The translations under genes and the position numbers were made by a program. From a virus: 64,000 nt of DNA. The notes under the pieces are model-generated. The model was not told where the DNA came from. It saw only the letters and a program-made list of their open reading frames with translations, and did no database searches. Where the stretch lies: positions 1 through 64,000 of IMG/VR virus record IMGVR_UViG_3300048837_000549. The stretch is one strand, 5' to 3'. Shown here one piece after another: positions 1 to 64,000 of this stretch; the first letter of the stretch is position 1; every line of letters starts with the position of its first letter.

Positions 1-38
1 TTATATGAAAACAATTCTCTAAATATTTTGCTTTAAAA

Positions 39-407
39 ATGAAAGAATATTATGAGTCAAATAAAATTATATCTAAAATAGATACCTATACAATCATGCA
101 TTCTATTTTAAATGATAGTACTCTATTCTCACAGTATAAAACTAATGATAGAGGGTGGAACTTTATTAATATAAATAATCCTGCTAATTATTGTAAACAA
201 TATGATTTTATAAATAATAAATCTCATATTAAATTTAATCATAAAAATACGATTTTATCTATCATTGTAGATTTATTTAATAAACTATATTATACTATTT
301 TTAATAATTTTATTATAAGTGATTTTTTTATAAGATTAAAGAAAGAATTTTATGTAAAAAATGACTTTTTAATGTTTGAGCAAGAGTATTTGATTGACGT
401 TGGTTAA
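39..407 (+). CDS. hypothetical protein, 122 aa
   Basis: An open frame of 122 codons closed upstream by a TGA at 6-8. The product is rich in Asn, Ile, Phe and Tyr and starts 'MKEYYESN', which only faintly recalls the tag seen on many proteins here. No ribosome site is visible before the ATG, so the start or the gene itself is uncertain. I do not recognise the family. Confidence 0.45.
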   Translation: MKEYYESNKIISKIDTYTIMHSILNDSTLFSQYKTNDRGWNFININNPANYCKQYDFINNKSHIKFNHKNTILSIIVDLFNKLYYTIFNNFIISDFFIRLKKEFYVKNDFLMFEQEYLIDVG

Positions 408-460
408 CTTTTAACCTTTAAACTAAGAATAAAAGTTTTAAAAACATGAAATTTTATTTA

Positions 461-470
461 TACTAAAATA
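461..470 (+). promoter_or_regulatory. possible late promoter, variant motif
   Basis: TACTAAAATA sits 49 bp before the helicase TTG start, in the context TTATTTATACTAAAATAAAA. It differs at two positions from the recurrent TACTAATAAT element of this genome but has the same T-rich left flank, A-rich right flank and spacing. Inferred by resemblance only. Confidence 0.4.
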
Positions 471-509
471 AAAGAATAGTAGGACTATGTATACTAAAGG
501 AGAAATAAA

Positions 510-2630
510 TTGTTAACACAAGAACAAAAGCTAATAGTAGAATCAAACGATAAGAACATCTTAATTCTTTCAAATGCCGGTACCGGTAAGACATTTACAG
601 TAGTTGAGAAATTAAAACATCTTATAAATATAGATAAAATAAATCCAGAAAGAATACTTCTTACTTCTTTTTCAAGAGTAGCCGCAAGTGAATTATATGA
701 GAAGACAAAAGAAAAGATAGGTGAGGCACTTGCAAGTAAAATCACCATAGGAACAATACACGCTATTTGTTATAAAGTAGTTTTAGAAAATTTAGATAAA
801 TTAAATATGAAAGCTATAAACATTGTTACAGAAGCATATCTCTCTGGTATTGTATTTAATAGAAATCCTAAATTATTCTCTTCAAGAAAAGAAGCAGTTA
901 AAATTACTTCAATGTATAGAAGATATCTTTTGACAAAACAATACCCTGCCTCAGCAGATATGAGAGAATTTAATGCAGTAGCGGAAGCACAAGAGTTAAT
1001 GGAAGCAGAAGGAAAAATTCTATTTGATGATCTTATGATAAAGACTGTTGATATTTTTAAAAAATATCCAGAGATACATACAAAATGGAAAAATAAATTT
1101 GATGTAACTATTACAGATGAAGCACAGGACACTTCTCAAATTCAATGGGATATATTATACTTACTTTTAAACGAGAACAGTCGTACGATTGTCGTAGGCG
1201 ATCCTAAGCAAACACTATACTCTTTTAGGGGCTGCGACCACTCTTTTATGAATGACTACAGAATTAAAATGAAAGCTAAAATATTTACGTTATCAGAAAC
1301 ATTTAGATTCGGACAAGAGTTTGCTGATATGTCAAATAAGATAATAGAAAATTTAAATATAGATATGGACTACAAAAAAGAAACAGTGACCAATGTCAAT
1401 TGTACAAATACACCACATCTTCATCATATATATACGGAGGATCAACCTACTCATGTAATTGAGGATATAAATAAAAAATTGACAGAGGGTTTTCAATATA
1501 AGGATTGTAACATAGTTTATCGCTATAATAAAGAATCAGTTCCTTTTATGAAAAAGCTTATTGAAGCAGGAATACCATTTGAAACTAAATCAGGTGATGT
1601 GTTTGAAAGAATAGAATTAAGATTTATTTTAAAATGTTATTCTCTTATTAAAAACTTTAATATATCTGATACAATAGAATTATTCTCAATGTATCCTAAT
1701 TTTATTGGTGATAAGACTATGACAAGTCTATTTAATTCAGTAACAGATAATCATTCAATATTATCAGTGTTAGAAGAAGCTACAAAAGGAAAAATAGATG
1801 GAGTTGGTTTTAAGAAGTTAGAATCACTCAGAGATATGAAAGATAGAATAAGTATATTAAATAAATATATTCATGCTACAGAATCAAGAGTAAACTTCCA
1901 AGAAATTTCTAGAATTATGAATATGGACGAAACTAAGTTTATGCTTAAAGAACTTGAAGATATGGATAATCCATCAGAAGATAGATTTGAATTCCTAGAA
2001 TTCTTTCAAGAGAATTTTGAAAAGTCAGAATTTAGTAGTCCATTAGACTGGTTTAATGATGTAAGTATAAATGGACATAAAGTAAAAGAGACTGAGAAGA
2101 ATAAAGTACAACTTAAAACAGTACATGGCTGTAAAGGACAATCATTACCTATTGTTTATCTTATAGCAAATAGAATATGTGATACTAGATTTATAAATAC
2201 AGAGGAAGCAATAGAACAAGAAAAATTTGTTTGGTATGTTGCAACAACTCGAGCTGAAAAACATATGGAGATATACATATCTGATCCTAAAAGATTTAAA
2301 TTCAATTTTATATTTCCTAAAGAATGGATTGATAAATTTTTACAAGATGTAGAACAAGAACAAACAAATGAAAAGGGAGAATTTGAAATATCGTCGAATA
2401 CCTTAAAACAATTACAAGAAAACTACAGAGCAAAGAAGAGAACTTATAAATCAGTTCTAAATACAGAATGTGTAGCAATTGCCACTACGGACAGGGCTAT
2501 ACAATTTCAACAAGGGACTACTAAGATATGGCTTCCAATTAGTACATTAGGATATGGAGATAGTAGATTCTTTTTAGATGAATGGATTATAAAGAAAAAT
2601 AGCTATCAAAAGTTTGTTGAGAAGTATTAG
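510..2630 (+). CDS. UvrD/Rep-like superfamily 1A DNA helicase
   Basis: A 706-residue ATP-dependent 3'-5' helicase-type protein. All SF1 motifs are readable in order: Walker A SNAGTGKT (21-28), Ia TSFSR, GTIHA (81-85), II DEAQD (203-207), III VVGDPKQTLYSFRG, IV SETFRFG, V KTVHGCKGQ and VI YVATTRAEK near 550-575. Length is that of UvrD/PcrA rather than the shorter T4 Dda. The start is TTG, 7 nt after a strong AAAGGAG. In phages such helicases serve replication restart or recombination; the exact role here is inferred. The residues after motif VI (about 600-706) match nothing I know. It opens the rightward block, with a variant late-type motif upstream. Confidence 0.9.
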   Translation: MLTQEQKLIVESNDKNILILSNAGTGKTFTVVEKLKHLINIDKINPERILLTSFSRVAASELYEKTKEKIGEALASKITIGTIHAICYKVVLENLDKLNMKAINIVTEAYLSGIVFNRNPKLFSSRKEAVKITSMYRRYLLTKQYPASADMREFNAVAEAQELMEAEGKILFDDLMIKTVDIFKKYPEIHTKWKNKFDVTITDEAQDTSQIQWDILYLLLNENSRTIVVGDPKQTLYSFRGCDHSFMNDYRIKMKAKIFTLSETFRFGQEFADMSNKIIENLNIDMDYKKETVTNVNCTNTPHLHHIYTEDQPTHVIEDINKKLTEGFQYKDCNIVYRYNKESVPFMKKLIEAGIPFETKSGDVFERIELRFILKCYSLIKNFNISDTIELFSMYPNFIGDKTMTSLFNSVTDNHSILSVLEEATKGKIDGVGFKKLESLRDMKDRISILNKYIHATESRVNFQEISRIMNMDETKFMLKELEDMDNPSEDRFEFLEFFQENFEKSEFSSPLDWFNDVSINGHKVKETEKNKVQLKTVHGCKGQSLPIVYLIANRICDTRFINTEEAIEQEKFVWYVATTRAEKHMEIYISDPKRFKFNFIFPKEWIDKFLQDVEQEQTNEKGEFEISSNTLKQLQENYRAKKRTYKSVLNTECVAIATTDRAIQFQQGTTKIWLPISTLGYGDSRFFLDEWIIKKNSYQKFVEKY

Positions 2631-2640
2631 AAATTTTTAT

Positions 2641-2650
2641 TACTAATAAT
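2641..2650 (+). promoter_or_regulatory. putative late promoter TACTAATAAT
   Basis: A perfect copy of the recurrent element, in context TTATTACTAATAATAAAAAT, 40 bp before the next ATG and right after the helicase stop. The repeated sequence-spacing combination across the window is what supports it. Confidence 0.7.
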
Positions 2651-2680
2651 AAAAATATTAGGGATAGGAGACAAATAATT

Positions 2681-3181
2681 ATGGCACAAGTAGCTCACCA
2701 GTATAGATTAACAGATTCAGTAGAATATGACTCATTACAAATAGCAGGGGTAACTCTAACAAAGGATTGGTTCTCGTTTGTAAATGTAAAAGAAGAATTA
2801 CAAGCTTTTTTAAAATCAACTACAAATACAGAAGGTATGGTTGATTATCAAAAAGTAAATGTAGAATCAAAAGAAGTTCTCTATAAGACAATACCTAATC
2901 CTTTAGATATGCCAATATTTGAAAGAAATGTTCTATTTTCAATGATAAGATCAGAACTCTGTGAAATATGTAAAGAATATGGAATTGTTACTACAAATAA
3001 AACAAATCAATTTCTAGTAAAAGAGATTATCGAGAAACAAGAAAATATTGAAGCAGCTAAAATAGAACAGTCTAAAGAAATTATACCTTCTGAAACTACT
3101 AATAAAATAGAAGATAATACTGTAGCTGTGGAACCAGAAGTAAAAGCTAAAAGTGTATTTGATATATTGAAAAAGAAATAG
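2681..3181 (+). CDS. hypothetical protein, likely virion or assembly related, 166 aa
   Basis: First gene after a perfect late-type motif. The N-terminal ~110 residues look globular (contains VTLTKDWFSFVNVKEELQ). The last ~50 are a charged, low-complexity linker rich in Glu and Lys ending in SVFDILKKK. I do not recognise a family. Position at the head of a unit containing structural and tagged genes suggests a late product. Confidence 0.7.
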   Translation: MAQVAHQYRLTDSVEYDSLQIAGVTLTKDWFSFVNVKEELQAFLKSTTNTEGMVDYQKVNVESKEVLYKTIPNPLDMPIFERNVLFSMIRSELCEICKEYGIVTTNKTNQFLVKEIIEKQENIEAAKIEQSKEIIPSETTNKIEDNTVAVEPEVKAKSVFDILKKK

Positions 3182-3191
3182 GTGATTAAAA

Positions 3192-3482
3192 ATGAAAAGA
3201 TACGTTAGATTTGAAGAAAGCTTATCAGATAAAGAAAAAAAATATTTAGATAATCTGAGAGCAAAAATGAAGAAGCAACTTGATGGATCTACTACTGATT
3301 TCGCTATGGATTTTATTCATAATTATTGCGTGAAAAATAAAAGGAAATTAAGATCTCTAGGAGATGATTTAAGAGACGATGTACAAATAGCTTATAATTA
3401 TCTAGCTTATGGCCTTGATAGATCCTTTATAGATAGGGGGAATGTTTTTAATCAAGATGGGTTTTTTAACTTAAAGAAATAG
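3192..3482 (+). CDS. capsid-targeted small protein, MKRYVRFEES tag
   Basis: A 96-residue protein whose first ten residues fit the tag shared by about 27 proteins of this window. By analogy with T4 internal proteins (MKTYQEFIAE) I infer packaging into the prohead and cleavage after the Glu. The rest is charged and mostly helical and not recognised. The GGTGATTAAAAATG leader gives a good ribosome site. Confidence 0.75.
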   Translation: MKRYVRFEESLSDKEKKYLDNLRAKMKKQLDGSTTDFAMDFIHNYCVKNKRKLRSLGDDLRDDVQIAYNYLAYGLDRSFIDRGNVFNQDGFFNLKK

Positions 3483-3492
3483 AGGCAATAAT

Positions 3493-3885
3493 ATGGTACA
3501 AGATTTTTTAGAAACCTTTGTATATGAATCAGGAATAAAAGCGTCTATAATCAAACAAGTTTATAAAGATGCCTATAATGAATCTAAATTTCTTAATAAA
3601 GAGAATGATCTATCTTTTATTAAAGAGACTATGGAGACTATTCTTGATATAACAGAAGGTTCTAAAACTTGTGCAGAAAAATTCATTCTAAGTAAATATA
3701 TAAGTTTCGATAAATATGTAGAAGACTTAATAGATTGTGATTTAACAGAAGATTTAATGAGTACTAGTTTTTCTCCTTCAGTAAAACCAGAAGTAGGGCC
3801 AGATGCAAAAGTATTAGATGTGGGACCTAGCGATGAAGATACCGAAGAGAATAAAGAAAATAAGAAACAGCAAGAGTTGATATAA
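3493..3885 (+). CDS. hypothetical protein, 130 aa, acidic tail
   Basis: Follows the tagged gene by 10 nt in the same unit. The first ~95 residues look helical; the C-terminus is acidic and low-complexity (Asp/Glu/Pro then NKENKKQQELI). It stops one base before the next ATG, implying translational coupling. No family recognised; a head or connector accessory role is only inferred from position. Confidence 0.65.
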   Translation: MVQDFLETFVYESGIKASIIKQVYKDAYNESKFLNKENDLSFIKETMETILDITEGSKTCAEKFILSKYISFDKYVEDLIDCDLTEDLMSTSFSPSVKPEVGPDAKVLDVGPSDEDTEENKENKKQQELI

Positions 3886-3886
3886 G

Positions 3887-4909
3887 ATGTCGGAAAGATA
3901 TTACCAAACAGATAGTCACTACCCTTATGCTATTTACGCAATAGTAGAGAGAGTCCTTGTATATTTTGCAGAGATAATATATCCTGACGAAACTTCAACT
4001 GATGCCCGTAAACGTATAATAATGGCAAACTTTGACGATGATGCCGCCTCTATAAGAAAAGGTATAGATGCGTTTAAAAATTCCAATGGAACTTTCCCTT
4101 GTACTTTTTATAATATCGGTGACGATGAACCTGTGATGGAAAGATCAAATTTACAAAGAAATGGTAATTTCTACTCAGAATTAGTTCAATCATATTTAAG
4201 ATACATACCTATGAAACTTACATTCCCTATGGTAACTTATTATACAACTCCTTTTGACTTTTGGAGAGGTATGACTATGTTTGCTGAAGATGAAGCTGAC
4301 ATGACAAGACTTGATGTTCCTGTTACCATCAATGGAGTATTAACTTATTTTGTAATTGATCTTGAATACACAACTGAAAGAGGTAGTCTAGCCTGGGATA
4401 TAGAGCAGCAATTTGGAGTAGGTAAATTATACCCTGTAATTCACACAGTGGATATCAAAGGAGCATATATTACTTTAAATACAGAAAGAGATGAACTAAC
4501 TCAAGCTATAAAAACAGGGAAACTTGTATATCATGTCGATGACATAATTTTTAAGCTTTCTGAATTAGAAAGTAATAAATTAGTTTCAACTACGCATTCT
4601 CCCGATAATCCTATTGTAGTTTCTTCTACTCCAATAAATAATGCAACAAGTGTTTTAAGAAATTCAAATATAGTTCTTACCTTTAATGTAGCTATGAATG
4701 AAAATTCAGTAATATCAAATATGGATATAGTACCTGCTATTGATTGTGATATGAGTTTTGATATTACATCTAAGATTCTTACTATAAATCCAAGAGATGA
4801 TTTAGCAAGTTCTACTCTATACAATATACTAATAAACACGAATGCAAAATCAGGAGATTTACAAAATTTAGAATCCGAATATAATTTAACATTTACAACA
4901 GAGGTATAA
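3887..4909 (+). CDS. virion structural protein with C-terminal Ig-like (Big_5-type) domain
   Basis: A 340-residue protein. Residues ~1-235 are an unrecognised domain (YYQTDSHYPYAIYAIVERV...). Residues ~245-340 resemble bacterial Ig-like Big_5/SbsA repeats: P-x(6)-S-x-N-I-x-LTFN at the start, LTINPRDDLASSTLYNILI in the middle and a final LTFTTEV strand. Such domains decorate many phage virion proteins. I infer a neck, tail or head-surface component. A tagged gene starts 3 nt after its stop. Confidence 0.65.
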   Translation: MSERYYQTDSHYPYAIYAIVERVLVYFAEIIYPDETSTDARKRIIMANFDDDAASIRKGIDAFKNSNGTFPCTFYNIGDDEPVMERSNLQRNGNFYSELVQSYLRYIPMKLTFPMVTYYTTPFDFWRGMTMFAEDEADMTRLDVPVTINGVLTYFVIDLEYTTERGSLAWDIEQQFGVGKLYPVIHTVDIKGAYITLNTERDELTQAIKTGKLVYHVDDIIFKLSELESNKLVSTTHSPDNPIVVSSTPINNATSVLRNSNIVLTFNVAMNENSVISNMDIVPAIDCDMSFDITSKILTINPRDDLASSTLYNILINTNAKSGDLQNLESEYNLTFTTEV

Positions 4910-4912
4910 AAA

Positions 4913-5218
4913 ATGAAGAGATACAAACCACATTTTCAAGAATCAACCATAGATTCTATTTTAGCATATAAAGTTATAACTAATGCTTTAAGTGATAAAA
5001 CAGATAAAACTAATATTAAAGACATAATTTTTTTCTATGATAAGAAAGATAAAATATTATTAAAAAATAAGTTTGAATCAGGTTCTATTAACAAAGATTC
5101 TATAGAGAGTAAGGCATATACTACTTATATGCCTGGAGTTAAGTTAAAAGATTTTAGTGATTGGTTAGAGGAACAAGGAGCTAAAAAAGTAGTTACAATT
5201 CAACAATATAGAAAATAA
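4913..5218 (+). CDS. capsid-targeted small protein, MKRYKPHFQES tag
   Basis: 101 residues beginning with the shared tag, after which a short basic domain follows (DIIFFYDKKDKILLKNKF). The stop overlaps the next ATG (TAATG), so the two are probably coupled. Function of the mature part is unknown; packaging is inferred from the tag. Confidence 0.75.
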   Translation: MKRYKPHFQESTIDSILAYKVITNALSDKTDKTNIKDIIFFYDKKDKILLKNKFESGSINKDSIESKAYTTYMPGVKLKDFSDWLEEQGAKKVVTIQQYRK

Positions 5219-5757
5219 TGCATAATTCAATAGTCGATCAAATATCAGAAAAACTTAGCCCAGTTATAAGAAAATTGAATGATTTTCACATTACTACCCT
5301 ACTTGGTACTGAGTGTAAAATATTAAGAATAACTAAAACAGTTCCAGATGTAATGGGAGAAACTCAAGAATCAGTAGCAACCTATGTACTTGACAATGTA
5401 ATTATAAAACATCCTTATGCTTCTAACGTTCAAATGTTTGAAAGCTATTCAGATATACAAAAACAAGTGAATACAGGTAGTCTCGACATTTGGGACGTAT
5501 TACCGATTGAGATGAAAGTCCCTCTATCAGGTAATATAGAAACTGAATCAGTGGCAATAAAAAGGGGTGATATAATAGTTGAAATTATTAAAGATGAAAA
5601 TGGAAATAAGATTCCTTTAGTAATGGAATGTACAAAACTATTTGGTAGTTTATTCATTAAGAACGTAGTCAATAAAAAATATGAACTTACATTATATAGG
5701 GGGATATTATCAAGTAGTATTAGAGAAGCAGTAAATACATTTGTAAATGAGAATTAG
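5218..5757 (+). CDS. hypothetical virion-associated protein, 179 aa
   Basis: Starts at TAATG with the stop of the preceding tagged gene. The product is rich in beta-type sequence (TTLLGTECKILRITKTVPDV, GDIIVEIIKDENGN) with no tag. It may be a neck or head-completion protein, judging from neighbours and size, but no family is recognised. Confidence 0.6.
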   Translation: MHNSIVDQISEKLSPVIRKLNDFHITTLLGTECKILRITKTVPDVMGETQESVATYVLDNVIIKHPYASNVQMFESYSDIQKQVNTGSLDIWDVLPIEMKVPLSGNIETESVAIKRGDIIVEIIKDENGNKIPLVMECTKLFGSLFIKNVVNKKYELTLYRGILSSSIREAVNTFVNEN

Positions 5758-5768
5758 AGAGGGTAATA

Positions 5769-6092
5769 ATGAAAAGGTATAAACCATTTAAGTTTAGTGA
5801 ATCAACCCTTGTATTATGGGAGAAGTATAAACTTGGATTCATAGATAAAAATAATAACCCCATATATACAGATAGTCAAGTAACTACAGGTAGAAATATC
5901 TATCAAATATATCCAGATAGTAAATTCCAAGGGTATAAAGCTATAACTATAGATGGACATGGTCCTAGAGACACTATGATTGCGTCTAATCTATTTAAAT
6001 TATTTGGTGATGATATAGAAGTTTTAAGTAAAAAGGTAAAATTAAATAAAGATACAATTGAATACATAAATAATGTTTCACAATCTAAATAA
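5769..6092 (+). CDS. capsid-targeted small protein, MKRYKPFKFSES tag
   Basis: 107 residues. Its tag is almost identical at peptide and DNA level to that of the gene at 6939, although the bodies differ, showing that the tag is a shared module. The remainder (TDSQVTTGRNIYQIYPDSKFQGYKA in part) is unrecognised. GAGGGTAATAATG is a clear ribosome site. Confidence 0.75.
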   Translation: MKRYKPFKFSESTLVLWEKYKLGFIDKNNNPIYTDSQVTTGRNIYQIYPDSKFQGYKAITIDGHGPRDTMIASNLFKLFGDDIEVLSKKVKLNKDTIEYINNVSQSK

Positions 6093-6102
6093 GAGGTAAA
6101 TT

Positions 6103-6390
6103 ATGAAAAGATACAAACGATTTGAAGAAGATAATATTGACGATGCTCTAAAAGGACGTCATTTTAGAGAAGTGTTTTATGACGGAATGGATAATGTGCC
6201 ATCTTTAGCTACTTATCATAAAGCTGTTAAAAAATATTGCTTCGCTGATATTTATAAAAAAGATAAAGAGCAAATAGACGCCTGGTTAAAAGATAATAGA
6301 TGGATGTTAGGTAATGGAAAAGAAATGGATGCCTACAAAGGAGCAAAACTTATTAGAAGTAGCTACGACGAGGATAATAAAAAGAAATAG
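6103..6390 (+). CDS. capsid-targeted small protein, MKRYKRFEED tag
   Basis: 95 residues with the shared tag, followed by a helical, charged body with several Trp and Tyr (DAWLKDNRWMLGNGKEMDAY). Preceded by GAGGTAAATTATG. Function of the body unknown. Confidence 0.75.
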   Translation: MKRYKRFEEDNIDDALKGRHFREVFYDGMDNVPSLATYHKAVKKYCFADIYKKDKEQIDAWLKDNRWMLGNGKEMDAYKGAKLIRSSYDEDNKKK

Positions 6391-6407
6391 TTTTTAAAAA
6401 TAAATTC

Positions 6408-6417
6408 TACTAATTAA
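6408..6417 (+). promoter_or_regulatory. putative late promoter, TACTAATTAA variant
   Basis: TACTAATTAAAAAATG lies 41 bp before the next gene's ATG, in the intergenic gap after 6390. Matches seven consecutive bases of the consensus and the usual spacing. Confidence 0.5.
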
Positions 6418-6448
6418 AAAATGATATAAACTAAAGAGGTAAATGTAG

Positions 6449-6856
6449 ATGAGTAAATTTAAGCCGTACAAAAGTTATTTCGGAGAAACTAAAGACGTTT
6501 CAAAAAAATCTAAAAATTCAAGAATACTAGAGAGAGCAGTAAAAGAACTTTATTCTATTAAGAGATCACTTAAAAAACTTAAAGAAGAAGATGAGATTGA
6601 AGTTACTGATGTAGAAGATGCAATTGGGGCTGTAGAGGAAGTAATTACAGATGTAATCTCCGCAGTTGGTGCTTCTGATCCAGCAGTACAGGAATTGATT
6701 GATGCTTCAGCAGCTCTTGAAATGTCAGACGAATCAGATGAAGAAGAATTTGAATTTACTGAGGAAGAAGACGATGAAGAGGATGAAGAGGATTTAGAAG
6801 ACGACGATGAAGAGGAAGAGAAAAAAGAATCTGTAAAACGTAATAGAAGAAAATAA
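6449..6856 (+). CDS. tag-bearing acidic protein, prohead-core-like
   Basis: 135 residues: a tag variant (MSKFKPYKSYFGET), a basic helical stretch, a middle predicted helix with Val/Ala, then about 40 residues almost entirely Asp and Glu, and a basic end (KKESVKRNRRK). Strongly acidic, lysine-tipped proteins of this size are typical of T4 prohead-core components (gp67/gp68 class) and of scaffolds. The same acidic style is seen in the scaffold at 43545. A core role is inferred. Confidence 0.6.
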   Translation: MSKFKPYKSYFGETKDVSKKSKNSRILERAVKELYSIKRSLKKLKEEDEIEVTDVEDAIGAVEEVITDVISAVGASDPAVQELIDASAALEMSDESDEEEFEFTEEEDDEEDEEDLEDDDEEEEKKESVKRNRRK

Positions 6857-6872
6857 TCTCTTCTATAATAGC

Positions 6873-6925
6873 AGAGGGCTCAAATCAGTAAATGAATAGT
6901 TATTTATAGAGCCCTCTATTTTATT
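6873..6925 (+). terminator. intrinsic terminator
   Basis: A 9-bp perfect stem AGAGGGCTC (6873-6881) / GAGCCCTCT (6909-6917) with a 27-nt loop, followed by ATTTTATTT. It is one of the few GC-rich palindromes here and directly follows the acidic-protein gene. Confidence 0.75.
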
Positions 6926-6938
6926 TCAAAGGTTAAGA

Positions 6939-7385
6939 ATGAAAAGATATAAACCATTTAAATTTTCTGAAGAAGTAGAAGAAACTGATGGGGGTTTCTT
7001 TAAAGGTACTTTCGAAGGTAAAGCTAGATACTTTGATGTAAAGGCGGACGCGGAGAATTATGAAAAAGAAGGACAAGCTTCTGACAAAAAAGTGAATAAA
7101 GACAAACAAGATAAACAAGATGCAGAAGATAAACAAGAATTAGAAAAAGATAAAAAGATTGGCGACATATTTAAATCAAAAGATGGTAAGTCTATTGGAG
7201 TAGTTTACGATGTTAAAAAAGGTAAAGACGGAAAGAAAGACAAGAATATAGTTGCTTACTATACTATAGATGATTATAAATCTGAGGGCGATGCAATCAA
7301 AGCAGCCAAAAAGAAGATTAAAGATTCTAAGCCTTCTCTATTCCGAGACATATTTGGTTCAGACGATAATACTAAGAAAAAGTAA
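6939..7385 (+). CDS. capsid-targeted Lys-rich protein, MKRYKPFKFSEE tag
   Basis: 148 residues. After the tag come ~30 residues resembling a short beta unit (GGFFKGTFEGKARYFDVKADA), then a highly charged Lys/Asp stretch, then GVVYDVKKGKDGKKDKNIVAYYTID. Such basic bodies are common in T4 internal proteins that sit with DNA. Ends 1 base before a convergent minus-strand stop. Confidence 0.75.
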   Translation: MKRYKPFKFSEEVEETDGGFFKGTFEGKARYFDVKADAENYEKEGQASDKKVNKDKQDKQDAEDKQELEKDKKIGDIFKSKDGKSIGVVYDVKKGKDGKKDKNIVAYYTIDDYKSEGDAIKAAKKKIKDSKPSLFRDIFGSDDNTKKK

Positions 7386-7386
7386 A

Positions 7387-8046
7387 TTATTTTTTCTTAG
7401 TTTTAAACATATCTGAATTTTTAAAAACAACTCCCTTAATTAATCCTCCATCTGTTCCTATTACTCTTGTAAGAATTTTAATACATGCCCAAGCATGCTT
7501 ATCAAAAAATATTTTATTTAAAGGATTTGTGACTCGAGGTGGTCTTGAGGTGTAATTTCTCCCATATAATAAATTATGCTTTTTTAATAAGAACATACTT
7601 TCGTATATAAATTGCATTTGACACCCCGCTTTAATGTTCTTATTAGCTATCTGCTCTGCTGATAAAGATGGATTTTTAAACACAGGTTTCTTCAAACCCC
7701 CTGTCCTCCACTTGAAAGTAGAATTAACCCCTAGTTCAATTGAGTGTATGAGAAATGTTACGGGATAAATGTGCGTTGCAATTGAGTCTGTTTTTTTATA
7801 TGATATAGGAACCGATCTAACTAAGAATTCAATCTTCACATCTCTCCCTGTCTGTTCCCAACCCCCAGTTGATCTATTATATTCCCAATTCTTCCTCGCT
7901 ACAATCTTTACAGATTTTACATCTAGTTTAGCCCTTCTATCTTTATTATCCCCATCTTTTGATTTATAATATTTCCATGATGATTTAATTATATCAGCTA
8001 TTGTAAATCCTGTTGATTTTGTTAATCTATTTAATTGATCTGCCAT
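7387..8046 (-). CDS. conserved phage protein, degenerate CxC...CxH (SWIM-like) family
   Basis: 219 residues. It shares layout with the product at 19425: a beta-rich front (VKSVKIVARKNW versus IKSIKVNRKKDY), a short helix (LSAEQIANKNIKAG) and then GCQMQF ... RPPRVTNPLNK ... WACIKIL. In the paralogue the same places read ACNCFSF ... RPPKKWNKY ... TCKHLDLL, a C-x-C...C-x-H SWIM-type zinc site. Here second Cys and His are replaced, so metal binding is probably lost. Not tagged. Last gene of a minus-strand unit that otherwise holds tagged proteins. Confidence 0.6.
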   Translation of the reverse strand: MADQLNRLTKSTGFTIADIIKSSWKYYKSKDGDNKDRRAKLDVKSVKIVARKNWEYNRSTGGWEQTGRDVKIEFLVRSVPISYKKTDSIATHIYPVTFLIHSIELGVNSTFKWRTGGLKKPVFKNPSLSAEQIANKNIKAGCQMQFIYESMFLLKKHNLLYGRNYTSRPPRVTNPLNKIFFDKHAWACIKILTRVIGTDGGLIKGVVFKNSDMFKTKKK

Positions 8047-8056
8047 TTCTAATCAC

Positions 8057-8455
8057 TCAATTAAAAATTTCTTCTATTTCTTTTTTCTTTATCTTTTTAT
8101 TTGATATGATATATTCATCAAATTTTGTCTGCCATATTTCATACTTTCTATTCTTTTTAAATTTATCAATAATTTTATATATAATATCGTTTACTATTCT
8201 TCCCTCAGGTATTGATATATAGTTATTTTTATCTATAATGTATTCTATAAATATTACAGAATATCCTTTATTTTGATACTCTTTGAAAATATCAATATGT
8301 AATTGATTCCACCCCCTTTTTAATCTTAATTGTAATTTTCCTATCAACAAATTATTTTTAAAAAAACTATACGTTTTGAATTCACCCTCAAAAGATTCTT
8401 TAATATCAAAATCTCGTATAGTTTCTTCTTCAAATTTTCTAACATACTTTTTCAT
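8057..8455 (-). CDS. capsid-targeted protein, MKKYVRKFEEE tag, possible GNAT-like fold
   Basis: 132 residues. After the tag, residues ~50-110 read GKLQLRLKRGWNQLHIDIF-KEYQNKGYSVIFIEYII, which recalls the beta4-alpha3 region of GNAT acetyltransferases (a Q-x-x-G-Y/x-G acetyl-CoA loop); the second Gly is not conserved, so this is weak. The ATG overlaps the stop of the upstream tagged gene by 4 nt. Confidence 0.65.
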   Translation of the reverse strand: MKKYVRKFEEETIRDFDIKESFEGEFKTYSFFKNNLLIGKLQLRLKRGWNQLHIDIFKEYQNKGYSVIFIEYIIDKNNYISIPEGRIVNDIIYKIIDKFKKNRKYEIWQTKFDEYIISNKKIKKKEIEEIFN

Positions 8456-8874
8456 AGTTTACCTTCTATATAATCAATCAATTCTTGTGCATTTTCACTG
8501 GCATTTTTTAAATTTGTAGAATGAAGGGAAGCTTTAACATAGTTTCTATTTATTTTGTGCCATTCCCTATCTTCCCCTTCTGATGTATAGAAATCATATT
8601 CTTTATCACTCAATCTTTTATGACTATTACTTATATCCCAGAATTGCTTATTGAATTCAATAACCATATGTATATCCTGCCCCATGGTCCATGGTTGATA
8701 TTTTTGTTTGAAATGCTCTAAGGTTAGAATTAAAGCATAAGCGAATTCGTAACACCCACCAGACATATAAAAATCAATATCGTGTATTTGACTGAATTCA
8801 TCAATAGCATCAAATAAGTGATAATCTATTTCTTTTGTTGAATATGATTCATTAAATCTTTTATATCTTTTCAT
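8452..8874 (-). CDS. capsid-targeted protein with papain/transglutaminase-like Cys-His-Asp pattern
   Basis: 140 residues. The tag MKRYKRFNES is followed by SGGCYEFAYALILTL (Cys41), then DIHMVIEF (His69) and QFWDIS (Asp80). A GGC-x-x-F-A helix followed by H-x-V/I and a W/Y-D-I strand is the layout of small papain-like, NlpC or transglutaminase-type toxins and proteases. The catalytic assignment is inferred from order and spacing only. It overlaps the downstream tagged gene by 4 nt. Confidence 0.7.
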   Translation of the reverse strand: MKRYKRFNESYSTKEIDYHLFDAIDEFSQIHDIDFYMSGGCYEFAYALILTLEHFKQKYQPWTMGQDIHMVIEFNKQFWDISNSHKRLSDKEYDFYTSEGEDREWHKINRNYVKASLHSTNLKNASENAQELIDYIEGKL

Positions 8875-8876
8875 AA

Positions 8877-9617
8877 TTAACTTCCTATCTTTACAATATT
8901 TTTAGTCAAATCTCCCTTTATATATTCATAGATATACTTTAATAATCTCTCAAATACATTTGAATCTCCATAAAATTCTTTATATAGATCATAAACCCTA
9001 CATTCATATTGTTTAAAATTTTCTCTTTTATTTATAAATTTTAAAATTTCTACATCTTCTAAATCTTGATATCTTAATTCTTCTACAATTAAACAGGCAT
9101 AAGCCATAATCTCAGGTTTTAATGAGTAATAAGCTAAATCAGTTTTATTCTTTGAAAATTGTATCAAATCCTTCTTCACGTTATTTATAGTAAATGAGAT
9201 ATACTGTCCTCTATGAACTAATTCATGAGAAATAAGTTGTTTAAAATCTTTTAGAAATTCTCTTCTTACATCTTGACTTTTAAATAACGTATCTATAGAT
9301 AAACTACATAATACTCTAATTAAAAGGGATTTTTCACCAGATTCCATTGAATTTATCCCAGACTTATATCCATTATTATAATACTCTCCTTCTGGAATAA
9401 AAACAATATTATATTTTGAATAGTGATCTGTCAATAATTTACAAATTTGATAATCATATTTTAATTTAGAATTTTGATTACCTCCTATAATATCAACCAT
9501 AATATTGTATAATTCTTTTGCATAGTTATCAGGCCTAAATACTGCTTCATTTAGAAAATGACTTTTCTGACTACTACGAAAGATCTCATCCCCCTCATAC
9601 CTTATATATCTTTTCAT
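8877..9617 (-). CDS. capsid-targeted zinc metallopeptidase-like protein (HELVH paralogue 1)
   Basis: 246 residues with tag MKRYIRYEGDE. HELVH at 131-135 is followed 34 residues later by Glu169 in KPEIMAYA. Two other genes here (16682 and 17799) have the same HE[LI][IV]HR-x-Q plus K-x-EIMA-x-A pattern. HExxH with a downstream Glu is the zinc site of gluzincin peptidases. I infer an injected peptidase; the target is unknown. First gene of the minus unit, 26 bp from a minus-strand late-type motif. Confidence 0.75.
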   Translation of the reverse strand: MKRYIRYEGDEIFRSSQKSHFLNEAVFRPDNYAKELYNIMVDIIGGNQNSKLKYDYQICKLLTDHYSKYNIVFIPEGEYYNNGYKSGINSMESGEKSLLIRVLCSLSIDTLFKSQDVRREFLKDFKQLISHELVHRGQYISFTINNVKKDLIQFSKNKTDLAYYSLKPEIMAYACLIVEELRYQDLEDVEILKFINKRENFKQYECRVYDLYKEFYGDSNVFERLLKYIYEYIKGDLTKNIVKIGS

Positions 9618-9630
9618 TATTGCCTCGCCA

Positions 9631-9653
9631 TACTAATATATAAATTATTAGTA
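9631..9653. promoter_or_regulatory. divergent late-promoter pair
   Basis: The 62-bp gap between divergent genes holds TACTAATATA on the plus strand (9631-9640, 49 bp before the ATG at 9680) and TACTAATAAT on the minus strand (9644-9653, 27 bp before the start at 9617). Together they form an inverted repeat TACTAAT...ATTAGTA. Both strands therefore have a motif in the correct orientation. Confidence 0.65.
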
Positions 9654-9679
9654 AAAATCAAGGAGAATTGTAAATAATA

Positions 9680-10939
9680 ATGGCAAAACAAACAGAGCAG
9701 GAAATTAAACAGTCTATAATAAGTGATTTAACTATATGTAATGGTATTTATATAGAAAAATTTCCAGGAAGTAATTTGATAACTAGAGACTTTTATAGGG
9801 ACAATGGAAAATTTAAAGAGAAAGAAATAACAAAACACTTTGGATCTTTTGAGGCTCTAAAGAAAGAAGTGTTTAAAGAGGAAGTAGACACAATAGTTTT
9901 TAAAAAGAAGATTCATTCTCTAGAAACAGAAAATAGAAATTTATTAAAAGAAAATCAGGATCTAATTAAGAATAGTGTTATAGAGGATGTAATTCTTTCT
10001 AGATACGAAGAGAGATTAAATGCAGGTTTATTTATAGAGGGTAATCAATCAATTAAAATAGCTCCATATAAAATTTCAGTTAAAAATAAGGAAGCTATTC
10101 TAATGCTTTCAGATTTTCATTTGGGTGAGACAGTGGACTCGCTTGAAATACAAGGTATAAATAGTTATAATCACGAGATAATGGTAAAGAGACTAGATAG
10201 AATATTCTTCTACTTTGTACATTATTGTCTTAAATATGAAATAACAAAAGTTAATCTACTTCTGTTAGGAGATTTAATATCTGGTTCACATCATCCTGAG
10301 TTAATGAAAACTAATCAATGGTCAGATGTAGAATGTATATTCTATCTACAAGAATACTTAACAAATAAGATAGTCGAGATAGAAAAGAATTTTACAGAAA
10401 TAAAGATAGAAATTTTAGTAGGTAATCATAGTCGTATTCCAGAAGGAAAACCTGAATTTAAAAAAGCTGGAGTAATGAACTACGAATTTATCTTAGCAAA
10501 ACAAATGAAAATGTTTTTTGATCTTACTCAGAAAGATAATAAAGAGAAGAAAATAAAAGTAAATGTTAGTGAAAGTCTTTTCAATGTCATAGAAGTAGCA
10601 GGAAGAAGATTTCTTATAACTCATGGACATATACTAGCTGGGGGATCAAACAGCTTTGCTGGGATTCCCTACTACGGGCTCAGCATGCAATCTTCAAAAT
10701 TAGATGGTGCATTTAAACAGTTTGAACACTTACAATTCAATGATATATTGATGGGGCATTTACATTCTACTGCAAAAGTAAAAACCCCCATTGGAAACAT
10801 TTTCATAAATGGTTCGATCATCGGTACAGGTCAATTTGCTCTGTACAAAATGCGAGTTGTGGGGCAGGCAGAACAAACAATGTTAGTTATTGAAGATGGA
10901 AATGTAAATTCTGAAATTACGCTAAGGGGAGAAGACTAG
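9680..10939 (+). CDS. calcineurin-like metallophosphoesterase (Mre11/SbcD-type fold)
   Basis: 419 residues. The di-metal motif set is complete: D145-F-H147, G-D198, G-N249-H250, H315-G-H317 and G-H360-L-H362. Residues ~55-115 are a charged helical region (HSLETENRNLLKENQDLI). Mre11/SbcD and T4 gp47 use this fold as nucleases, whereas other phage members are of unknown substrate; with no gp46-like ATPase next door, nuclease activity is only a possibility. It starts the portal-containing rightward block. Confidence 0.85.
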   Translation: MAKQTEQEIKQSIISDLTICNGIYIEKFPGSNLITRDFYRDNGKFKEKEITKHFGSFEALKKEVFKEEVDTIVFKKKIHSLETENRNLLKENQDLIKNSVIEDVILSRYEERLNAGLFIEGNQSIKIAPYKISVKNKEAILMLSDFHLGETVDSLEIQGINSYNHEIMVKRLDRIFFYFVHYCLKYEITKVNLLLLGDLISGSHHPELMKTNQWSDVECIFYLQEYLTNKIVEIEKNFTEIKIEILVGNHSRIPEGKPEFKKAGVMNYEFILAKQMKMFFDLTQKDNKEKKIKVNVSESLFNVIEVAGRRFLITHGHILAGGSNSFAGIPYYGLSMQSSKLDGAFKQFEHLQFNDILMGHLHSTAKVKTPIGNIFINGSIIGTGQFALYKMRVVGQAEQTMLVIEDGNVNSEITLRGED

Positions 10940-10955
10940 TTTTAAAGTTATTCTT

Positions 10956-10965
10956 TACTAATAAT
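10956..10965 (+). promoter_or_regulatory. putative late promoter TACTAATAAT
   Basis: Perfect copy in context TTCTTTACTAATAATAAAATG, 42 bp before the portal ATG. Confidence 0.75.
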
Positions 10966-10997
10966 AAAATGATGTCTTAACTGAGTGGTAAAAATAA

Positions 10998-12983
10998 ATG
11001 ACAGATATAAGTAAAAATACATCCGTAGCAGATAGACTTAAAAAGTTTTTTGGATTCGGAATAAATGCAAATGCTACTGATGCAGTTGATAAGATAGAGA
11101 TATTCAAAACTGTAAAGGGTCTAGATAAATCTGGTAAACCAGCTGAGAGAATAGAGAAAGAAAAATTCTCAAATGATATTGAAGAACTTTGGAATTACTG
11201 GATTAATTCGTGTCATGACAACGCAGAAGATTCTTGGAAAACAATGTTGTCGGTCTACGATGACCAAGATTTACTTTTTTTTAACTGTAGCCCTATATCT
11301 AAATCATTAGAAATATTTGTTGGAGAGACACTTCAAGCTGATTCAAACAATCAAATGATTTTCATAGAAGCTAAACAAAAAATTAAAAAATATATCGAGG
11401 AATTTTTTGTAGACATAAATCTCAACGAACTTCTTAAACCTACTGTCACAGATATTATACAATACGGTAATGCAGGCTGGGTATTAGGTTTTGATAATAA
11501 AGGAGTTAGTAAAGTAAAAAGAATCCCCATTCGTTATTTGAAAGAGAGAATGGAATTCTCTCCTGTTGATTTACATGCAGCTATGGAGACACAAAATCAT
11601 AGAATACATGACTACAGAAGATCTATAAGTAGTGTAAATGATTTAATAGATATGATACAGAATGAGAGTGATGCATCATCTTACTTTGATGAATACTTAC
11701 TCGGTTTTGTTGTAGAAGATAAAGTATTACCTCCTTGGAAATTTTTACATTTTAGAAATATAACAAATAAAAGTCCTTTTGCTCCGTTTGGAATACCTAC
11801 TTTTATACATGCTATGGCTCCTTATAGACAATACGATGCAGCCATGGCTATGCAAATTATTGCGAGAGGTGCATCTTTTCCTAAGTCAATTTATAAATTA
11901 GATTTACCTAATGTTGTGAGTCCTACTGAAAAGTTTGCTAAGGCTACTGAATTTCTAAATGAAATGTTAAACTCAGGATTTGGAACATCTAAAAAAGAAT
12001 TACCAGGAGTTGGGGAAGTTATAATTACAATTAAAGACTTATTTGATTTTGAATTACAAGAAAGTAAAATAGAACTAGGGGCTACAGATGATTTAGAACT
12101 TCTTAAAGATGATATATACAATGCTTGTTTATTGCCTAGAAAACTTATAGATCCAAGTGATTCTGGATTTGGAGAAAGCGGAATATCATATGTTGAACAG
12201 TTTAAACCTTTTGCTAGAATGATATATAATTATCAATCAATACTTTTAAATAATATTACTCAATTAGTTAAAATACATTTATTACATACAGGAGATTTTG
12301 AATTAGAGGATATAGACTTCTCATTATCAATGCCATATCCAGAATCCCAGACAAATAATGATCTTATATCAGCTCAGAGTTCATTACTTGATTTAGCTAA
12401 TAATATTATAGGAGCTATTGAAGATAGGGTAACAGGGGGAGAGAAACTTCCACCTGAGTTAATTAAAACTATTTATAATAAATTTCTACCTTACGATTCA
12501 CAGGTTGTAGATTTTTGGGTAGATGAAGCTTTAAAAACTATGGATACAGGAGATTCGGACGAAGATTTCCCTGATGACTCTGATGATTCAAATGCTTTTG
12601 ACGATGATGGTAATCTTATAACTGATGAGCCGGAGATTGAGGAAGAAGGCCCTATGGCGTTAAAAGAAAGAAAACGTAAGTCTAAGAAAACATGGAGATT
12701 ACTTGAAAATAAAATAGGAAAAAGAAAACTAAAAGAAACAATTGATGATATTATATTTGAATGTTTTAGCGCCTCATCAATGAAAGAAGGATCAATACAA
12801 GGACGACACTTTTTTAAGAGTAAAAATAGATATAGTGATTTTAACCTAGATTCTTTTGTAGAAATTAGAAAGAAAGGTTTATCTAATAAACTTAAAGAAG
12901 CCGAAGAGACTATTAGAGATTCTGATAGATATGAAGAGTATAGAATGGAAATTTTTGATGAGAATGGTATAGAGGACAAATAA
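10998..12983 (+). CDS. portal protein (T4 gp20-like)
   Basis: 661 residues. The order of features is typical of large myovirus portals: an N-terminal FFGFG segment, an early helical region (FSNDIEELWNYWINSCHDNA), a central stem with DIIQYGNAGWVLGFD, KVKRIPIRYLKERMEF and PPWKFLHFRNIT, then APYRQYDAAMAMQII and RKLIDPSD, followed by an acidic stretch near 520-555 and a basic helical tail. It would form the dodecameric DNA-entry ring to which terminase docks. Driven by a perfect late motif. The extra C-terminal ~110 residues beyond the acidic stretch are unusual. Confidence 0.85.
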   Translation: MTDISKNTSVADRLKKFFGFGINANATDAVDKIEIFKTVKGLDKSGKPAERIEKEKFSNDIEELWNYWINSCHDNAEDSWKTMLSVYDDQDLLFFNCSPISKSLEIFVGETLQADSNNQMIFIEAKQKIKKYIEEFFVDINLNELLKPTVTDIIQYGNAGWVLGFDNKGVSKVKRIPIRYLKERMEFSPVDLHAAMETQNHRIHDYRRSISSVNDLIDMIQNESDASSYFDEYLLGFVVEDKVLPPWKFLHFRNITNKSPFAPFGIPTFIHAMAPYRQYDAAMAMQIIARGASFPKSIYKLDLPNVVSPTEKFAKATEFLNEMLNSGFGTSKKELPGVGEVIITIKDLFDFELQESKIELGATDDLELLKDDIYNACLLPRKLIDPSDSGFGESGISYVEQFKPFARMIYNYQSILLNNITQLVKIHLLHTGDFELEDIDFSLSMPYPESQTNNDLISAQSSLLDLANNIIGAIEDRVTGGEKLPPELIKTIYNKFLPYDSQVVDFWVDEALKTMDTGDSDEDFPDDSDDSNAFDDDGNLITDEPEIEEEGPMALKERKRKSKKTWRLLENKIGKRKLKETIDDIIFECFSASSMKEGSIQGRHFFKSKNRYSDFNLDSFVEIRKKGLSNKLKEAEETIRDSDRYEEYRMEIFDENGIEDK

Positions 12984-13034
12984 ATAGTTTTAAATTTGAC
13001 AACTTTTATTTATATTATAAATAGGTGATAGAGA

Positions 13035-13199
13035 ATGCTACTACAAAGATATCAACCATATAAATTTACAGAAGCTATTAATACCATAAAAGACTTTGAC
13101 AATATGGTTGAAGGCCTTCTTAAAGAGTCTTATGATGGTATGGTTAAAAACATATCTAATTACATCTATGCTATTATGAATCAATATGAAAAAAAATAG
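13035..13199 (+). CDS. tag-bearing short ORF, probably 5' part of a frame-split gene
   Basis: 54 residues, MLLQRYQPYKFTEA then a helical stretch ending in NQYEKK. The ribosome site GGTGATAGAGAATG is good. The frame ends at a TAG just after eight A's (13189-13196). Removing one A joins it in frame to the 317-residue ORF starting at 13186, which has no ribosome site of its own. I think the two form one tagged gene, split by slippage, decay or an assembly error. Confidence 0.6.
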   Translation: MLLQRYQPYKFTEAINTIKDFDNMVEGLLKESYDGMVKNISNYIYAIMNQYEKK

Positions 13200-14139
13200 A
13201 AAAGATGAAAAAGAGTCTGTTAGTATGTGGGCTAAACGATTTGACTATAAGGGCTATGCTATGGAGATAGCTCCCTCTTTTTATGAACAAGTGGGTAGAA
13301 TGTATCCAGTTGTTAAAATAGCAGATAGGGATATAAAATCTAAAACTTTAGCTTACGCTAAAAAATTTGCTAAAGAAGTTCAAGATTCTTATAAACAAAG
13401 ACTTCATGCTAAACTCTTTATTATACTTAAAGCAAAACCACTTAAGGATGTTAAACTAGTACGCTTAGATATAAGAGAATTTTATTCTGCAGTATTTCAT
13501 TTCTTTTTTGAAGATGGAAGTTCTTTTACTCTTCAAAGTCAGATAGTAACGAGCACTAGTATCTTAGGAAATGATTTTTATAGATTTCCCAACATATATC
13601 AGAACATTATTATGCAAGATGGAACAAAGATTAAGAAACAATCCGAAGAGTGGATGCTTGTTAATTTTGCAGGGAAAACAGCGAGTGACATTAAACAAGC
13701 TAAAAGAAGTCTTGACCCTGATGCCGATGCAAAGGATTTAAAGAAACTTAACTTTCAGAACAAAAGATATTACGGTATCATTACAACTACAGGACAGATA
13801 GAAGTAGGTAATAAATTTAAGATAGACTATCAGAGTCAGAATAGTGATCTTAAAAATATTAAAGATATTCATATAAACTTTAATATGCCTGAGATAGAAA
13901 CAAGACCTAATGGTTCTATGTGGGTAGATGATATCAGAGGTAAATCCGGTACAGCTACTATCGAATATAATGATGGTGTTAAAGTTCTTATAAATCTTTC
14001 AAGTGTAGCAAGACATGATGCTGTTAGATTTAAAAGGGTCGGGGGAGATTTAGTTTATGGTATAGAGACAAAAGCATTAAAGTATTCATCTAATAGTTAT
14101 TTCACTGGACTATCAGGAACAGTAGCAAAAATATTATAG
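13186..14139 (+). CDS. hypothetical protein, 317 aa (likely continuation of the tagged ORF)
   Basis: Overlaps the upstream ORF by 14 nt in the +1 frame. The ATG lies in ...CAATATGAAAAAAAATAG, with no Shine-Dalgarno. Content: YAMEIAPSFYEQVGRMYPVV, a Lys-rich helix, then beta-rich sequence (TTTGQIEVGNKFKIDYQ; GTATIEYNDGVKVLINLS). No family recognised. Next Met with a weak ribosome site is at 13225. If joined to 13035 it would be a ~370-residue packaged protein. Confidence 0.65.
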   Translation: MKKNRKDEKESVSMWAKRFDYKGYAMEIAPSFYEQVGRMYPVVKIADRDIKSKTLAYAKKFAKEVQDSYKQRLHAKLFIILKAKPLKDVKLVRLDIREFYSAVFHFFFEDGSSFTLQSQIVTSTSILGNDFYRFPNIYQNIIMQDGTKIKKQSEEWMLVNFAGKTASDIKQAKRSLDPDADAKDLKKLNFQNKRYYGIITTTGQIEVGNKFKIDYQSQNSDLKNIKDIHINFNMPEIETRPNGSMWVDDIRGKSGTATIEYNDGVKVLINLSSVARHDAVRFKRVGGDLVYGIETKALKYSSNSYFTGLSGTVAKIL

Positions 14140-14149
14140 GGGTAAACAA

Positions 14150-14284
14150 ATGGAACAGTTAATAGAAGTAAACGGGCAGAATGTAACAAAAGAACAATTT
14201 GAAGAAATGCAAAAAGATTCAAATATTAGACTTAAAGAAATAGCTCCAAGAGTTTATAAGGTACTAACTAAATTAGAAGGATAA
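14150..14284 (+). CDS. small hypothetical protein, 44 aa
   Basis: MEQLIEVNGQNVTKEQFEEM... ends KVLTKLEG. Preceded by GGGGTAAACAAATG. The pattern 'VNGQNVTKEQFEEM' resembles short winged-helix-like phage peptides that set an N-terminal hairpin before a helix. Tightly spaced between neighbours, which supports it as a gene. Confidence 0.6.
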   Translation: MEQLIEVNGQNVTKEQFEEMQKDSNIRLKEIAPRVYKVLTKLEG

Positions 14285-14286
14285 TT

Positions 14287-14382
14287 ATGTCTTACATTAT
14301 TCTTACTGGATCTGTGATTATTGTAATCACTTTTCTTAGTTTAGTTGGTACACATACCATAATTAAAATATTTTTTAAATAA
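14287..14382 (+). CDS. small membrane protein, 31 aa
   Basis: MSYIILTGSVIIVITFLSLV then GTHTIIKIFFK: one hydrophobic segment covering nearly the whole peptide with a basic C-terminal tip. Begins 2 nt after the preceding stop and is followed by AAGGAGACATAAATG of the next gene. Function unknown. Confidence 0.5.
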   Translation: MSYIILTGSVIIVITFLSLVGTHTIIKIFFK

Positions 14383-14392
14383 GGAGACATAA

Positions 14393-14755
14393 ATGAGTTC
14401 TTTTTCTGAAAAAGAAAAATCAAATTTTGATCAAATAGTAGCTTTAACCTCATTAACTCAAACTCAGGTAAGAGATGTATTATTTGCTATGCTTACTTGT
14501 GCCAGTCTTAATGCTCATTCTCAAGAGAACGAAATAACAATACCATATCTTTGTACTCTTAAATTTAATTATGAAGAAGTCACCAGTGATAAAGGTATAG
14601 AGTCTTCTATTAAGATAGAAGCAGAACCTTCAGTCACATTACTGAAAGAATATGTAGCTATTAAAAATGGAGAAGAACCTATTACTAAAAAATATTTTAA
14701 GAGACAAAATAAACTACATTTTAAAAATATGCTAAGTATCAATACGGATATGTAA
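14393..14755 (+). CDS. hypothetical protein, possible HU-like DNA-binding
   Basis: 120 residues. LTSLTQTQVRDVLFAMLTCA followed by EITIPYLCTLKFNYEE resembles the two N-terminal helices and following strand of HU/IHF-type proteins (helix-helix-'[IV]x[IL]P-x-[LF]Gx[FL]'). The rest (IKIEAEPSVTLLKEYVAIKNGEEP) could be the arm and end, but the DNA-binding Pro loop is not obvious. Fair possibility, not proven. Stop abuts the next ATG. Confidence 0.55.
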   Translation: MSSFSEKEKSNFDQIVALTSLTQTQVRDVLFAMLTCASLNAHSQENEITIPYLCTLKFNYEEVTSDKGIESSIKIEAEPSVTLLKEYVAIKNGEEPITKKYFKRQNKLHFKNMLSINTDM

Positions 14756-15145
14756 ATGGATTGGATTATACTATTTCAAAATCAATATAACAGAATAGTC
14801 TTTGTATCTTCTCAAAACCCAGATGAGAGAGATTCTATGTCTTATGAAAAATTTTTATCATTTATAAATAATGAATTTGTTATAAAAAACTTTATAGAGT
14901 TCTGTGATAAGGTAGATAGATTTAAAGTTATATATCTTACTAAAGATGGAACATGGGAAATAATGGAAGAAGATTTTACAGAAGCATCCTTCCAGGATTT
15001 ATATCATATAAATGGTAATAAAGAAGAAGACGAAGAAAAATCAATTACAGAATCAAAAGTAGATAAGTCTAAAGATTTATTAAATAAAATATTTGATTTT
15101 AGAAAAAAGGAGACAAAACATGGTATTAAACTTACAAATAGCTGA
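14756..15145 (+). CDS. hypothetical protein, 129 aa
   Basis: Begins directly after the TAA of the upstream gene. MDWIILFQNQYNRIVFVSS..., acidic in the last third, ending with KLTNS. The 3' end overlaps the start of the next gene by 26 nt. No family recognised. Confidence 0.65.
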   Translation: MDWIILFQNQYNRIVFVSSQNPDERDSMSYEKFLSFINNEFVIKNFIEFCDKVDRFKVIYLTKDGTWEIMEEDFTEASFQDLYHINGNKEEDEEKSITESKVDKSKDLLNKIFDFRKKETKHGIKLTNS

Positions 15146-15362
15146 CGATGAGGAGCATGTCTTTGAATTTGATAATTTTGAATTAGTTCTACATTCGAGT
15201 GGTAACTATATTCTCTCTGAAGAAGGTGTGTTTACTTTAGAAGGTTTACAATCTTTTCTAGAATTTAATTCTGAGTATGTTGTAGTGAACGAAAACGATA
15301 AACTCTTTATTTCTGCAGAAGATTTTAAAAAAGTAAAAGAGATTTATTTGAAATTTGCATAA
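15120..15362 (+). CDS. hypothetical acidic protein, 80 aa
   Basis: The start at 15120 is chosen because AAGGAGACAAAACATG gives a strong ribosome site; an upstream in-frame ATG at 15093 has none. The acidic product contains HVFEFDNFELVLHSSGNYIL and alternates strands and acidic turns. Unknown function. Confidence 0.65.
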   Translation: MVLNLQIADDEEHVFEFDNFELVLHSSGNYILSEEGVFTLEGLQSFLEFNSEYVVVNENDKLFISAEDFKKVKEIYLKFA

Positions 15363-15392
15363 TATTATTTATATTACAATTAAGGAGTTTTC

Positions 15393-15599
15393 ATGGAACT
15401 TGAAATGGAAGTTAAAACTATCAAAGTGTATTATACTTGTCCTAAATGTAAAATAGGTAATTTAGTATTAAGTAAAGTAAGCCCAGTCGCTAATCCTCCA
15501 GAGAATGAACATAGATGTAGTAATAAGGAATGTGATTATACTGAAGTCTTCGTAAGAACAATCTATCCATATATAAAGAAGGTGGAGATACCTTGTTAG
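15393..15599 (+). CDS. zinc-ribbon protein, 68 aa
   Basis: YTCPKCKIGNLVL ... EHRCSNKECDYTEVF gives C-x2-C and C-x4-C, a typical single zinc ribbon that could bind nucleic acid or another protein. Overlaps the primase start by 7 nt, so it may be co-translated with it and possibly work with it. Confidence 0.75.
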   Translation: MELEMEVKTIKVYYTCPKCKIGNLVLSKVSPVANPPENEHRCSNKECDYTEVFVRTIYPYIKKVEIPC

Positions 15600-16675
15600 G
15601 TAATTTTACAAAAAATATTTCCGTTATAGATGCCCTAAATCAACTAAACATAAAGCATGAGAATAGGCCAAATTCAAAAGGGTGGTTAAATATTATATGC
15701 CCTTTTCACAGGGATTCTAGTTTTGGAAATGCCAGTGTTAATGTTAATAGTGGGGTTATCTCTTGTTTTAAATGCGGAGCAAGTAAGAACATTTCTACTC
15801 TATTAAGAGATCATAATAGCGTATATGAATTTGTACCTACAGTTCCTATTGTACAAAGAAGAAAAGAGATAGTTAAGTCTAAAAATATAACTAATAAATT
15901 AAATTATAATTTTATTCATAAAGAAATAGATCCAGATGAATTCTACTATCTTAAACAAAGAGGACTTACCAAAGAATTCTGTGATGAATTTAAAATTGTA
16001 AGAAGTTTTACTGACCCATACTGTGACTATTTTGCGTACCCGATTGTAGATTCTAATAAGAAGATTTTCAACGTGGAGTTTAGAAAGCTAAAACAAATGG
16101 AATATTTACAAACATATTACGCATCTTATGATATGTCTTATTCTCAACTTTCAGATAAGTTTAAAGAACAATGTGAAAAAGAAAACATAAGAATATCTGA
16201 CTACAAACTTTATAAAGGTAATGAAATAATACAAGATAAGGTTCTTTTTTACTTATTAGATAAAAAGGTGAAATATGAATCGGGTAGTCGAATAAAGGAA
16301 ACACTTTTCAATATAGATAATCTTGACTTTAATAAAGACTTATATCTTGTAGAGGGTATAGGAAGTGTGGGTCGAATTTGGGCTAATATTTCTAAAAATT
16401 GTACTTGTACTTTCGGAAGCAAAATTTCTAAAGAACAATTAGAGTATCTTAAAAAATTTAAAAGAGTAATTTTAATACCGGACCGGGATTTGGCTGGTTT
16501 TCAAATGGTTAATAGTTTATATCAAGAATTAAAAAATCTAATTGTTATAGATACTATTTTTGAAGATACAGATACAGATTATGTTTTTGATTTACAAAAT
16601 ACTAATAATTATATGGAAGCAAATGAATACATTGCTAAGTATCTTTTAAAATACAATGTGAAGACTCTTTTCTAG
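15593..16675 (+). CDS. DnaG-type DNA primase
   Basis: 360 residues, close in length to T4 gp61 (about 340). A CHC2 zinc finger is visible (Cys36-x2-His39 ... Cys58-x2-Cys61) followed by a TOPRIM core: LYLVEGIG (Glu254) and LIPDRDLAG (Asp297, Asp299). It makes RNA primers for lagging-strand synthesis; no helicase domain is fused. Start is TTG after AAGGTGGAG, overlapping the zinc-ribbon gene. Confidence 0.9.
   Translation: MLGNFTKNISVIDALNQLNIKHENRPNSKGWLNIICPFHRDSSFGNASVNVNSGVISCFKCGASKNISTLLRDHNSVYEFVPTVPIVQRRKEIVKSKNITNKLNYNFIHKEIDPDEFYYLKQRGLTKEFCDEFKIVRSFTDPYCDYFAYPIVDSNKKIFNVEFRKLKQMEYLQTYYASYDMSYSQLSDKFKEQCEKENIRISDYKLYKGNEIIQDKVLFYLLDKKVKYESGSRIKETLFNIDNLDFNKDLYLVEGIGSVGRIWANISKNCTCTFGSKISKEQLEYLKKFKRVILIPDRDLAGFQMVNSLYQELKNLIVIDTIFEDTDTDYVFDLQNTNNYMEANEYIAKYLLKYNVKTLF
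16600..16609 (+). promoter_or_regulatory. possible late promoter inside primase 3' end
   Basis: TACTAATAAT occurs within the last codons of the primase gene, 82 bp before the tagged metallopeptidase gene at 16682. The spacing is longer than usual and the bases also encode Thr-Asn-Asn, so chance occurrence in AT-rich coding DNA is possible. Confidence 0.4.
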
Positions 16676-16681
16676 GTAATT

Positions 16682-17335
16682 ATGATAAGATATAAAAGTT
16701 ATTTTGAAGAAGCAGTAATTGATCCGGATAAGTATTTACAGAATAATATAGATCCATTGCTACCTTCAGTTCAAAAGATTATACACAATTCTAGAAATAC
16801 ATGGGCTATCTGTAAAAAACTAAATTTAATATTTAGAAAGTATAATATATCTTTTAAAAACTTAAATCAAATGTCCCCAAACGGTATTCTGTATGGAGCA
16901 GCCGAAAATAATAAAAAGAAATCAATTATAATTTTCTTATCCAATAATCTTATAAATACAAGAAATTCTACCGCATTTAAATATTTTTTTATAGAATTAA
17001 AATCTAAGATAAGCCACGAACTTATTCATAGATATCAATTTATAAGGATGGATAATTTGAAATTAAATCAAATGCCTACATACAAAAATGAAAAAGAATA
17101 TTTAGCTGATAAACAAGAAATAATGGCGAATGCTTTTAATTCTATAGAATATTTTCGTTTTATGGGGATAGAGGATAATCAACTTAAAGGGTTCTTAAAA
17201 AATAAAAATCCTTTATTAAAAAGTTGTGTATGGTATAAAAAATATTTAGAATTATTTACTAATGAGGATAAGGAGTTGAAATTATATTATAAGTATCTAT
17301 ATATGTATCTAGATAATCAGGCACAATCAATATGA
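16682..17335 (+). CDS. capsid-targeted zinc metallopeptidase-like protein (HELIH paralogue 2)
   Basis: 217 residues, tag MIRYKSYFEEA. HELIH at 112-116 followed by Arg-Tyr-Gln, then Glu146 in DKQEIMANA. Same pattern as the genes at 8877 and 17799. The N-terminal half also aligns loosely with them (LNLIFRKYNISF, like HYSKYNIVFIPEG). An injected gluzincin-like peptidase is inferred. Its stop overlaps the next ATG by 4 nt. Confidence 0.75.
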   Translation: MIRYKSYFEEAVIDPDKYLQNNIDPLLPSVQKIIHNSRNTWAICKKLNLIFRKYNISFKNLNQMSPNGILYGAAENNKKKSIIIFLSNNLINTRNSTAFKYFFIELKSKISHELIHRYQFIRMDNLKLNQMPTYKNEKEYLADKQEIMANAFNSIEYFRFMGIEDNQLKGFLKNKNPLLKSCVWYKKYLELFTNEDKELKLYYKYLYMYLDNQAQSI

Positions 17336-17787
17336 AATATAAATTACAAGAAGTTGAAACCTCAGAATTTTCATTTAATCCTCTCCACGACTATGGTTTA
17401 GATAAACCTTGGCAATCAGCTGGTCAAGTTCTTATGTCTGACTTAGGTTTGGAAAAATTTGGTAATAATGTTTTTATTCAGAAAGTACTCGGAGTTGGTC
17501 TTCCAATTTATGTTATCACCTACAACAGCAGATACCCTAGAGTCGGATTAACAGCGACAAGAGTTAAGAAATTAAAGTTTACTTGGATTGGAAAATCTAA
17601 AAGAAAAGGTATCCATACTTATATCAAACCCATGAAGTTAACTCCACCCTTATGTTTACAATCAGCTATGGTTACTATGACTTCGGGGAGTTTAGTTGTA
17701 CAAAGAGATATAGCCGGCGAGTACTTAAGGAATCCAAAAGTATTTGGTTACACTGATTACATATTAGATAAAAAGATAAACCAATAG
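17332..17787 (+). CDS. hypothetical protein, 151 aa
   Basis: Couples by ATGA overlap to the metallopeptidase gene. Begins MKYKLQEVETSE, a poor tag match. Contains NNVFIQKVLGVGLPIYVITY and KLKFTWIGKSKRKGIHTYI, beta-rich and basic. Lies between two metallopeptidase paralogues, so an inhibitor or partner role is conceivable but unsupported. Confidence 0.6.
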   Translation: MKYKLQEVETSEFSFNPLHDYGLDKPWQSAGQVLMSDLGLEKFGNNVFIQKVLGVGLPIYVITYNSRYPRVGLTATRVKKLKFTWIGKSKRKGIHTYIKPMKLTPPLCLQSAMVTMTSGSLVVQRDIAGEYLRNPKVFGYTDYILDKKINQ

Positions 17788-17798
17788 GCAGTAAAATA

Positions 17799-18512
17799 AT
17801 GATTAAGAGATATCAACAATTCTTTGATGTAGATAGTATAAGATTTCTTGGACCTACACACAACATGTTCGAAATGGTTCAACGCCCAGAAAATTATTAT
17901 ACTATTATTAAAGAAAAAATTGAAGTTTTTCGTAATAGAAATATATTTGAATCTTTAGATGATCTTATAATTTCTTTAAACTCTTATTTTATTGATGAAA
18001 AAATTATATTTATTTCATCTAAGACAAAAATGAAGTTCGATAGTGGTTTAACTTCGGCAGGATACAATCCAAAAACAAATGAACTTTATTTATTTTATAA
18101 TTCGGATATTAGTAATGCTTTTAAAATGGAAAATAAGGAGCAGGACATCTATGATTATAAATGGTTTTTAGAGGATTTAGAAGGATTTATAGGACATGAA
18201 ATTATACATAGAATGCAATACTTTAAAGACAAAATTAAAGATGTAGGAGTAATGTCGAAAGAAAATAGAAAAAAGTATTTAGCAAAACCCAAAGAAATTA
18301 TGGCTTATGCTTGGCAAATAGTTCAAACTTTTAAATTAAACGGTAAAGATGATGATTTTATAAAGTTTGTTTTAGGATCGAAAAGAGATTTAGAGAATGT
18401 TAAAATAATAAATTTTATTCCTATGTTAGCTGAATACTATAACACTTTTGATAAGGATTCCAATACTATGAAGTTATTATATAAGTATATCTATCAATAT
18501 GTAGATAAGTAG
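17799..18512 (+). CDS. capsid-targeted zinc metallopeptidase-like protein (HEIIH paralogue 3)
   Basis: 237 residues, tag variant MIKRYQQFFDVDS. HEIIH at 133-137 then Arg-Met-Gln, and Glu166 in KPKEIMAYA. It shares with the paralogue at 8877 the MAYA tail and the length of the C-terminal helical part (LLKYIYQYVDK versus LLKYIYEYIKG). Acts as the third member of an apparent family expansion; peptidase function inferred. Confidence 0.75.
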   Translation: MIKRYQQFFDVDSIRFLGPTHNMFEMVQRPENYYTIIKEKIEVFRNRNIFESLDDLIISLNSYFIDEKIIFISSKTKMKFDSGLTSAGYNPKTNELYLFYNSDISNAFKMENKEQDIYDYKWFLEDLEGFIGHEIIHRMQYFKDKIKDVGVMSKENRKKYLAKPKEIMAYAWQIVQTFKLNGKDDDFIKFVLGSKRDLENVKIINFIPMLAEYYNTFDKDSNTMKLLYKYIYQYVDK

Positions 18513-18517
18513 GTCAA

Positions 18518-18658
18518 ATGAAATTATGTAAATGTGGTAAAGAACTCATATTTAAAGGCGGATATTGTATAGTGGGTATGAGTATAGTTAAATATGAATG
18601 CTATGAGTGTGGTAATAAAGTAGAAACAATGAAAATTAAAATCTATAAACAGGTATAA
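18518..18658 (+). CDS. small zinc-ribbon protein, 46 aa
   Basis: MKLCKCGKELIFKGG ... YECYECGNKVETMK: paired C-x-C and C-x2-C knuckles on a 46-residue chain. Fills the gap between two tagged genes with a short ribosome site (TAGGTCAAATG). Probably a single zinc ribbon of unknown partner. Confidence 0.6.
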   Translation: MKLCKCGKELIFKGGYCIVGMSIVKYECYECGNKVETMKIKIYKQV

Positions 18659-18660
18659 AA

Positions 18661-19086
18661 ATGAAAAGATACAAAAGATTTGAGGAATCAACTAAAATTA
18701 TAAATTGTAAAATTGGTTCTAAAATTTACGAAATAGATTTAATTGAGAATATAAAAGAGTATAAAGATTTATTTGGAACTAATCTAACTCAGATCAATAA
18801 AGTTTTTGGTAAGCAACTAAAACAAAAAGGTGGACCAGATAAAGCCGAATATTCATTTTCAGGTATTATAGATATTACTATAGAGGGTTTACTATCTACA
18901 GCTTATCAATTAACTGGGGATAAAATATTTAAAGATTTAAATGAACTAATACAAACCATTTTTGGAAAAGTTGAAGGATCATTTGATTATTGGGTAGATG
19001 TAGAAGATTATCTAAATACTGACATTGATATTGATTTTACATTTCTATATAATCAAGAATTAAAAATAAAAATTGATATAAGGTAA
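18661..19086 (+). CDS. capsid-targeted protein, MKRYKRFEES tag
   Basis: 141 residues. The body is acidic, containing KVFGKQLKQKGGPDKAEYSF and a C-terminal strand series (DIDIDFTFLYNQELKIKIDI). No family recognised. Begins 2 nt after the upstream stop. Confidence 0.75.
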   Translation: MKRYKRFEESTKIINCKIGSKIYEIDLIENIKEYKDLFGTNLTQINKVFGKQLKQKGGPDKAEYSFSGIIDITIEGLLSTAYQLTGDKIFKDLNELIQTIFGKVEGSFDYWVDVEDYLNTDIDIDFTFLYNQELKIKIDIR

Positions 19087-19090
19087 TATT

Positions 19091-19321
19091 GTGAAAAGAT
19101 ACAAAGAATTTTTTAGAGAAGATTGTACATTAGAAGAACAAGAAGAAGGTACTTGCGCGCTTCCTGAAGAATGTCCAACTCCTCAACAGAATGGTCCTAG
19201 TGGTTATTGTAAGAGAATTAATGATGGAGCTAAACTATTAGGTAAATGTCAAGATGGTTATATTTGGGATGACAAAACAAATAAATGTATTATAGCTCCT
19301 AAAAAATCAAATGCCAAGTAA
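19091..19321 (+). CDS. capsid-targeted cysteine-rich peptide, 76 aa
   Basis: GTG start after TAATATT. Tag MKRYKEFFRED is followed by a body with six Cys (about 12, 22, 28, 40, 53, 67) and sequence like EGTCALPEECPTPQQNGPSGYC ... GYIWDDKTNKC, reminiscent of small EGF- or chitin-binding-like disulfide knots. Six evenly spread Cys could form three disulfides, unusual for a cytosolic phage protein. Overlaps the next frame by 11 nt. Confidence 0.65.
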   Translation: MKRYKEFFREDCTLEEQEEGTCALPEECPTPQQNGPSGYCKRINDGAKLLGKCQDGYIWDDKTNKCIIAPKKSNAK

Positions 19322-20207
19322 ATCAGAACAACAACGAAAATATATCTATTACCTTAGAAGTCAAGACGAGGACAAATCTAAGTGGTTCTGGGATAAAGAT
19401 TGGGAACAAATAGAGGAAACTAAAATGGAGAGATATACACCTTATTTCGAAGATATAATTATACCTCTCTCGAAGGGAGATACTTTCCTCTACGGGAAAT
19501 TTAAAAATAAACAGGCTATATATGCAAGTCATTACTTTAATGATAAGGGAGATCTGATTATAGTAACTGATCAGAAAAAAGAAATTCCGGCTTGTAAGAT
19601 AAGATTAGTACAAGAGCAATTAGAAGAGAATCTTCGTCTAAGTGACTTAAAAAAACACGCAGGTATAAGTAATTTTACCAAACCTTTTATGAAAGATAGA
19701 CAAAGAATAAAAGGTACTGGAGCAAGATCAGCTAAGATAAAATCGATTAAAGTTAATAGAAAGAAAGACTATATAACATTCACTTTTACAAGTGAACCTA
19801 CATATACAAAAACAGCTTTTGCAGTTAAATTTCCAGATGTTGAAGATAAGAAAAAAGTAAGATTATATACTCAAGAAATCCGTATTCTTGACTTCTTTAA
19901 GTGGGCGGAAACAAAACCGGGATATATTGAAAAAGAAATGACGCCGAAAGAAATTAAAGAAATATTAAATGTGGCAGATGTTAAACTAGCTTGTAACTGT
20001 TTTTCATTTCAGTTCCAGGGGTTTAATCATATACTTACAACTTTCGATGCTGCAATATATCCAGAATTAAGACCACCTAAGAAATGGAATAAATACCACA
20101 ATGATGATAGCTTCACCTGTAAGCATCTGGATCTACTCATTTCGTCTGGACTTAATATTTATATAAACAACATGACTATGATGGTTAACAAGTACATAAA
20201 GAAATGA
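19311..20207 (+). CDS. SWIM-type CxC...CxH protein; tag at an internal start (19425)
   Basis: The frame opens at 19311 (MPSKSEQQRKYIYYLRSQ, a sequence style seen at the start of several phage small proteins). An in-frame ATG at 19425 begins MERYTPYFED, matching the shared tag; upstream GAGGAAACTAAAATG is a fair ribosome site. The body has ACNCFSF (C-x-C), RPPKKWNKY and TCKHL (C-x-H), the SWIM zinc-finger pattern. Paralogous to the product at 7387. Whether the first 38 residues are a separate fused peptide or just the upstream end of the frame cannot be decided. Confidence 0.65.
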   Translation: MPSKSEQQRKYIYYLRSQDEDKSKWFWDKDWEQIEETKMERYTPYFEDIIIPLSKGDTFLYGKFKNKQAIYASHYFNDKGDLIIVTDQKKEIPACKIRLVQEQLEENLRLSDLKKHAGISNFTKPFMKDRQRIKGTGARSAKIKSIKVNRKKDYITFTFTSEPTYTKTAFAVKFPDVEDKKKVRLYTQEIRILDFFKWAETKPGYIEKEMTPKEIKEILNVADVKLACNCFSFQFQGFNHILTTFDAAIYPELRPPKKWNKYHNDDSFTCKHLDLLISSGLNIYINNMTMMVNKYIKK

Positions 20208-20347
20208 AAGACTTACTAAATAAAGAGTATGAAAAGCTTAAATTGATTACAAAAGATTATGTCATCTCTGTAGATCAACTTGATGAGTACCATGAAATAC
20301 AGAATAGAATAAAAGAGTTGAGATTACTAGTAGGTACTAATCAATAA
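20204..20347 (+). CDS. small helical protein, 47 aa
   Basis: ATGA overlap with the preceding stop. MKDLLNKEYEKLKLITKDYV ... RIKELRLLVGTNQ forms two probable coiled-coil helices. Located just before the glycan island. Unknown function. Confidence 0.55.
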   Translation: MKDLLNKEYEKLKLITKDYVISVDQLDEYHEIQNRIKELRLLVGTNQ

Positions 20348-20360
20348 GGAGAATATTATT

Positions 20361-21596
20361 TTGAAAGTTCTTATTTGTGGTGACAGTTTTAAAAATATAA
20401 CGGGGCTTAACGAAGTATCATTTAATATAATCAAGTATTTTTATAATAAGGGATATGAAGTTGGCTACTGTGTTATTTCAGGAGAATCTTGTAAACCAGA
20501 CGATTTAAAAAAATTAGGTAATAACCTATATGAATATTTCTTCGACACACCCTTATTTAATTGTCAAAAAGAGCAATCTAATTTTGATACTGCAATACAA
20601 TTATTCAAACCTGATATAGTATTCTCTGCTCATGATTTATGGAAACTTGAAAAAATAATGTTATCAGATTATCGATCAACTTATAAATGGATTGCATACT
20701 GTCCTATTGAAAGTGATTACTATTCAGACCATATTGTATTGCCCGATAAAAATAGTTTTAGAAAATCACTACCCGAAATAGTTAATAATATTGATTTAAT
20801 AATACCATATACAGATATGGGCAAACGGGTATTACAAAAATTAGGGGCTACAAATATAACTGAAAAAGTATTTAATGGTATTGAAGATATATATATTGAG
20901 TCTGTGAATCGTCAAGAAGTATTTAAAGGATTAGTTAAAGATTCAGATTTTATATTTATGACAAATACAACCAATTTCCAAAGAAAAGGTCTCGCATATA
21001 TTATTGAAGCCTTTAACTCATTTGTAAATCAACTTGACAATAGGGAAAATTATAAACTATATATACATGGTCAAATTGACACCATAGATCAAGGAACTGA
21101 TATTAAATCTATGGTTATTGATTTGGAGTTAAGTAATAATGTTATTTATTCTAAAAATGAACAAATATCAAAAAGAGAATTATATAAACGATATAGATGT
21201 TGCGATTGTTATATTGGACTACCATTAGCCGAAGGATTTGGATTACCTTTTGCTGAAGCTATGATAAATAAATTACCTATCATAAGTTCGGGATTTGGTG
21301 GGCATATTGAATATTTGCAACAAACATATGAAGTTGGATATGTAAGTTATTTTTACCCCAACAATCAATACACTTTATGGAAGATTCCCCAAGTGGATGA
21401 AGCTGTTTGTGGAATGTTTTATTATACTAACAATTTAACTAATATAAAAGAAAGAACAAAAGAAAATTATAACTATGCAAAAGAAAATCTTACATGGGAT
21501 AAAGTGTATAAAAGATTTGACGAAATATTAAAACCTTTTCTTGATATTTATATTCAATCGATAGATAATAAGTTAACATTAAGGAGAATAATTTGA
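20361..21596 (+). CDS. GT4-family glycosyltransferase
   Basis: 411 residues. N-terminal Rossmann strand MKVLICGDSF, C-terminal donor domain with LPLAEGFGLPFAEAM (E-x7-E retaining GT4 motif) and ISSGFGGHIEYL. TTG start after AAGGAGAATATTAT. First gene of a six-gene glycan island; it would transfer a nucleotide-sugar residue onto an acceptor, perhaps virion or host surface glycan. Confidence 0.85.
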   Translation: MKVLICGDSFKNITGLNEVSFNIIKYFYNKGYEVGYCVISGESCKPDDLKKLGNNLYEYFFDTPLFNCQKEQSNFDTAIQLFKPDIVFSAHDLWKLEKIMLSDYRSTYKWIAYCPIESDYYSDHIVLPDKNSFRKSLPEIVNNIDLIIPYTDMGKRVLQKLGATNITEKVFNGIEDIYIESVNRQEVFKGLVKDSDFIFMTNTTNFQRKGLAYIIEAFNSFVNQLDNRENYKLYIHGQIDTIDQGTDIKSMVIDLELSNNVIYSKNEQISKRELYKRYRCCDCYIGLPLAEGFGLPFAEAMINKLPIISSGFGGHIEYLQQTYEVGYVSYFYPNNQYTLWKIPQVDEAVCGMFYYTNNLTNIKERTKENYNYAKENLTWDKVYKRFDEILKPFLDIYIQSIDNKLTLRRII

Positions 21597-22723
21597 AATT
21601 ATTATATATAGCCCCTTTATCGACTGATAAACAAACCTCAAGTGGTTATACAAATGCTAGTGATGGGATGCTCAAAGTTTATAATAGAATGAAAAATGAA
21701 GGTGTATTTAGTGTTGTAGATACTATTTCTAATCCCTATAGTTTTGATATACCTAAAGATAGCTATGATATATGTTTAGTTAATCTTAATATAGGATTAT
21801 TATTAAAGAAAGAAGAAACATTAGCACTTTATTATAATTTAAAAACTAAATGTAAGAAAATGTATTTAAGCATAGTTTGGGAAGCGACCCCATATCCCGA
21901 ATTTTGGAATAAATTATTTAAAGAGTATAACATATTTGATGGATATCTTTTTCCGTCCAAATTTTGTAAGAATCTTTTATATGACATAAAAAAACCAAAA
22001 TATTACTATCCTCATTTTATAGATTCAACCATATTTTTTCCTTGCGATAGAGAAATAAAAGAAAATGAAAATATATTTACAGTTTTAATGACGGGTCAAT
22101 TAACCGAAAGAAAGGGATTTAGGGAAGGCATAATTGCATTTTCTCAAGAGCTTGGAGATATAAAAGATTGCAGACTTATAATAAAATCAAATAGGATGAG
22201 TAAATATGAGGAAAGTATTGAAAGTCAAATAGAAAGATACTCTTTAATGAATGGGTTAACTGAAGCACAGATATTTACAATAACGGATACGAATTTAACT
22301 CAACAAGAAATGATTGATCTTTATCATTCAAGTTCAGTAGTACTTTTACCATCAAAAGGAGAAGGTTTTGGATTAAATTTACCTGAAGCAATGTCTTGTG
22401 GTATACCTTGTATATATGCTAAAAATTCTGCTTGGGAAGATGCGAAATATGCTTCATGGAGTAATTATCCTTTGTCTTATATTCCTAAAGGAGTTGAATC
22501 TATGATACATTATGGGTATTCTGTTAATATGGTATGGAGTGATGTTTCTATTTTAGATATAAAATATGCTCTTAAATATTTTTATAATAAATGGGTTAAT
22601 CATAGAGAGAATTATTATGCTTATATTGAAGAGGATAATTTGAAAATATCTAATCTCTATGGATATGATGTAATAAAACAATGTATACTAGATATAATAG
22701 AAGAAAAGGAGAGGGTTCAATGA
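21593..22723 (+). CDS. GT4-family glycosyltransferase
   Basis: 376 residues, TTG start overlapping the previous stop. Motifs: VLMTGQLTERKGFREGI (donor-domain start) and LPSKGEGFGLNLPEAMSCGIPCIY (E-x7-E). The pair with the preceding GT4 suggests successive sugar additions. Ends with an ATGA overlap into the next gene. Confidence 0.85.
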   Translation: MKLLYIAPLSTDKQTSSGYTNASDGMLKVYNRMKNEGVFSVVDTISNPYSFDIPKDSYDICLVNLNIGLLLKKEETLALYYNLKTKCKKMYLSIVWEATPYPEFWNKLFKEYNIFDGYLFPSKFCKNLLYDIKKPKYYYPHFIDSTIFFPCDREIKENENIFTVLMTGQLTERKGFREGIIAFSQELGDIKDCRLIIKSNRMSKYEESIESQIERYSLMNGLTEAQIFTITDTNLTQQEMIDLYHSSSVVLLPSKGEGFGLNLPEAMSCGIPCIYAKNSAWEDAKYASWSNYPLSYIPKGVESMIHYGYSVNMVWSDVSILDIKYALKYFYNKWVNHRENYYAYIEEDNLKISNLYGYDVIKQCILDIIEEKERVQ

Positions 22724-23883
22724 TATATGTAATCGGAGATTCACACGCTTTAAGATTTAAAGATAAAATGTTTGTAACTAAGGAAATAGTTTATGCTACG
22801 GCTCATAATTTAATCGAGGAGAATTCTACATCAAAAGGAAGAGAAAAAACTTTAGAATATTTAGAAACAATAGATAAAAAAGAAAAGATTCTATTTGCTT
22901 TTGGGGAAATAGATTGTAGAAGTCATATTATAAAAAAACATCCTGACGAACCTTTCAAGGGGGTGGTTGAGACAGTAGATAGATATTTTCAATTTATTTT
23001 AGAAGTATGGAAAAAAGGTTGGAAAAACTTGGTTATATTCGCCCCTATCGCTTCAACTCCTTGGACATTTGATTCAGGGGAATTTCCTACTATAGGATCG
23101 GTACGAGATAGGAATTATGTGACTTATATGTTTGGCAAATATTTAGAAGATAAATGTAATAAACATAATTTAATGTTTGTTTCTATCTATGAGGATTTGA
23201 TTAAATTACCTTTTATTCCTAATCCCGAATGCTATCAAGATGATCATATCCATATTAAACCAGAAGTACAAGTTGAATTCTTTAAAAATAAATATAGAGA
23301 AAAACATATACCTTTTAAATATGGTGGTAGAAATAGAAAAGTTTCTTTTAATAAAGTTCTTAATCATTTAGATAATATTGAAAATCCTATTATGGTGGAA
23401 ATTGGTCAAACTAGAAATTATTATAACTGGAATGGTGACGGTTATTCAACTCCTTTATTCTCATGGTATATAAGTCAAAGGCCCGACGGACAATTTTACT
23501 CGATTGATATTTCTGATAATTCAAAAATATATGAAGGTATATTTGGAATATGGGGTATAAGAAAAGATAGAATAAATATATTACAACAAGATGGAATTAA
23601 ATTTTTACAAGAATTTGAAAACAAAATTGACTTTCTTTATCTTGACGCATGGGATTATCATAAGACTAATATAGAAATGCAAACTATTTCAGAAACAATG
23701 CATTTGGAAGCCTTTAAAATTGCTGAGCTAAAATTAAATGAAAATGCTTTAATTTTGATAGATGATATTCTAGATCAAGAAACTCTTATAGGTAAAGGTA
23801 AACTACTAATACCCTATATGATAGATAATGGGTATGAACTTATACATAAAGGTTATCAGTTTCTATTTAAAAAAATAAAATAA
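22720..23883 (+). CDS. fusion: SGNH-hydrolase-like domain + class I SAM methyltransferase (MT24-like)
   Basis: 387 residues from the ATG at 22720 (AAAAGGAGAGGGTTCAATG); an earlier in-frame ATG at 22681 lies inside the previous gene. Residues ~1-195: MIYVIGDSHALRF carries the GDS(H) block and LFAFGEIDCRSH resembles the block with Gly/Asp; HIHIKP near the end may provide the catalytic His. Residues ~205-387: GQFYSIDISDN, FLYLDAWDYHKT and ALILIDDI follow the MT24 layout. I infer an O-acetyl (or sugar ester) handling domain joined to a methyltransferase for glycan capping. Confidence 0.7.
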   Translation: MIYVIGDSHALRFKDKMFVTKEIVYATAHNLIEENSTSKGREKTLEYLETIDKKEKILFAFGEIDCRSHIIKKHPDEPFKGVVETVDRYFQFILEVWKKGWKNLVIFAPIASTPWTFDSGEFPTIGSVRDRNYVTYMFGKYLEDKCNKHNLMFVSIYEDLIKLPFIPNPECYQDDHIHIKPEVQVEFFKNKYREKHIPFKYGGRNRKVSFNKVLNHLDNIENPIMVEIGQTRNYYNWNGDGYSTPLFSWYISQRPDGQFYSIDISDNSKIYEGIFGIWGIRKDRINILQQDGIKFLQEFENKIDFLYLDAWDYHKTNIEMQTISETMHLEAFKIAELKLNENALILIDDILDQETLIGKGKLLIPYMIDNGYELIHKGYQFLFKKIK

Positions 23884-23893
23884 GGAGATTGCT

Positions 23894-24154
23894 ATGAAAC
23901 AATCAGATTCAATTAAAATATTTGATAAGTTAAATAAAGTAATTAATGGCTCGAAAAGTATAGTAGAAAACATCAATAATAGTTCTTCAATAAATCATGA
24001 GAAAGCTATTAAAGCTTCTATGCTCAATTCTATTCTTATTGCCGAAGCTTTGAAAGATATACTGAGAGATATAGTTGTTTTGGATAAAAATCCAAACTCT
24101 AAAATGGATTTACCTGAGGGATTTGAGGAATTATTCGGGGGATTTAGAAAATGA
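23894..24154 (+). CDS. hypothetical protein, 86 aa
   Basis: Helical product (SIVENINNSSSINHEKAIKA ... LPEGFEELFGGFRK). Lies within the glycan island, overlapping the next start by 4 nt. AAGGAGATTGCTATG gives a strong ribosome site. Function unknown. Confidence 0.6.
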   Translation: MKQSDSIKIFDKLNKVINGSKSIVENINNSSSINHEKAIKASMLNSILIAEALKDILRDIVVLDKNPNSKMDLPEGFEELFGGFRK

Positions 24155-24882
24155 GTAAAACATACGTAACAATGACAGCTATTCAAAATAGATTTATGAA
24201 TTTTGAACAAACTATTCCCCTACTCGCTGATAACGCTGACAAAGTATTTATAAAAATTTGTGGTACACTTGAGTACCCAAAAATACTAGATTCATATAGT
24301 AATATAGAAGTGGAAGTATCTGAGGATAGACTTGGATCGGAGGAAAAATTTCATGGATTCAAAAAAGTAAAAGAAGATGGGTATGTTTTTACTTGCGATG
24401 ACGACATCCTGTACACCTCCACATATTTTAAAATTATGAAACAAGCCATAGATAGATATGATAAACAATGTGGAGTATCTCTTCATGCAGGGTTTATAGA
24501 TTTTAAAGTGATTCAAGCCAATTATTACAAACATCGCAGAATGTTCTCAATGTATCATCCCCTAGATAAAGATGTTCAAGTTAATGCTATCTTCTCTGTT
24601 ACAGCAGCATATCATACTTCTACATTTAAAATAACACCTGAAGATTGTCCTATACATCAAATGGATGACGCTTATGCTACGGTAGAACTTTCTAAAAGAG
24701 ATTTAAAAATAATATCTCCCGCAAGACCTGAAGGTATGATTAAACAATTACAAGTAGGTGGATACGCCATTCATGCCAATAAAGGAGGCTCTGGCGGACA
24801 CCCCGTGGAAAGCATAGATAAGTTGTTTAATGATAACAAAGAAATGTTAATAGCTTATCAAGAAAGACATACAGGAATTTAA
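24151..24882 (+). CDS. GT-A-fold glycosyltransferase-like protein
   Basis: 243 residues. VFTCDDDILYTSTYFKIM has a metal-binding DxD-like DDD after a hydrophobic strand, and MDDAYATVELSKRDLKI resembles the downstream acidic block of GT2-type enzymes. YVTMTAIQNRFMNFEQTIPLL is the N-terminal strand-helix. Likely adds sugar in the same pathway as the two GT4 enzymes. ATGA overlap upstream. Confidence 0.75.
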   Translation: MSKTYVTMTAIQNRFMNFEQTIPLLADNADKVFIKICGTLEYPKILDSYSNIEVEVSEDRLGSEEKFHGFKKVKEDGYVFTCDDDILYTSTYFKIMKQAIDRYDKQCGVSLHAGFIDFKVIQANYYKHRRMFSMYHPLDKDVQVNAIFSVTAAYHTSTFKITPEDCPIHQMDDAYATVELSKRDLKIISPARPEGMIKQLQVGGYAIHANKGGSGGHPVESIDKLFNDNKEMLIAYQERHTGI

Positions 24883-24884
24883 AT

Positions 24885-25550
24885 ATGAGAATACTTTACA
24901 CAAGTTTATTTCCAAGACTTCCTTATAAACAACATGAACAAGAGAATTTAGAATTTTTTATGGATTCAGTCAAATATCATAATTATAATAATTTTAAATA
25001 TATAATAGCTTCTGCTCATTCATTTATGTTAAAAAATTCTTATGATTATTTTTTAGATACTGATTTTACATATAATGAAAAAATGAATGAAGAAAGAGGG
25101 CATGAAATATCTTTTTCAAAACAAAAATTATTTCAATTATCAAATGAAATAATGAAAGAGCAAGAAATAGATTACCTTTTCTATATAGATTCTGACATGA
25201 TGATAGATAGTAAAGATGTAGTTGAGTTATGTAAAGCTCTAGAATATAAAGAAAATACTTTTGTAAATATACCTTATGTTCTTAGAGATCTTAAAAAAGT
25301 ATCTAATTCTAGTTTTGGTTGTTATATTATACCCTTTAAAATTTTAAAAGAAAATCCTGATTTATATGAAGTAATATATAGAACTAAAATAGTGGATGAT
25401 CAGATATGTAGAATAGGGGCTCCAGATTGTAATATAAGGGAAGAACTTATACGAAGAGGTTATAAAGAGTTAAATGCTCATAATATAAATACTAGACATT
25501 ATATAGACAATGAAAATTTTCTTGAATACGATAATGGAGTAATAAAATAA
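24885..25550 (+). CDS. GT-A-fold glycosyltransferase-like protein
   Basis: 221 residues. DYLFYIDSDMMIDSKDVVEL provides the DxD (DSD) after a strand; VDDQICRIGAPD and HYIDNEN follow. Similar to phage/anchor-type glycosyltransferases with a short GT-A domain. Last gene of the glycan island, after which a late motif precedes the next unit. Confidence 0.75.
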   Translation: MRILYTSLFPRLPYKQHEQENLEFFMDSVKYHNYNNFKYIIASAHSFMLKNSYDYFLDTDFTYNEKMNEERGHEISFSKQKLFQLSNEIMKEQEIDYLFYIDSDMMIDSKDVVELCKALEYKENTFVNIPYVLRDLKKVSNSSFGCYIIPFKILKENPDLYEVIYRTKIVDDQICRIGAPDCNIREELIRRGYKELNAHNINTRHYIDNENFLEYDNGVIK

Positions 25551-25566
25551 TTTTAAAATTTAATTT

Positions 25567-25576
25567 TACTAATAAA
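25567..25576 (+). promoter_or_regulatory. putative late promoter TACTAATAAA
   Basis: Context AATTTTACTAATAAATAAATAAG, 73 bp before the next ATG; the extra leader holds an A/T-rich near-palindrome (GGAATTATATATTCC, 25594-25608). Confidence 0.65.
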
Positions 25577-25639
25577 TAAATAAGTGGTATTCGGGAATTA
25601 TATATTCCTTAAAATTTAGTACCATAGAGGTAAATTAGC

Positions 25640-25915
25640 ATGGAAAAAACATGGAGAAAGAGTTCAGTACACATTACTGATACTGCCGTTACCGCAGATG
25701 CTTCTGCAAACCAAAAAGATATTGTAGTATCTACAAACACCCCAACAGATGACTTCGTTTATAATATTAACATTAAACGAGCAAGAGTAGATGTAACTAA
25801 CAATGCAATTCACTTTTATAACCCTAATTCAGGTACAGTTGTTATAAGAGATAACAGTACTGATTACGTTATTACTGCTGGAGATGTTATTACAATTTCT
25901 GGAACATATCTATAA
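25640..25915 (+). CDS. hypothetical small virion/fibre-associated protein, 91 aa
   Basis: Beta-rich (NQKDIVVSTNTPTDDFVYNI, GTVVIRDNSTDYVITAGDVI). Has its own late motif and terminator, so it is a single-gene unit, typical of an abundant virion protein such as a decoration protein or fibre accessory. No family recognised. Confidence 0.65.
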   Translation: MEKTWRKSSVHITDTAVTADASANQKDIVVSTNTPTDDFVYNINIKRARVDVTNNAIHFYNPNSGTVVIRDNSTDYVITAGDVITISGTYL

Positions 25916-25936
25916 TTGTTATAGTTATTAACTGCT

Positions 25937-25973
25937 AAGAGCCTATGTAGAAATACATAGGTTCTTTAATTTT
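25937..25973 (+). terminator. intrinsic terminator
   Basis: A 13-bp stem AAGAGCCTATGTA (25937-25949) / TACATAGGTTCTT (25954-25966, one G-U) closed by a GAAA tetraloop, followed by TAATTTTAATTT. Strong, directly after the 91-residue gene. Confidence 0.85.
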
Positions 25974-25984
25974 AATTTACTTTT

Positions 25985-25994
25985 TACTAATAAT
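25985..25994 (+). promoter_or_regulatory. putative late promoter TACTAATAAT
   Basis: Perfect copy, TTTTTACTAATAATTAAAAT, 47 bp before the ATG at 26032 and just after a terminator. Good evidence that a new transcript begins here. Confidence 0.75.
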
Positions 25995-26031
25995 TAAAAT
26001 AGGAAACAATTCTTAAATGAGGAATATATAA

Positions 26032-26412
26032 ATGAAAAATAAAACTTTTACAATAAGTAAGGCACAGCTAGATACAAATGCCAATGTGATAATAGATACT
26101 TGTCTTGATATTAACGATGTTAGCCCGTCTGGGGCTACTGAATCTAGAAGATATTACCCAAGAAAAATAAATTTTCTTAATACTTCTGGTGTTGCAGTAA
26201 AAGCTAATATATTTAGTTCAGATGCTGAAATAGCTACATATACTGCAGATCCAACTAATTATGATTTTTTTACAATTCTATCAGGTACAAGCTTAATACT
26301 AACTTCTTCAGTACTTCTCCCAACTGCTTATAAAATATATGTCATACTACCTACGGGGGTAGCAACATCCGGAATGTCAATCGAATGTATTGGCTATCAA
26401 CCTTATAGATAA
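26032..26412 (+). CDS. virion-associated protein, paralogue of the product at 34716
   Basis: 126 residues, the same length as the product at 34716 and with matching blocks: RRYYPRKINFLNTSG versus TRYLYPQQLQVINDCG, then an acidic TYTADPTNYDFFTI versus EYTDNPSLFTFVRL, ending ECIGYQPYR versus EFINYRNSLK. The two copies flank the fibre block. Likely a fibre or baseplate accessory; function unproven. Confidence 0.65.
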   Translation: MKNKTFTISKAQLDTNANVIIDTCLDINDVSPSGATESRRYYPRKINFLNTSGVAVKANIFSSDAEIATYTADPTNYDFFTILSGTSLILTSSVLLPTAYKIYVILPTGVATSGMSIECIGYQPYR

Positions 26413-26425
26413 AAATGAGGCACAA

Positions 26426-27025
26426 ATGGAAAATTTAAAAATTATTTCAGATACAGGTAATGAAAGCCAATTTCAATTTACTCAAATATTTGACGAACAA
26501 TTTATACAAATAGGAAAAACTATTCAGGAATATTATGATTATTTTGTAAATAAAATAGATAATGAATTCACTGCTACAGAAGAGAATTTTTTAGAATATA
26601 AAAATAATATTGATACACAAATAGAAGCTAACTATTCAAAAATAATCGAAATTCTTTTACATAAAGAGAAAGAATTCAATTCCATTATTAAAGATATAAT
26701 GATAGTAAGCAATGACCAAATAACAGATATTGAAAAAATAATAAATTCTAAATTTAATTATATAGATAGTGATTTAAAAGATATACATTTTAATTATGAT
26801 AATTTAAAAATAAGTATAAATAGCTCTTTGGATAAACTTGGACAACTTGTAGAGTCAAATACTGAAAGTATAAATAATCTTAAGTTATTTAATTCTGTTA
26901 TGGAAGCTGAAAACAATAAGTTAAAAAAAGAGTTAGAAATTATAAAAATTAATAATTTCAATATAAATAAAAGAAAAAGAAATATATTTCAACGGAGCAT
27001 AATCAAATTATTGGGGTTATATTAA
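26426..27025 (+). CDS. coiled-coil protein with basic C-terminus, 199 aa
   Basis: Start chosen at 26426 (GAGGCACAAATG); the frame is open from 26390 but with only a TTG. Long helices (IEANYSKIIEILLHKEKEF; ESINNLKLFNSVMEAENN) ending NKRKRNIFQRSIIKLLGLY. Ends one base before the next ATG, coupling to the fibre gene. May be a trimeric fibre shaft or assembly aid; inferred. Confidence 0.6.
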   Translation: MENLKIISDTGNESQFQFTQIFDEQFIQIGKTIQEYYDYFVNKIDNEFTATEENFLEYKNNIDTQIEANYSKIIEILLHKEKEFNSIIKDIMIVSNDQITDIEKIINSKFNYIDSDLKDIHFNYDNLKISINSSLDKLGQLVESNTESINNLKLFNSVMEAENNKLKKELEIIKINNFNINKRKRNIFQRSIIKLLGLY

Positions 27026-28678
27026 ATGGGAACAAAGATTACTAAATTATCTACAGGGGGCTCAGGTGGTGCCGTCGAAGTTTATGATGAGGGGGTTTTA
27101 GTTACTTCTGTTGCGTCTAAACTTAATTTTGTTGGGGCAGATATTGAAGCTAGACAAACAGGTGAATTTACAAATATATATAGTCCGGTTCCGACTTTTA
27201 GTTCTCATTTCAATACTTATGATGGGTTAACTAATGGTAACGTTCCCGATATAAGCACAACTTTAAGATATATATCAGCCCCTACATCTGAAGGGACTCC
27301 ATTTAAAATAGGTGATTGGGTAGCGGGTACTTCAAAAAGTTGTACAACTTCAACAGTATTAAGTTACACTACCCTGCAAAAAATTTCTATACTAAATAAT
27401 ACAGCAACAACATTAGAAGCTATACTATACGATGCAGATGGAACTACTCCGTTGGCAACCCATCAAATTACTTTAACAGGAAACACTGATGTTACTTCTG
27501 ATAATATTCAGATTGTAGTAACAAGTTTTATTGTTGAGGGAATAAAATACTCTGCTATACTTCAGGTTAAATTTAATATATCTACTATACTTCCTGACGG
27601 AGGGAGATTCTCAATAAAGATAACACATAATAATGGAGCTGACGGGATATTTACTAAAACACAAAATAATTTATTTTTCGATTCTAATAACAATAATGCC
27701 ACTGTGACTGTACCAACTATTACCGAAGTTACTCCTTTTACTACAGCTTGTTCTGGAGTATATTATTATAGAGATGGTTCAGTTTTTAATGTATCTATTT
27801 CGGATATTGATTATGTTAACGACAAGTCGTATCCTTTAAATCAAGTAGAAATTCTTGGAACTGAGTATGGGCTTCCTCAATTACTTATACCAGGAGCTTC
27901 CCTAACAAGCTGGTCAAATATTTGGAATAATATTAACGCGTCTTATACAAAAGCAGATTGGACATTAAATGTAGCAAATTACTATAACGTGAGTACAACA
28001 GCAAAGATACAAGCAAGAGCGAAAGATTGGGTTGACCAAGTGTTACAAGATTCTTCAGTTGCTTCTATATGTGTTATGAATTATACTGATAATAGAACAG
28101 GTATATTTGAAGATTTTAGAAATGAAGGATTTAGAGTAACTTCTGCTCTTGCTTCATGGGACAGTTTTCAAAATCTAAGCGCTTATGACGGAAATGATGG
28201 CTTGATGATTCAAGGGTCGAGATTGATATATCCATCAGGTGATTATACAACATATAGTCCTAATACTGTGAGTCAACCTGATTATTCAACTGAAACGGGG
28301 GATAGAACTTTATACACTAAGTTTTATCATTTAAGCACATCTCATTCAAATGGCATAATTGCTTTTGGAGATCATAATATCTTAGAAGCAAATATATTAT
28401 CTCAAGATATTAAAATAGAATTAAGTCTTGACGGAATTGATTGGTATAATGTTTGTTCTGATTATATAGGAGGAGCGCTCGCTAATGGTTCGGGTTGCCG
28501 TGTTGAATCAGATGCTTATTCAATAACAATAAATAATTCTCTAAAATTTACTCTCGGAACCGGGAAATCTACAACTGTTTCTACTGGTTCAGGTTGGGGA
28601 GTATGGGTTAGATTAACTTATACTTCTACTATGACAACAAAATATATAGGTAGTATTAACTTTAGTGATTGGGTATAA
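27026..28678 (+). CDS. putative tail fibre / receptor-binding protein, 550 aa
   Basis: Starts MGTKITKLSTGGSGGAVEVY then DEGVLVTSVASKLNFVGADI, a segment found at the N-terminus of many phage fibre proteins. The body is Thr/Ser/Asn-rich beta sequence with few charged residues. Next to two other fibre-type genes. I infer an adhesin that contacts the host surface. Confidence 0.7.
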   Translation: MGTKITKLSTGGSGGAVEVYDEGVLVTSVASKLNFVGADIEARQTGEFTNIYSPVPTFSSHFNTYDGLTNGNVPDISTTLRYISAPTSEGTPFKIGDWVAGTSKSCTTSTVLSYTTLQKISILNNTATTLEAILYDADGTTPLATHQITLTGNTDVTSDNIQIVVTSFIVEGIKYSAILQVKFNISTILPDGGRFSIKITHNNGADGIFTKTQNNLFFDSNNNNATVTVPTITEVTPFTTACSGVYYYRDGSVFNVSISDIDYVNDKSYPLNQVEILGTEYGLPQLLIPGASLTSWSNIWNNINASYTKADWTLNVANYYNVSTTAKIQARAKDWVDQVLQDSSVASICVMNYTDNRTGIFEDFRNEGFRVTSALASWDSFQNLSAYDGNDGLMIQGSRLIYPSGDYTTYSPNTVSQPDYSTETGDRTLYTKFYHLSTSHSNGIIAFGDHNILEANILSQDIKIELSLDGIDWYNVCSDYIGGALANGSGCRVESDAYSITINNSLKFTLGTGKSTTVSTGSGWGVWVRLTYTSTMTTKYIGSINFSDWV

Positions 28679-28684
28679 AATAAT

Positions 28685-29647
28685 ATGGCACAACCAAATT
28701 CAACTTTACAATTAAAATCCTCATTTTTTCATGGACTCTCCAAAACTCTTACAGAAGAAGCTCAAGCAGTATATGAATCTCTATACAAAAGTGGGCATAA
28801 TGTAGGATTAAAAGGAGTTTGGGGAGAAACTGTTTCCTATTGTGTTGATGAGACTACTGCTGACGCATTTGTTACTGCCAATCCTTTAGTAGTTAAAAAA
28901 TATACCCAGCAAGCATTAACCGAAGTTCCTGGAAGTAATGGACAAGCTTGGTATGTAGAAGATACCGGCGTATTTATGAAATATATGATAGATCCATCAG
29001 ATATACCTGAATCAAGTACAAGTGCCCCCTCTTATGGGTTTCAACAAAAACTCTACACTCAGGCAGGTGTATTTATACCTCCGACATCAGGGGCATTTTA
29101 CTATGATCCTTTTTCTGGTATAGTTCACTTTGATAAAAATTATACACCCACTACTATGGGATGGGGTACACCAAAATTAACAGCATATTATTATATAGGC
29201 AAAGACTTACAAGGAGTCCTACAAACATTAGGTGCTTTATCTTATAAAGGTACATGGGACGCTTCAACAAATACCCCACCTATTCCGGCAGCGCAAGCAG
29301 CAAATAATGGATGGTACTATGTTGTATCTACTGATGGGAGTACTTTAATCGATGGTGTAAATACATGGTTAAAAAATGACTGGATACTATCTAATGGCAC
29401 TAACTGGCAGAGACTTATACAAAATAGCTCAGGAACTCTCGACACTTTTACAATAACTGAAGGAGTAGATGATTATACTCTTTCAGGAACTCCTACTATT
29501 CCCACAAAGTCAGATGTTTATCTTGATGGTATAAGACTACAGTATGGAATAGAGTATACTATTACTTTAACACAACTATCTTTAATTCCTTCTGCTATAG
29601 GGTATAATCCAGAAACAGGGGCAAAACTAATAATTAAGTGGAGTTAA
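28685..29647 (+). CDS. putative tail fibre protein with carbohydrate-binding-like repeats, 320 aa
   Basis: N-terminus: helical MAQPNSTLQLKSSFFHGLSK. Mid region ALSYKGTWDASTNTPPIPAA then NNGWYYVVSTDG and WLKNDWILSNGTNWQRL resemble the W-rich 'YKGTWDAS-x-GWYYxVS-x-W' modules common in fibre proteins. C-terminus is a beta-rich tip. Fibre subunit inferred from these modules and neighbours. Confidence 0.7.
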   Translation: MAQPNSTLQLKSSFFHGLSKTLTEEAQAVYESLYKSGHNVGLKGVWGETVSYCVDETTADAFVTANPLVVKKYTQQALTEVPGSNGQAWYVEDTGVFMKYMIDPSDIPESSTSAPSYGFQQKLYTQAGVFIPPTSGAFYYDPFSGIVHFDKNYTPTTMGWGTPKLTAYYYIGKDLQGVLQTLGALSYKGTWDASTNTPPIPAAQAANNGWYYVVSTDGSTLIDGVNTWLKNDWILSNGTNWQRLIQNSSGTLDTFTITEGVDDYTLSGTPTIPTKSDVYLDGIRLQYGIEYTITLTQLSLIPSAIGYNPETGAKLIIKWS

Positions 29648-29663
29648 AAAATAAAATATTTTT

Positions 29664-29673
29664 TACTAATAAA
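29664..29673 (+). promoter_or_regulatory. putative late promoter TACTAATAAA
   Basis: TTTTTTACTAATAAATAATAG, 38 bp before the 849-residue fibre gene. Confidence 0.7.
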
Positions 29674-29701
29674 TAATAGTTCCACATGAGGTTATCTTTT
29701 A

Positions 29702-32251
29702 ATGTTAGATATAAAAGCTATAAAGAATAATATATCAGTTTTAAATAGTACTGGGGCAACAATAAACGCATTTACTTTGATAAATGTTTATAATGATGCG
29801 GGAACTTTAAAAATGCAACCAGCTAATGCTATTTTATCGTCAGGTACTGTTTATCCTGCTACACATATTTTATTAGAAACAGCATTAACAACTGAAAGTA
29901 AATTATGTACAAATTTTCAAAAATTAGATAGTGTTTCTGGTCTTTCAGGATTAACCCCCGGTGATTTATATTTAGGCTCTCTCGGACAAATAACAAGCAC
30001 TATACCTGATGGTGATTATGATATAAAACAAAAAATAGGGTTTGCAAAAGATGCCACAAATGCATTAATATCTATATTAGATAATGGTATAATAAATAAA
30101 ACCTTAGTGAATCCATTTTTATTTAAAGGTGCTATAAATTTAAATTCTGATTTTCCAACACCAACAGAAGTAAGAAATGGTTGGGTTTATATTGTACAAA
30201 CTAATGTTACCGATAATGACCCAACTAAAACTAATACCGGTCAATCGTTCCTTAGTGGAGATGAAATAGTTTGGGAAGGTTCTACATGGATAGAATTAGG
30301 TTCTACAACCTTGTGGACAAGAACAGGAACTACTTTATCTCCAGCAACTTTAAACGATAACATAGACATCGGAACAGGTATTATAACTTTAGCAGAGTCA
30401 GATTATAATATAACATTACCTAACCCTGGTTATGCGGAAGGAAAAGTTTTTTACGATAACACTAAACATGCTCTTTCATATTTCAATGATGAGCCTGATA
30501 TAACTGTAAACTTGGGGCAAGAAGTTTTAATAAGAGTTAAAAATGAAACCGGATCAACTATACCAAATGGAGCCGTAGTATATCCTTCGGGGTTTTCGGG
30601 AGGAGATGTTTTAATTGATTTAGCAATAGCTTCTGATAAAGAAAAATGTAGGTTAATCGGAGTAGTAACACATGAAATTCTATCTGGTGACACTGGGTAT
30701 GTTACAAAACTTGGAGAAGTAGCAGATGTCGATACTGATTCATTTACAAGTGGTGATGTTGTTTATCTTTCCCCGTCAGTAGCAGGAGGATTAACAAAAA
30801 CTCGCCCTACTGGTGCTAATTATATAACAAGAATTGGGGCAGTAAAAATAAAATCAGCGACAGTGGGTTCAATTGTTGTTGATATTTCTACAAGTGAACA
30901 AACCGTAGAGTCAACTCAGGATGTTGGATTCAGTAGAACAGATGATTGTACTATATCAGTCTCAGATAGTGCTACAGGTGCGACACTTACACTCACTCCA
31001 GTTGGAGCAGATTATTGCTTCTATCAATATGGGGATAAGTATTGTAAAACTACAGACTCAATTGCTTTACCCGATGAAGAAGGGTTATTTGCTATTTACT
31101 ATAATTTGGGTACTTTGGCTTATATCAAGAATCCTACTAACTCGCAAATAGAAATTGTTATCAAAAATAATCCAGTAGTAGCTTATGTATATTGGAACGC
31201 AACTGATAATAAATCAGAATATATCGGTTATGAATTACATGGGATAAATATGAGTTCTGTTACTCATGTTTATTTACACTTTGCTTTCGGTGCAAGATAT
31301 ATGTCAGGGCTTGCACCTAATACGATAGTAGCAGATGGTTCTGGAAACAGTAATGCTTCAGCACAATTCGGAGTCGATAGTGGTGCTATAGCAGATGAAG
31401 ATTTATACCTTGCTTTTCCGGGAATATTGTCAACTACTGGATTAACAATTGCTTATTTATCAGGCACTTCTGCAAATCCAACTTTAAGAACTACAACAAA
31501 TGCTGGGTTCTCTGTACTTACAACTGGAACAGGGAGACTTGCCTATAATACGATCTCAGCAGGGAACTATGTTTTAGCTGAAGTAACAAATAAAGACTTT
31601 GGATTATGTCATGTTATAGCAATAAATGAAAATAATGTGTCGAAAAGAGTAATAGCATTTGTGGGTCAAAACTTATATCCGGATATAGGCGCAGCAAGGG
31701 CAGGGGCACAAGTTGAAATCGCCACACTTAGAACAGTAGGAATACTCCCTCAAGAATCAAAAGCAATAGCCTCTTTTGTATTTGAGACACAAAACGCATA
31801 CACAAACGCTGTAAAGTCAAGAATACGAACAATATCTACTGGTGTAAATTATGTAGATTGGCGGACAACTTATTTTAACGGCTCTGGATCTGGGGCTTCA
31901 AGCGGAGTAGGTTCAACTATATTTGATGATTCTCTTTTTAAGATAATCGATAATGTAGATGCAACAAAAGCAGTTCAGTTTGAAGTTGGCGGAGTTACTA
32001 CTGGAACTACAAGAGTTGTCGCAATTCCAGATGCTAACAGTACAACGATAACAGACGAAGAACAAACAATAATGGGTAGAAAATATTTTACCCCTGATAT
32101 AGATAGTACAACAGCCTATCAATTTTTTAAAGCGGACGGTGTAACGCCATTGCTAACAGTGGACAGTACAAACGAATTGTTATTAGATAAAGATGACAAA
32201 GAGTTAATAAATAAAAATAGAGCGATAGCATACGCAATAGCTTTAGGATAA
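29702..32251 (+). CDS. large tail fibre protein, 849 aa
   Basis: Contains the fibre module PTPTEVRNGWVYIVQTNV / GDEIVWEGSTWIELGS and a segment QEVLIRVKNETGSTIPNGAV with GDVVYLSPSVAGG that recurs in phage fibre and capsid-fibre proteins. Near the end DSTTAYQFFKADGVTPLLTV repeats the element in the S74 protein at 32973. The protein is beta-rich, Thr/Gly-rich. Likely the main shaft or receptor-binding fibre. Confidence 0.75.
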   Translation: MLDIKAIKNNISVLNSTGATINAFTLINVYNDAGTLKMQPANAILSSGTVYPATHILLETALTTESKLCTNFQKLDSVSGLSGLTPGDLYLGSLGQITSTIPDGDYDIKQKIGFAKDATNALISILDNGIINKTLVNPFLFKGAINLNSDFPTPTEVRNGWVYIVQTNVTDNDPTKTNTGQSFLSGDEIVWEGSTWIELGSTTLWTRTGTTLSPATLNDNIDIGTGIITLAESDYNITLPNPGYAEGKVFYDNTKHALSYFNDEPDITVNLGQEVLIRVKNETGSTIPNGAVVYPSGFSGGDVLIDLAIASDKEKCRLIGVVTHEILSGDTGYVTKLGEVADVDTDSFTSGDVVYLSPSVAGGLTKTRPTGANYITRIGAVKIKSATVGSIVVDISTSEQTVESTQDVGFSRTDDCTISVSDSATGATLTLTPVGADYCFYQYGDKYCKTTDSIALPDEEGLFAIYYNLGTLAYIKNPTNSQIEIVIKNNPVVAYVYWNATDNKSEYIGYELHGINMSSVTHVYLHFAFGARYMSGLAPNTIVADGSGNSNASAQFGVDSGAIADEDLYLAFPGILSTTGLTIAYLSGTSANPTLRTTTNAGFSVLTTGTGRLAYNTISAGNYVLAEVTNKDFGLCHVIAINENNVSKRVIAFVGQNLYPDIGAARAGAQVEIATLRTVGILPQESKAIASFVFETQNAYTNAVKSRIRTISTGVNYVDWRTTYFNGSGSGASSGVGSTIFDDSLFKIIDNVDATKAVQFEVGGVTTGTTRVVAIPDANSTTITDEEQTIMGRKYFTPDIDSTTAYQFFKADGVTPLLTVDSTNELLLDKDDKELINKNRAIAYAIALG

Positions 32252-32266
32252 GAGAGGAAATAAATA

Positions 32267-32575
32267 ATGGCAATAAATAATGTAGTAGTAGGTAATACAG
32301 CAACAAGCATTTTAACTGCAACGGCAGATAGTGCGGTGGTAAGTATAGTGTTTTATAATGACCACACATCAACGGTTAATTTAACATTATACGCTTATCC
32401 ATCGGGGGGAAGTGCTGGAGCTGGTAGTACTATAATGACAGTAGATATACCGACAAAGGATAGTTTTATCTGGTCAAGTGATGAGAAATTTATAATCGAA
32501 ACTGATGATGTGATTAGTGCGGTTGCTGATGTTGACGCGGTATTGACAGCTACAATATCATATTTGGCGGTGTAA
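32267..32575 (+). CDS. small fibre-associated beta protein, 102 aa
   Basis: VVVGNTATSILTATADSAVV ... TVNLTLYAYPSGGSAGAGST: small beta-sandwich-like sequence typical of phage fibre accessory proteins. GAGAGGAAATAAATAATG ribosome site. Its codon use is noticeably more GC-rich than earlier genes. Confidence 0.65.
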   Translation: MAINNVVVGNTATSILTATADSAVVSIVFYNDHTSTVNLTLYAYPSGGSAGAGSTIMTVDIPTKDSFIWSSDEKFIIETDDVISAVADVDAVLTATISYLAV

Positions 32576-32577
32576 TT

Positions 32578-32967
32578 ATGGCTGGATTAGTTAATAGAAG
32601 CGGATACATTACAGACATAAATATAAGCGGTAATTTATCAGTTGCGGGTTTTTCCAAAGTTGGAGACGCTGCTCCGAAGATTAAGTGTAAAAAGCTAACA
32701 GGAACGACATCAAGTACTGAGGGTGGGGCATCAGGAGTATTGCACGGATTAACACAAAGTAAAATTATTAGTTTTACTGTTATAATACAATTTGACAGTA
32801 CAACAATTATGCCGCTAAATTATAATCCCGGCACTGGCGGAAATCAAGGATTTGAGGCTCATGCTTATTTGAGTACGGGAAATACCGTAACCGTGGTAAA
32901 CCATGCAACAAATAGCGAAAACATATTAAGCAAGCCATATATCGTTACGATATGGTATGAGGAGTAA
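32578..32967 (+). CDS. hypothetical fibre-cluster protein, 129 aa
   Basis: Begins 2 nt after the previous stop. SVAGFSKVGDAAPKIKCKKL, then GTTSSTEGGASGVLHGLTQS and strand-rich YIVTIWYEE at the end. This resembles the small 'H-G-L-T...KI' domain that precedes or replaces the receptor tip in some fibre proteins. Function inferred only. Confidence 0.6.
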   Translation: MAGLVNRSGYITDINISGNLSVAGFSKVGDAAPKIKCKKLTGTTSSTEGGASGVLHGLTQSKIISFTVIIQFDSTTIMPLNYNPGTGGNQGFEAHAYLSTGNTVTVVNHATNSENILSKPYIVTIWYEE

Positions 32968-32972
32968 ACAAT

Positions 32973-34529
32973 ATGGCAGAATTATTAAAATCAAAAGGTT
33001 ACCAAAAGAAAGGTACTGCACTGTTCATCCAATCTGGAATAGCTGCGAGTATTACCACTAACGGATTTTTTAAAATAGCAACGACAGAAATGTATAATGA
33101 TAGTGATAGCATAACAGTTATTTCAGACGAAGAAATACAATTAAAAGCTGGTAAAAAATATAAACTAAAAGCGTCATTATCTGTAGATACGTCTGGAAGC
33201 TCATATATTAACTATAAATTATATAATTCAACAATCTCAGCAGTTGTCGGAACAATAGCAACAATAAATACTTCTACAAGGGCGGAAAGTTCAGGAGCTA
33301 ACACAACAGCTAATTTAATAATAGCTCCGACAGTTGACACAAAAATAAAACTACAACACCTCGGAGCCGATACAACAACAGCTTATACGACATCACTTGA
33401 AGTTGAAGAAGTCGAAGCATATAATCAAGTTATAAATTATCAAGATCATAATTCTTTAACAAACAGAGATGCGGCGGGAAGTCATTCAAGTTTTACACCT
33501 TTGGCAGACAGCACTACAGCTTTCCAGTTTTTGAAGGCTGATGGTGTAACGCCTGTTTTGGGGATTGACTCTATTAATGGGAGGGTTGGTATAGGGACAG
33601 CAAGTCCCTCACAAAGATTAGAAGTATACTCGACTACATCATCTACTGCTGGATTTATTGCAACTGGCGAAGGTATTGCGGGACTTGTTCGCGGAAAAAG
33701 ACTGAATGGGACAAGTGCCTCACCAACTGCTATTTTAAGTGGTGAAAATGTTGCTCGGTTTGTTGCTATTGGTCAAAATACGGATGGTAATTCAACCCCT
33801 TGTGGTGATATGTCTATTGTTGCTGAGGCAAACTTTGGCGCAGTTAATAACGCCCCTACTGCTTTGGTTTTTTCTACATCAAGTACTACTGCCCTAACTG
33901 AAAAGATGAGAATAACAAGTGCTGGCAATGTAGGTATAGGAAATGTTTCACCTTACGCTATATCCAATTATGTAGCTTTAACAATAGGTGATAACGATGC
34001 CGCTAAAGCTGGTCTGATAAAATTATCAAGCACATATAATTCAGGAAGTGGTGCTGAAATATTCCAGCTTGCAAATGGTGATTTTGCGATAAACTCTAAT
34101 CCGTCTACAAGGGTGCTCACCATTACTGCTGCTGGTCTAATAAAATCAACTCAAACATACGCCAATACGTCAGCAGGGGTCAGTAATTTAGGTGTATCGA
34201 TACAGGGTGAGTTTTACAGGTCAACGTCCGCTTTGAAATACAAGAAAGACGTTGAGGATTTGCCATCGGATGATTCTAAAATAATCTACGCCATGCGACC
34301 AGTTATATATAATTCAGCTTGTGAGAATGAAGAAAGCCCAGAATATAAATTTGCTGGACTAATCGCAGATGAAGTTGATAAACTGGGGGACGCAGGTAAG
34401 AGGCTTGTAACATATAACAATGAGGGCGAAGTTGAGGGATTTCAATATGAAAGACTTACAGTTTATCTTTTAAAGGAAATTCAAGAACTCAAAAAAGAAA
34501 TTGATAAAATAAAAGGAGATAACGCATGA
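32973..34529 (+). CDS. tail fibre/spike with C-terminal S74 intramolecular chaperone
   Basis: 518 residues. Repeats DSTTAFQFLKADGVTPVLGI; then INGRVGIGTASPSQRLEVYST, a fibre hallmark. Residues ~415-518: LKYKKDVEDLPSD ... AGLIADEVDKLGD ... QYERLTVYLLKEIQELK is the Peptidase_S74 / endosialidase-type chaperone that trimerises the fibre and cleaves itself off. The Ser/Lys dyad likely lies at 'STSALKYKKD'. ATGA overlap with the next small gene. Confidence 0.85.
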   Translation: MAELLKSKGYQKKGTALFIQSGIAASITTNGFFKIATTEMYNDSDSITVISDEEIQLKAGKKYKLKASLSVDTSGSSYINYKLYNSTISAVVGTIATINTSTRAESSGANTTANLIIAPTVDTKIKLQHLGADTTTAYTTSLEVEEVEAYNQVINYQDHNSLTNRDAAGSHSSFTPLADSTTAFQFLKADGVTPVLGIDSINGRVGIGTASPSQRLEVYSTTSSTAGFIATGEGIAGLVRGKRLNGTSASPTAILSGENVARFVAIGQNTDGNSTPCGDMSIVAEANFGAVNNAPTALVFSTSSTTALTEKMRITSAGNVGIGNVSPYAISNYVALTIGDNDAAKAGLIKLSSTYNSGSGAEIFQLANGDFAINSNPSTRVLTITAAGLIKSTQTYANTSAGVSNLGVSIQGEFYRSTSALKYKKDVEDLPSDDSKIIYAMRPVIYNSACENEESPEYKFAGLIADEVDKLGDAGKRLVTYNNEGEVEGFQYERLTVYLLKEIQELKKEIDKIKGDNA

Positions 34530-34705
34530 TAATCAAAGCAGACCAACAAGGCGTGCAAGTATTACACCAACTCGCAGACGTAGTATTAAAATCAGGTGGC
34601 ATTCAGAACCTGCAAGCAATCAATGAGTTTTTGTCGAAGATTGAATTGATACCGGAAGAAAAACAAGAAGAAGTATTTGATAATGTGAAAAGTAAACAAG
34701 TATAA
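34526..34705 (+). CDS. small hypothetical protein, 59 aa
   Basis: MIIKADQQGVQVLHQLADVV ... ELIPEEKQEEVFDNVKSKQV, a compact helical peptide. ATGA overlap with the S74 gene, so probably co-translated. Not recognised; it could be a fibre-assembly helper. Confidence 0.55.
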   Translation: MIIKADQQGVQVLHQLADVVLKSGGIQNLQAINEFLSKIELIPEEKQEEVFDNVKSKQV

Positions 34706-34715
34706 GAGGAAATAG

Positions 34716-35096
34716 ATGATAAATAAGAGATTTGAGATAACAGCAGCCACAATAAATGCAGGTACCGCTATTGAAAGTGATGTAGAAATTACTAAAATAA
34801 TTCCAGCAATAAATGGGGATACAGATACTCGTTATTTATATCCTCAACAATTACAAGTTATAAATGATTGTGGAGGTAATATTGAATGGCTAAGTTTATC
34901 ATCTATTGAAGAATATGAAGAATATACAGATAATCCTTCATTATTCACTTTTGTAAGATTACCTAATGGATATTCATTACAAGACGACTTTACAAGTTTT
35001 GGTAGGTGTTATAAATTTATTATTAAATTATATAGTGGTACAGCTACATCAGATTTAACATTAGAATTTATAAATTATCGTAATAGCTTAAAATAA
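34716..35096 (+). CDS. virion-associated protein, paralogue of the product at 26032
   Basis: 126 residues with the same layout as the product at 26032 (TRYLYPQQLQVIND; EYTDNPSLFTFVRL; LTLEFINYRNSLK). Lies at the 3' end of the fibre block while its paralogue lies at the 5' end. Function unknown; structural role inferred. Confidence 0.65.
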   Translation: MINKRFEITAATINAGTAIESDVEITKIIPAINGDTDTRYLYPQQLQVINDCGGNIEWLSLSSIEEYEEYTDNPSLFTFVRLPNGYSLQDDFTSFGRCYKFIIKLYSGTATSDLTLEFINYRNSLK

Positions 35097-35185
35097 GAGT
35101 TCCTTAATATAGTGCTCTTGTTTGATATATAGCACCAAGATGTAGGTCACTAAAACTTACCCGACAAGGTACTTTACTACTCACC

Positions 35186-35217
35186 AAAAAGCTATTGGGT
35201 AAAACTAATGGCTTTTT
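35186..35217 (+). terminator. intrinsic terminator
   Basis: AAAAAGCTATT (35186-35196) pairs with AATGGCTTTTT (35207-35217), one U-G, loop 10 nt, and runs into a T tract. Marks the end of the fibre block. The 75 bp before it hold no ORF. Confidence 0.7.
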
Positions 35218-35236
35218 TTATTTTTGAAAATAAAAA

Positions 35237-35246
35237 TACTAATAAT
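35237..35246 (+). promoter_or_regulatory. putative late promoter TACTAATAAT
   Basis: AAAAATACTAATAATTAAAATTG, 39 bp before the tagged gene at 35276, just after a terminator. Confidence 0.75.
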
Positions 35247-35275
35247 TAAAATTGTATTGAAACGAGGATTATAAA

Positions 35276-35581
35276 ATGAAAAGATATGAATTTAAAAAGC
35301 CTACTGATTTAAGCATACTTGAAGAATCAAGATTAAAAGAAGCTAGTTTTATGGTTAACAATATTGCTTCAGCAGAAAATAGTCTGATAGGAGTAATAGG
35401 AATTATAAATAAAATTAAAAGACAACCAACGGCGGCTGCTAATATCCTAGGTCAAGCTCTGATTACTGGTATTGATTCTATGGACCCAGATATAGAAGAT
35501 GACAGATTAAAAACAGCTAGAAAACAACTTGTAATTAAAACTTTAATAAAATATCTTATTTCTTACAGAAAATCCCTATAA
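35276..35581 (+). CDS. capsid-targeted protein, longer tag MKRYEFKKPTDLSILEES
   Basis: 101 residues. Starts like the tag but reaches the first E-E only at residue ~17 (SILEES), closer to a T4 gp21 (I/L)-x-E site. The body is helical (KRQPTAAANILGQALITG, KQLVIKTLIKYLISYRKSL). Function unknown; packaging inferred. Confidence 0.65.
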   Translation: MKRYEFKKPTDLSILEESRLKEASFMVNNIASAENSLIGVIGIINKIKRQPTAAANILGQALITGIDSMDPDIEDDRLKTARKQLVIKTLIKYLISYRKSL

Positions 35582-35595
35582 TAGGTAAAAATAAT

Positions 35596-36036
35596 ATGTT
35601 TAGTTTAATATGGAATTATGCAAAATCAAATGCAATAACTATTCTATCTAAAGTCAATATAAAAAATATTGCTAAAGGAGTTGAAACAGTGATTGACAAA
35701 TCAGCTAAAAAAATAAATGAAACTAAGACGGTAGAGTTTGATGGTAAAAAAGTTAAAGAGCCTAACTGGCAACGTAAATTTCCTTTTACATTTTTCTTTG
35801 GAGGTGGTAAGTTTCAGCCTCTTTATTTTTGGATTTTTTCTTTTTGCACTCTTGCTTTGGCTATGTTATTTGTTAAAATTTATGCTGCATGGAAAGCAAT
35901 AAAAACCGGTACATATGATTCTGAAATGATTAGTACTGCTGATCTCGGAGTAGTTCTTGGTTTTATTTCTTCCCTAATTCTTTTATATAATAATGGCAAA
36001 AAAAATAAGGTTAATAAAGAGGAAGAGGCTTCATAA
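35596..36036 (+). CDS. membrane protein with two C-terminal helices, 146 aa
   Basis: A basic N-terminal region of ~70 residues is followed by FPFTFFFGGG, then a hydrophobic helix (FWIFSFCTLALAMLFVKIYA, about 83-103) and another (ADLGVVLGFISSLILLYNNG, about 117-136). The TAATG overlap with the next gene points to co-expression. A holin-like or head-membrane role is possible; no endolysin is seen nearby. Confidence 0.6.
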   Translation: MFSLIWNYAKSNAITILSKVNIKNIAKGVETVIDKSAKKINETKTVEFDGKKVKEPNWQRKFPFTFFFGGGKFQPLYFWIFSFCTLALAMLFVKIYAAWKAIKTGTYDSEMISTADLGVVLGFISSLILLYNNGKKNKVNKEEEAS

Positions 36037-36428
36037 TGGATATATTTAAAGTTAATAATATCTTAGATTTATTAAATATTCTTTTTGTATCAATAAATAT
36101 ATTTAGTGCTCTATACATAAAGTATTTGATTTATAAATCCAATAAGCTATATAAATTTTGTATAATTAACGTAAGAGAGCGTAAAATTATTGATATTATT
36201 TTAGCAATTGAAATGTTGTTTTTTGCTGCTATTTATGTGTTTCTTCAGTCTAATAGAAATGAACAATTTGGGGGTATTACTGATCCAAGTTTGCTTTTAT
36301 ACACAGTAGCTGAATTAGTAAAAGGATTAAGCTTTATGTTATATTTATTTTTAAATATTATTGAAATTAAAAAAGGATTGAAGAAATTATTTGAAAGAAA
36401 GGGAATAATACATGGATGTGACTGCTAA
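36036..36428 (+). CDS. membrane protein with three predicted helices, 130 aa
   Basis: Hydrophobic segments LLNILFVSINIFSALYIKYL, IIDIILAIEMLFFAAIYVFL and LLYTVAELVKGLSFMLYLFL. Overlaps the gene before by one base and the next by 17 nt. Probably forms a complex with its two neighbours; function unknown. Confidence 0.6.
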   Translation: MDIFKVNNILDLLNILFVSINIFSALYIKYLIYKSNKLYKFCIINVRERKIIDIILAIEMLFFAAIYVFLQSNRNEQFGGITDPSLLLYTVAELVKGLSFMLYLFLNIIEIKKGLKKLFERKGIIHGCDC

Positions 36429-37179
36429 AGAACTTGGGGAGTTTATTGCGTATGGGACGGCAGTTTCATATGCATTTTTTAAGATTTTTCAAAATGTTTT
36501 CAGCTTTTTAAAAGGTATTTTTAAAAAAGATAAAGATAAGTCTGGCGTCACTGTCAATATAAATAGTCAAAATGCTCCTAAAGAATTTGAAAAGGATGAT
36601 TACAGATATTTTTTATATTTTTTACTTGAGCAAGGTAAAATACTAAGAGCAATGCACGATTTAAAATCTGATATATTAAAAGAACAAATGGATTACCTCA
36701 GCAGACATGTTCAAGATATAAAAGTCAATATGACAGGACTGATGATGAAACATTTATATGATCTATTAGATAAAGAAATTATATCAGAAATAAAATATGA
36801 AACATATCTTATGAATTTTGAAAATTTTCTAGAAATATTAGAGTATCAAACTACAGAAACTTTCAGAAAAATGTGCAAAGATAATCACTTTTCAGATTAT
36901 ACTCAATCTGAGTATAGAGATGTTATTACAAGAAATGTATCAATTATTGAGGGGGAAATTAATGAATTGATTCGTAAAAGATACCCTCAGCGAGATTTAA
37001 TAAGAGAGATACAAAATCTAAATCAAATAAAAATAATGATTCGTATCAGTCTAAAAGATTGTTTAGAACACGCAAGAGACGTTTCTATAGAGAAGAGCGG
37101 GAAGGTTAATGAAGCTAAAAAATGTTTTGAAAAAAGAATTGAGGAAGCTATAGGAATCCCTTATAGTTTAGAGTTATAA
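36412..37179 (+). CDS. membrane-anchored helical protein, 255 aa
   Basis: N-terminal hydrophobic segment (FIAYGTAVSYAFFKIFQNVF) followed by a polar linker and a long helical region (LYDLLDKEIISEIKYETYLM ... RKRYPQRDLIREIQNLNQIK). Third gene of an overlapping trio of membrane proteins. It resembles proteins with one membrane anchor and a cytosolic coiled coil. Unknown role. Confidence 0.6.
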   Translation: MDVTAKELGEFIAYGTAVSYAFFKIFQNVFSFLKGIFKKDKDKSGVTVNINSQNAPKEFEKDDYRYFLYFLLEQGKILRAMHDLKSDILKEQMDYLSRHVQDIKVNMTGLMMKHLYDLLDKEIISEIKYETYLMNFENFLEILEYQTTETFRKMCKDNHFSDYTQSEYRDVITRNVSIIEGEINELIRKRYPQRDLIREIQNLNQIKIMIRISLKDCLEHARDVSIEKSGKVNEAKKCFEKRIEEAIGIPYSLEL

Positions 37180-37397
37180 TGTTTAAATTCAAAGTTAAAC
37201 CTAAGGTTAAGTTATCGAAACTAATTAAAGATAAAGAATTAGAATTAGAATCTTTAGATACTGAAGTTAAATATGAAACGCAACTAGATGAAGATGTAAC
37301 ATTTAAAGCCAGTATTAAGGCAGATTTAAACCCTCAAGTTGATTTAGGCATGAACAATATTAAAGAAGCTGAATTTAGTTTCACTAAAAAGTTTTAA
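37179..37397 (+). CDS. small Lys/Glu-rich protein, 72 aa
   Basis: MFKFKVKPKVKLSKLIKDKE ... QLDEDVTFKASIKADLNPQV, overlapping the previous stop (TAATG). Charged, alternating strands; no family recognised. Its last codons lie next to a late-type motif of the ART gene. Confidence 0.55.
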   Translation: MFKFKVKPKVKLSKLIKDKELELESLDTEVKYETQLDEDVTFKASIKADLNPQVDLGMNNIKEAEFSFTKKF

Positions 37398-37410
37398 CTA
37401 ATATAATATA
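37396..37410 (+). promoter_or_regulatory. putative late promoter, AACTAATATAATATA variant
   Basis: TTTTAACTAATATAATATAAC lies 38 bp before the 1245-residue ART gene. It keeps the ACTAATA core and the usual spacing. Confidence 0.5.
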
Positions 37411-37433
37411 ACTATATATCGCAGGTAGATTAC

Positions 37434-40400
37434 ATGAAGTATAACGAATCATTTTTTGATTTAACAAATTCAATAGATAGACAAACATTTATTTCTGATA
37501 AAGAAAAAATTATAGACTATTTTCATCTTTATTGGTTATCTTTCCTTATATTTAAAAAACACTTTCCGAATTCACCTAAACTCTCAAAGTTTATGAAGAC
37601 AATGTCTAAAACACAAATAAAAAATATAGATGATGGGAACGATCTTGCATCAATAACTAAATATGCTAATGACTTAGGGTTACTAAGTGGTACCTCAGTT
37701 AATGCTTTAACCAAATTTCTTTTTCTGATGAAGACCTCAAAAGATTTACAAATAGATGAAAGTTTAGTTCGTAAATGGTTTGTGTCCTCCTCAAATATAC
37801 ACCTTCCTGAAAATACATTTTTAAAACAAGCTAGAAAAGATTTTGTAGCTGGTGCTACATTACTTGATATCTACCCATTGGTTTTAAAATATTTTAAAGC
37901 TAAGAAATCAGAATTACAAATAACACAAATATATCATTTTCTAACTTATAGTGCTTTTACTGTAAATATTCTACAAGCAAAAGGAGTTATAGCAAATACA
38001 CCATCTCCTGCAGTAGTATCTCAAGTGGCTACAGACGCTCGCACTGATAGTGTTGTACCTGTGCAAACTACTACTCAATCAGTCGTCTCAAATAAAATCG
38101 ATATAAGTAAAATAGAAGCTTATATCGATGAGATAAAAATAAAGGGCATGAAGGAAGATAAAGAATTATTAGATGATAGAAATTATGTTATATCTACTGT
38201 TTTATATTCTGGTTCAGAGGGTTGGTTAGGGAGACTCGATCCCAATTTATCTCTTGAGAATATTAATGCATTAAAACCTTACATTTTTGATGAATACTTA
38301 GAGTTAATAAAGCTTCCACTAAAATCTTTAGAATCCAGAATAAATTTACAGGCGTTTCTAAATTTCATGTTCGCTTTTTTAATAAAGAGTAAAGAGCTTG
38401 CGACCATTGATAAAAAGATTTCCTTATTCAAGCCTATTATAAAAAATGAAAAATTTTATTTAAAACTGGATGTAGAAGATTTCAATTATCTCTTTACAAC
38501 TCAGTCTACGTGCGGTGATCTCATTTTTAATTTTCTAGTTAAAGAAAAAGAAGTTTTAATTGCTTTACTTGAAGCCGGAAGTTCCCTCACAGATAACACA
38601 ACTTTAATTGTTAAAAATTATGGAAGTGAAACTCCTGATGATTTTATTGAAAAATTGGATGCTCGTTTCAAAATGTTTTCTACATCAAAATCTAGTATTC
38701 TAATAAATAAGTTGATTGATAAATATGATAGTATAGAAATAGTTGCTTTGTTACAGACAGTAATAAAAAAGAAGCAACGTTATTCACCACGATATTCAAA
38801 ATCTACCCGCAGATTAAACTTAGATTTAATATTCTATATATTATTTCAATATTATGAAAATAAGAAAATTTCTTTTGGGGACGTAGTACGCCTTATTGTA
38901 ACGGAAGGAGCGTATAAGGATCGTGTTACTGCTTATATTAGATGGAAATACAAAGAATTATTTGATATATCTAAATTATCTGATGAGGAAATTATTCAGT
39001 CCTATTTAGATTTAGGGGATAAAGATTTAAATGAAGTTCACAAGGAATTAGTTTCTATCAAAAGAGAACATCTATTTCTACCTTATATACTTCAGGATAG
39101 TTATGCTTATAGAATACTATCATATCCTTTCGAGGAATCGTCGAGGTATAACTTTGGAATAGATGCATTCAAAGCGAATAAGAATTATAAAGAGTTAATA
39201 AGAACTTATGTTACTAATGCAAAAAACTTAAAAGACTTAGAATATATGCTCAAACAATCTGAGGATAAAGACTTCTTCTCATTTCTATTAGATTGTTTTC
39301 CAGATGAAAACAGTAAAATAAAATTTTTTACATCTCTTGTAGAAATAAATTTGTCCCTAACGTCTATGTATCTCTATAAGATATACTTCAATCTCCCCAC
39401 CAAACAAATATTTGATATATGGGTAGATATAAATAATGGTAGAATTGGTTCGAAACGACTAACTACTTCTTATATTTCATCGGTTCGTAATAAAGAAGAT
39501 GATCTATATAAAAAAGAATTCTATACTTTATTATTCGACTATATGTGTCTAAACAACTTTACCAGTTTTGATTCAGACTATGCGGTTCAGGGAAATATTA
39601 AGAATTATGTAATGGAGAACAATGAGTCCCTTAAAAAATTAAGGCTTGAATGGTTACAGAAGTATAAAGATAGTACCAACCCAGATATACGTAACTCTAC
39701 TAAAATAACATGGATTTTTAATGAAAAATATCTGGAAGTAAATAAAGACACCCTCTGGGATAGTTTTGGTATAGGGGTATTCAGTTATTTCAAAGCATCT
39801 TTTACTCTTACTATTTTTCTAAAATACTTATTAGATGAAAAAAAGTATTCTGATGTAATAGATAATATAGATTTCTTTTTTAGAAACTTCGCCACAATTA
39901 AAATATTCCAACTTTTATTTTTTGAATACCCTGATTTTTTTAATAGTTATTTCGATATAATACTTGATTCTATAGAAAAAAATTCAAAGCGTGAGATAAC
40001 TAATATACTTGATGATACATTAGAAGAAATAATTAAGAGTGATAAAAAAGAACTAATTCCTACGTTACTAAAGATATTGAATAAGGATGTATGGTTGAAG
40101 AGTTTAATTGCTGAGATCACGGATGCTAAATTGTATCTAGAATCTATTTCACTAAGTTTTCTGGCACTACTCGAAAAATATCAAATAAAGGAAATAGACT
40201 CACTACTTTTACGTATACAAGAAGAAGATGAGAAAGTATTTAAAAAAATGGTATACATAATGAAAAGATCTTTTTTATCGGAGAGTGTCTATTCTGATTT
40301 ACTCTTTTCAGAAAATAATCCTCTTCCTCTTGAGGATATAGCTTTTACAAGACAGAATATTAAAAATTTTCTAAAAGTAAATGATGAAAATTTACAATTG

Positions 40401-41171
40401 AGACTACCTAGTAAACAATTGAAAAAAGGTGAATCATTTCTAGTATACATAAATAATCTTAAGGAGATATCTAAAGATGTCGTTAAAACGATTCAAGCTT
40501 CTCTCCCTGATCCAAAAGTTGTTGAAGTACCTAAAACAGAACAAGAATTAAAGGATACATCGTTTGAAATAAATTTAAAATACAATACTCAGAAACATGG
40601 TAATGTAGGACTTAAGATTATTAAAGAATGGGATTATGTAACATCTCAAGAGCAATTAGATGCTATTCAAGAATTTCTAGGAGCTAGACCAGAATCAGAA
40701 GTAGCTGTTCCTGCTTTCCATAGCTGTGGTACCTTGGCGGCTAACATGATATTAAGATATTGGTTTTCACTAAGTAGTAAAGTAGAGAAGGTCGCTAAAG
40801 GGTTAGGAGCTGGTATTTATTTTGCTCCTGTTATAGAAAAATCTCTACAATATCTAGGAGACACAGGAATGAGTAGGTCACACGGAACAAGAGGATATGT
40901 ATTAGACTGTACTCTATATCTAGGTAACCATGCTGGTAGGGGGGATGATGGAGATTATAGAGATGCAGCAGGAACTGGTTGGGTGAGTGCAGAATATGTG
41001 ATAAGAGATCCATGGAAGCAATGTAAAATAAACAAAGTATATTACGCAGAAATAGCACCAATAAGAGAATTTAAAAATGAATTAAAAGCTCGAGGATACG
41101 ATGAAGACCATATAACTGGAGTTGATAGGTTTTTAACATCAAAAGAAAAAGGAACTAAATATGACAAATAA
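37434..41171 (+). CDS. giant capsid-targeted PARP-type ADP-ribosyltransferase, 1245 aa
   Basis: The largest product here. MKYNESFFDLTNS resembles the tag and the start of T4 Alt. Residues ~20-1030 are long, mostly helical, repeat-like and unrecognised. The last ~170 read as a PARP catalytic domain: FHSCGTLAANMIL (His1096), GAGIYFAPVIEKSLQYL (Tyr1129) and SAEYVIRD followed by INKVYYAEI (Glu1187), a complete H-Y-E triad, which is the form that can chain-extend. T4 Alt, the packaged and injected ART that modifies host RNA polymerase, is R-S-E type and shorter. The target here is unknown. Transfer with DNA is inferred from the tag-like start and the late motif. Confidence 0.8.
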   Translation: MKYNESFFDLTNSIDRQTFISDKEKIIDYFHLYWLSFLIFKKHFPNSPKLSKFMKTMSKTQIKNIDDGNDLASITKYANDLGLLSGTSVNALTKFLFLMKTSKDLQIDESLVRKWFVSSSNIHLPENTFLKQARKDFVAGATLLDIYPLVLKYFKAKKSELQITQIYHFLTYSAFTVNILQAKGVIANTPSPAVVSQVATDARTDSVVPVQTTTQSVVSNKIDISKIEAYIDEIKIKGMKEDKELLDDRNYVISTVLYSGSEGWLGRLDPNLSLENINALKPYIFDEYLELIKLPLKSLESRINLQAFLNFMFAFLIKSKELATIDKKISLFKPIIKNEKFYLKLDVEDFNYLFTTQSTCGDLIFNFLVKEKEVLIALLEAGSSLTDNTTLIVKNYGSETPDDFIEKLDARFKMFSTSKSSILINKLIDKYDSIEIVALLQTVIKKKQRYSPRYSKSTRRLNLDLIFYILFQYYENKKISFGDVVRLIVTEGAYKDRVTAYIRWKYKELFDISKLSDEEIIQSYLDLGDKDLNEVHKELVSIKREHLFLPYILQDSYAYRILSYPFEESSRYNFGIDAFKANKNYKELIRTYVTNAKNLKDLEYMLKQSEDKDFFSFLLDCFPDENSKIKFFTSLVEINLSLTSMYLYKIYFNLPTKQIFDIWVDINNGRIGSKRLTTSYISSVRNKEDDLYKKEFYTLLFDYMCLNNFTSFDSDYAVQGNIKNYVMENNESLKKLRLEWLQKYKDSTNPDIRNSTKITWIFNEKYLEVNKDTLWDSFGIGVFSYFKASFTLTIFLKYLLDEKKYSDVIDNIDFFFRNFATIKIFQLLFFEYPDFFNSYFDIILDSIEKNSKREITNILDDTLEEIIKSDKKELIPTLLKILNKDVWLKSLIAEITDAKLYLESISLSFLALLEKYQIKEIDSLLLRIQEEDEKVFKKMVYIMKRSFLSESVYSDLLFSENNPLPLEDIAFTRQNIKNFLKVNDENLQLRLPSKQLKKGESFLVYINNLKEISKDVVKTIQASLPDPKVVEVPKTEQELKDTSFEINLKYNTQKHGNVGLKIIKEWDYVTSQEQLDAIQEFLGARPESEVAVPAFHSCGTLAANMILRYWFSLSSKVEKVAKGLGAGIYFAPVIEKSLQYLGDTGMSRSHGTRGYVLDCTLYLGNHAGRGDDGDYRDAAGTGWVSAEYVIRDPWKQCKINKVYYAEIAPIREFKNELKARGYDEDHITGVDRFLTSKEKGTKYDK

Positions 41172-41484
41172 TGATTTTATATGGGATGTTATAACATACA
41201 CATTTCAAGAGGAAGAACTTATACCTTTAGGTAAAAGTAAAGAAGGTGAAAATCTATACGGTGATCTAGATCTACTTACAATTCTTATAAACTCAGGAGG
41301 ACACGGTGATCTTATTGCTGTAAGTGAAACGCAACAAGGTTTATCAATCTATATCAGAAATACCATTGGATTGAATGATAATATTTCTATTCTAGATACA
41401 AAAGAATGGCAGAGAGACGATCCTGCTGGACAATATTCTCAATTTAAAACATTATTTGTAAATGTTTTAATGAGTGATGTTTGA
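41161..41484 (+). CDS. hypothetical protein, 107 aa, overlapping the ART gene
   Basis: Starts 11 nt inside the end of the ART gene, so the two are translationally coupled. Acidic, with LLTILINSGGHGDLIAVSET. No family recognised. The coupling to a large effector suggests a partner, chaperone or immunity factor; inferred. Confidence 0.6.
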   Translation: MTNNDFIWDVITYTFQEEELIPLGKSKEGENLYGDLDLLTILINSGGHGDLIAVSETQQGLSIYIRNTIGLNDNISILDTKEWQRDDPAGQYSQFKTLFVNVLMSDV

Positions 41485-41503
41485 TATTTCTAGAAATAAA
41501 TTA

Positions 41504-41513
41504 TACTAATAAT
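41504..41513 (+). promoter_or_regulatory. TACTAATAAT element just before a tagged gene
   Basis: Context AAATTATACTAATAATATATGG. The chosen ATG at 41525 is only 21 bp away, shorter than the usual 38-49, so the leader would be very short or the true start is further down. Confidence 0.5.
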
Positions 41514-41524
41514 ATATGGTGATT

Positions 41525-41806
41525 ATGCAAAGATATATTTCACATTTTAAAGAAGATTTTAATTTAGATAATTTAATTGAACAATATAAATTAAAGGAAT
41601 CTGGAAATAATATTGCAGCAACTTCAATGGAGTCTTTTTATAATATGGTTAACATGTATAAAGAACTAGAAAGAACTCATGAAAGTAAAAATAAAAGAAA
41701 GTTACTTAAAACACTCAAAAGATTGCTCACTGATTTTGTTACAATGGATTCATTATTAGCAAAAGAGTTTAACTATAAAGGAATAGCAGGTACACACTAC
41801 AGATGA
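41525..41806 (+). CDS. capsid-targeted protein, MQRYISHFKED tag
   Basis: 93 residues if started at the ATG at 41525, which has a GGTGATT ribosome site and gives the tag; an in-frame ATG at 41516 adds only MVI. Helical body (NNIAATSMESFYNMVNMYKE, KRKLLKTLKRLLTDFVTMD). ATGA overlap with the next tagged gene. Confidence 0.65.
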   Translation: MQRYISHFKEDFNLDNLIEQYKLKESGNNIAATSMESFYNMVNMYKELERTHESKNKRKLLKTLKRLLTDFVTMDSLLAKEFNYKGIAGTHYR

Positions 41807-42594
41807 AAAGATATAAACCATTTAAAGAAGACGAAATTGAAGGCGGATTAGCAGATAACCTTGATTGTCAACAAATAGCAGATAAACACAATGTATCTAT
41901 AGACGATATAATGTCTCAATTAGATAAAGGGGTCAAAGTAGAAATGGAGCATACAGATGATGAAGAATTAGCAAAAGAAATAGCTAAAGATCATCTTACT
42001 GAATATCCTTATTATTACGACGAATTAGACAAAATGGAAAAGAAATTTGAAAATAAAAGAGGAATAAAACGAATGAAAAGATACGAACCAAAATTCAAAG
42101 TAAAAGAAGCAGATGATAATGAAGCTAAAACATTAGAAGCAGTAAAAGCACTTATAGATATGAAAGATATAAGTAATGAAGATGAACAAGGTAAATTTAT
42201 TGAGCTATTAAAAGGAATAGTATTTGCAGACAACAAACATGGTGACGAATTCCTTTCTAAGATTAATGATTTTACATCTGGATTAAAGATAGAAGATTTT
42301 AAGGAGAGCTGTAAAAAGAAACCTAAGAAGAAGGATATGAAAGAAGCGCATGTAACAATTATGAGTTTAAATGATGGAGCGCAGGCTATATCGCAAGTTA
42401 TTCAGCAGATTGTAGATTCTTATACAGATTTGGATAATATAAAATTTATAAAAGCTCTTGGATTTGGAATAACAACCGGTATTCAAGAATGTCTAAATGG
42501 ACCAGATTATGAAGATTTAGATCTACAACAAAAAGATAAATTAAAAAATAAAATATATACTCTTTTATTTAGAGATATTAAATCAAGGTTCTAA
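41803..42594 (+). CDS. double-tagged protein: tag + DUF5661-like + internal tag + unknown
   Basis: 263 residues. Residues 1-10 (MKRYKPFKED) are one tag. Residues ~15-82 (VEMEHTDDEELAKEIAKDHL, YYYDELDKME) match the conserved 'E-H-T-x-D...A-x-x-IA-x-DHL' signature of DUF5661. Residue 91 is a second Met with MKRYEPKFKVKEA, a full second tag, at nt 42073, preceded by AGAGGAATAAAACG. So the ORF looks like two packaged proteins fused, or a precursor cut twice by the prohead protease, or two nested starts. The C-terminal domain is helical and unknown. Confidence 0.75.
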   Translation: MKRYKPFKEDEIEGGLADNLDCQQIADKHNVSIDDIMSQLDKGVKVEMEHTDDEELAKEIAKDHLTEYPYYYDELDKMEKKFENKRGIKRMKRYEPKFKVKEADDNEAKTLEAVKALIDMKDISNEDEQGKFIELLKGIVFADNKHGDEFLSKINDFTSGLKIEDFKESCKKKPKKKDMKEAHVTIMSLNDGAQAISQVIQQIVDSYTDLDNIKFIKALGFGITTGIQECLNGPDYEDLDLQQKDKLKNKIYTLLFRDIKSRF

Positions 42595-42600
42595 ATATCT

Positions 42601-42960
42601 ATGAACAAATATATGAGATTATCAGATGATATAGATAATGATGGTATTAGTGAAGAAGATAAGCTAAAAGCAGAACAAGCTAAAGCTGATGAAATTGAAG
42701 CTAATGACCTGATAGAGCAACTTCAAACTCAAACATTTAGAAATAGAGAAATGAGAATTGAATTTGCTAAAATCATTCTACAACTTGCATCTAACAATAA
42801 TCCAAGAGCAAAGAAACTGGTATATAAAATGTCAGAGTTTGCTAAGTACTGGGAAAATGATGAAATGATAGATGAAGAAGAATGGAGAAAACTAAATAAC
42901 ACTCAAGATATGATTGAGAGTGTTCAGATTAAAAAATATAAAAGTAAATTTAGTTACTAA
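42601..42960 (+). CDS. tag-like hypothetical protein, 119 aa
   Basis: Starts MNKYMRLSDDIDNDG, only a weak tag match. Strongly helical, acidic at the start and basic at the end (SVQIKKYKSKFSY). Lies among tagged genes, 6 nt after the previous stop. Function unknown. Confidence 0.6.
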   Translation: MNKYMRLSDDIDNDGISEEDKLKAEQAKADEIEANDLIEQLQTQTFRNREMRIEFAKIILQLASNNNPRAKKLVYKMSEFAKYWENDEMIDEEEWRKLNNTQDMIESVQIKKYKSKFSY

Positions 42961-42964
42961 TAGT
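42955..42964 (+). promoter_or_regulatory. possible late promoter TACTAATAGT
   Basis: Overlaps the TAA of the previous gene and is 30 bp before the tagged ATG at 42985. Eight consecutive bases of the element are kept; spacing is short. Confidence 0.4.
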
Positions 42965-42984
42965 ATATTGAGGTTGTTATAAAT

Positions 42985-43181
42985 ATGAAAAGATACAGGA
43001 GATATGAAGAATCAGTGTTTAAATTTAAACTTTCTGATTTCGGTATTAAAGATTTAGTTGAATTAACACATTTTATTGATGATTTAAAAAAAATAATATA
43101 AAATGGGATCAGTTAAAACCAGGCACATTTTTATTTTCTAATGAAAATGATTTTAATAAAGCAAAAGATTTGCTAAAATAA
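42985..43181 (+). pseudogene. tagged protein with a frame change at an A8 run
   Basis: The frame from 42985 encodes MKRYRRYEESVFKF... but stops at 43099-43101, 38 codons in. The run of eight A's at 43086-43093 lies just before. One extra A (or a -1 slip at A_AAA_AAA) continues in frame as KWDQLKPGTFLFSNENDFNK to a stop at 43179-43181, 12 nt before the next ATG. The restored C-terminus looks like real protein and the spacing to the next gene becomes normal. Could be decay, a slippage signal or an assembly error. Confidence 0.6.
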
Positions 43182-43193
43182 GAGGTAATTAAA

Positions 43194-43532
43194 ATGAAAA
43201 GATATAAAAGAAAATTTGAAGAAGCCTTTCCTCCTAATAATGTTTCTTGGAATGTATATGTAATATTTTCTAAACTTCCTAATTTACTAAAAGATTTAAC
43301 TTCTGAAATAGGTAATATGTCTTCAGTATTTTTTGAAAGTGATGCCAAAGGTGCTAGAGGAAAAGCTACTATGGAAGAAGATTATAAAGGGAAACTAATT
43401 GTATTTAACTCTGCTAAAAATAAATATTTAGAAGTTTTAATAGATACTAAAAATCCCTCAAGTACTAAATGGATCAGGTCAGTATCAGGAGATTCATTAA
43501 AAAATATAGCATTAGAGTTAAACACAAAATAA
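43194..43532 (+). CDS. capsid-targeted protein, MKRYKRKFEEA tag
   Basis: 112 residues. Tag then NNVSWNVYVIFSKLPNLLKD and a strand-rich end (KGKLIVFNSAKNKYLEVLID). No family recognised. GAGGTAATTAAAATG ribosome site. Directly precedes the prohead protease gene, as expected of a head-core component. Confidence 0.75.
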   Translation: MKRYKRKFEEAFPPNNVSWNVYVIFSKLPNLLKDLTSEIGNMSSVFFESDAKGARGKATMEEDYKGKLIVFNSAKNKYLEVLIDTKNPSSTKWIRSVSGDSLKNIALELNTK

Positions 43533-43544
43533 AGGGTAATTTAA

Positions 43545-45527
43545 ATGAATAAAAAGATTTCATTAGAAGAAAGAGCAAAACAAAAAGGAAAGACACTTCT
43601 TATTGAAAGTATTTCTTATTTGCCTAATATAGAAGATGTTAAAGTAGAAACTAAACTTATTGAAGCTATAACTGGTAAGCAACATGAATGTAGAGGTGTT
43701 CTTAAAAATGTTCCTGTTACTAGATTTACCGAGAATGCTAATGGAAGAATTTATCCTAAAGAGTTATGGGCTGAAGTAGAAAAAAGAAAAACTTTTGAGG
43801 GAGCGGATTGTCTAGCAGATCACGCTGCTGAGGGAGATGGTAGCGTTCTTGATACGGTGGGTATTTGGAAAAACTTCAAAGTCGGTGAAGATATCGCCAC
43901 CGCTGATTTATATTGTATAGGTGCTGCTGGAAATCTTTTGTTAGAGAAAGCCAGAGCCGGTGGAAAAGTTGGTTTCTCAACTGTAGCTTTCGGTACATTG
44001 AGTGAATCCGATAACAAAACTGTTATGACAGAAGATTTCGAGTTTGAAAATTGCGACTGGGTCCGCAAGCCAAGTCAGAATGTATTTGCTACACAAGAAA
44101 ATCTAGAAGAATCTATTAAAGAAAGTGTAGAAATAAAAAAAGAAAATAAAATTATAGAAAATAATTTTACTAATAATTATAAAGAAGAAAAAACGGTAGA
44201 GGTAAAACAGATGGATAAATTTTCAGAATCAACATTTAAAAATCTTATACGTGCTACCATTAAGGAAGCGAATGCTAATGAAAACTACGTTGAGGCTATA
44301 GAAGAGCTTAAAGAAGTTTCTAAGACAATTCCTTCTGAAATGGTTGAACAAATTGCACAAGTAGACACAGCAATTACACAGATTCAAAGTAAACTACATG
44401 AGCAAAAAGAACAAGCACAAAAAGAGCTAAAGGAATCAAAAGAAACTCTTGAAAGCATGACTAAAAAGTATGAAGCCTCATGTAATACTATAAAAGTTTT
44501 AAAAGAGAATCTAGAAAAAGCTTCAAAAATTGTTGAAAAAGTAAATGATAAAGATACTGTAAAAACAATTAAACTTATGTCAGAAGACCTTGATCAATTT
44601 GAATCTGATAGAAAGCTAATGGAATCAGACATTAAAAAATTTATTGAATCTATTGAAGCTCTTAAAGAAGATGTTAAGCTTATGTCTGAAGATATTAAAT
44701 GTTTTGAAGAAGACACAATACTTAGAGATAAAGATATTGCAAGGTTCAAAGAAGAACGAGGTAAAATGAAAAATAAAAATAGTAAACTCTCAAAACAACT
44801 TAAAGTAGCAGAACGCCATATTAAAAGACTTGAGAAAACCTTGAAAGAAGAATTTGATTATGAATTTGATGATGAAATTGTAGATGACGAGTTTGTAGAT
44901 GACACTATGATTATAGATGATGAGTTTGTAGACGAATCTGATATTGATGATGTATTTGCGGATGAAGATGACTTCTACATGGAATCAGAAGATGAAGACG
45001 AAGAAGATGAAATGGAAGAAGATTCCGATGACGCTGATGAAATTTCAGATGGTGCTCTTGAAGAATCTGACGATGAAGATGAAGACGAAGAAGATGAAGA
45101 CGAATTAGAAGAGTCTGATGACGATGATGAAGACGAAGAAGATGAAGAACTTGAAGAAGAAGAAGACGACGAAGAAGAGTCTGACGACGACAAAATGGCT
45201 GCTGTAAGAGATGCTAAAAAAGAAGCTCTTAGACGTAAGAAAAGACTTCAGGTTAAAAAATTAGAAGCTAAAAAAGCATCTAAGAAAAAATCAGTTAAAG
45301 AGTCTAAAGCACCAGTAAAGGAAGTTGTTGAATATTACAAAGCAATTTCTAAAACTAAACCAGCTATTAGAGATATTAAAGAAGCAGTTCTTAAATCAAG
45401 ATCACTTCTAGAAGCTGTTAAGAAAGTATCTATGTTTGAGCATAAGTTTGGTAATGATGTTCACAAACTAAAAGAATCAGCTCAGAGTAATAAACAAGAG
45501 TTTACAAAATATAAGTTCACTGTTTAA
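43545..45527 (+). CDS. prohead protease (T4 gp21/S77-like) fused to scaffold
   Basis: 660 residues. Residues ~45-185 are the protease: GVLKNVPVTRFTENANGRIY, then DHAAEG (His93) and VGFSTVAFG (Ser145), the catalytic pair placed as in T4 gp21. Residues ~223-425 are a long coiled-coil (EELKEVSKTIPSEMVEQIAQ; many K/E heptads), ~425-550 are a nearly pure Asp/Glu tract and the end is basic. It would assemble the head core, then cut scaffold, capsid and tagged cargo after Glu. T4 encodes protease and scaffold separately; here they share one ORF, with an apparent internal start at 44211. Confidence 0.85.
   Translation: MNKKISLEERAKQKGKTLLIESISYLPNIEDVKVETKLIEAITGKQHECRGVLKNVPVTRFTENANGRIYPKELWAEVEKRKTFEGADCLADHAAEGDGSVLDTVGIWKNFKVGEDIATADLYCIGAAGNLLLEKARAGGKVGFSTVAFGTLSESDNKTVMTEDFEFENCDWVRKPSQNVFATQENLEESIKESVEIKKENKIIENNFTNNYKEEKTVEVKQMDKFSESTFKNLIRATIKEANANENYVEAIEELKEVSKTIPSEMVEQIAQVDTAITQIQSKLHEQKEQAQKELKESKETLESMTKKYEASCNTIKVLKENLEKASKIVEKVNDKDTVKTIKLMSEDLDQFESDRKLMESDIKKFIESIEALKEDVKLMSEDIKCFEEDTILRDKDIARFKEERGKMKNKNSKLSKQLKVAERHIKRLEKTLKEEFDYEFDDEIVDDEFVDDTMIIDDEFVDESDIDDVFADEDDFYMESEDEDEEDEMEEDSDDADEISDGALEESDDEDEDEEDEDELEESDDDDEDEEDEELEEEEDDEEESDDDKMAAVRDAKKEALRRKKRLQVKKLEAKKASKKKSVKESKAPVKEVVEYYKAISKTKPAIRDIKEAVLKSRSLLEAVKKVSMFEHKFGNDVHKLKESAQSNKQEFTKYKFTV
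44168..44177 (+). promoter_or_regulatory. late promoter motif inside the protease ORF
   Basis: ATTTTACTAATAATTATAAAG is a perfect TACTAATAAT 43 bp before an in-frame ATG at 44211, the same spacing as at dedicated promoters. It encodes Thr-Asn-Asn in the linker between protease and scaffold, a part that is free to vary. Confidence 0.6.
44211..45527 (+). CDS. nested scaffold protein (inferred internal start)
   Basis: In-frame internal ATG of the protease-scaffold gene, with AGAGGTAAAACAGATG as ribosome site and its own late motif upstream. Gives MDKFSESTFKNLIRATIKEA..., a 438-residue coiled-coil and acidic scaffold without the protease. This mirrors lambda C/Nu3, where a capsid protease gene contains a nested scaffold start. 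Expression is inferred; scaffold function follows from composition. Confidence 0.55.
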   Translation: MDKFSESTFKNLIRATIKEANANENYVEAIEELKEVSKTIPSEMVEQIAQVDTAITQIQSKLHEQKEQAQKELKESKETLESMTKKYEASCNTIKVLKENLEKASKIVEKVNDKDTVKTIKLMSEDLDQFESDRKLMESDIKKFIESIEALKEDVKLMSEDIKCFEEDTILRDKDIARFKEERGKMKNKNSKLSKQLKVAERHIKRLEKTLKEEFDYEFDDEIVDDEFVDDTMIIDDEFVDESDIDDVFADEDDFYMESEDEDEEDEMEEDSDDADEISDGALEESDDEDEDEEDEDELEESDDDDEDEEDEELEEEEDDEEESDDDKMAAVRDAKKEALRRKKRLQVKKLEAKKASKKKSVKESKAPVKEVVEYYKAISKTKPAIRDIKEAVLKSRSLLEAVKKVSMFEHKFGNDVHKLKESAQSNKQEFTKYKFTV

Positions 45528-45541
45528 TTAGCTTAGTAAAT

Positions 45542-45566
45542 CTCCTCTAGAAATGGAGGGGGTTTT
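45542..45566 (+). terminator. weak intrinsic terminator
   Basis: CTCCTC (45542-45547) pairs with GAGGGG (45556-45561, one U-G) around TAGAAATG, followed by GTTTTAAAA. Lies between the scaffold stop and the two late motifs of the capsid gene. Confidence 0.5.
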
Positions 45567-45578
45567 AAAAAGTATTCT

Positions 45579-45628
45579 TACTAATAATAAATGTAAGAAT
45601 ATTTTTTAAAATTATTTTTACTAATAAT
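45579..45628 (+). promoter_or_regulatory. tandem late promoters for the major capsid gene
   Basis: Two perfect TACTAATAAT copies exactly 40 bp apart (45579-45588 and 45619-45628), with near-repeated flanks (TTACTAATAATAAATG and TTACTAATAATAAAATG). They lie 237 and 197 bp before the capsid ATG, so the mRNA has a long leader (about 45640-45815). Doubling fits the need for very high capsid expression. The leader contains only a 16-codon ORF (45632-45682) without a ribosome site. Confidence 0.7.
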
Positions 45629-45815
45629 AAAATGAAACAAATAGGAAAGTATAGAGACTTGATTCATAAAGTAAGAAAGTGAGCTACAAGAAGCCAACCA
45701 AATTATCCATTAGGGTTTGAAAAAATAGACATTATTATATAGACTTAAAAAACTTTATAAAGATTTTTCAGTATAGATTCAAAAAATTAAATTTACAAAA
45801 AGGTGTAAATACAAT

Positions 45816-47264
45816 ATGAAACACGGAAGACAAAAAATGAGCGAGTCTCAAATGAAAGAGATAGTTCAACAAGAATGGGCATCTAAATCTAGAATCGGAG
45901 AAGCATGTGTAGCAAAATGGTCTAAGATGGATTTAGTTGGAAAAGAAATGCTTGAAAAATACGCTGAGAATCCTGCTAAGATTCGTAAAGCAGCTATTAT
46001 GCTTGAAAATCAAGAAAAAGTTCTAAAACAGATTATGAAAGAGAATCTTTATTCTACTACTTTTGGAACATCTGTAAAACCTGAGCATATGCTTAAAGCA
46101 ATATTCCTTGGAGCTGCTAACTCAAAGAGGGGAGATATATTCACAGAATATCCACTTACTTCTACTGATGACGCATTATTCTACATTCAATCAGTTTATG
46201 AGAGCACTGTTCGTGGAGCAACTGCAGGAGCTAGATCTTATGAGAGCATGTCTCCTTACTACTCTGGAGAACAATATTTTGGCTCAGTAGGAACAGGTAA
46301 CGGAGCACTTACAGCATTCGTTTCTGCGCCTATGGCTTATCTACCACTTATTCCTTTTAAGACTGTAATCACTTTAGGTGGAGCTCAAATAGCTGTTGAT
46401 AATGGTTCTGGAGTTCTTGTAGGTTCACTTCTTAATCCAGCACTTACTAACACAGTTAACTATGCTACAGGTGTTATTACTCTTAATTTTCTTGTAGCAC
46501 CTGCTAATTTAGCTCCTATTACTTGTGTATACAATTGGAACTCAGAAGATGCAACTAACTATACCAATTATGGTACTATGAGCCTTGAACTTGTGAAAGC
46601 TAGATTCAACGCACGTCCTATGCCTCTTGGATATAGAATTTCAGATATGACTCAGATTATGTTTGAGACAACTGGTCTTGGAGATGCTAAAGACTATATG
46701 GCACAAGCAGTTGGTCAAGAACATGCAAGAGCAAAAGATTATAGAGCGATTGCACAAGCAAGACGTGTAGCACTTGGAAACGCAGTAGCAACATTTGATA
46801 CAGACTTCGCAGCAGCTGGTGAAATCAGTTATAAGTCACACGCTCAAAGAGTACTTACAGAGATTGAAAGAGTTGGAGCAGTTATATATGACGATCTAAA
46901 GAGAGGTGGTATTACTGATATCGTTGCAGGAGCAAAAGCAACCGCATATCTTAAAAATCATGATCTTTGGAAAGACGTTTCAGGAGATGCTAAGAATGGA
47001 GTTTATCAAGCTGGTACACTTTCAGACATGAAAGTATTTACTTGTCCAGCAGATGCAGCTCTTGTAGCAACTAACGAAATGCTTCTTGTATATAAGAACC
47101 CACAAGAGTCCATGGATGTAAGTATATTATTCGGAACTCTTGCAGAAATCGACGCTAGTTTAAGATATCCAAATTTTGTAACTGAGGGAAATTCCTGTGT
47201 AATTGAGGACAGCCGTGTCGTGAACGGAAAATTCATTCGGTTAATGCAACTACAGTCTCTTTAA
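45816..47264 (+). CDS. major capsid protein (T4 gp23-like, HK97 fold)
   Basis: 482 residues, close to T4 gp23 (521). N-terminal ~70 residues are a helical, charged delta-like region (MKEIVQQEWASKSRIGEACV) then LLTSTDDAL-type core: YPLTSTDDALFYIQSVYEST, FGSVGTGNGALTAFVSAP, and LELVKARFNARPMPLGYRIS. A Glu near residues 71-74 (LKQIMKEN) is a plausible prohead-protease site. It forms the icosahedral shell. Long leader and tandem promoters suggest the strongest late transcription. Confidence 0.85.
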   Translation: MKHGRQKMSESQMKEIVQQEWASKSRIGEACVAKWSKMDLVGKEMLEKYAENPAKIRKAAIMLENQEKVLKQIMKENLYSTTFGTSVKPEHMLKAIFLGAANSKRGDIFTEYPLTSTDDALFYIQSVYESTVRGATAGARSYESMSPYYSGEQYFGSVGTGNGALTAFVSAPMAYLPLIPFKTVITLGGAQIAVDNGSGVLVGSLLNPALTNTVNYATGVITLNFLVAPANLAPITCVYNWNSEDATNYTNYGTMSLELVKARFNARPMPLGYRISDMTQIMFETTGLGDAKDYMAQAVGQEHARAKDYRAIAQARRVALGNAVATFDTDFAAAGEISYKSHAQRVLTEIERVGAVIYDDLKRGGITDIVAGAKATAYLKNHDLWKDVSGDAKNGVYQAGTLSDMKVFTCPADAALVATNEMLLVYKNPQESMDVSILFGTLAEIDASLRYPNFVTEGNSCVIEDSRVVNGKFIRLMQLQSL

Positions 47265-47284
47265 TATTTAAGTAGATTAAATTT

Positions 47285-47314
47285 AAAAGCCCTATAAAAT
47301 TTTATAGGGCTTTT
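47285..47314. terminator. bidirectional terminator
   Basis: A perfect 30-nt palindrome AAAAGCCCTATAAAA/TTTTATAGGGCTTTT, flanked on both sides by A/T runs, between the convergent capsid gene and the minus-strand gene ending at 47292. It should stop transcription from both sides. Confidence 0.85.
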
Positions 47315-47903
47315 TATTTTGTATTTGTTTTGTTAAACAGTCATAATTTAACCTTGTTTTATACTCTGGGTTTTCAATTAATTTTGTAATATCGTCAAAC
47401 ATAATAATAAAATTATTATCATAATAACTTTCAGGTATTCTAAATAAATATAAATCAGGTTTTTTAATAAATATTTCTTTTTCCCTGAGTAAATCTGCTT
47501 CAATTTGTTTAGGAGAATTATGCCCATACTCATCAAATTCTATAGCAATTCTAATTTCGTTACTATTTTTAAAATAGAAGTCGAAAAATCTATATTTATT
47601 TTTTGATAGTCTAAGGTCACCGATATAGACACCCCTCTCCCTCTTTACATATTTTCTATTATCTCTATCATAAATACAAAACTCAAATTTATATTTATAG
47701 TTAAAATACTTATCAATTTCTATAAAGAGTGATGTGGCTTTATGCGAAATAGAATATATCCTACAATGACGTGACTTATTTTTTATATATGTTTTTTCCT
47801 TCTTAATCTCCTTCAATTTTTTATCTTCTATGGATAAATTTCTATTATGCTCATGCATACTATTTAAAGCTATCGGATTATAAGTTACTCCAAACTCTTT
47901 CAT
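47292..47903 (-). CDS. PD-(D/E)xK endonuclease-like protein (VSR/DUF559-type)
   Basis: 203 residues. IAIEFDEYGHNSPKQIEADL then REKEIFIKKPDLYLFRIPES matches the common nuclease layout 'E-x-D-x-x-x-H...D-x-x-R-E-x-x-x...(V/L)-x-R-I-P', with Glu122 and Asp124 as likely metal ligands. Similar free-standing nucleases sit in phage genomes as mobile elements next to capsid genes, but this is inference. The frame is open upstream to about 47980 with no start codon, so an N-terminal extension or frame change is possible. Confidence 0.6.
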   Translation of the reverse strand: MKEFGVTYNPIALNSMHEHNRNLSIEDKKLKEIKKEKTYIKNKSRHCRIYSISHKATSLFIEIDKYFNYKYKFEFCIYDRDNRKYVKRERGVYIGDLRLSKNKYRFFDFYFKNSNEIRIAIEFDEYGHNSPKQIEADLLREKEIFIKKPDLYLFRIPESYYDNNFIIMFDDITKLIENPEYKTRLNYDCLTKQIQNKKPYKIL

Positions 47904-47955
47904 ACACCAAGCTTGATACTTTTTTAAAGTCTCAGCTTTTTCTTCATCGGTTCGA

Positions 47956-48180
47956 TTAGCATGCCCCTCGGAAACTTGTGAAAGATATTTTTAAAAGTTC
48001 TGTCTCCCAATCTATATCAAGAAATATTTTTTCATATTGATCTTGTCTACCATTACAATTTTCTTTATATATAAAATCAAGAAATTTTATTGCTTCTGGA
48101 ATTGTTCTCCCGTTTAAGTCATCAATAATATTTTCTATTAAAATTTCTCTTGTAGTTGGTCTTTCTTTCTCCGTTGTCAT
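47956..48180 (-). CDS. small early-region protein, 74 aa
   Basis: Start at 48180 (AAGGAGTGTTAATTATG). MTTEKERPTTREILIENIID then EAIKFLDFIYKENCNGRQDQ, helical. It overlaps the upstream gene's region closely and runs into the frame upstream of the endonuclease. Unknown function; typical small early gene. Confidence 0.6.
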   Translation of the reverse strand: MTTEKERPTTREILIENIIDDLNGRTIPEAIKFLDFIYKENCNGRQDQYEKIFLDIDWETELLKISFTSFRGAC

Positions 48181-48182
48181 AA

Positions 48183-48380
48183 TTAACACTCCTTATTTAA
48201 ATTTCTATCTAAAAAACTGGCTATTCCTTCATTTCTTTTATATTCATCTAACATTTGTCTTACTGCTTCTAATCGGACGTGATCTTCTTTTTTCTGTTCT
48301 TGTTTAACTAAAGAACACTTAGCATCTGAACATAATAAGTTAAAACTATTTACGCATATATGATAATGTATACACTTCAT
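48183..48380 (-). CDS. cysteine-containing early-region protein, 65 aa
   Basis: MKCIHYHICVNSFNLLCSDAKC has Cys/His pairs (C-x2-H, C, C-x4-C) that could bind a metal; the rest is a helix (EAVRQMLDEYKRNEGIASFL). ATGA overlap with the upstream gene. Function unknown. Confidence 0.6.
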   Translation of the reverse strand: MKCIHYHICVNSFNLLCSDAKCSLVKQEQKKEDHVRLEAVRQMLDEYKRNEGIASFLDRNLNKEC

Positions 48381-48556
48381 TTCTCGTTAAACTCCTTTAG
48401 TTTCATATTAAAGTAATCTTCAAAGGTCATTTCAAGTCTTGCATAATGTTCAAGACCATCTGAAGCAATAATAATATCAGTCAGATATTTTTCTTTGAGC
48501 AGCTTAACTATTAAATAATCTTTTTTATTTTGGCTCATATCAAATAATGTTATCAT
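48377..48556 (-). CDS. small early-region protein, 59 aa
   Basis: MITLFDMSQNKKDYLIVKLL ... TFEDYFNMKLKEFNEK, with AAGGAGAAAATTAAAATG. Overlaps the next start by 4 nt. Helical, unrecognised. Confidence 0.6.
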   Translation of the reverse strand: MITLFDMSQNKKDYLIVKLLKEKYLTDIIIASDGLEHYARLEMTFEDYFNMKLKEFNEK

Positions 48557-48559
48557 TTT

Positions 48560-48612
48560 AATTTTCTCCTTATTTAAATCTTACTCATATATAATATAAA
48601 TAAGATTTAGAT
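48560..48612 (-). promoter_or_regulatory. possible early promoter with operator-like inverted repeat
   Basis: On the minus strand AAATCTTA...TAAGATTT (48567-48574 and 48600-48607 region) flanks TTATATTATATATG, a good -10-like stretch, just before the ribosome site of the gene starting at 48556. A repressor binding across the -10 would fit. Confidence 0.4.
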
Positions 48613-48625
48613 TTTTTAAAACTTT

Positions 48626-48910
48626 TTATTCAGTAATAATAGCGAATCTTGGAAGAAATGCGTATAAAAAATCTACAGTTCTTCTATCAAGATTGTTGTG
48701 TATACCTATAACATCGTGAAAGAAATTAAAATTATCAGCTTCAAATAACCTCTGTAGATCCAATCTTACGATGTTACAATGTACTAACTCAATGTCCATA
48801 GACAGAGAAACAAAGTCAGTTTTCTCAGCCAACATTTTATTTTCAAGTGCCCTATCTACTATCTGAGTAATCCAATCTGAATCTTCTTTTGTAGCGTTAA
48901 ATCTTAACAT
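48626..48910 (-). CDS. hypothetical protein, 94 aa
   Basis: MLRFNATKEDSDWITQIVDR, then LSMDIELVHCNIVRLDLQRL and ending FLPRFAIITE. AAGGAGAAAACAAATG ribosome site. Helical, unrecognised. Confidence 0.6.
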   Translation of the reverse strand: MLRFNATKEDSDWITQIVDRALENKMLAEKTDFVSLSMDIELVHCNIVRLDLQRLFEADNFNFFHDVIGIHNNLDRRTVDFLYAFLPRFAIITE

Positions 48911-48925
48911 TTGTTTTCTCCTTAC

Positions 48926-48985
48926 TTAATTTCTAAAACTCCTTATATCTGACTTATAATATAAACTATAAGTCAGTTACAAATA
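48926..48985 (-). promoter_or_regulatory. possible early promoter with inverted repeat
   Basis: The minus strand reads TTGTAACTGACTTATAGTTTATATTATAAGTCAG: CTGACTTATA and TATAAGTCAG form a perfect 10-bp inverted repeat over a TATATTAT box. This may be a controlled promoter for the 94-residue gene, or a hairpin. Inferred. Confidence 0.4.
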
Positions 48986-48988
48986 GTC

Positions 48989-49621
48989 TTATACTGTAAA
49001 CTCATATCCTATTGAGTTATTAAATTCAACATATCTCTTTTGAAGCTTAACAATCCAGTAAGACAAATTTGCCATACGTTTTTCTCCGAGTTCTACTACT
49101 ATATCGCTTTTCTTCATACCATCTGCTAATAGTTGAAATAATCTTTTTTCTTTTTCTGGTAGAGTTTCTTCAAACTTGTCTCTATACATATTAAATATGA
49201 TACTCCCTTCTGGAGATTCTGTTTGTCCTTGTTCAATTTTATTCAAACCCTCTTCCTGTTGTGTTACATATTCTTCTGTAATAGAATCTTTACCTTTTAT
49301 ATATTTTCTATACTCTGCAATAAAATGACTTGAGAGATAATTGCTAAAAGTACTTCCAAATGAATAACGTTCAAGATCATTTACTTTATTTAAGTCAACA
49401 TAGTCTAGAGCCTGTATCATCTGGAAGTAACAATCCTGCATATTATCTTCCATTGGTTGTAAGTAACTATACTTAGAAGAATATTTTTTACAAAGTGGGG
49501 TATACTTTTTGTATAAGTGAGTTTCAATATCTTGCTTAGTTCTCCAATGTGAATTATTCTTATAAATCTCAATTACTTCTACATCTGTTTTTGCGGAGTA
49601 AATAGAATTGACTTTTTTCAT
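48989..49621 (-). CDS. sigma-like late transcription factor (T4 gp55-like)
   Basis: 210 residues. LCKKYSSKYSYLQPMEDNMQ then DCYFQMIQALDYVDLNK resembles sigma-70 region 2.1-2.4 (core binding and -10 contact). The C-terminal part LPEKEKRLFQLLADGMKKSD then KRMANLSYWIVKLQKRY could be a region-4-like helix-turn-helix. Size is close to T4 gp55 (185). It is the natural candidate to direct host RNA polymerase to the TACTAATAAT motif. Early strand location fits. Confidence 0.7.
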   Translation of the reverse strand: MKKVNSIYSAKTDVEVIEIYKNNSHWRTKQDIETHLYKKYTPLCKKYSSKYSYLQPMEDNMQDCYFQMIQALDYVDLNKVNDLERYSFGSTFSNYLSSHFIAEYRKYIKGKDSITEEYVTQQEEGLNKIEQGQTESPEGSIIFNMYRDKFEETLPEKEKRLFQLLADGMKKSDIVVELGEKRMANLSYWIVKLQKRYVEFNNSIGYEFTV

Positions 49622-49659
49622 TTTTTATTTTTCCTTTTATTTAATTTAACTACTTATTA

Positions 49660-49720
49660 CAAATATAATAATTTATATACCAAAAATGTCTACTACTTTT
49701 TTGATAAAATTTCAAAAAGT
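49660..49720 (-). promoter_or_regulatory. putative early promoter plus A/T inverted repeat
   Basis: On the minus strand CAAAAAAGTAGTAGACATTT then GGTATATAAATTATTATATT: a -35-like TAGACA (49687-49692) and TATTAT (49665-49670) with 16-bp spacing, before the sigma-like gene. The CAAAAAAGTA box upstream recurs at 52.4, 54.4 and (variant) 55.9 kb, and here is part of an inverted repeat ACTTTTTTGA/TTCAAAAAGT. Confidence 0.5.
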
Positions 49721-49723
49721 TAC

Positions 49724-49762
49724 AAAAAAGAAAACAGCTAAAAATGTAGTATTCCTAGCTGT
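49724..49762 (-). terminator. intrinsic terminator after DNA ligase
   Basis: On the minus strand ACAGCTA (49762-49756) pairs with TAGCTGT (49740-49734), then TTTTCTTTTTTG. Lies 22 bp after the ligase stop. Confidence 0.7.
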
Positions 49763-49783
49763 CTATACTTTTACTTATGAATT

Positions 49784-51073
49784 CTAAACTGTTCTTTCAG
49801 TTCCCTGTATACCTTTGAATATTGGGAAACGCAATGAGTATAATCCTTCCTTGTTTTTTGTCTCCTCAAAATATTTTACTGTTATTATCATATCCTTTAT
49901 TAACTCTGGATTCTCATAGTATTCTCTTCTCTGATCAAATGTAAATCCACTTCCTACTGATACTCTATTTCCTTTATGCTCAATAATAACATTACTTAGA
50001 GTTTCAATAGTTTCTTCAAGACCAGTTTGTTTGTTTATTTGTCTGAATGGGCCAAACTCAACATCTATTACTTTGTATTCGGCATCCTCCATCTTTTTCA
50101 CCTTGAGCAAGTCGTTTGATCGTTTGCCTTTATAAATTGTATTCTTTCTTACTATGAGTCCTTCCCAATTATTGTCTTCTGCCTCTTTCGAAAGTTCTAG
50201 AAATTGTTCCATTGATTCTATCTTAGTTTGTTTCAGCATTTCAATAGCAGCACCTTTATAACGTCCTAGAGTCTTCCTTAGGTATTCTTGTCTCTCAGTA
50301 AATATAGTACGACTCTCTTCTTTAAAGAAGTCATCATACTTAATCTGATCAAATACTAGATATTTAGGATTGGGAATATCAAAGTCTTTTTTACGAATTA
50401 GTTTCATTATACTCTGAAAGTCTTCCACGCCCTTATCATCTACTATACAAATTTCTCCATCAAGAACAACATTTTTAAGATTCATCGTCTGAATTTCTTT
50501 TCTCAGAACTCCGAGAGTTTCAAATTCATTCCCCTGTCTGCTATAAAACTTTATATCGCCTGTGTTATCAATTACACATAGACATCTACAACCATCTATT
50601 TTCTTAGCAGAGTAATAATCCTCTTTTATAAGATCAACTTTGTTTTTAACGTCTTGGTAGCTATTAGCCAGCGCGACATTAAAGGTAGGGATTAGTCCAG
50701 GATAGACATCATTGATAATTTTATCTCCAATTCGGCATTCAAGATCTTTATCAAGGATCTTATAAATGGTATCTTCATATTGAGGATTCAAACTTATAAA
50801 ACCATTTACAACAGCAATAGCATCGTGCCCAGTTACTCTTCTAGTTCTTAGATCCTCAAGTACGTCGAATATAGTTCCTATTTTTTTATTTATGAGAGTT
50901 TTATTCTTTTTACAATTATCACTTGATACATTATACATTTTAAAAGGATTGTAAACAACTTCTAACATTTCTTTCATATCCGGATACCGTCGGAGTACTT
51001 CCTTTTTATCTACACTGCTGTTTGTTTTGTTTATCTCTTCTATAAACTGTTTTGTTAATTCTAATATTTCCAT
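49784..51073 (-). CDS. ATP-dependent DNA ligase
   Basis: 429 residues, similar to T4 ligase (487). Motif I KIDG with Lys158 as the adenylated residue, preceded by YYSAK; motif III LDGEICIVD; motif IV EGLIVRK; motif V KVKKMEDAEYKVIDV. It seals nicks during replication and repair. SD AAGGAGAATATAAATG. Its own terminator lies downstream, and the tagged gene at 51093 lies upstream. Confidence 0.9.
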   Translation of the reverse strand: MEILELTKQFIEEINKTNSSVDKKEVLRRYPDMKEMLEVVYNPFKMYNVSSDNCKKNKTLINKKIGTIFDVLEDLRTRRVTGHDAIAVVNGFISLNPQYEDTIYKILDKDLECRIGDKIINDVYPGLIPTFNVALANSYQDVKNKVDLIKEDYYSAKKIDGCRCLCVIDNTGDIKFYSRQGNEFETLGVLRKEIQTMNLKNVVLDGEICIVDDKGVEDFQSIMKLIRKKDFDIPNPKYLVFDQIKYDDFFKEESRTIFTERQEYLRKTLGRYKGAAIEMLKQTKIESMEQFLELSKEAEDNNWEGLIVRKNTIYKGKRSNDLLKVKKMEDAEYKVIDVEFGPFRQINKQTGLEETIETLSNVIIEHKGNRVSVGSGFTFDQRREYYENPELIKDMIITVKYFEETKNKEGLYSLRFPIFKGIQGTERTV

Positions 51074-51092
51074 TTATATTCTCCTTTATATT

Positions 51093-51617
51093 TTATTCAA
51101 CTTCAATACAATATGCTATACCACTATCCCAAAGTTCCCCTTCATGATAAGTAACAGTGACATTTTCGTTCAGTTTAATTGTTTGAATTTCATTAGCACT
51201 ATAACCTATTTCTTTTTGAACTAATTTCATTATATAAGAATGTAAATAGCTCTCTACAATAATTCTAATGTCCCCTGATTTAGTATGAAAATCTTTAAAG
51301 TTTTTCTTAATAGGGGGAAGAGTTACAATAATAGCATGATTATTTTTATCTCCCCTGTTCTGATTATCTCTTCTCCATTCGAGTATAACACATATACCAG
51401 TTGATTTAGACCATATACCATATGTAGTATCTTCATCTTTATAATTATCTACGATCTTTTTCATACCATTATTTATAACAGTAATGACTTGATCCTTATC
51501 TAAATTTATGAATCTAGTTTTATCAATTAGTCTCTCAATGGAGTGAGCAGTATCTATAATTTTTCTGCCTTTGTATCCTAGTATACTTGCTTCTTTGTAC
51601 CGCTCATACTTTCTCAT
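51093..51617 (-). CDS. capsid-targeted DTxHSxxR protein, paralogue 1 (RNase-like?)
   Basis: 174 residues, the same length as the product at 54699. Tag MRKYERYKEAS. Both share D-T-x-H-S-x-x-R (here His25, Arg29) after the tag, a helix ending in N-N-G-M/I-x-x-I-V, and SK-x-x-G-x-x-V-x-x-EWR-R/K-D. A short H-x3-R head followed by a beta sheet with a conserved basic strand is common in RelE/BrnT/DUF4258-type RNase toxins; that link is inferred. Unusual on the early strand. Confidence 0.7.
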   Translation of the reverse strand: MRKYERYKEASILGYKGRKIIDTAHSIERLIDKTRFINLDKDQVITVINNGMKKIVDNYKDEDTTYGIWSKSTGICVILEWRRDNQNRGDKNNHAIIVTLPPIKKNFKDFHTKSGDIRIIVESYLHSYIMKLVQKEIGYSANEIQTIKLNENVTVTYHEGELWDSGIAYCIEVE

Positions 51618-51627
51618 GTATTACTCC

Positions 51628-52293
51628 TTACTTTATTTGTCCATTAAGTGAGACTGAATCTCCTGCCATTTTACCAGCCATATAACCCTGTCTGTCACTT
51701 ACAGATGCACTTGTTGATATTGTTCTTAAATTTGGATATTGTTGTTTTATAAAATTTCTAACCAACGCTTTCTCTTGAATTACAAGAGCAGTACACTGTG
51801 TGTCAAATTCATTTTGTTTTTTATTTCTTTCTCTTAAAATCTCATCAACCTTTTGGCTAATAGAATGAGCAAACCCAAGTTTAAAGGAAAGAGAGTTTAA
51901 TCTCTTGTCTCTTTTTGAGGAAAGTCTATCAAGTGTAGAATTCAAATACTCATACATTGAAACACTTACTTCAATATTATGTCTCTTCCCTAAGGCTTTG
52001 ATTGTCTTTTCTCCTCTAATTCTATTGTGAATTATTATTTCACAATTGTTTAATCTCATTACAGCTGATAGTAAATTAGTTTTGAAAGAAGCTAATTTCA
52101 TCCCTGATAGAATATTATTTTCAATAATATTATTTAGATCAACTGATTCACTAACATCTGACATTTCTAGATTGTATTTCATTAAAAGTTTATTAGCGTT
52201 CTCCATAGCTAGCATTGCTTCATGCTCATTGGGGCTTTCTGAGAGAGCTAAAAGTTTTCTGATTTTATCAACAATTTTTTCCTTGTCTGTCAT
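51628..52293 (-). CDS. DUF2786-containing protein
   Basis: 221 residues. The N-terminal KIRKLLALSESPNEHEAMLA then NANKLLMKYNLEMSDV is the DUF2786 signature. The C-terminal ~100 residues are helical and basic (KRDKRLNSLSFKLGFAHSIS) and match the long form of this family found in phages and plasmids. Role unknown. SD is ATAGGAGAAATAATATG. Confidence 0.8.
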   Translation of the reverse strand: MTDKEKIVDKIRKLLALSESPNEHEAMLAMENANKLLMKYNLEMSDVSESVDLNNIIENNILSGMKLASFKTNLLSAVMRLNNCEIIIHNRIRGEKTIKALGKRHNIEVSVSMYEYLNSTLDRLSSKRDKRLNSLSFKLGFAHSISQKVDEILRERNKKQNEFDTQCTALVIQEKALVRNFIKQQYPNLRTISTSASVSDRQGYMAGKMAGDSVSLNGQIK

Positions 52294-52320
52294 ATTATTT
52301 CTCCTATAACTACTTTTTAA

Positions 52321-52389
52321 TTAAATATAATTAAATATAACAGTACATTTAAGTCTAGTACTTTTTTGAATTGATTTCAAAAAAGTTAC
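52321..52389 (-). promoter_or_regulatory. putative early promoter with CAAAAAAGTA box and inverted repeat
   Basis: The minus strand reads ACTTTTTTGAAATCAATTCA AAAAAGTACTAGACTTAAATG before TTATATTTAATTATA. ACTTTTTTGAA/TTCAAAAAAGT is a perfect 11-bp inverted repeat right after the stop at 52393, so it may act as the terminator of that gene and hold the upstream box of the next promoter. Confidence 0.45.
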
Positions 52390-52392
52390 AGT

Positions 52393-52581
52393 TTAATTTT
52401 CACTCTTTTCCAAATAATACCCTTCTTTCATCGTACGATATTCTGCCTCAGTTACACTTACAGCTTTATTATCTGGTGTGCCCTGTAACTTTCTCTTATA
52501 GTGCCCCGATGTATTCATAAAATATGTTAAGCTATTTGTAGTAAATCTAGAATTCATTTTTTCTTGTAATGTGAGTTTCAT
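52393..52581 (-). CDS. small early-region protein, 62 aa
   Basis: MKLTLQEKMNSRFTTNSLTY, then HYKRKLQGTPDNKAVSVTEA. AAGGAGAAAGAATAAATG ribosome site. Unrecognised; lies downstream of the PARP gene. Confidence 0.6.
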   Translation of the reverse strand: MKLTLQEKMNSRFTTNSLTYFMNTSGHYKRKLQGTPDNKAVSVTEAEYRTMKEGYYLEKSEN

Positions 52582-52606
52582 TTATTCTTTCTCCTTATAG
52601 TTACTT

Positions 52607-53794
52607 TTAGTTCAATTCTACCAAATATTTTATTGTACACTGTTCAGATTTATAAATCATTTGTTCATTGTTTATGAGATCAGCCCCTCCTTGAGCAAAT
52701 ACAGAATCATACTCCCCTAATTCTTTTAACTTTTTAAAACTTAATTGATACATCCATGATTCATGTTTTTTTATTCTATATTCCCTTCCAGTATTAACTT
52801 CATATAATGCCATAAATCCCTGTTTAGAATTTCCTTTTGCCCAATAGCTTCCTGATAGACTTGTATAACCCAATGCTTTCTTACATTTATCCGCCATATA
52901 GATTGCATCACCAAACATTGATCCAGTATGCACTGCTCCAGTAGGTCTTATCAATAAACTCGTTTTCAATATGTTTAACCAGTTTTCATTTCTACTACCA
53001 TGCCACATTAACTTAGTCCAGTGTTTAACTGATTCTTTTCTCTGCTTTTCAAATTTATCTCTTGATACTTTATGAGTAACTTCAAATAGATTTTTAAATT
53101 TACCTGATTCAGTTCCCATCATTTCTTTTACTTTATCAATTTCTGTTTTATCTGTTACTTTTGAAATTTTAACTCCAAGTATATCCTCTAAAGTTTTATC
53201 TGAATCTGTTGATGCCGAATTGATACTTACCTGTCCTTTCATTATGTCTATTGCATCCTGTTCTCTTTCAAGTATTGCTTTTCCTTTTGCCTTATCTCCA
53301 GTTCCGTTAAGAATAAAGTCTTGAACTTTTTTCATTTTTCTTGGTATAACTGTATAGAGTTCTGTAAGCTTATTATCAATTGAGGGATTAGATATTGTTT
53401 TCTTCTTTAGCATATCTGCTATTTCATTTAGAATCTCTTGAGCTTTATCTATTTGAGCCTCAGTAACCTGTTCTGCTGAAACTGTATAATTCTCTAATAT
53501 AGAAGCTTTTGAGTAGCTCTGTAAATCAGAGAGTAATTTCATTATAGTAGAATCTGTTATGTCTTTAAGAGTAGTAGTTGTAATAGTAGATTTAAGACTT
53601 GTAATGTCTCTATATCCTTTTTTAATTTTCTCAGCATACTTCTTATCCCATTGTGACATTGGATAACTTACAGTAATTTCAGTAAGTCCAACTCTACCAT
53701 ATTTAACTATGAAGTTATTTCCATCTTCTGTCATTCTGTAGAACTTATTATTATTCTCTGCTGTACACATTATCAATTCAACTTGCTTTGCCAT
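52607..53794 (-). CDS. WGR-domain poly(ADP-ribose) polymerase-like protein (PARP)
   Basis: 395 residues with full PARP layout. A WGR domain: residues ~1-62 (KFYRMTEDGNNFIVKYGRVG and YAEKIKKGYRDI), a helical regulatory domain (~80-165) and the catalytic domain (~230-395): MWHGSRNENWLNIL (His265), GDAIYMADKCKKALGY (Tyr299) and NNEQMIYKSEQCTIKYLVEL (Glu377). This is the complete H-Y-E triad of chain-forming PARPs. In eukaryotic PARP1-3 WGR senses DNA breaks. I infer a DNA-activated ADP-ribosylating enzyme made early. SD AAGGAGAAACACCATG. No tag. Confidence 0.85.
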   Translation of the reverse strand: MAKQVELIMCTAENNNKFYRMTEDGNNFIVKYGRVGLTEITVSYPMSQWDKKYAEKIKKGYRDITSLKSTITTTTLKDITDSTIMKLLSDLQSYSKASILENYTVSAEQVTEAQIDKAQEILNEIADMLKKKTISNPSIDNKLTELYTVIPRKMKKVQDFILNGTGDKAKGKAILEREQDAIDIMKGQVSINSASTDSDKTLEDILGVKISKVTDKTEIDKVKEMMGTESGKFKNLFEVTHKVSRDKFEKQRKESVKHWTKLMWHGSRNENWLNILKTSLLIRPTGAVHTGSMFGDAIYMADKCKKALGYTSLSGSYWAKGNSKQGFMALYEVNTGREYRIKKHESWMYQLSFKKLKELGEYDSVFAQGGADLINNEQMIYKSEQCTIKYLVELN

Positions 53795-53805
53795 GGTGTT
53801 TCTCC

Positions 53806-53991
53806 TTATTTAAATAACTTATTTATTAAATACCTCAGACTGAATTTTTTAAATTCACGTTCACTCCATTCTGTATAGAAAGTACCTATTCTCAAATCAT
53901 GCTTTATAGCATATCCTACGTCTGGTTCAGTAAACCAGACCACTGAACCTTCACTTCCTATTCCTAAATATGGATATTTTTTATTTTTCAT
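53806..53991 (-). CDS. small early-region protein, 61 aa
   Basis: MKNKKYPYLGIGSEGSVVWF ... EREFKKFSLRYLINKLFK. AGGAGAAACCACAAATG ribosome site and 11 nt from the PARP start. The GIGSEG-x-VVWF stretch looks like a beta hairpin. Function unknown. Confidence 0.6.
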   Translation of the reverse strand: MKNKKYPYLGIGSEGSVVWFTEPDVGYAIKHDLRIGTFYTEWSEREFKKFSLRYLINKLFK

Positions 53992-54016
53992 TTGTGGTTT
54001 CTCCTAATTTAATTTT

Positions 54017-54361
54017 TTATTCTGCAGCCCAACCAAAAAAGTAAAAAGCTTTGATTCCTTTTTTTCCTGAGAAATCTCGTTTTTTCATTTCATTAAAAAT
54101 TTTCCCAGTAATTTCAATGGCAATACAATGACCATATTTTTGTAGCGTATCGAGTTGTTTATCCTCCCATTCTTGAAAAGCTTTTGTTCCAAATTTAGGG
54201 GCAGTTGTTATAAGTTTAAATCCTCGTGTTGTACTAATTGTCCCATTATAACCATCTCGATGACCACTGTATTCAACCGCCTCTTTGCAAGCAGTATCAT
54301 ATGCTTCTCGTGCATCTTTAAATTTACCTATTGAGGTTGTACCAAAATTACAAGCTCCCAT
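54017..54361 (-). CDS. conserved early-region protein, 114 aa
   Basis: MGACNFGTTSIGKFKDAREA then GHRDGYNGTISTTRGFKLIT: this opening recurs in small proteins of several phages, as far as I recall, without known function. The rest is charged with GKKGIKAFYFFGWAAE at the end. Starts after AAGGAAGGAGAAATAATTATG. Confidence 0.6.
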   Translation of the reverse strand: MGACNFGTTSIGKFKDAREAYDTACKEAVEYSGHRDGYNGTISTTRGFKLITTAPKFGTKAFQEWEDKQLDTLQKYGHCIAIEITGKIFNEMKKRDFSGKKGIKAFYFFGWAAE

Positions 54362-54374
54362 AATTATTTCTCCT

Positions 54375-54447
54375 TCCTTAATTTAAATATATAATAATAT
54401 ATACATTAAAAAAATCAATAACTTTTTTGAATTGTATTGAAAAAAGT
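54375..54447 (-). promoter_or_regulatory. putative early promoter with CAAAAAAGTT box and inverted repeat
   Basis: Minus strand: AACTTTTTTCAATACAATTC then AAAAAAGTTATTGATTTTTT and TATATATTATTATATATT. TTGATT with TTATAT about 17 bp on; the box recurs in the early region and forms an imperfect inverted repeat AACTTTTTTCAAT/ATTCAAAAAAGTT. Confidence 0.45.
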
Positions 54448-54449
54448 TA

Positions 54450-54677
54450 CTATCTATAGAAAACGATAAATTCTCCAAATTCTTTATCAATAACTGATAG
54501 TAAATTGTTATAATCTGAAGACTTCATATCAGCTAATAACTTTTGAATTTGATCTGTACTATAACCTAGGTCTTTAGCCAATTTCTGAGCTACTGCCATA
54601 ATGTAAAAAGCATTTCCCTGAGGGCCTGTCAAGTCTATAACTATTTTTCCTAAATCATCTTTGTCCCTGATTGCCAT
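54450..54677 (-). CDS. conserved phage protein, 75 aa
   Basis: IVIDLTGPQGNAFYIMAVAQ then KLAKDLGYSTDQIQKLLADM and FGEFIVFYR. The opening 'IDLTG-x-x-GNAF' recurs in small phage early proteins; function unknown. AAGGAGAAATACGATG ribosome site. Confidence 0.65.
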   Translation of the reverse strand: MAIRDKDDLGKIVIDLTGPQGNAFYIMAVAQKLAKDLGYSTDQIQKLLADMKSSDYNNLLSVIDKEFGEFIVFYR

Positions 54678-54698
54678 CGTATTTCTCCTTTGTTAATT

Positions 54699-55223
54699 TT
54701 ATAGTTCTATCATCTCAAAATTATAGCTTATCTCTCCTGACTGTATATATAGATCAAATCCACATATATCCATTTCTTTCTGAGTCTCCTCTGTAAATCC
54801 ATATCTATAGTAACCATTATTTACTCTGTCTAATGCTTTCTCTTTTGATTCTTCGAAGTAGAGTTGTTCGAGAAATAATTCTTTATCTCCTTTAGTGAAA
54901 AATTCCATTTCATTATTAGAAAATGAAGTAGCACTATAACCATTAAATTGTTTTGTAACTCTATCCTTTCTCCATTCTACTTGTATACCAAATCCATATT
55001 TCTTAGAGACAAAAATATATCTATCTTCAACATTTTCTTTGTTATTGTTTACAATCCAGTTTATTCCTTTTTTAAGAAGTTTCATATAAAGGAATATATC
55101 CTTACCAACTCTCTCTTTATATCTAGATACTGAGTGTTCAGTATCATAGACATTATAACCTTGATAATCGTGTAAAATTTCTTTAAAGTATTCTTCGAAT
55201 TTATGTGGTTCATATCGTTTCAT
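54699..55223 (-). CDS. capsid-targeted DTxHSxxR protein, paralogue 2 (RNase-like?)
   Basis: 174 residues. Tag MKRYEPHKFEEYF, then VYDTEHSVSRYKERVG (His30, Arg34), KKGINWIV and SKKYGFGIQVEWRKD, matching the product at 51093. A late-type ACTAATAATA lies 18-27 bp upstream on its own strand, suggesting late expression although it sits among early genes. RNase-like function is inferred from the H-x3-R head. Confidence 0.7.
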   Translation of the reverse strand: MKRYEPHKFEEYFKEILHDYQGYNVYDTEHSVSRYKERVGKDIFLYMKLLKKGINWIVNNNKENVEDRYIFVSKKYGFGIQVEWRKDRVTKQFNGYSATSFSNNEMEFFTKGDKELFLEQLYFEESKEKALDRVNNGYYRYGFTEETQKEMDICGFDLYIQSGEISYNFEMIEL

Positions 55224-55240
55224 TTGTTGACCTCTTTCTA

Positions 55241-55250
55241 TTATTAGTTA
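55241..55250 (-). promoter_or_regulatory. late-type motif on minus strand, TAACTAATAA
   Basis: The minus strand reads GTAACTAATAATAGAAAGAG, keeping the ACTAATAATA core, 18 bp before the tagged gene. None of the neighbouring early genes has it. Confidence 0.45.
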
Positions 55251-55259
55251 CAAAACTTC

Positions 55260-55475
55260 TTATTTTCTATAATATATATTAGACATATGACCTATAGGAG
55301 TATAATTCTCTTCTATATAATCAATAAGGTCATTATAAGCTTCATATTCTCCAGCATTATTATATTCTATAAGTTTATCATTCATACTATTAAGTATTTT
55401 ATATTCTTTACATTCAATAATAACTTTTACTAGTTTATCTTTTTTAATACTAACTCTAGCTAATTTAGGGTCCAT
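55260..55475 (-). CDS. small early-region protein, 71 aa
   Basis: Start taken at 55475 (or 55481), where AAGGGGGAAATGAAAATG gives the ribosome site; the open frame extends to 55571 inside the previous gene. MDPKLARVSIKKDKLVKVII, then a helical acidic part. Unrecognised. Confidence 0.55.
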   Translation of the reverse strand: MDPKLARVSIKKDKLVKVIIECKEYKILNSMNDKLIEYNNAGEYEAYNDLIDYIEENYTPIGHMSNIYYRK

Positions 55476-55488
55476 TTTCATTTCCCCC

Positions 55489-55785
55489 TTAATCATTAAA
55501 TAGTGTGCATCGAATATTGTCATCTGACAGATATTCCCAAGATTCAATATCAACCCCATCGAAAGGATCAAGAATTCTTTTATAGAAAGAAAAATATTTT
55601 GATATGCCTGTTCTTTCAGACTTAATATAGAATCCTTGTTTAAGATTCATATAGTCTAATAACTCTTCAGGCAAGTCTGATAACTCAGTAACAAAGGTTC
55701 TTGTCTTACTTACCCAAGTAAAGAAATCACTTGATATAGTTACTACTACTAAAGGACCTTCTGTTTGTATTGTGTATTCTGCCAT
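55489..55785 (-). CDS. hypothetical early-region protein, 98 aa
   Basis: MAEYTIQTEGPLVVVTISSD, later YMNLKQGFYIKSERTGISKY and EYLSDDNIRCTLFND. First gene of the minus region, with AAGGAGAAAAACAGATG ribosome site and a strong -35/-10 upstream. No family recognised. Confidence 0.6.
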   Translation of the reverse strand: MAEYTIQTEGPLVVVTISSDFFTWVSKTRTFVTELSDLPEELLDYMNLKQGFYIKSERTGISKYFSFYKRILDPFDGVDIESWEYLSDDNIRCTLFND

Positions 55786-55833
55786 CTGTTTTTCTCCTTA
55801 CTTACTTACTTATTTTTAATTAAATATAATACT

Positions 55834-55892
55834 AATATAAAACATATACAGAAAATGTGCAACATTTTTTTTGTTTATTTTGAAAAAAGTTG
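55834..55892 (-). promoter_or_regulatory. putative early promoter (sigma70-like)
   Basis: On the minus strand TTGCAC (55862-55857) and TATATT (55839-55834) are separated by exactly 17 bp. An A/T-rich block with AACTTTTTTC and CAAAAAAAATG is just upstream. Faces the 98-residue gene and the whole minus region. Confidence 0.55.
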
Positions 55893-55957
55893 AAATTTTT
55901 TCTATATACATTTAATAAGAAACTATATATTTTAATTTTAATATAAAATGAGGACAA

Positions 55958-57979
55958 ATGTCTAATTATCAAAAAGTGAAAGAGTCAATTTCAGATAGAA
56001 CAAATGAGTTATATAATGAACTATCTAAAGAAGAAAAAGAACAAGTATATCAATTATTTTTTGATGAAGATACTAGACAAGAGCTAAAGAACAAACTCGA
56101 AAATATTGTCTTCTATAAAAAGCCGCCAACTATTGAAGAATTCCTGGACCCAGAAAACAGATGGCTACCATATACAGTTATACAAGGAATATTTCCGCAC
56201 ATTAAAAAAGAACTTATAGAAATATTAGACCCCTCTAAAGTAACTACAAAAGTAGTGGAGTACGGGGCTACTCGACTTGGTAAAACTTTCATGGCAAGAT
56301 TAATGATTATGTACACGATAGTATATATCCATCATCTTCGAGAACCTGCCATGTACTATGGGCTAAGCTCACTTACTCGTCTTTGTATTTATTTCATTTC
56401 ATTTAAGTTTGATAAAACTCGACAGCTTTACCTTGAACCTATGTTTGAGATAATGAGACAATCAGAAAGATTCCAACAAGTAAAGTTCGAAGAACAAGTA
56501 AGACAAAAACAAGCTAAATTAGGAAGAGACGTTATTGTATGGAGTAAGGCAGCAACCACTGGTGAAATTACTTTAGCTTCTGGACTTCAGCTTCAGCTAG
56601 GTAATAGTGATGCCATTTCAGCAATTGGATCTGACTTACTTCAATGTTATATTTCAGAGATTGGTTTTTTTATTGAGCAAGCAGGAACTACTGAAGAAAA
56701 GATATTCGAACTTTATACAAATATTAGCACAAGGATATATTCTACAGTAAGAGAAAACTTTTTAGCTTTTGTATATCTTGACACTTCAGCTAATAATGCT
56801 GAATCAATGATTGAAAAACATATTATAAATGATTTACAATTTGATGAAAAAACTCACTTTAAATGGCAGTCACAGTGGGATGCAAGACCAGATTTATTTC
56901 CTATATGGCGAGAGACAGGAGAAACATTTAAAGTAGTAGTGGGTAATGGAACAATCAATCCATGTATAGTTACTGAAGACTCTCAATTACTAAATGTTCC
57001 TAAGGACTTAATTATTGATGTTCCTATAGATGCTTATAAGTTTTTTAAACTTAATCTAATAAAAGAAATAAAAGATATAGCGGGTAGACCTACTCAATCC
57101 GAGAATAAATTTATTCAAGATATTCAACTCATCAATGATATATTTAATAATCCTTTTCTTAGTAATGTAGAGGGGGCTATTGTAGCAGACTCTTCTTATA
57201 TGCCAGAAAATTTATTATGGAATCAAATAAAACATTTATTCTTTCATAAAAATCATATAGATCACTATATGATAAATAGAGCACCAAGAGAACCTAGATT
57301 TATAGGTCTTGACACATCATATTCAATACATGGAGATGCTACTGGAATTACTATACTTCATAAAGAATTCGATATAGAGAAAAAAGAAACTGTCTATGTA
57401 GTAGATATGAGTTGTGCTATTATAGGAAAAGAAAAAGGAATTAACTTAGAAGCTGTTCCTTACTTACTTATAGATTTAATTACTCAAGCGTCTCTTCCTA
57501 TTTATGCTCTATATATAGATACATTTCAAAGTGAATCTAGTAAGCAATTCCTCGAAAGAAATAGAGTTCAGGTAATTAAACAATCTGTTGATAGAGATGT
57601 AACTGCATATCAAGTGTTATTAACGGCTCTTTCTAATGGACTAGTAAAAGCAGGAAGAAATATATTCTTAAGAAACAATTTACAGTGTCTTATGGTAGTT
57701 AAATCAGATTCAGGAAAAGATAAAATAGATCACCCCATTGGTAAAGTTACAAATAATTATAATGGGGATTGGGAGAATTCACAATCAGGTTTATTTGCAA
57801 AAGACGTAAGTGACTCTTTGGCTAATGCATTATATGGAGCATTTGTTTCTAATATACATCCTATAACAATTATGCAAGAAGAAGATAGAAGATTTTCTAA
57901 AGAAGAAGTTGATATAGCTATTATGAAAAATAACGCCTACCAGAATCTAATTAAAGCAAGACCTCATTTATCAATATAA
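55958..57979 (+). CDS. terminase large subunit
   Basis: 673 residues. Walker A GATRLGKT (103-110), then arginine-rich ATPase region and YISEIGFF as Walker B-like. The nuclease half carries FIGLDTSYSIHGDATGITIL, ALYIDTFQSESSKQF and KDVSDSLANALYGA, the three-acid RNase H-like metal site. It pumps DNA into the prohead through the portal and cuts the concatemer. Length exceeds T4 gp17 (610). No late-type motif was found upstream. Confidence 0.9.
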   Translation: MSNYQKVKESISDRTNELYNELSKEEKEQVYQLFFDEDTRQELKNKLENIVFYKKPPTIEEFLDPENRWLPYTVIQGIFPHIKKELIEILDPSKVTTKVVEYGATRLGKTFMARLMIMYTIVYIHHLREPAMYYGLSSLTRLCIYFISFKFDKTRQLYLEPMFEIMRQSERFQQVKFEEQVRQKQAKLGRDVIVWSKAATTGEITLASGLQLQLGNSDAISAIGSDLLQCYISEIGFFIEQAGTTEEKIFELYTNISTRIYSTVRENFLAFVYLDTSANNAESMIEKHIINDLQFDEKTHFKWQSQWDARPDLFPIWRETGETFKVVVGNGTINPCIVTEDSQLLNVPKDLIIDVPIDAYKFFKLNLIKEIKDIAGRPTQSENKFIQDIQLINDIFNNPFLSNVEGAIVADSSYMPENLLWNQIKHLFFHKNHIDHYMINRAPREPRFIGLDTSYSIHGDATGITILHKEFDIEKKETVYVVDMSCAIIGKEKGINLEAVPYLLIDLITQASLPIYALYIDTFQSESSKQFLERNRVQVIKQSVDRDVTAYQVLLTALSNGLVKAGRNIFLRNNLQCLMVVKSDSGKDKIDHPIGKVTNNYNGDWENSQSGLFAKDVSDSLANALYGAFVSNIHPITIMQEEDRRFSKEEVDIAIMKNNAYQNLIKARPHLSI

Positions 57980-58023
57980 TTATTAGTAATTTAATTTTCT
58001 ATTATTTTATTACTAATAATTAT
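57976..58023 (+). terminator. 15-bp inverted repeat after terminase
   Basis: ATAATTATTAGTAAT (57976-57990) and ATTACTAATAATTAT (58009-58023) are perfect reverse complements with an 18-nt loop. Each arm is also a late-motif copy (minus and plus strand), so this could be a terminator, a paired promoter or both. Confidence 0.55.
58011..58020 (+). promoter_or_regulatory. late-type motif TACTAATAAT
   Basis: Context TTTATTACTAATAATTATG. It nearly touches the ATG at 58022, so a transcript starting from it would more plausibly serve the gene at 58169. Confidence 0.5.
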
Positions 58024-58165
58024 GAAAGCATTTACTTTAAAATTAAATAGGAAAGAAGAGATACTTGCTAAGTTTTCTCGTACACTCGTGCAACAAAAAC
58101 CTAAAGTTCAAAGTAATAAGAAACAATATAAAAGAGAAAAGTTTAACTATAGAGAAGAGGTATAA
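58022..58165 (+). CDS. small basic protein, 47 aa (uncertain)
   Basis: MKAFTLKLNRKEEILAKFSR ... KREKFNYREEV, strongly basic. No ribosome site, and the ATG overlaps the late motif, so it may be only a leader. Ends 3 nt before the next gene. Confidence 0.35.
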   Translation: MKAFTLKLNRKEEILAKFSRTLVQQKPKVQSNKKQYKREKFNYREEV

Positions 58166-58168
58166 TCA

Positions 58169-58531
58169 ATGTCGGTAAATATGAGATTTGAAATAGTTGG
58201 AAATAAAGTAGTGAGTGACCAATACACTGATGAAACATTATCAGTAATAGGAAAAATAGAAAAAGAATTTACTGGTATTGTAGTTGGGGACGGTTGGTTA
58301 AATATCCCTATAGCTAAAATAGGTACTATATCAAAAATAATAGTTAATGCAACTACTGCTAATTTAAGAATTACTTATACAGATGGTGGAAGTCAAACTA
58401 TGATACTACCCATCAGTGGATTATTTGTATATAGTGTATTAGCTTCATTTTCTGCTTTGATTACAGCTATAGATATATCAACAGATAGTACTCAAGTTGT
58501 AGATGCCGTTGTCTCTATATATGGGGTATAA
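58169..58531 (+). CDS. hypothetical virion-type protein, 120 aa
   Basis: Beta-rich, few charges in the second half: VVGDGWLNIPIAKIGTISKI, then LRITYTDGGSQTMILPISGL. Looks like a small beta-barrel or decoration domain. AGAAGAGGTATAATCAATG ribosome site. Function unknown. Confidence 0.6.
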   Translation: MSVNMRFEIVGNKVVSDQYTDETLSVIGKIEKEFTGIVVGDGWLNIPIAKIGTISKIIVNATTANLRITYTDGGSQTMILPISGLFVYSVLASFSALITAIDISTDSTQVVDAVVSIYGV

Positions 58532-58648
58532 ATGTTAATTGATAAGATAACATACCCATTTTATTATATTTATTTTTCAATAGCTACTAGGCAAAGAAAT
58601 TTGAAAATTATAGAAAACCAAGTTTATCTGAAATTTATACGGAGCTAA
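58532..58648 (+). CDS. small basic/hydrophobic peptide, 38 aa
   Basis: ATG directly after the TAA of the previous gene. MLIDKITYPFYYIYFSIATR then a basic tail. The first 20 residues are hydrophobic/aromatic. Weak ribosome signal, so uncertain. Confidence 0.4.
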   Translation: MLIDKITYPFYYIYFSIATRQRNLKIIENQVYLKFIRS

Positions 58649-58651
58649 TAA

Positions 58652-58885
58652 ATGAAAATATTAAAGTTGATTAAAGAATATCTTACTACTATACTTACTA
58701 TTATATTTGTGGTAGCAATATTCATAGGTATAGTAGTAGCTGTAATATATCTCAGAGGTACAAATAAAAAAATTCAAATAGTCCCTGAGTTTAAAGTTAT
58801 AGATGCAAAAGTTGATCCTAATCTAGATGCATTAAGTGAGTCAGTTGAGATAGCAAAAAATATATTAAAGAAGGTGAACAAATGA
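58652..58885 (+). CDS. single-pass membrane protein, 77 aa
   Basis: A hydrophobic helix at about 12-36 (TTILTIIFVVAIFIGIVVAV then IYL) after a short basic start, then a polar domain (VIDAKVDPNLDALSESVEIA). An inner-membrane or spanin-like part is conceivable. ATGA overlap with the tagged gene. Confidence 0.6.
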   Translation: MKILKLIKEYLTTILTIIFVVAIFIGIVVAVIYLRGTNKKIQIVPEFKVIDAKVDPNLDALSESVEIAKNILKKVNK

Positions 58886-59309
58886 AAAGATATAAAAGTT
58901 ACTTTAAGGAAAGTAATTATAAATTTAATACTAAAACAACTGGTATGTCTCTATATGATGATATAATGAAAAAACCTGAATATCATCAATACTACAAAGG
59001 GTTGATTTACACTATTGAACAGATGTCTCCTCAAGAGTATATGAATAAAACTAAAAACTCTACAAGTAGTAATCCATTAGCCGGTGTTGATATAAATAAA
59101 GTAGATAAGTATGTAGATCAAATATCTAAAGGTAAAAAGTTTGATATGCCTGTTTTAGAATATGATACGGATGGCTGGGTTGAACATGAAGGTAGACATA
59201 GAGCATTAGCTATGGATAATTAGGGGTAAATAAAATAGATGTTATGGTAGTTAAAAGAGTTAAAAAAGATATTGAAAAATGGTATGATATAGCGGGGAAA
59301 AGTATATAA
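58882..59309 (+). pseudogene. capsid-targeted ParB-like protein with a frame change near the end
   Basis: Tag MKRYKSYFKES. After a helical part, ISKGKKFDMPVLEYDTDGW and EHEGRHRALA match the conserved 'G-x-x-F-x-MPV-x-x-Y...EGRHRA-x-A' core of ParB-like phage proteins. The reading frame ends at 59221-59223, right after AMDN. A -1 shift (or one added T in TAATTAGG) continues as LGVNKIDVMVVKRVKKDIEK, exactly the expected next strand, and ends with TAATG at 59307-59311, coupling to the next gene. So the true gene probably ends at 59309. Confidence 0.65.
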
Positions 59310-59611
59310 TGAAAAGATATAAATTTAAAGAGAATGATGACGACTATTACTCTATAGATAATACAAAAGAAAATAGAGATATGTTTATAAGAATGATAGC
59401 AGAAGACTACGCTGATTGGATGGCTACTGCTCATGATGCTTATGTTAATCAGGAACACTCTCATGAATTTACAAAAGGATTATTTATGAAGAGTGCAATG
59501 GGGATAGCTAAAGCCGCATCTAAAAGAAATAAAACTGTCGACGATCTTCATGAGTATAGGGAGGATATGCTATCACGCATATTTAGATTGAAGAAGAAAT
59601 TAGGTATATAA
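59309..59611 (+). CDS. capsid-targeted protein, MKRYKFKEND tag
   Basis: 100 residues. Starts at TAATG of the shifted frame of the previous gene. Helical body with DWMATAHDAYVNQEHSHEFT and SKRNKTVDDLHEYREDMLSR. The E at residue 8 fits the tag cut. Unknown function. Confidence 0.7.
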   Translation: MKRYKFKENDDDYYSIDNTKENRDMFIRMIAEDYADWMATAHDAYVNQEHSHEFTKGLFMKSAMGIAKAASKRNKTVDDLHEYREDMLSRIFRLKKKLGI

Positions 59612-60361
59612 ATGAAAAGATACCAACCCTATTTTAATCATGGTAAATTATATGAGTGGACTTCAAGAGATAATAGTGAATATATCTTATTTGAGAAGTA
59701 TACTAATTTATTCTTACAGGGCAGACTTGATGAATTTAGCATACCTAAAGCTATTAAAGATAAATTTGAATTTATAAAAGAGTTATCTGTGGAAACGGGC
59801 TTTAAGATTAAAGATTTATTTAAATTATTTCTTAATAAATATGTATTTAAATTCTTCACTCTTATAGGTTGGTCAATAACTAAACTCTTTAATATAGTTA
59901 AATCGGGATATAAAGCTTACCAGGATTTACAAAAAGTAATAACAGAATATGTTCACTCGAATAAAGTGATACAATGGACTAAAAATGAATTAGAAAAGCT
60001 TGATACATTTTTAAGTAAGCATCCTAAGACAAGAAGAATTGTTGGGGTTGCGGTTGCGGTTGCGGGGCTTCTTATTTATATATGGTTAACAATGAGTTTT
60101 ACAGGAGATGCTTTGGATGATTTTGACATAACTATGGTGTTTGCTTCTCTTACAGGGCATGCAACATTATCTGATGTATTTGGTACTCCAGCAGGAACTA
60201 AAATGTTGATGTTATTTGTAACGGGTGCTATTACTGGACTGGGTTTTCCTTGGGGAGGGAGTAGTTTATTTAAATTTAGTATAGCAGTTATTGTAAGTCT
60301 TGCAAAACTATTTAAGCAAAAAATAAGTAAAGGTAATGATATATCACAGGTAAACGGATGA
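59612..60361 (+). CDS. capsid-targeted membrane protein, 249 aa
   Basis: Tag variant MKRYQPYFNHGKLYE. A helical basic middle is followed by three hydrophobic segments: VGVAVAVAGLLIYIWLTMSF (~144-163), MLMLFVTGAITGLGFPWGGS (~205-224) and SIAVIVSLAKLF. A packaged protein with membrane segments could act at the host envelope during DNA entry; that is inferred. The stop overlaps the next mini-ORF. Confidence 0.65.
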   Translation: MKRYQPYFNHGKLYEWTSRDNSEYILFEKYTNLFLQGRLDEFSIPKAIKDKFEFIKELSVETGFKIKDLFKLFLNKYVFKFFTLIGWSITKLFNIVKSGYKAYQDLQKVITEYVHSNKVIQWTKNELEKLDTFLSKHPKTRRIVGVAVAVAGLLIYIWLTMSFTGDALDDFDITMVFASLTGHATLSDVFGTPAGTKMLMLFVTGAITGLGFPWGGSSLFKFSIAVIVSLAKLFKQKISKGNDISQVNG

Positions 60362-60402
60362 AAAGGTATGAATCATATTCAATCGCAAATTATACTTATT
60401 AA
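60358..60402 (+). CDS. 14-residue orphan tag ORF
   Basis: ATGA overlap with the previous gene. MKRYESYSIANYTY then stop. It carries the tag start but no body and no Glu cut site after the Ser. It may be the remains of a lost cargo gene or a leader. The 12 bp after it lead into the ATTAAAATG of the next gene. Confidence 0.4.
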   Translation: MKRYESYSIANYTY

Positions 60403-60414
60403 AGGACAATTAAA

Positions 60415-60855
60415 ATGAAAAAATTATTTATAACAATATTATTTCTAGTATGCTTTACGGGATTAGTATTTCCTAAGTCAAGTGATGTAGTAATTACTCA
60501 AGATAATAGGGTGATAGGTAAACTGACATCTTCTCAATTTGAACTACTTGTACAAGCTGCGGATAACTATCAAGAGATTATGTTAGCACAAAAAGAAAAT
60601 AGAGTATCTATTCAAATAATATCAGATATAGAAAAAACATCAGTACCCGGGCAGTATAAAGCAGTATTAAAAATTCAATGGTTAAATAGTAAGAATGAAG
60701 AAATTAACTTTGTAAGTTCAGTTATGTTTCTTACGATAGATAATCCAAATGATACGTCTGTCACTGAATGGAAAATACTATATAGAGACATTGCTGAAAT
60801 AGGTTTTCCACTTTCTAGTGTCTTATTGATACTAATAATTATAGTTTTACTTTAA
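60415..60855 (+). CDS. secreted/anchored protein with signal peptide, 146 aa
   Basis: N-terminal signal-like MKKLFITILFLVCFTGLVFP, then a soluble domain (VVITQDNRVIGKLTSSQFEL ... VLKIQWLNSKNEEINFVSSV) and a C-terminal hydrophobic helix (PLSSVLLILIIIVLL). The arrangement resembles an envelope protein with periplasmic domain; a spanin or superinfection-exclusion role is possible. It follows the tagged membrane protein. Confidence 0.6.
   Translation: MKKLFITILFLVCFTGLVFPKSSDVVITQDNRVIGKLTSSQFELLVQAADNYQEIMLAQKENRVSIQIISDIEKTSVPGQYKAVLKIQWLNSKNEEINFVSSVMFLTIDNPNDTSVTEWKILYRDIAEIGFPLSSVLLILIIIVLL
60830..60839 (+). promoter_or_regulatory. putative late promoter TACTAATAAT
   Basis: In the last codons of the previous gene (TTGATACTAATAATTATAG), 39 bp before the structural gene at 60869. 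Spacing matches the other copies exactly. Confidence 0.6.
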
Positions 60856-60868
60856 GAGGGAAAATAAT

Positions 60869-61609
60869 ATGTCAGTAGTGACAATAGATAGTGTATGGTT
60901 AAACCAGATCAAGAAAATAATTGCCGCCCCTATGGTCGATTCTTTGTTGCTTTCTGACGAAGAAATAAAGGATCTAATTATCTTTCCAGTTCTTCAAAAA
61001 TATTTCACAAAGTTTCCTATTAAAGAAGAACTTCAAATGTCAATAAATGGAGAAATGTTTATACCTTTTCCAGACGAATATACCTTCGGGGTTCTTGACT
61101 GTAGGGTAGTTGACATTGGCTTACTTCCAGGAAGTGGAACTGGATTTTGGGACTTAGTACTATTTACAAATACTAATTCTATGAGTTCTTCTATGAAAGG
61201 TTCTGGCGCTTATGGATATAATCCTTCAGGACTTCTTTATCAAAGAGATGTAGAAAGACAACAATATAAATCACAGCAAAATCAGTATACTACTATTAAG
61301 TCGAGGGTAGATATTACAAATAAAAGACTCATAGTATATAGTTCAATGACAGGGTCTCTTAATATAACATGGGCAAAATATAGCAATAATTTTGACTCCG
61401 TAATGTTTGAAAGAAGAGACGATGTAATTAAACTTTGTCAAGCGGAGTTACTAGATCACTTAATAGACGCAGCTTCAATTCTTTCAGATTCTGGGTTGGA
61501 AATTTCTATCAATATAGATAAACTTGGAGAGAGATCAGAAAAGCTAAAAGAATATGTTAAAGAAAGATGGGATGCCGTACAGGAAATTATATTTCTTCAC
61601 AGTGTGTAG
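60869..61609 (+). CDS. virion structural protein, probably neck/head-tail (unassigned)
   Basis: 246 residues. Early helical part (WLNQIKKIIAAPMVDSLLLS, DLIIFPVLQKYFTKFPIKEE) then PFPDEYTFGVLDCRVVDIGL and a Gly/Ser-rich loop, ending with two long helices. The start resembles phage neck or adaptor proteins. Has its own late motif. Assignment rests on layout only. Confidence 0.6.
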   Translation: MSVVTIDSVWLNQIKKIIAAPMVDSLLLSDEEIKDLIIFPVLQKYFTKFPIKEELQMSINGEMFIPFPDEYTFGVLDCRVVDIGLLPGSGTGFWDLVLFTNTNSMSSSMKGSGAYGYNPSGLLYQRDVERQQYKSQQNQYTTIKSRVDITNKRLIVYSSMTGSLNITWAKYSNNFDSVMFERRDDVIKLCQAELLDHLIDAASILSDSGLEISINIDKLGERSEKLKEYVKERWDAVQEIIFLHSV

Positions 61610-61751
61610 GTATATAATCAGTCCAACACATACATTTTAAATTGTTGTGTAAACAGCATTGATACTCTTTACCCATATGTACACATAATCCTTTCTTAAT
61701 TATTTTACGAGAATCACAACATATAGAATAATCAGGATAATAAGATTTCAT
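61599..61751 (-). CDS. cysteine-rich microprotein, 50 aa
   Basis: MKSYYPDYSICCDSRKIIKK then CVHMGKEYQCCLHNNLKCMC: eight Cys and two His in 50 residues, clearly a metal-binding or disulfide-rich fold. Overlaps the + structural gene's 3' end by 11 nt and begins at TAAATG with the next gene. No strong ribosome site. Confidence 0.5.
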
Positions 61752-61886
61752 TTATTTTATGTGTTGTGATTTATATTTGATTTTCTTCTTACAATTTAAA
61801 TTCCACTTCTTAAATCTATAATTACCATCAAGAAACAAATACTGTAAATTAAATAATTCATTACAAAATCTTTTTAAAAATATCAT
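61752..61886 (-). CDS. small basic protein, 44 aa
   Basis: MIFLKRFCNELFNLQYLFLD then GNYRFKKWNLNCKKKIKYKS. ATGA overlap with the coiled-coil gene. Unrecognised. Confidence 0.5.
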   Translation of the reverse strand: MIFLKRFCNELFNLQYLFLDGNYRFKKWNLNCKKKIKYKSQHIK

Positions 61887-62287
61887 TTAGACTCAATCCT
61901 CAATTTATTTTTTTCTGCGTCTTCTCTAACACCTTTCATTTCCCCCACAATACCTAATACTGCTATACCAAAATCTTCAACTTTAGATGCTATCTTTGTT
62001 GCCATAAAAGAGTTTTCTTTTGCATTCTTTTTAATCATATATTCTCTAGTATCTAATTCTTTTTCTCTTTGCTTATATGATTTTATAGTATCTTGCAACA
62101 TACTGATTTCAGCATTCTTCTCTTGTATCTCTAATTCATGTTCTCTTTTTTGATGAGATAAGGCATCTTCAAGTTTTTCTCCCCAATACTTTTCATCTAG
62201 TTTTTTCTGTCTTTCTTTAGATTTTTTTAACATATCTGTAAGATCAGTAAGTCTAAACAATTTAATTATTAGTAATTTCCAATTCAT
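61883..62287 (-). CDS. coiled-coil protein, 134 aa
   Basis: Heavy Lys/Glu heptads from about 17 to 105 (MLKKSKERQKKLDEKYWGEK; HELEIQEKNAEISMLQDTIK). The end is mixed. The frame's opening codons hold a TACTAATAAT copy on the minus strand. Function unknown; possibly a structural spacer. Confidence 0.65.
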   Translation of the reverse strand: MNWKLLIIKLFRLTDLTDMLKKSKERQKKLDEKYWGEKLEDALSHQKREHELEIQEKNAEISMLQDTIKSYKQREKELDTREYMIKKNAKENSFMATKIASKVEDFGIAVLGIVGEMKGVREDAEKNKLRIESK

Positions 62288-62380
62288 CTATTTTATCCCT
62301 GGACATTTTTCTTGGTTAACATAAGGACATTTGTTACAATCTTTACTTACAAGACATTCTGATATTATTTGTTTAATCAT
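62288..62380 (-). CDS. Cys-rich microprotein, 30 aa
   Basis: MIKQIISECLVSKDCNKCPY then VNQEKCPGIK; four Cys with a C-x2-C-P core seen also in the product at 62889. Directly abuts the next gene's ATG. AGAGGTGAAGGGGATG ribosome site. Confidence 0.5.
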   Translation of the reverse strand: MIKQIISECLVSKDCNKCPYVNQEKCPGIK

Positions 62381-62405
62381 CCCCTTCACCTCTTTTCTGG
62401 TTTAA

Positions 62406-62573
62406 TTATTTTATTTCAATTTTATGTCCACAATAAGGACAAAAAATAAATCTTCCGTAATTATCATAATCTATTCTTTTACCACATTTTGTATGATACT
62501 CCAAATCTTGAAACCCCATAGTTCCCGTATCTCTTAAAACATAAACACACTTTTTAACATTTTTGTCCTTCAT
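62406..62573 (-). CDS. zinc-ribbon microprotein, 55 aa
   Basis: KKCVYVLRDTGTMGFQDLEY ... HTKCGKRIDYD ... RFIFCPYCGHKIEIK gives four Cys (one C-x2-C) typical of a small zinc ribbon. AGGAGGATTAAGTGATATG ribosome site. Confidence 0.6.
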   Translation of the reverse strand: MKDKNVKKCVYVLRDTGTMGFQDLEYHTKCGKRIDYDNYGRFIFCPYCGHKIEIK

Positions 62574-62578
62574 ATCAC

Positions 62579-62671
62579 TTAATCCTCCTTTTGTGACACG
62601 CTGAACACGTCATCACTGCATATTTTCCAGCAAAGTATAAATGCTGTTATTGTTATAATTGCTAGCGTCAT
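62579..62671 (-). CDS. small membrane-type peptide, 30 aa
   Basis: MTLAIITITAFILCWKICSD then DVFSVSQKED. One hydrophobic helix and an acidic tail. AAGGAGAGCGAATAAATG ribosome site. Overlaps the zinc-ribbon gene's ribosome site. Confidence 0.5.
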   Translation of the reverse strand: MTLAIITITAFILCWKICSDDVFSVSQKED

Positions 62672-62685
62672 TTATTCGCTCTCCT

Positions 62686-62871
62686 TTATTCAATTATTTT
62701 TTCTGAATTAAATTCATACTCTCGCTTCTCTAGATTATACCTTCTCAACCATAGCTCATGTGTTTTAACATCGTACCAGTATTGGTTCATACATTTCTTA
62801 CATATTACTTTGCTATGTATAATCCATTTAAAAGAATCGCTACCACATTCGCACACAAAATATTTTTCCAT
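62686..62871 (-). CDS. zinc-ribbon protein, 61 aa
   Basis: FVCECGSDSFKWIIHSKVIC then KKCMNQYWYDVKTHEL: C-x-C plus C-x2-C, a short ribbon. AAAAGGAGAGTGAGTAGATG ribosome site. Function unknown. Confidence 0.65.
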   Translation of the reverse strand: MEKYFVCECGSDSFKWIIHSKVICKKCMNQYWYDVKTHELWLRRYNLEKREYEFNSEKIIE

Positions 62872-62888
62872 CTACTCACTCTCCTTTT

Positions 62889-62978
62889 TTAATTATTTGT
62901 CACTAGTCCTTTCGAAAGGTAACACTTTATCTTATTGCAATAGAATCTATATGGACATGCTTTGCAATATAAACTCAT
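62889..62978 (-). CDS. Cys-rich microprotein, 29 aa
   Basis: MSLYCKACPYRFYCNKIKCY then LSKGLVTNN: four Cys with the C-x2-CPY-x3-C spacing, similar to the peptide at 62288. GGGAGGGAGTATG ribosome site. Confidence 0.5.
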   Translation of the reverse strand: MSLYCKACPYRFYCNKIKCYLSKGLVTNN

Positions 62979-62987
62979 ACTCCCTCC

Positions 62988-63062
62988 CTATACAACTATT
63001 ATTAAAAGAATTACAAACATCGCTACATACATTATACCTATTGCTATAGATACTCTATTCAT
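62988..63062 (-). CDS. small membrane peptide, 24 aa
   Basis: MNRVSIAIGIMYVAMFVILL then IIVV: almost entirely hydrophobic, single helix. GGAGGAGAGAGATG ribosome site, ATGA overlap with the gene upstream. May insert in the host membrane. Confidence 0.5.
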   Translation of the reverse strand: MNRVSIAIGIMYVAMFVILLIIVV

Positions 63063-63565
63063 CTCTCTCCTCCCCACTCTTTAAGCTGTGATTTAAGGGC
63101 TTGAATAGTTTCTTCTTGTTTAGATATTAAATTTATTATACTGGAATGTTCATCATGACTTGTTTTTGTTAACCATTTTTTATACATCTCTTCCGCTTCC
63201 TCAACCAACATTTCAAGTTCGGATTTGCGGATGATTCCGAGTTGCTCTAGAAACCTGATAAAAACATCTTGCGTTAATGTTATAAAATCTGATAAAGACA
63301 TATATAATGATCTTGCTTCAGCTTCTGTCATATGTATCTTTTCCACTTCTTTCTCCTTTGATATGTAATAGTCGCACTCACCTGATATGCCATGTACAAT
63401 AAGAGGACTACGTTTTACTTCACAAGAAAATCTTTGACATCCTATACAATCCATTTCTTTCTCCTTTGGCTCGTATTCATCAAATTCTGAATTACAAATT
63501 ATATCATCTCTATTGCATATATGTTTTAAATTATCATACCATTTGCAAGTCTTACAATTTATCAT
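63059..63565 (-). CDS. Cys-rich N-terminus and coiled-coil protein, 168 aa
   Basis: MINCKTCKWYDNLKHICNRD ... CIGCQRFSCEVKRSPL has eight Cys in the first ~65 residues, probably two metal knuckles. The rest (~85-168) is helical (SLSDFITLTQDVFIRFLEQL, ELEMLVEEAEEMYKKWLTKT). CAGGAGTGATAGAATG ribosome site. No family recognised. Confidence 0.6.
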   Translation of the reverse strand: MINCKTCKWYDNLKHICNRDDIICNSEFDEYEPKEKEMDCIGCQRFSCEVKRSPLIVHGISGECDYYISKEKEVEKIHMTEAEARSLYMSLSDFITLTQDVFIRFLEQLGIIRKSELEMLVEEAEEMYKKWLTKTSHDEHSSIINLISKQEETIQALKSQLKEWGGER

Positions 63566-63598
63566 TCTATCACTCCTGACTAAATAATCATTATGTCG

Positions 63599-63862
63599 TT
63601 ATTTTTGTTCTTTTAGATATTTGAATAACGTATCTTTGAGGTTTGAATAATATAATTTCCTTCTCTTGTCATCCAAAGCCATTGCGAGACAATTTATCAA
63701 CTCCGCTTTCTGCTGTTTTAATTTTTCGATCACTAAATCTCTTGCAACATTCGAGTCTGTTAGTATTGATATCTGCTGTTCAAGTTCATTAACATAATCA
63801 GTAACTGGAGACATATCTCCACCGGATATTGCTATATAATTTTTATATCGCTCTTTCCTCAT
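63599..63862 (-). CDS. coiled-coil hypothetical protein, 87 aa
   Basis: NELEQQISILTDSNVARDLV then IEKLKQQKAELINCLAMALD. Predicted helices throughout. ATGA overlap with the gene entering from the window edge. Unknown. Confidence 0.6.
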   Translation of the reverse strand: MRKERYKNYIAISGGDMSPVTDYVNELEQQISILTDSNVARDLVIEKLKQQKAELINCLAMALDDKRRKLYYSNLKDTLFKYLKEQK

Positions 63863-64000
63863 TTCTTTAACCTTTCATTCTCTGCTTTGAGATATTGAAC
63901 TGCTTCATATAATTTATGAACGCAATCAAGTCTCTCTTGCAATACTTCTTTTACAACGCCCATATTTTCAAGGTTCATTGCAAAAGGTCTGACGTTAGAA
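63859..64000 (-). CDS. partial gene at window end (helical)
   Basis: Open frame read off the right edge, stop at 63859-63861: ...FAMNLENMGVVKEVLQERLD then CVHKLYEAVQYLKAENERLK-K. It could start at the internal ATG encoding MNLENM near 63979 or extend beyond the window. ATGA coupling to the 87-residue gene. Confidence 0.45.
   Translation of the reverse strand, partial: SNVRPFAMNLENMGVVKEVLQERLDCVHKLYEAVQYLKAENERLKK

Follow-up and report, generated by a model that had tools for sequence, protein, structure and literature searches.

What are three small, mutually related proteins with a putative zinc-peptidase site doing among the structural genes of a phage, each of them introduced by a short leader that recurs on many neighbouring genes? 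The locus lies in a window of 64,000 nucleotides (positions 1 to 64,000 of virus record IMGVR_UViG_3300048837_000549). Its principal features are collected in Table 1, and further window genes are designated by w and their first position.

Table 1. Position of the three peptidase-like genes, their motifs and associated genes in the window
Feature	Position	Strand	Basis
Paralogue A, metallopeptidase-like, 246 aa	8877..9617	-	family profile, E 1.2e-58
A, N-terminal tag MKRYIRYEGD	9588..9617	-	sequence and tag statistics
A, HELVH, residues 131-135, putative zinc ligands and general base	9213..9227	-	invariant in family alignment
A, EIMA, residues 169-172, putative third ligand Glu	9102..9113	-	Glu invariant in family alignment
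Paralogue B, metallopeptidase-like, 217 aa	16682..17335	+	family profile, E 2.9e-56
B, N-terminal tag MIRYKSYFEE, then AVIDP	16682..16711	+	sequence and AF2 model
B, HELIH, residues 112-116, inside predicted helix 96-123	17015..17029	+	
B, EIMA, residues 146-149, start of predicted helix 144-160	17117..17128	+	
Conserved untagged gene between B and C, 151 aa	17332..17787	+	
Paralogue C, metallopeptidase-like, 237 aa	17799..18512	+	family profile, E 3.8e-56
C, N-terminal tag MIKRYQQFFD	17799..17828	+	sequence; disordered in model
C, HEIIH, residues 133-137, inside predicted helix 117-144	18195..18209	+	
C, EIMA, residues 166-169, start of predicted helix 164-180	18294..18305	+	
Head maturation (prohead) protease, acidic C-terminal region	43545..45527	+	PHROG 207, E 3.6e-11
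Major head protein, after protease	45816..47264	+	PHROG 138, E 4e-4; PHROG 1014, E 3e-17

Three related peptidase-like genes

The initial annotation had pointed to open reading frames at 8877, 16682 and 17799, and all three are present there and intact. It had also described HE[LI][IV]H followed by R-x-Q, with a glutamate 29-34 residues downstream; we find HELVHRGQ in A, HELIHRYQ in B and HEIIHRMQ in C (HExxHRxQ), and the EIMA glutamate follows the second His at a distance of 34, 30 and 29 residues, respectively. The K-x-EIMA context given for that glutamate is that of A (LKPEIMA) and B (DKQEIMA), while C reads KPKEIMA. The three products can be aligned with one another over most of their length and, since pairwise blastp comparison gives E values of 2e-14, 2e-16 and 5e-16, they are paralogues; their mutual identity in our alignments is 24-34%.

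The 3' end of paralogue B overlaps the next gene, w17332, by 4 nt. In phage G003 a homologue of this gene is fused in frame to a peptidase (L165:8935-10047), the product matching those of w17332 (40%, E 2e-23) and w17799 (E 4e-21). An origin of the three genes by frameshift or as pseudogenes was ruled out, the reading frames being intact and dN/dS lying at 0.15-0.33 in ortholog pairs between the window and phage G001: about 0.15 for A, whose ortholog is 78% identical (dN 0.13, dS 0.87), and about 0.33 for C. Judged by these ratios the peptidases are under purifying selection.

A putative peptidase family of huge phages

Scans of the three proteins against Pfam and PHROGs gave no significant match and placed them in no family, and over 39 members only weak matches were seen, for example to Tox-MPTase4 (0.024) and PHROG 10499 (4e-5). 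Nor did the family profile match the sequences of solved structures significantly. A back-translated pattern, with HExxHxxQ and E-I/V-M-A separated by a variable gap, picked out 84 stretches in viral contigs, and open reading frames at the gathered loci yielded 54 distinct proteins with the motif in frame, a few of them duplicates or chance occurrences. With the pattern scan and the profile searches together, about 50 viral contigs were seen to carry relatives. When 39 of the motif-bearing proteins are aligned, M1, H, E, H, Q, E and M do not vary; at least 90% conserved are a Glu near the N-terminus that precedes A-V-I, the EIMA Ala and a Tyr which stands six positions ahead of the second Glu. 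The spacing from HExxH to the downstream Glu is 28-37 residues across the family. Chance does not account for the HExxH/Gln/Glu pattern, since none of the 39 homologues aligned from other viral contigs departs from it. That the proteins have kept only the zincin-like fold and serve, without catalysis, as scaffolds or inhibitors is very improbable, for while the motif residues could be structural, the two His, the Glu between them and the downstream Glu are present in 39 of 39 sequences, recur in the additional paralogues L137, L138 and L139, and persist where whole-protein identity falls to 16-30%.

By profile search there are three copies in the present phage, three in G001, two each in G002, G004 and G005, and one in most others. 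Records that carry members include contigs of 430-476 kb and one uncultured phage genome of 642 kb. Salicola phage SCTP-2 is the only cultured phage in which a candidate member, gp47, was found (profile E 4e-21). In Virus Rctr197k the domain lies within a 2175-aa ORF adjoining the terminase gene (profile E 5e-16). No member was found with the profile in T4, RaK2, PAU, Atu_ph07, XacN1, Bacillus G, phiKZ or SPN3US, and tblastn against cultured phages gave three weak matches for C (E 0.05-0.3), matches at E 9-10 only for A and none for B. To judge from these searches the family is not peculiar to the present phage and is broadly spread in huge phages. Our literature search found no paper on the peptidase family or on such tags in huge phages.

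Among 31 bacterial genome contigs, L093 encodes the same protein as viral locus L050 and L099 a phage-type relative, so that these two are probably phage contigs inside bacterial bins. The other contigs of the 31 were rejected as a source of cellular relatives, since they form a separate small family, HFHELVHxxQW...LEVMAY (L094-L122), of Verrucomicrobia, planctomycetes and gammaproteobacteria. Of three of its proteins compared with Pfam, L119 and L109 gave only a weak Tox-MPTase4 match and L106 gave none. This bacterial family (alignment A4) shares HExxHxxQ and E-V-M-A with the phage peptidases (hhalign E 5e-8 over 49 columns, a likeness of the motif region which is partly built in because the family was found by the motif pattern); it lacks the tag and is otherwise different.

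Predicted fold and putative zinc site

HExxH followed by a downstream Glu constitutes the zinc site of gluzincins. AlphaFold, run with the family alignment, produced models for C (pLDDT 85.2, pTM 0.81) and B (pLDDT 88.4, pTM 0.85) in which the order of elements is the same: helix, helix, three strands, a long helix bearing HExxH, and a helix that starts at the Glu, as in gluzincins (Table 1). The sole extended stretch with pLDDT below 50 is the tag, residues 1-24 in C and 1-8 in B. Both models follow the zincin order described for phage metallopeptidases (PMC5512222).

Foldseek comparison of the two models with the PDB returned no match at E<=0.001. Zincins are among the nonsignificant matches (E 0.2-3.4), the best of which include CapP for model B and M1 aminopeptidases for model C. 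Relatives were found only among predicted viral proteins, the best (E 2e-5) having 433 aa, a length equal to that of SCTP-2 gp47. The initial annotation had read the proteins as zinc peptidases and had proposed a comparison of predicted folds with gluzincins. The invariant ligands, the confident zincin-like order of both models and the weak zincin-type fold matches support this reading well, though no solved gluzincin matched significantly. We take the models to represent a divergent gluzincin-type (zincin-like) domain, a candidate for clan MA(E), with putative zinc ligands in HExxH and EIMA.

The likeness to Peptidase_M78 (ImmA/IrrE/CapP) lies in the small gluzincin fold and in a Glu within an E-x-x-A helix, and the nonsignificant fold matches of the window models include CapP and IrrE-like viral proteins. 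Unlike that family, the window peptidases have no fused DNA-binding domain, and its Pfam model (PF06114) found no match at E<=1 in the present phage (G000), while control genomes did match.

The N-terminal tag

The tag has the consensus M-K-R-Y-x-x-F/Y, often followed by Glu; that of paralogue C is shifted by one residue. Its presence on all three products, remarked on in the initial annotation, is real: a loose form of the rule fits 24 of the 87 non-overlapping ORFs of the window, compared with 1.35% at internal positions. In the aligned set of tagged ORFs Tyr stands at position 4, F/Y is commonest at position 7 and Glu is common at 9-10. A strict rule for positions 4 and 7 fits 17 of the 39 family members (8.6% at internal positions), and some of the misses are due to the choice of start codon, with alternative starts upstream, and to a variant one residue longer, MKRYKRKF.

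In T4, the ten residues at the N-terminus of IPIII are enough for entry into the head; within this leader, targeting depends on residues 4 and 7 and processing on residues 8 and 10, and it is the prohead protease that removes the propeptides of T4 (PMC9026906). The leader in the window is likewise of about ten residues with key positions 4 and 7. Most family members have the near-invariant Glu before A-V-I, and the window also encodes a head maturation protease, which we propose as the enzyme that removes the tag. The terminase is nearest to those of phages such as Pseudomonas phage QdP_Psa3 (26% identity), and by this sequence the phage is not a close relative of T4; the comparison with T4 is consequently one of analogy, and for the loading mechanism only.

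Leaders were also looked for in 20-kb regions from ten other phages. Several of these have a recurrent leader of their own, such as MKHLKTYKIFES in G017, MKNIKTFKQLFEN in G012 and MKRIKSFKLFES in G020, and the peptidase of such a phage usually begins with the same type of leader as its phage. In SCTP-2, gp47 (MKVKQITEA) is flanked by genes starting MKVKHITQYLFES and MKVTHITQYLFES, and in the 20-kb stretch of G003 a Tyr-4 leader, nearly always MKRYK, stands on 17 of 36 ORFs. These matching leaders are the strongest independent support for a head-loading signal. Within G003, L165 10566-19640 holds some 17 small ORFs, nearly all beginning with MKRYK and a hydrophobic residue and often having Glu at position 10, which makes it an unusually dense block of candidate packaged cargo.

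The leader might instead be some other localisation or regulatory signal, the peptidases being expressed from the phage genome and acting in the infected cell. We regard this as quite unlikely: it would suit the absence of a clear tag from some homologues and the distance from T4 by terminase, but the tag positions agree with the T4 rule (PMC9026906), and the rule, unmatched in the helicase, ligase, primase-like protein, PARP, terminase, portal and major head protein of the window, does fit cargo-like small genes among the structural genes. The tag, which unrelated huge phages also place on this enzyme, and the head maturation protease of the window favour the initial description of the products as packaged, the role of the tag being inferred by analogy.

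Gene positions and sub-lineages

Gene-by-gene comparison of related phages placed peptidase copies in seven or more different slots within a structural gene cluster that is otherwise conserved, with other tagged small genes in neighbouring slots. In the window, paralogue A is flanked by w8452 and w9680; its flanking genes are the orthologues of w3887 and w5218 in G001 and those of w3493 and w3887 in G005. Lineage C follows w17332 in the window; in G001 it precedes w6449, in G005 a tagged gene and w6449, and in G004 it adjoins w7387. Further copies, in G002 and G007, are situated between w58169 and w58652. In the tree the copies fall into separate sub-lineages common to several phages, and copies from the same phage are not each other's closest relatives; even the two lineage-A copies of G001, which share one clade, are not sisters. 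By the tree the sub-lineages are separate and ancient, and the sequence pattern is that of exchangeable accessory effectors under purifying selection, not of a fixed maturation enzyme.

This bears on whether packaged enzymes might work inside the head, as accessory maturation proteases acting on tagged proteins or on the scaffold before DNA packaging. Processing by zincin-like metallopeptidases has been suggested for packaged polyvalent proteins (PMC5512222) and for virion proteins of some jumbo phages (PMC7824862), and the Rctr197k domain sits beside a terminase gene. From a maturation enzyme one would expect a single, stable gene, however; here the copy number varies from 1 to 3, the sub-lineages differ between related phages and the peptidase genes shift position among structural genes that are themselves conserved; moreover, the phage already encodes a head maturation protease. 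We therefore consider an in-head role unlikely.

Proposed function and comparison with known systems

We think it fairly probable that the proteins form an undescribed zincin-like (gluzincin-type) family which is loaded into the capsid by its tag and injected to cut host proteins. In the manner of the capsid targeting sequence on T4 internal proteins, the tag would place the enzyme in the scaffold core during head assembly, after which the head maturation protease would cleave the tag off next to Glu. The Zn ligands would be both His of HExxH and the EIMA Glu. Ejected with the DNA, the enzyme would cleave host proteins early in infection, and different sub-lineages in one phage would have different targets, for example defence or regulatory proteins. 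The suggestion that several copies serve different targets was made at the outset; it fits the tree and the shifting gene positions.

The kind of thing proposed is known in outline, from polyvalent zincin domains, the SprT-like proposal and an injected internal protein of T4. Like T4 IPI-III and Alt, the window proteins combine a short N-terminal tag, in which residues 4 and 7 are conserved, with variable cargo; a prohead protease encoded by the phage and variable gene slots are further common features. The internal proteins of T4 are tagged and injected, and serve as counter-defence or takeover factors (PMC3012670, PMC9026906); internal protein I, once injected, inhibits a restriction enzyme (PMC3012670). 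Among the T4 cargo are a nuclease inhibitor and an ADP-ribosyltransferase, while the T4 list of PMC9026906 contains no metallopeptidase and T4 itself has no match to the peptidase family.

Packaged polyvalent proteins contain zincin domains (PMC5512222), and MPTase-PolyVal (phage N4 virion RNA polymerase, P1 DdrB) is likewise phage-carried with a zincin-type HExxH and Glu, is delivered with the DNA, and has been proposed to process itself or to target the host. It forms domains of large multidomain proteins, whereas the window peptidases are stand-alone and tagged, of 217-246 aa in a family of 210-250 aa; the distant Rctr197k member is the only one of multidomain size, and its 2175-aa ORF may link the family to MPTase-PolyVal. 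The corresponding Pfam model (PF18818) had no match in G000, SCTP-2, LR756502 or Rctr197k. For jumbo phages, PMC7824862, in the part used here, proposes that SprT-like and ArdC-like metallopeptidases, patchily distributed and with the SprT-like ones in 1-3 copies, act against different host proteins; copy number, patchiness and proposed variety of targets are shared with the present family, while tag or packaging is no part of the proposal as given there. The SprT Pfam model gave no match to the three window proteins even at E 5. What sets the present proteins apart is that they form a stand-alone family, unmatched by PF06114 and PF18818 in the genomes compared, widespread among huge phages and tied to a capsid-type tag.

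Other genes of the window

Gene 37434-41171 (+) specifies a 1245-aa protein with a tag-like N-terminus, MKYNESFF. Its residues 972-1215 match PHROG 18612 (unknown function, E 6e-43) and a C-terminal stretch resembles ADP-ribosyltransferase by eye; it is a possible analogue of T4 Alt. The untagged product of 52607-53794 (-) is a PARP (Pfam PARP, E 1e-21) with matches to WGR and regulatory domains. Tags also occur within the ORFs at 41803-42594 (+) and 19311-20207 (+) (MKRYEPKFKVKEAD; MERYTPYFED), and because the latter corresponds to two separate ORFs in G003 (L165 13214-13885, tagged, and 13887-14387), its sequence suggests fused cargo genes. Two tagged 174-aa proteins, from 51093-51617 (-) and 54699-55223 (-), have a common D-T-x-H-S-x-x-R motif and no Pfam match, and perhaps represent another paralogous cargo family. 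The tagged gene 8452-8874 (-), which adjoins paralogue A, has a weak Phage_YunG-like Pfam match (E 5e-5). Beside the tagged cluster, 20361-25550 (+) is a run of genes which by eye are likely to be glycosyltransferase or sugar-related.

Significance

The earliest phage proteins in the cell are packaged effectors, which makes them the first counter-defence as well; to our knowledge few are known outside T4 and the N4/P1-type phages. Dozens of other giant phages have the labelled enzyme, so that it is probably a weapon in wide use, one that travels inside the virus particle and enters the bacterium when infection begins. More tentatively, many uncultured huge phages may carry this unnamed injected-protease family as standard head cargo, each with a few sub-lineages in rotation; a general system based on tags might then package dozens of effectors into every virion, each peptidase cutting a different host defence or regulatory protein. 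If the proposal is true, one tag and one zincin-like fold would allow injected proteases to be read directly from metagenomic huge-phage genomes, and the other tagged genes, about one quarter of the ORFs here, would be a ready list of candidate injected proteins.

Follow-up and report, generated by a model that had tools for sequence, protein, structure and literature searches.

A fused prohead protease-scaffold gene with a probable nested scaffold start in a large uncultured phage

INTRODUCTION

How could a phage that reads its prohead protease and its scaffold in one frame make far more scaffold than protease? The question is raised by a gene within a 64,000-nucleotide stretch of viral DNA (hereafter the window), which belongs to a virus record of 77,111 bases and about 70% A+T. 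The source phage is large and uncultured, and a contractile tail sheath gene is present in the larger record. An initial annotation had proposed that the gene contains a scaffold driven separately from inside it, after the manner of lambda C/Nu3, within a T4-like head module. Our analysis makes a nested, separately driven scaffold probable: one frame would give two proteins, a protease-scaffold fusion and the scaffold alone.

RESULTS

The fused gene and its two parts

The gene lies directly 5' of a gp23-like capsid gene and comprises the following features.

43545..45527, + strand: 660-aa ORF for the prohead protease-scaffold fusion (match to phrog_207, E 3.6e-11, a head maturation protease)
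43545..44210, + strand: protease domain and linker, residues 1-222 (catalytic-residue alignment, hhalign)
44151..44159, + strand: codons for I203-I-E205
44211..45527, + strand: nested in-frame ORF, 438 aa, coiled coil and acidic putative scaffold

Judged by profile and residue alignments, residues 1-180 are a T4-type prohead protease (gp21, PHROG 207). An hhalign comparison with T4 gp21 and 10 others gave 97.6% (E 4.5e-12), and H93, S145 and D171, invariant in all lineages examined, align with the invariant H85, S140 and D168 of T4 gp21. The only notable family match is to the T4-type phrog_207, not to a lambda C-type protease. Structure prediction of the domain from five sequences returned a poor model (mean pLDDT 37.8). 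Between the protease and the C-terminal part, I203 and E205 are invariant in all lineages although the linker around them has diverged. The cleavage consensus of T4 gp21 is L/I-x-E; I203-x-E205 fits this rule and self-cleavage there is possible, an argument that is weak on its own.

The protease is followed by a coiled coil, called by eye and from a weak SMC match; an acidic stretch comes next, and the C-terminus is conserved. From its position and composition this part is a putative scaffold. It lies, as gp22-type scaffolds do, between the protease and the major capsid gene, with a late-promoter-like site of its own; hhalign of the coiled-coil part against gp22-type scaffold profiles gave a probability of 0.4%, which does not show homology to T4 gp22. 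A second internal start, at M408, was considered and rejected: its ribosome-like sequence (-6.5) is not accompanied by a motif, and the Met is absent in locus L017.

Elsewhere in the window, a 1245-aa ORF upstream of the head genes (37434-41171) has as its sole match phrog_18612, of unknown function, over residues 972-1215; its C-terminus looks ADP-ribosyltransferase-like by eye, and a Pfam search of it found no match. A phage-encoded PARP with a catalytic domain (Pfam E 9.7e-22) and a WGR domain is found at 52607-53794 (- strand).

A promoter-like motif in the phage group

Comparisons were made across four records representing separate lineages (G000, 77 kb; G002, 31 kb; G005, 71 kb; G006, 156 kb). 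Protein identity to the window in the four lineages compared is 48-69%, and codon identity between lineages at identical residues is only 59-66%; the lineages share ancestry and are thus correlated rather than independent observations. A tblastn search of cultured phages with the whole 660-aa protein found no match.

The sequence TACTAATAA occurs 23, 10, 11 and 33 times in G000, G002, G005 and G006, respectively, and an ORF ATG follows 33 of these 77 copies (10, 4, 6 and 13) at a distance of 30-60 nt. The reversed motif is found 6, 2, 5 and 8 times, and none of these 21 copies is so placed. Most motif-led genes have the motif 32-50 nt before their ATG, and the consensus of 38 upstream reference sites is TTTACTAATAATTAAAA. 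The placement is like that of the T4 late promoter TATAAATA, which lies 35-36 nt before genes 18, 20, 22 and 24. TACTAATAA is thus a promoter-like motif of the phage group. A candidate for its reader is encoded in the window:

48989..49621, - strand: phage sigma-70-family factor (phrog_1740; TIGR02937 E 1.2e-7, below the curated cut-off)

A scan for sigma-70 sites found promoter-like sequences only at chance level. Copies of the motif are also seen within the 3' ends of ORFs, at 4827 and 16600 in the window, 82-86 nt before the next gene, and similarly placed copies occur in other lineages (L022 10750, L032 12518 and L032 1257). Since such copies recur across lineages, promoters inside upstream genes seem to be usual here. 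At 57974-58025, 3' of the terminase gene, two divergent copies stand about 23 nt apart, and similar divergent pairs occur in G006 (115,472/115,504 and 139,099/139,131) and G004 (2,672/2,704).

Motif, ribosome site and ATG at the joint

The initial annotation reported a late motif, a ribosome site and an in-frame ATG exactly at the joint of protease and coiled coil, and all three are present. The ATG, at 44211, is codon 223 of the 660-codon ORF; upstream of it are:

44168..44182, + strand: internal late-promoter-like motif TACTAATAATTATAA, starting 43 nt before ATG 44211
44198..44203, + strand: internal ribosome site AGAGGT, 7 nt upstream of the ATG (duplex -7.1 kcal/mol)

The sequence at 44168 is TTTTACTAATAATTATAAA, with the core TACTAATAA. 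The spacing of 43 nt had been likened to that of real genes, rightly so in view of the usual 32-50 nt, and at the internal site of the four lineages it is 40-49 nt. The motif had further been called perfect. This holds for the window, whose copy exceeds the median score of the reference sites, but less so for the relatives: the L017 copy, with one mismatch in the core (TACTAATAT), has a lower score than any of the 38 reference sites, and that of L019 has a low-scoring flank and sits in the lowest 5%. The internal motif is the top-scoring deep intragenic site in G000, G002 and G006.

The ribosome site is more uniform. Its predicted anti-SD binding is -6.9 to -7.1 kcal/mol in all four lineages, a strength reached by only about 2-3% of internal in-frame ATGs, and it exceeds that of the full-length start in the window (-7.1 versus -4.5 at the annotated start) and in L019 (-7.1 versus -3.9). 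Only 28% of linker positions are invariant between lineages, and there are several indels; nevertheless the longest invariant DNA block in this diverged stretch is GAGGTAAAA, which contains the ribosome site, followed by TACTAATA, and the ATG is kept too.

Could these elements be there by chance, or for the sake of the protein, in a simple fusion whose scaffold is released only by cleavage? AT-rich coding DNA does hit the motif easily (in three lineages the per-gene P of TACTAATAA is 0.15-0.29), and the conserved T-N residues could be kept for protein reasons. There are also fused protease-scaffold genes, in SP-15, LIS04 and pT24, that have no clear nested start. Against this, the composite of motif, ribosome site and ATG is found inside only four of the 436 ORFs, 293 kb of coding DNA in all, that the four records contain, once per lineage and always in frame at the protease/coiled-coil joint of the protease gene; at its ninth base the search pattern accepted either A or T, a choice made after seeing L017. 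By synonymous codon shuffling, the chance of such a site is 2-7% per gene. Moreover, among the 43 Glu columns common to the four lineages, the only one that is GAG throughout is the one forming the ribosome site. We therefore regard the simple fusion as very improbable.

Even less credit can be given to the view that the linker elements are unused relics of a former separate gene-22-like gene, kept through recent ancestry. It would account for an arrangement that matches T4 genes 21/22 minus the stop, but at a codon identity of 59-66%, and with linker substitutions and indels surrounding the retained blocks, it is barely credible.

Transcript units and the capsid gene

Downstream of the putative scaffold are the following features.

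45538..45567, + strand: terminator-like hairpin (-14.8 kcal/mol, z -3.3) with U tract, 3' of the scaffold end
45579..45634, + strand: two more motif copies (45579 and 45619), 237 and 197 nt upstream of the capsid ATG
45816..47264, + strand: major capsid protein, gp23-like, 482 aa (phrog_1014, phrog_138; PDB Gp23 9ukm, E 7e-5)

The hairpin was revealed by folding, a simple terminator scan having missed it, and a counterpart is present 3' of the stop codon in every lineage. The motif copies at 45579 and 45619 are the probable promoters of the capsid gene, ahead of which L006, L017 and L019 also have motif copies of their own. The capsid leader (45640-45815) has about 170 nt conserved in L015, L016 and L019, with a weak consensus fold, and a search of Rfam with it found no family; the leader of T4 gene 23 is also longer, 142 nt. 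In L019, about 800 bases between the protease and capsid genes (within 3135-4206) are absent from its near twin L015, and the opposite strand there appears, by eye, to encode an HNH-like endonuclease.

At the other end of the fused gene, the full-length ATG of the window has no motif within 120 nt and that of L019 none just upstream, whereas in L006 and L017 a motif precedes this ATG by 48 nt. In the window, then, the fusion would come from upstream read-through, and in both the window and L019 the internal motif would favour the scaffold.

DISCUSSION

How the two proteins would be made and used

In the reading that we favour, a longer transcript would be translated into the 660-aa protease-scaffold protein, a minor component. 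From a putative late promoter at 44168, a scaffold-only mRNA of about 1.4 kb would run to the hairpin near 45565, and ribosomes starting on it at 44211 would make the 438-aa scaffold alone, the major component. The fusion would co-assemble through its scaffold part, so that only a limited number of protease copies would enter the prohead, and after assembly the protease would free itself, perhaps at I-I-E205, and then degrade the scaffold. A plain fusion fixes the ratio of protease to scaffold at one to one, so that a nested promoter and start would restore the scaffold excess. This suggests a way in which the two proteins can be fused and the scaffold still be made far in excess of the protease.

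A variant of this reading does without the promoter: the ribosome site and ATG would be used on the full-length mRNA, as in lambda and Mu, and the motif would be no working promoter. Indeed the block with the ribosome site and ATG is the better conserved (GAGGTAAAA being invariant), whereas the L017 and L019 copies of the motif have decayed; other fused protease-scaffold genes carry a ribosome site and in-frame ATG at the joint, and Mu-like phages use such internal starts (PMC4378225). But TACTAATA is invariant as well and ranks second in length among the invariant linker blocks of the four lineages, standing at the distance from the ATG seen in ordinary motif-led genes, and the window copy scores well among the reference sites. 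We consider nesting by translation alone unlikely, and the nested scaffold with its own promoter remains our preferred explanation.

Joining gene 21/22-like frames with the start signals retained would yield the arrangement seen here. Separate and fused forms of protease and scaffold are both widespread, and evolution may have run in either direction.

Comparison with known systems

In T4 the order protease, scaffold, major capsid gene is the same, the protease is of the same family, and gene 22 likewise has its own late promoter, located where the protease gene ends: TATAAATA overlaps the stop of gene 21 (GCG TTA TAA ATA), 35 nt before the gene 22 ATG. The differences are that T4 has two ORFs and two proteins, whereas here the protease is fused to the scaffold in one frame, and that its late motif is TATAAATA rather than TACTAATAA. 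The T4 prohead core contains about 580 copies of gp22 and 55 of gp21 (PMC9958956). T4 also offers an instance of internal transcription with in-frame translation, annotated in its record for gene 17 (gp17' and gp17''), although this gene encodes terminase and not a scaffold.

The nested arrangement itself is already known from herpesviruses. UL26/UL26.5 of HSV-1 and UL80/UL80.5 of HCMV combine a protease-scaffold fusion with an in-frame, C-coterminal product that is scaffold only. In HCMV an alternative scaffold-only transcript, UL80.5, is thought to supply the scaffold excess (PMC9732275); in HSV-1, which has UL26.5, the fusion supplies only about 10% of the scaffold (PMC12474303). These viruses belong to another realm and use other transcription machinery; the likeness is one of arrangement, and no sequence relation is claimed.

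The likeness to lambda C/Nu3, put forward in the initial annotation, is partial. In lambda C/Nu3 translation of the scaffold begins inside the protease gene, in the same frame. The same is true of Mu and Mu-like phages (PMC4378225). An in-frame internal start giving a C-terminal scaffold is thus common to these phages and to the gene described here, where it is read from sequence and conservation. However, the nested product of lambda and Mu is attributed to internal initiation of translation, with no promoter of its own, whereas here there is a conserved promoter motif, and the protease, unlike that of lambda, is of the T4 gp21 type. The nested, separately driven scaffold has gained good support from its conservation in four lineages, as has the T4-like head module from the profile matches of the protease and of the gp23-like capsid protein. 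Yet instead of a T4 protease merged with a lambda strategy, the locus looks like T4 genes 21 and 22 joined in one frame with the start signals of gene 22 kept. T4 genes 21/22 and herpesvirus UL26/UL26.5 are better, closer models than lambda C/Nu3. A single comparison would then link the separate genes of T4, the nesting of lambda and Mu, and the nested transcripts of herpesviruses.

Protease and scaffold-like part also share one ORF in other large phages (RHph_TM21B, EP_H11, Ab1-TPeters, phiLo, pT24, SP-15, LIS04 and phiXF1), and in most of the cases read the capsid gene adjoins this ORF; by contrast with our reading, these genes are annotated as single products and their records list no nested scaffold. 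In a small sample inspected by hand for translation signals, five of nine cultured fused genes have a ribosome site and in-frame ATG near the joint: EP_H11 (L046; M204, -8.9), RHph_TM21B (L048; M207, -6.6), phiLo (L053; M216, -6.5), phiXF1 (L045; M188, -5.8) and Ab1-TPeters (L049; M218, -5.6). The comparison rate, that is, the share of internal ATGs with a ribosome site in the same loci, is mostly 0-14%, and 28% in phiLo. EP_H11, Ab1-TPeters and RHph_TM21B are related, and the Met is kept in their diverged linker; when viral contigs were searched for relatives of the EP_H11 and RHph proteins, none came up. For nested starts in other fused protease-scaffold genes these data are suggestive only. 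They bear on a broader proposal with two parts, whose joint chances seem to us about even: that this fusion of a gp21-like with a gp22-like part, with its internal late promoter and start, is the phage counterpart of UL26/UL26.5 in a T4-type lineage, and that nested scaffold starts are widespread and unannotated in the fused genes of large phages. On this proposal, many large-phage genomes in which only a 'head maturation protease' is annotated should also encode a scaffold protein that has escaped annotation, and a sequence test for it is at hand.
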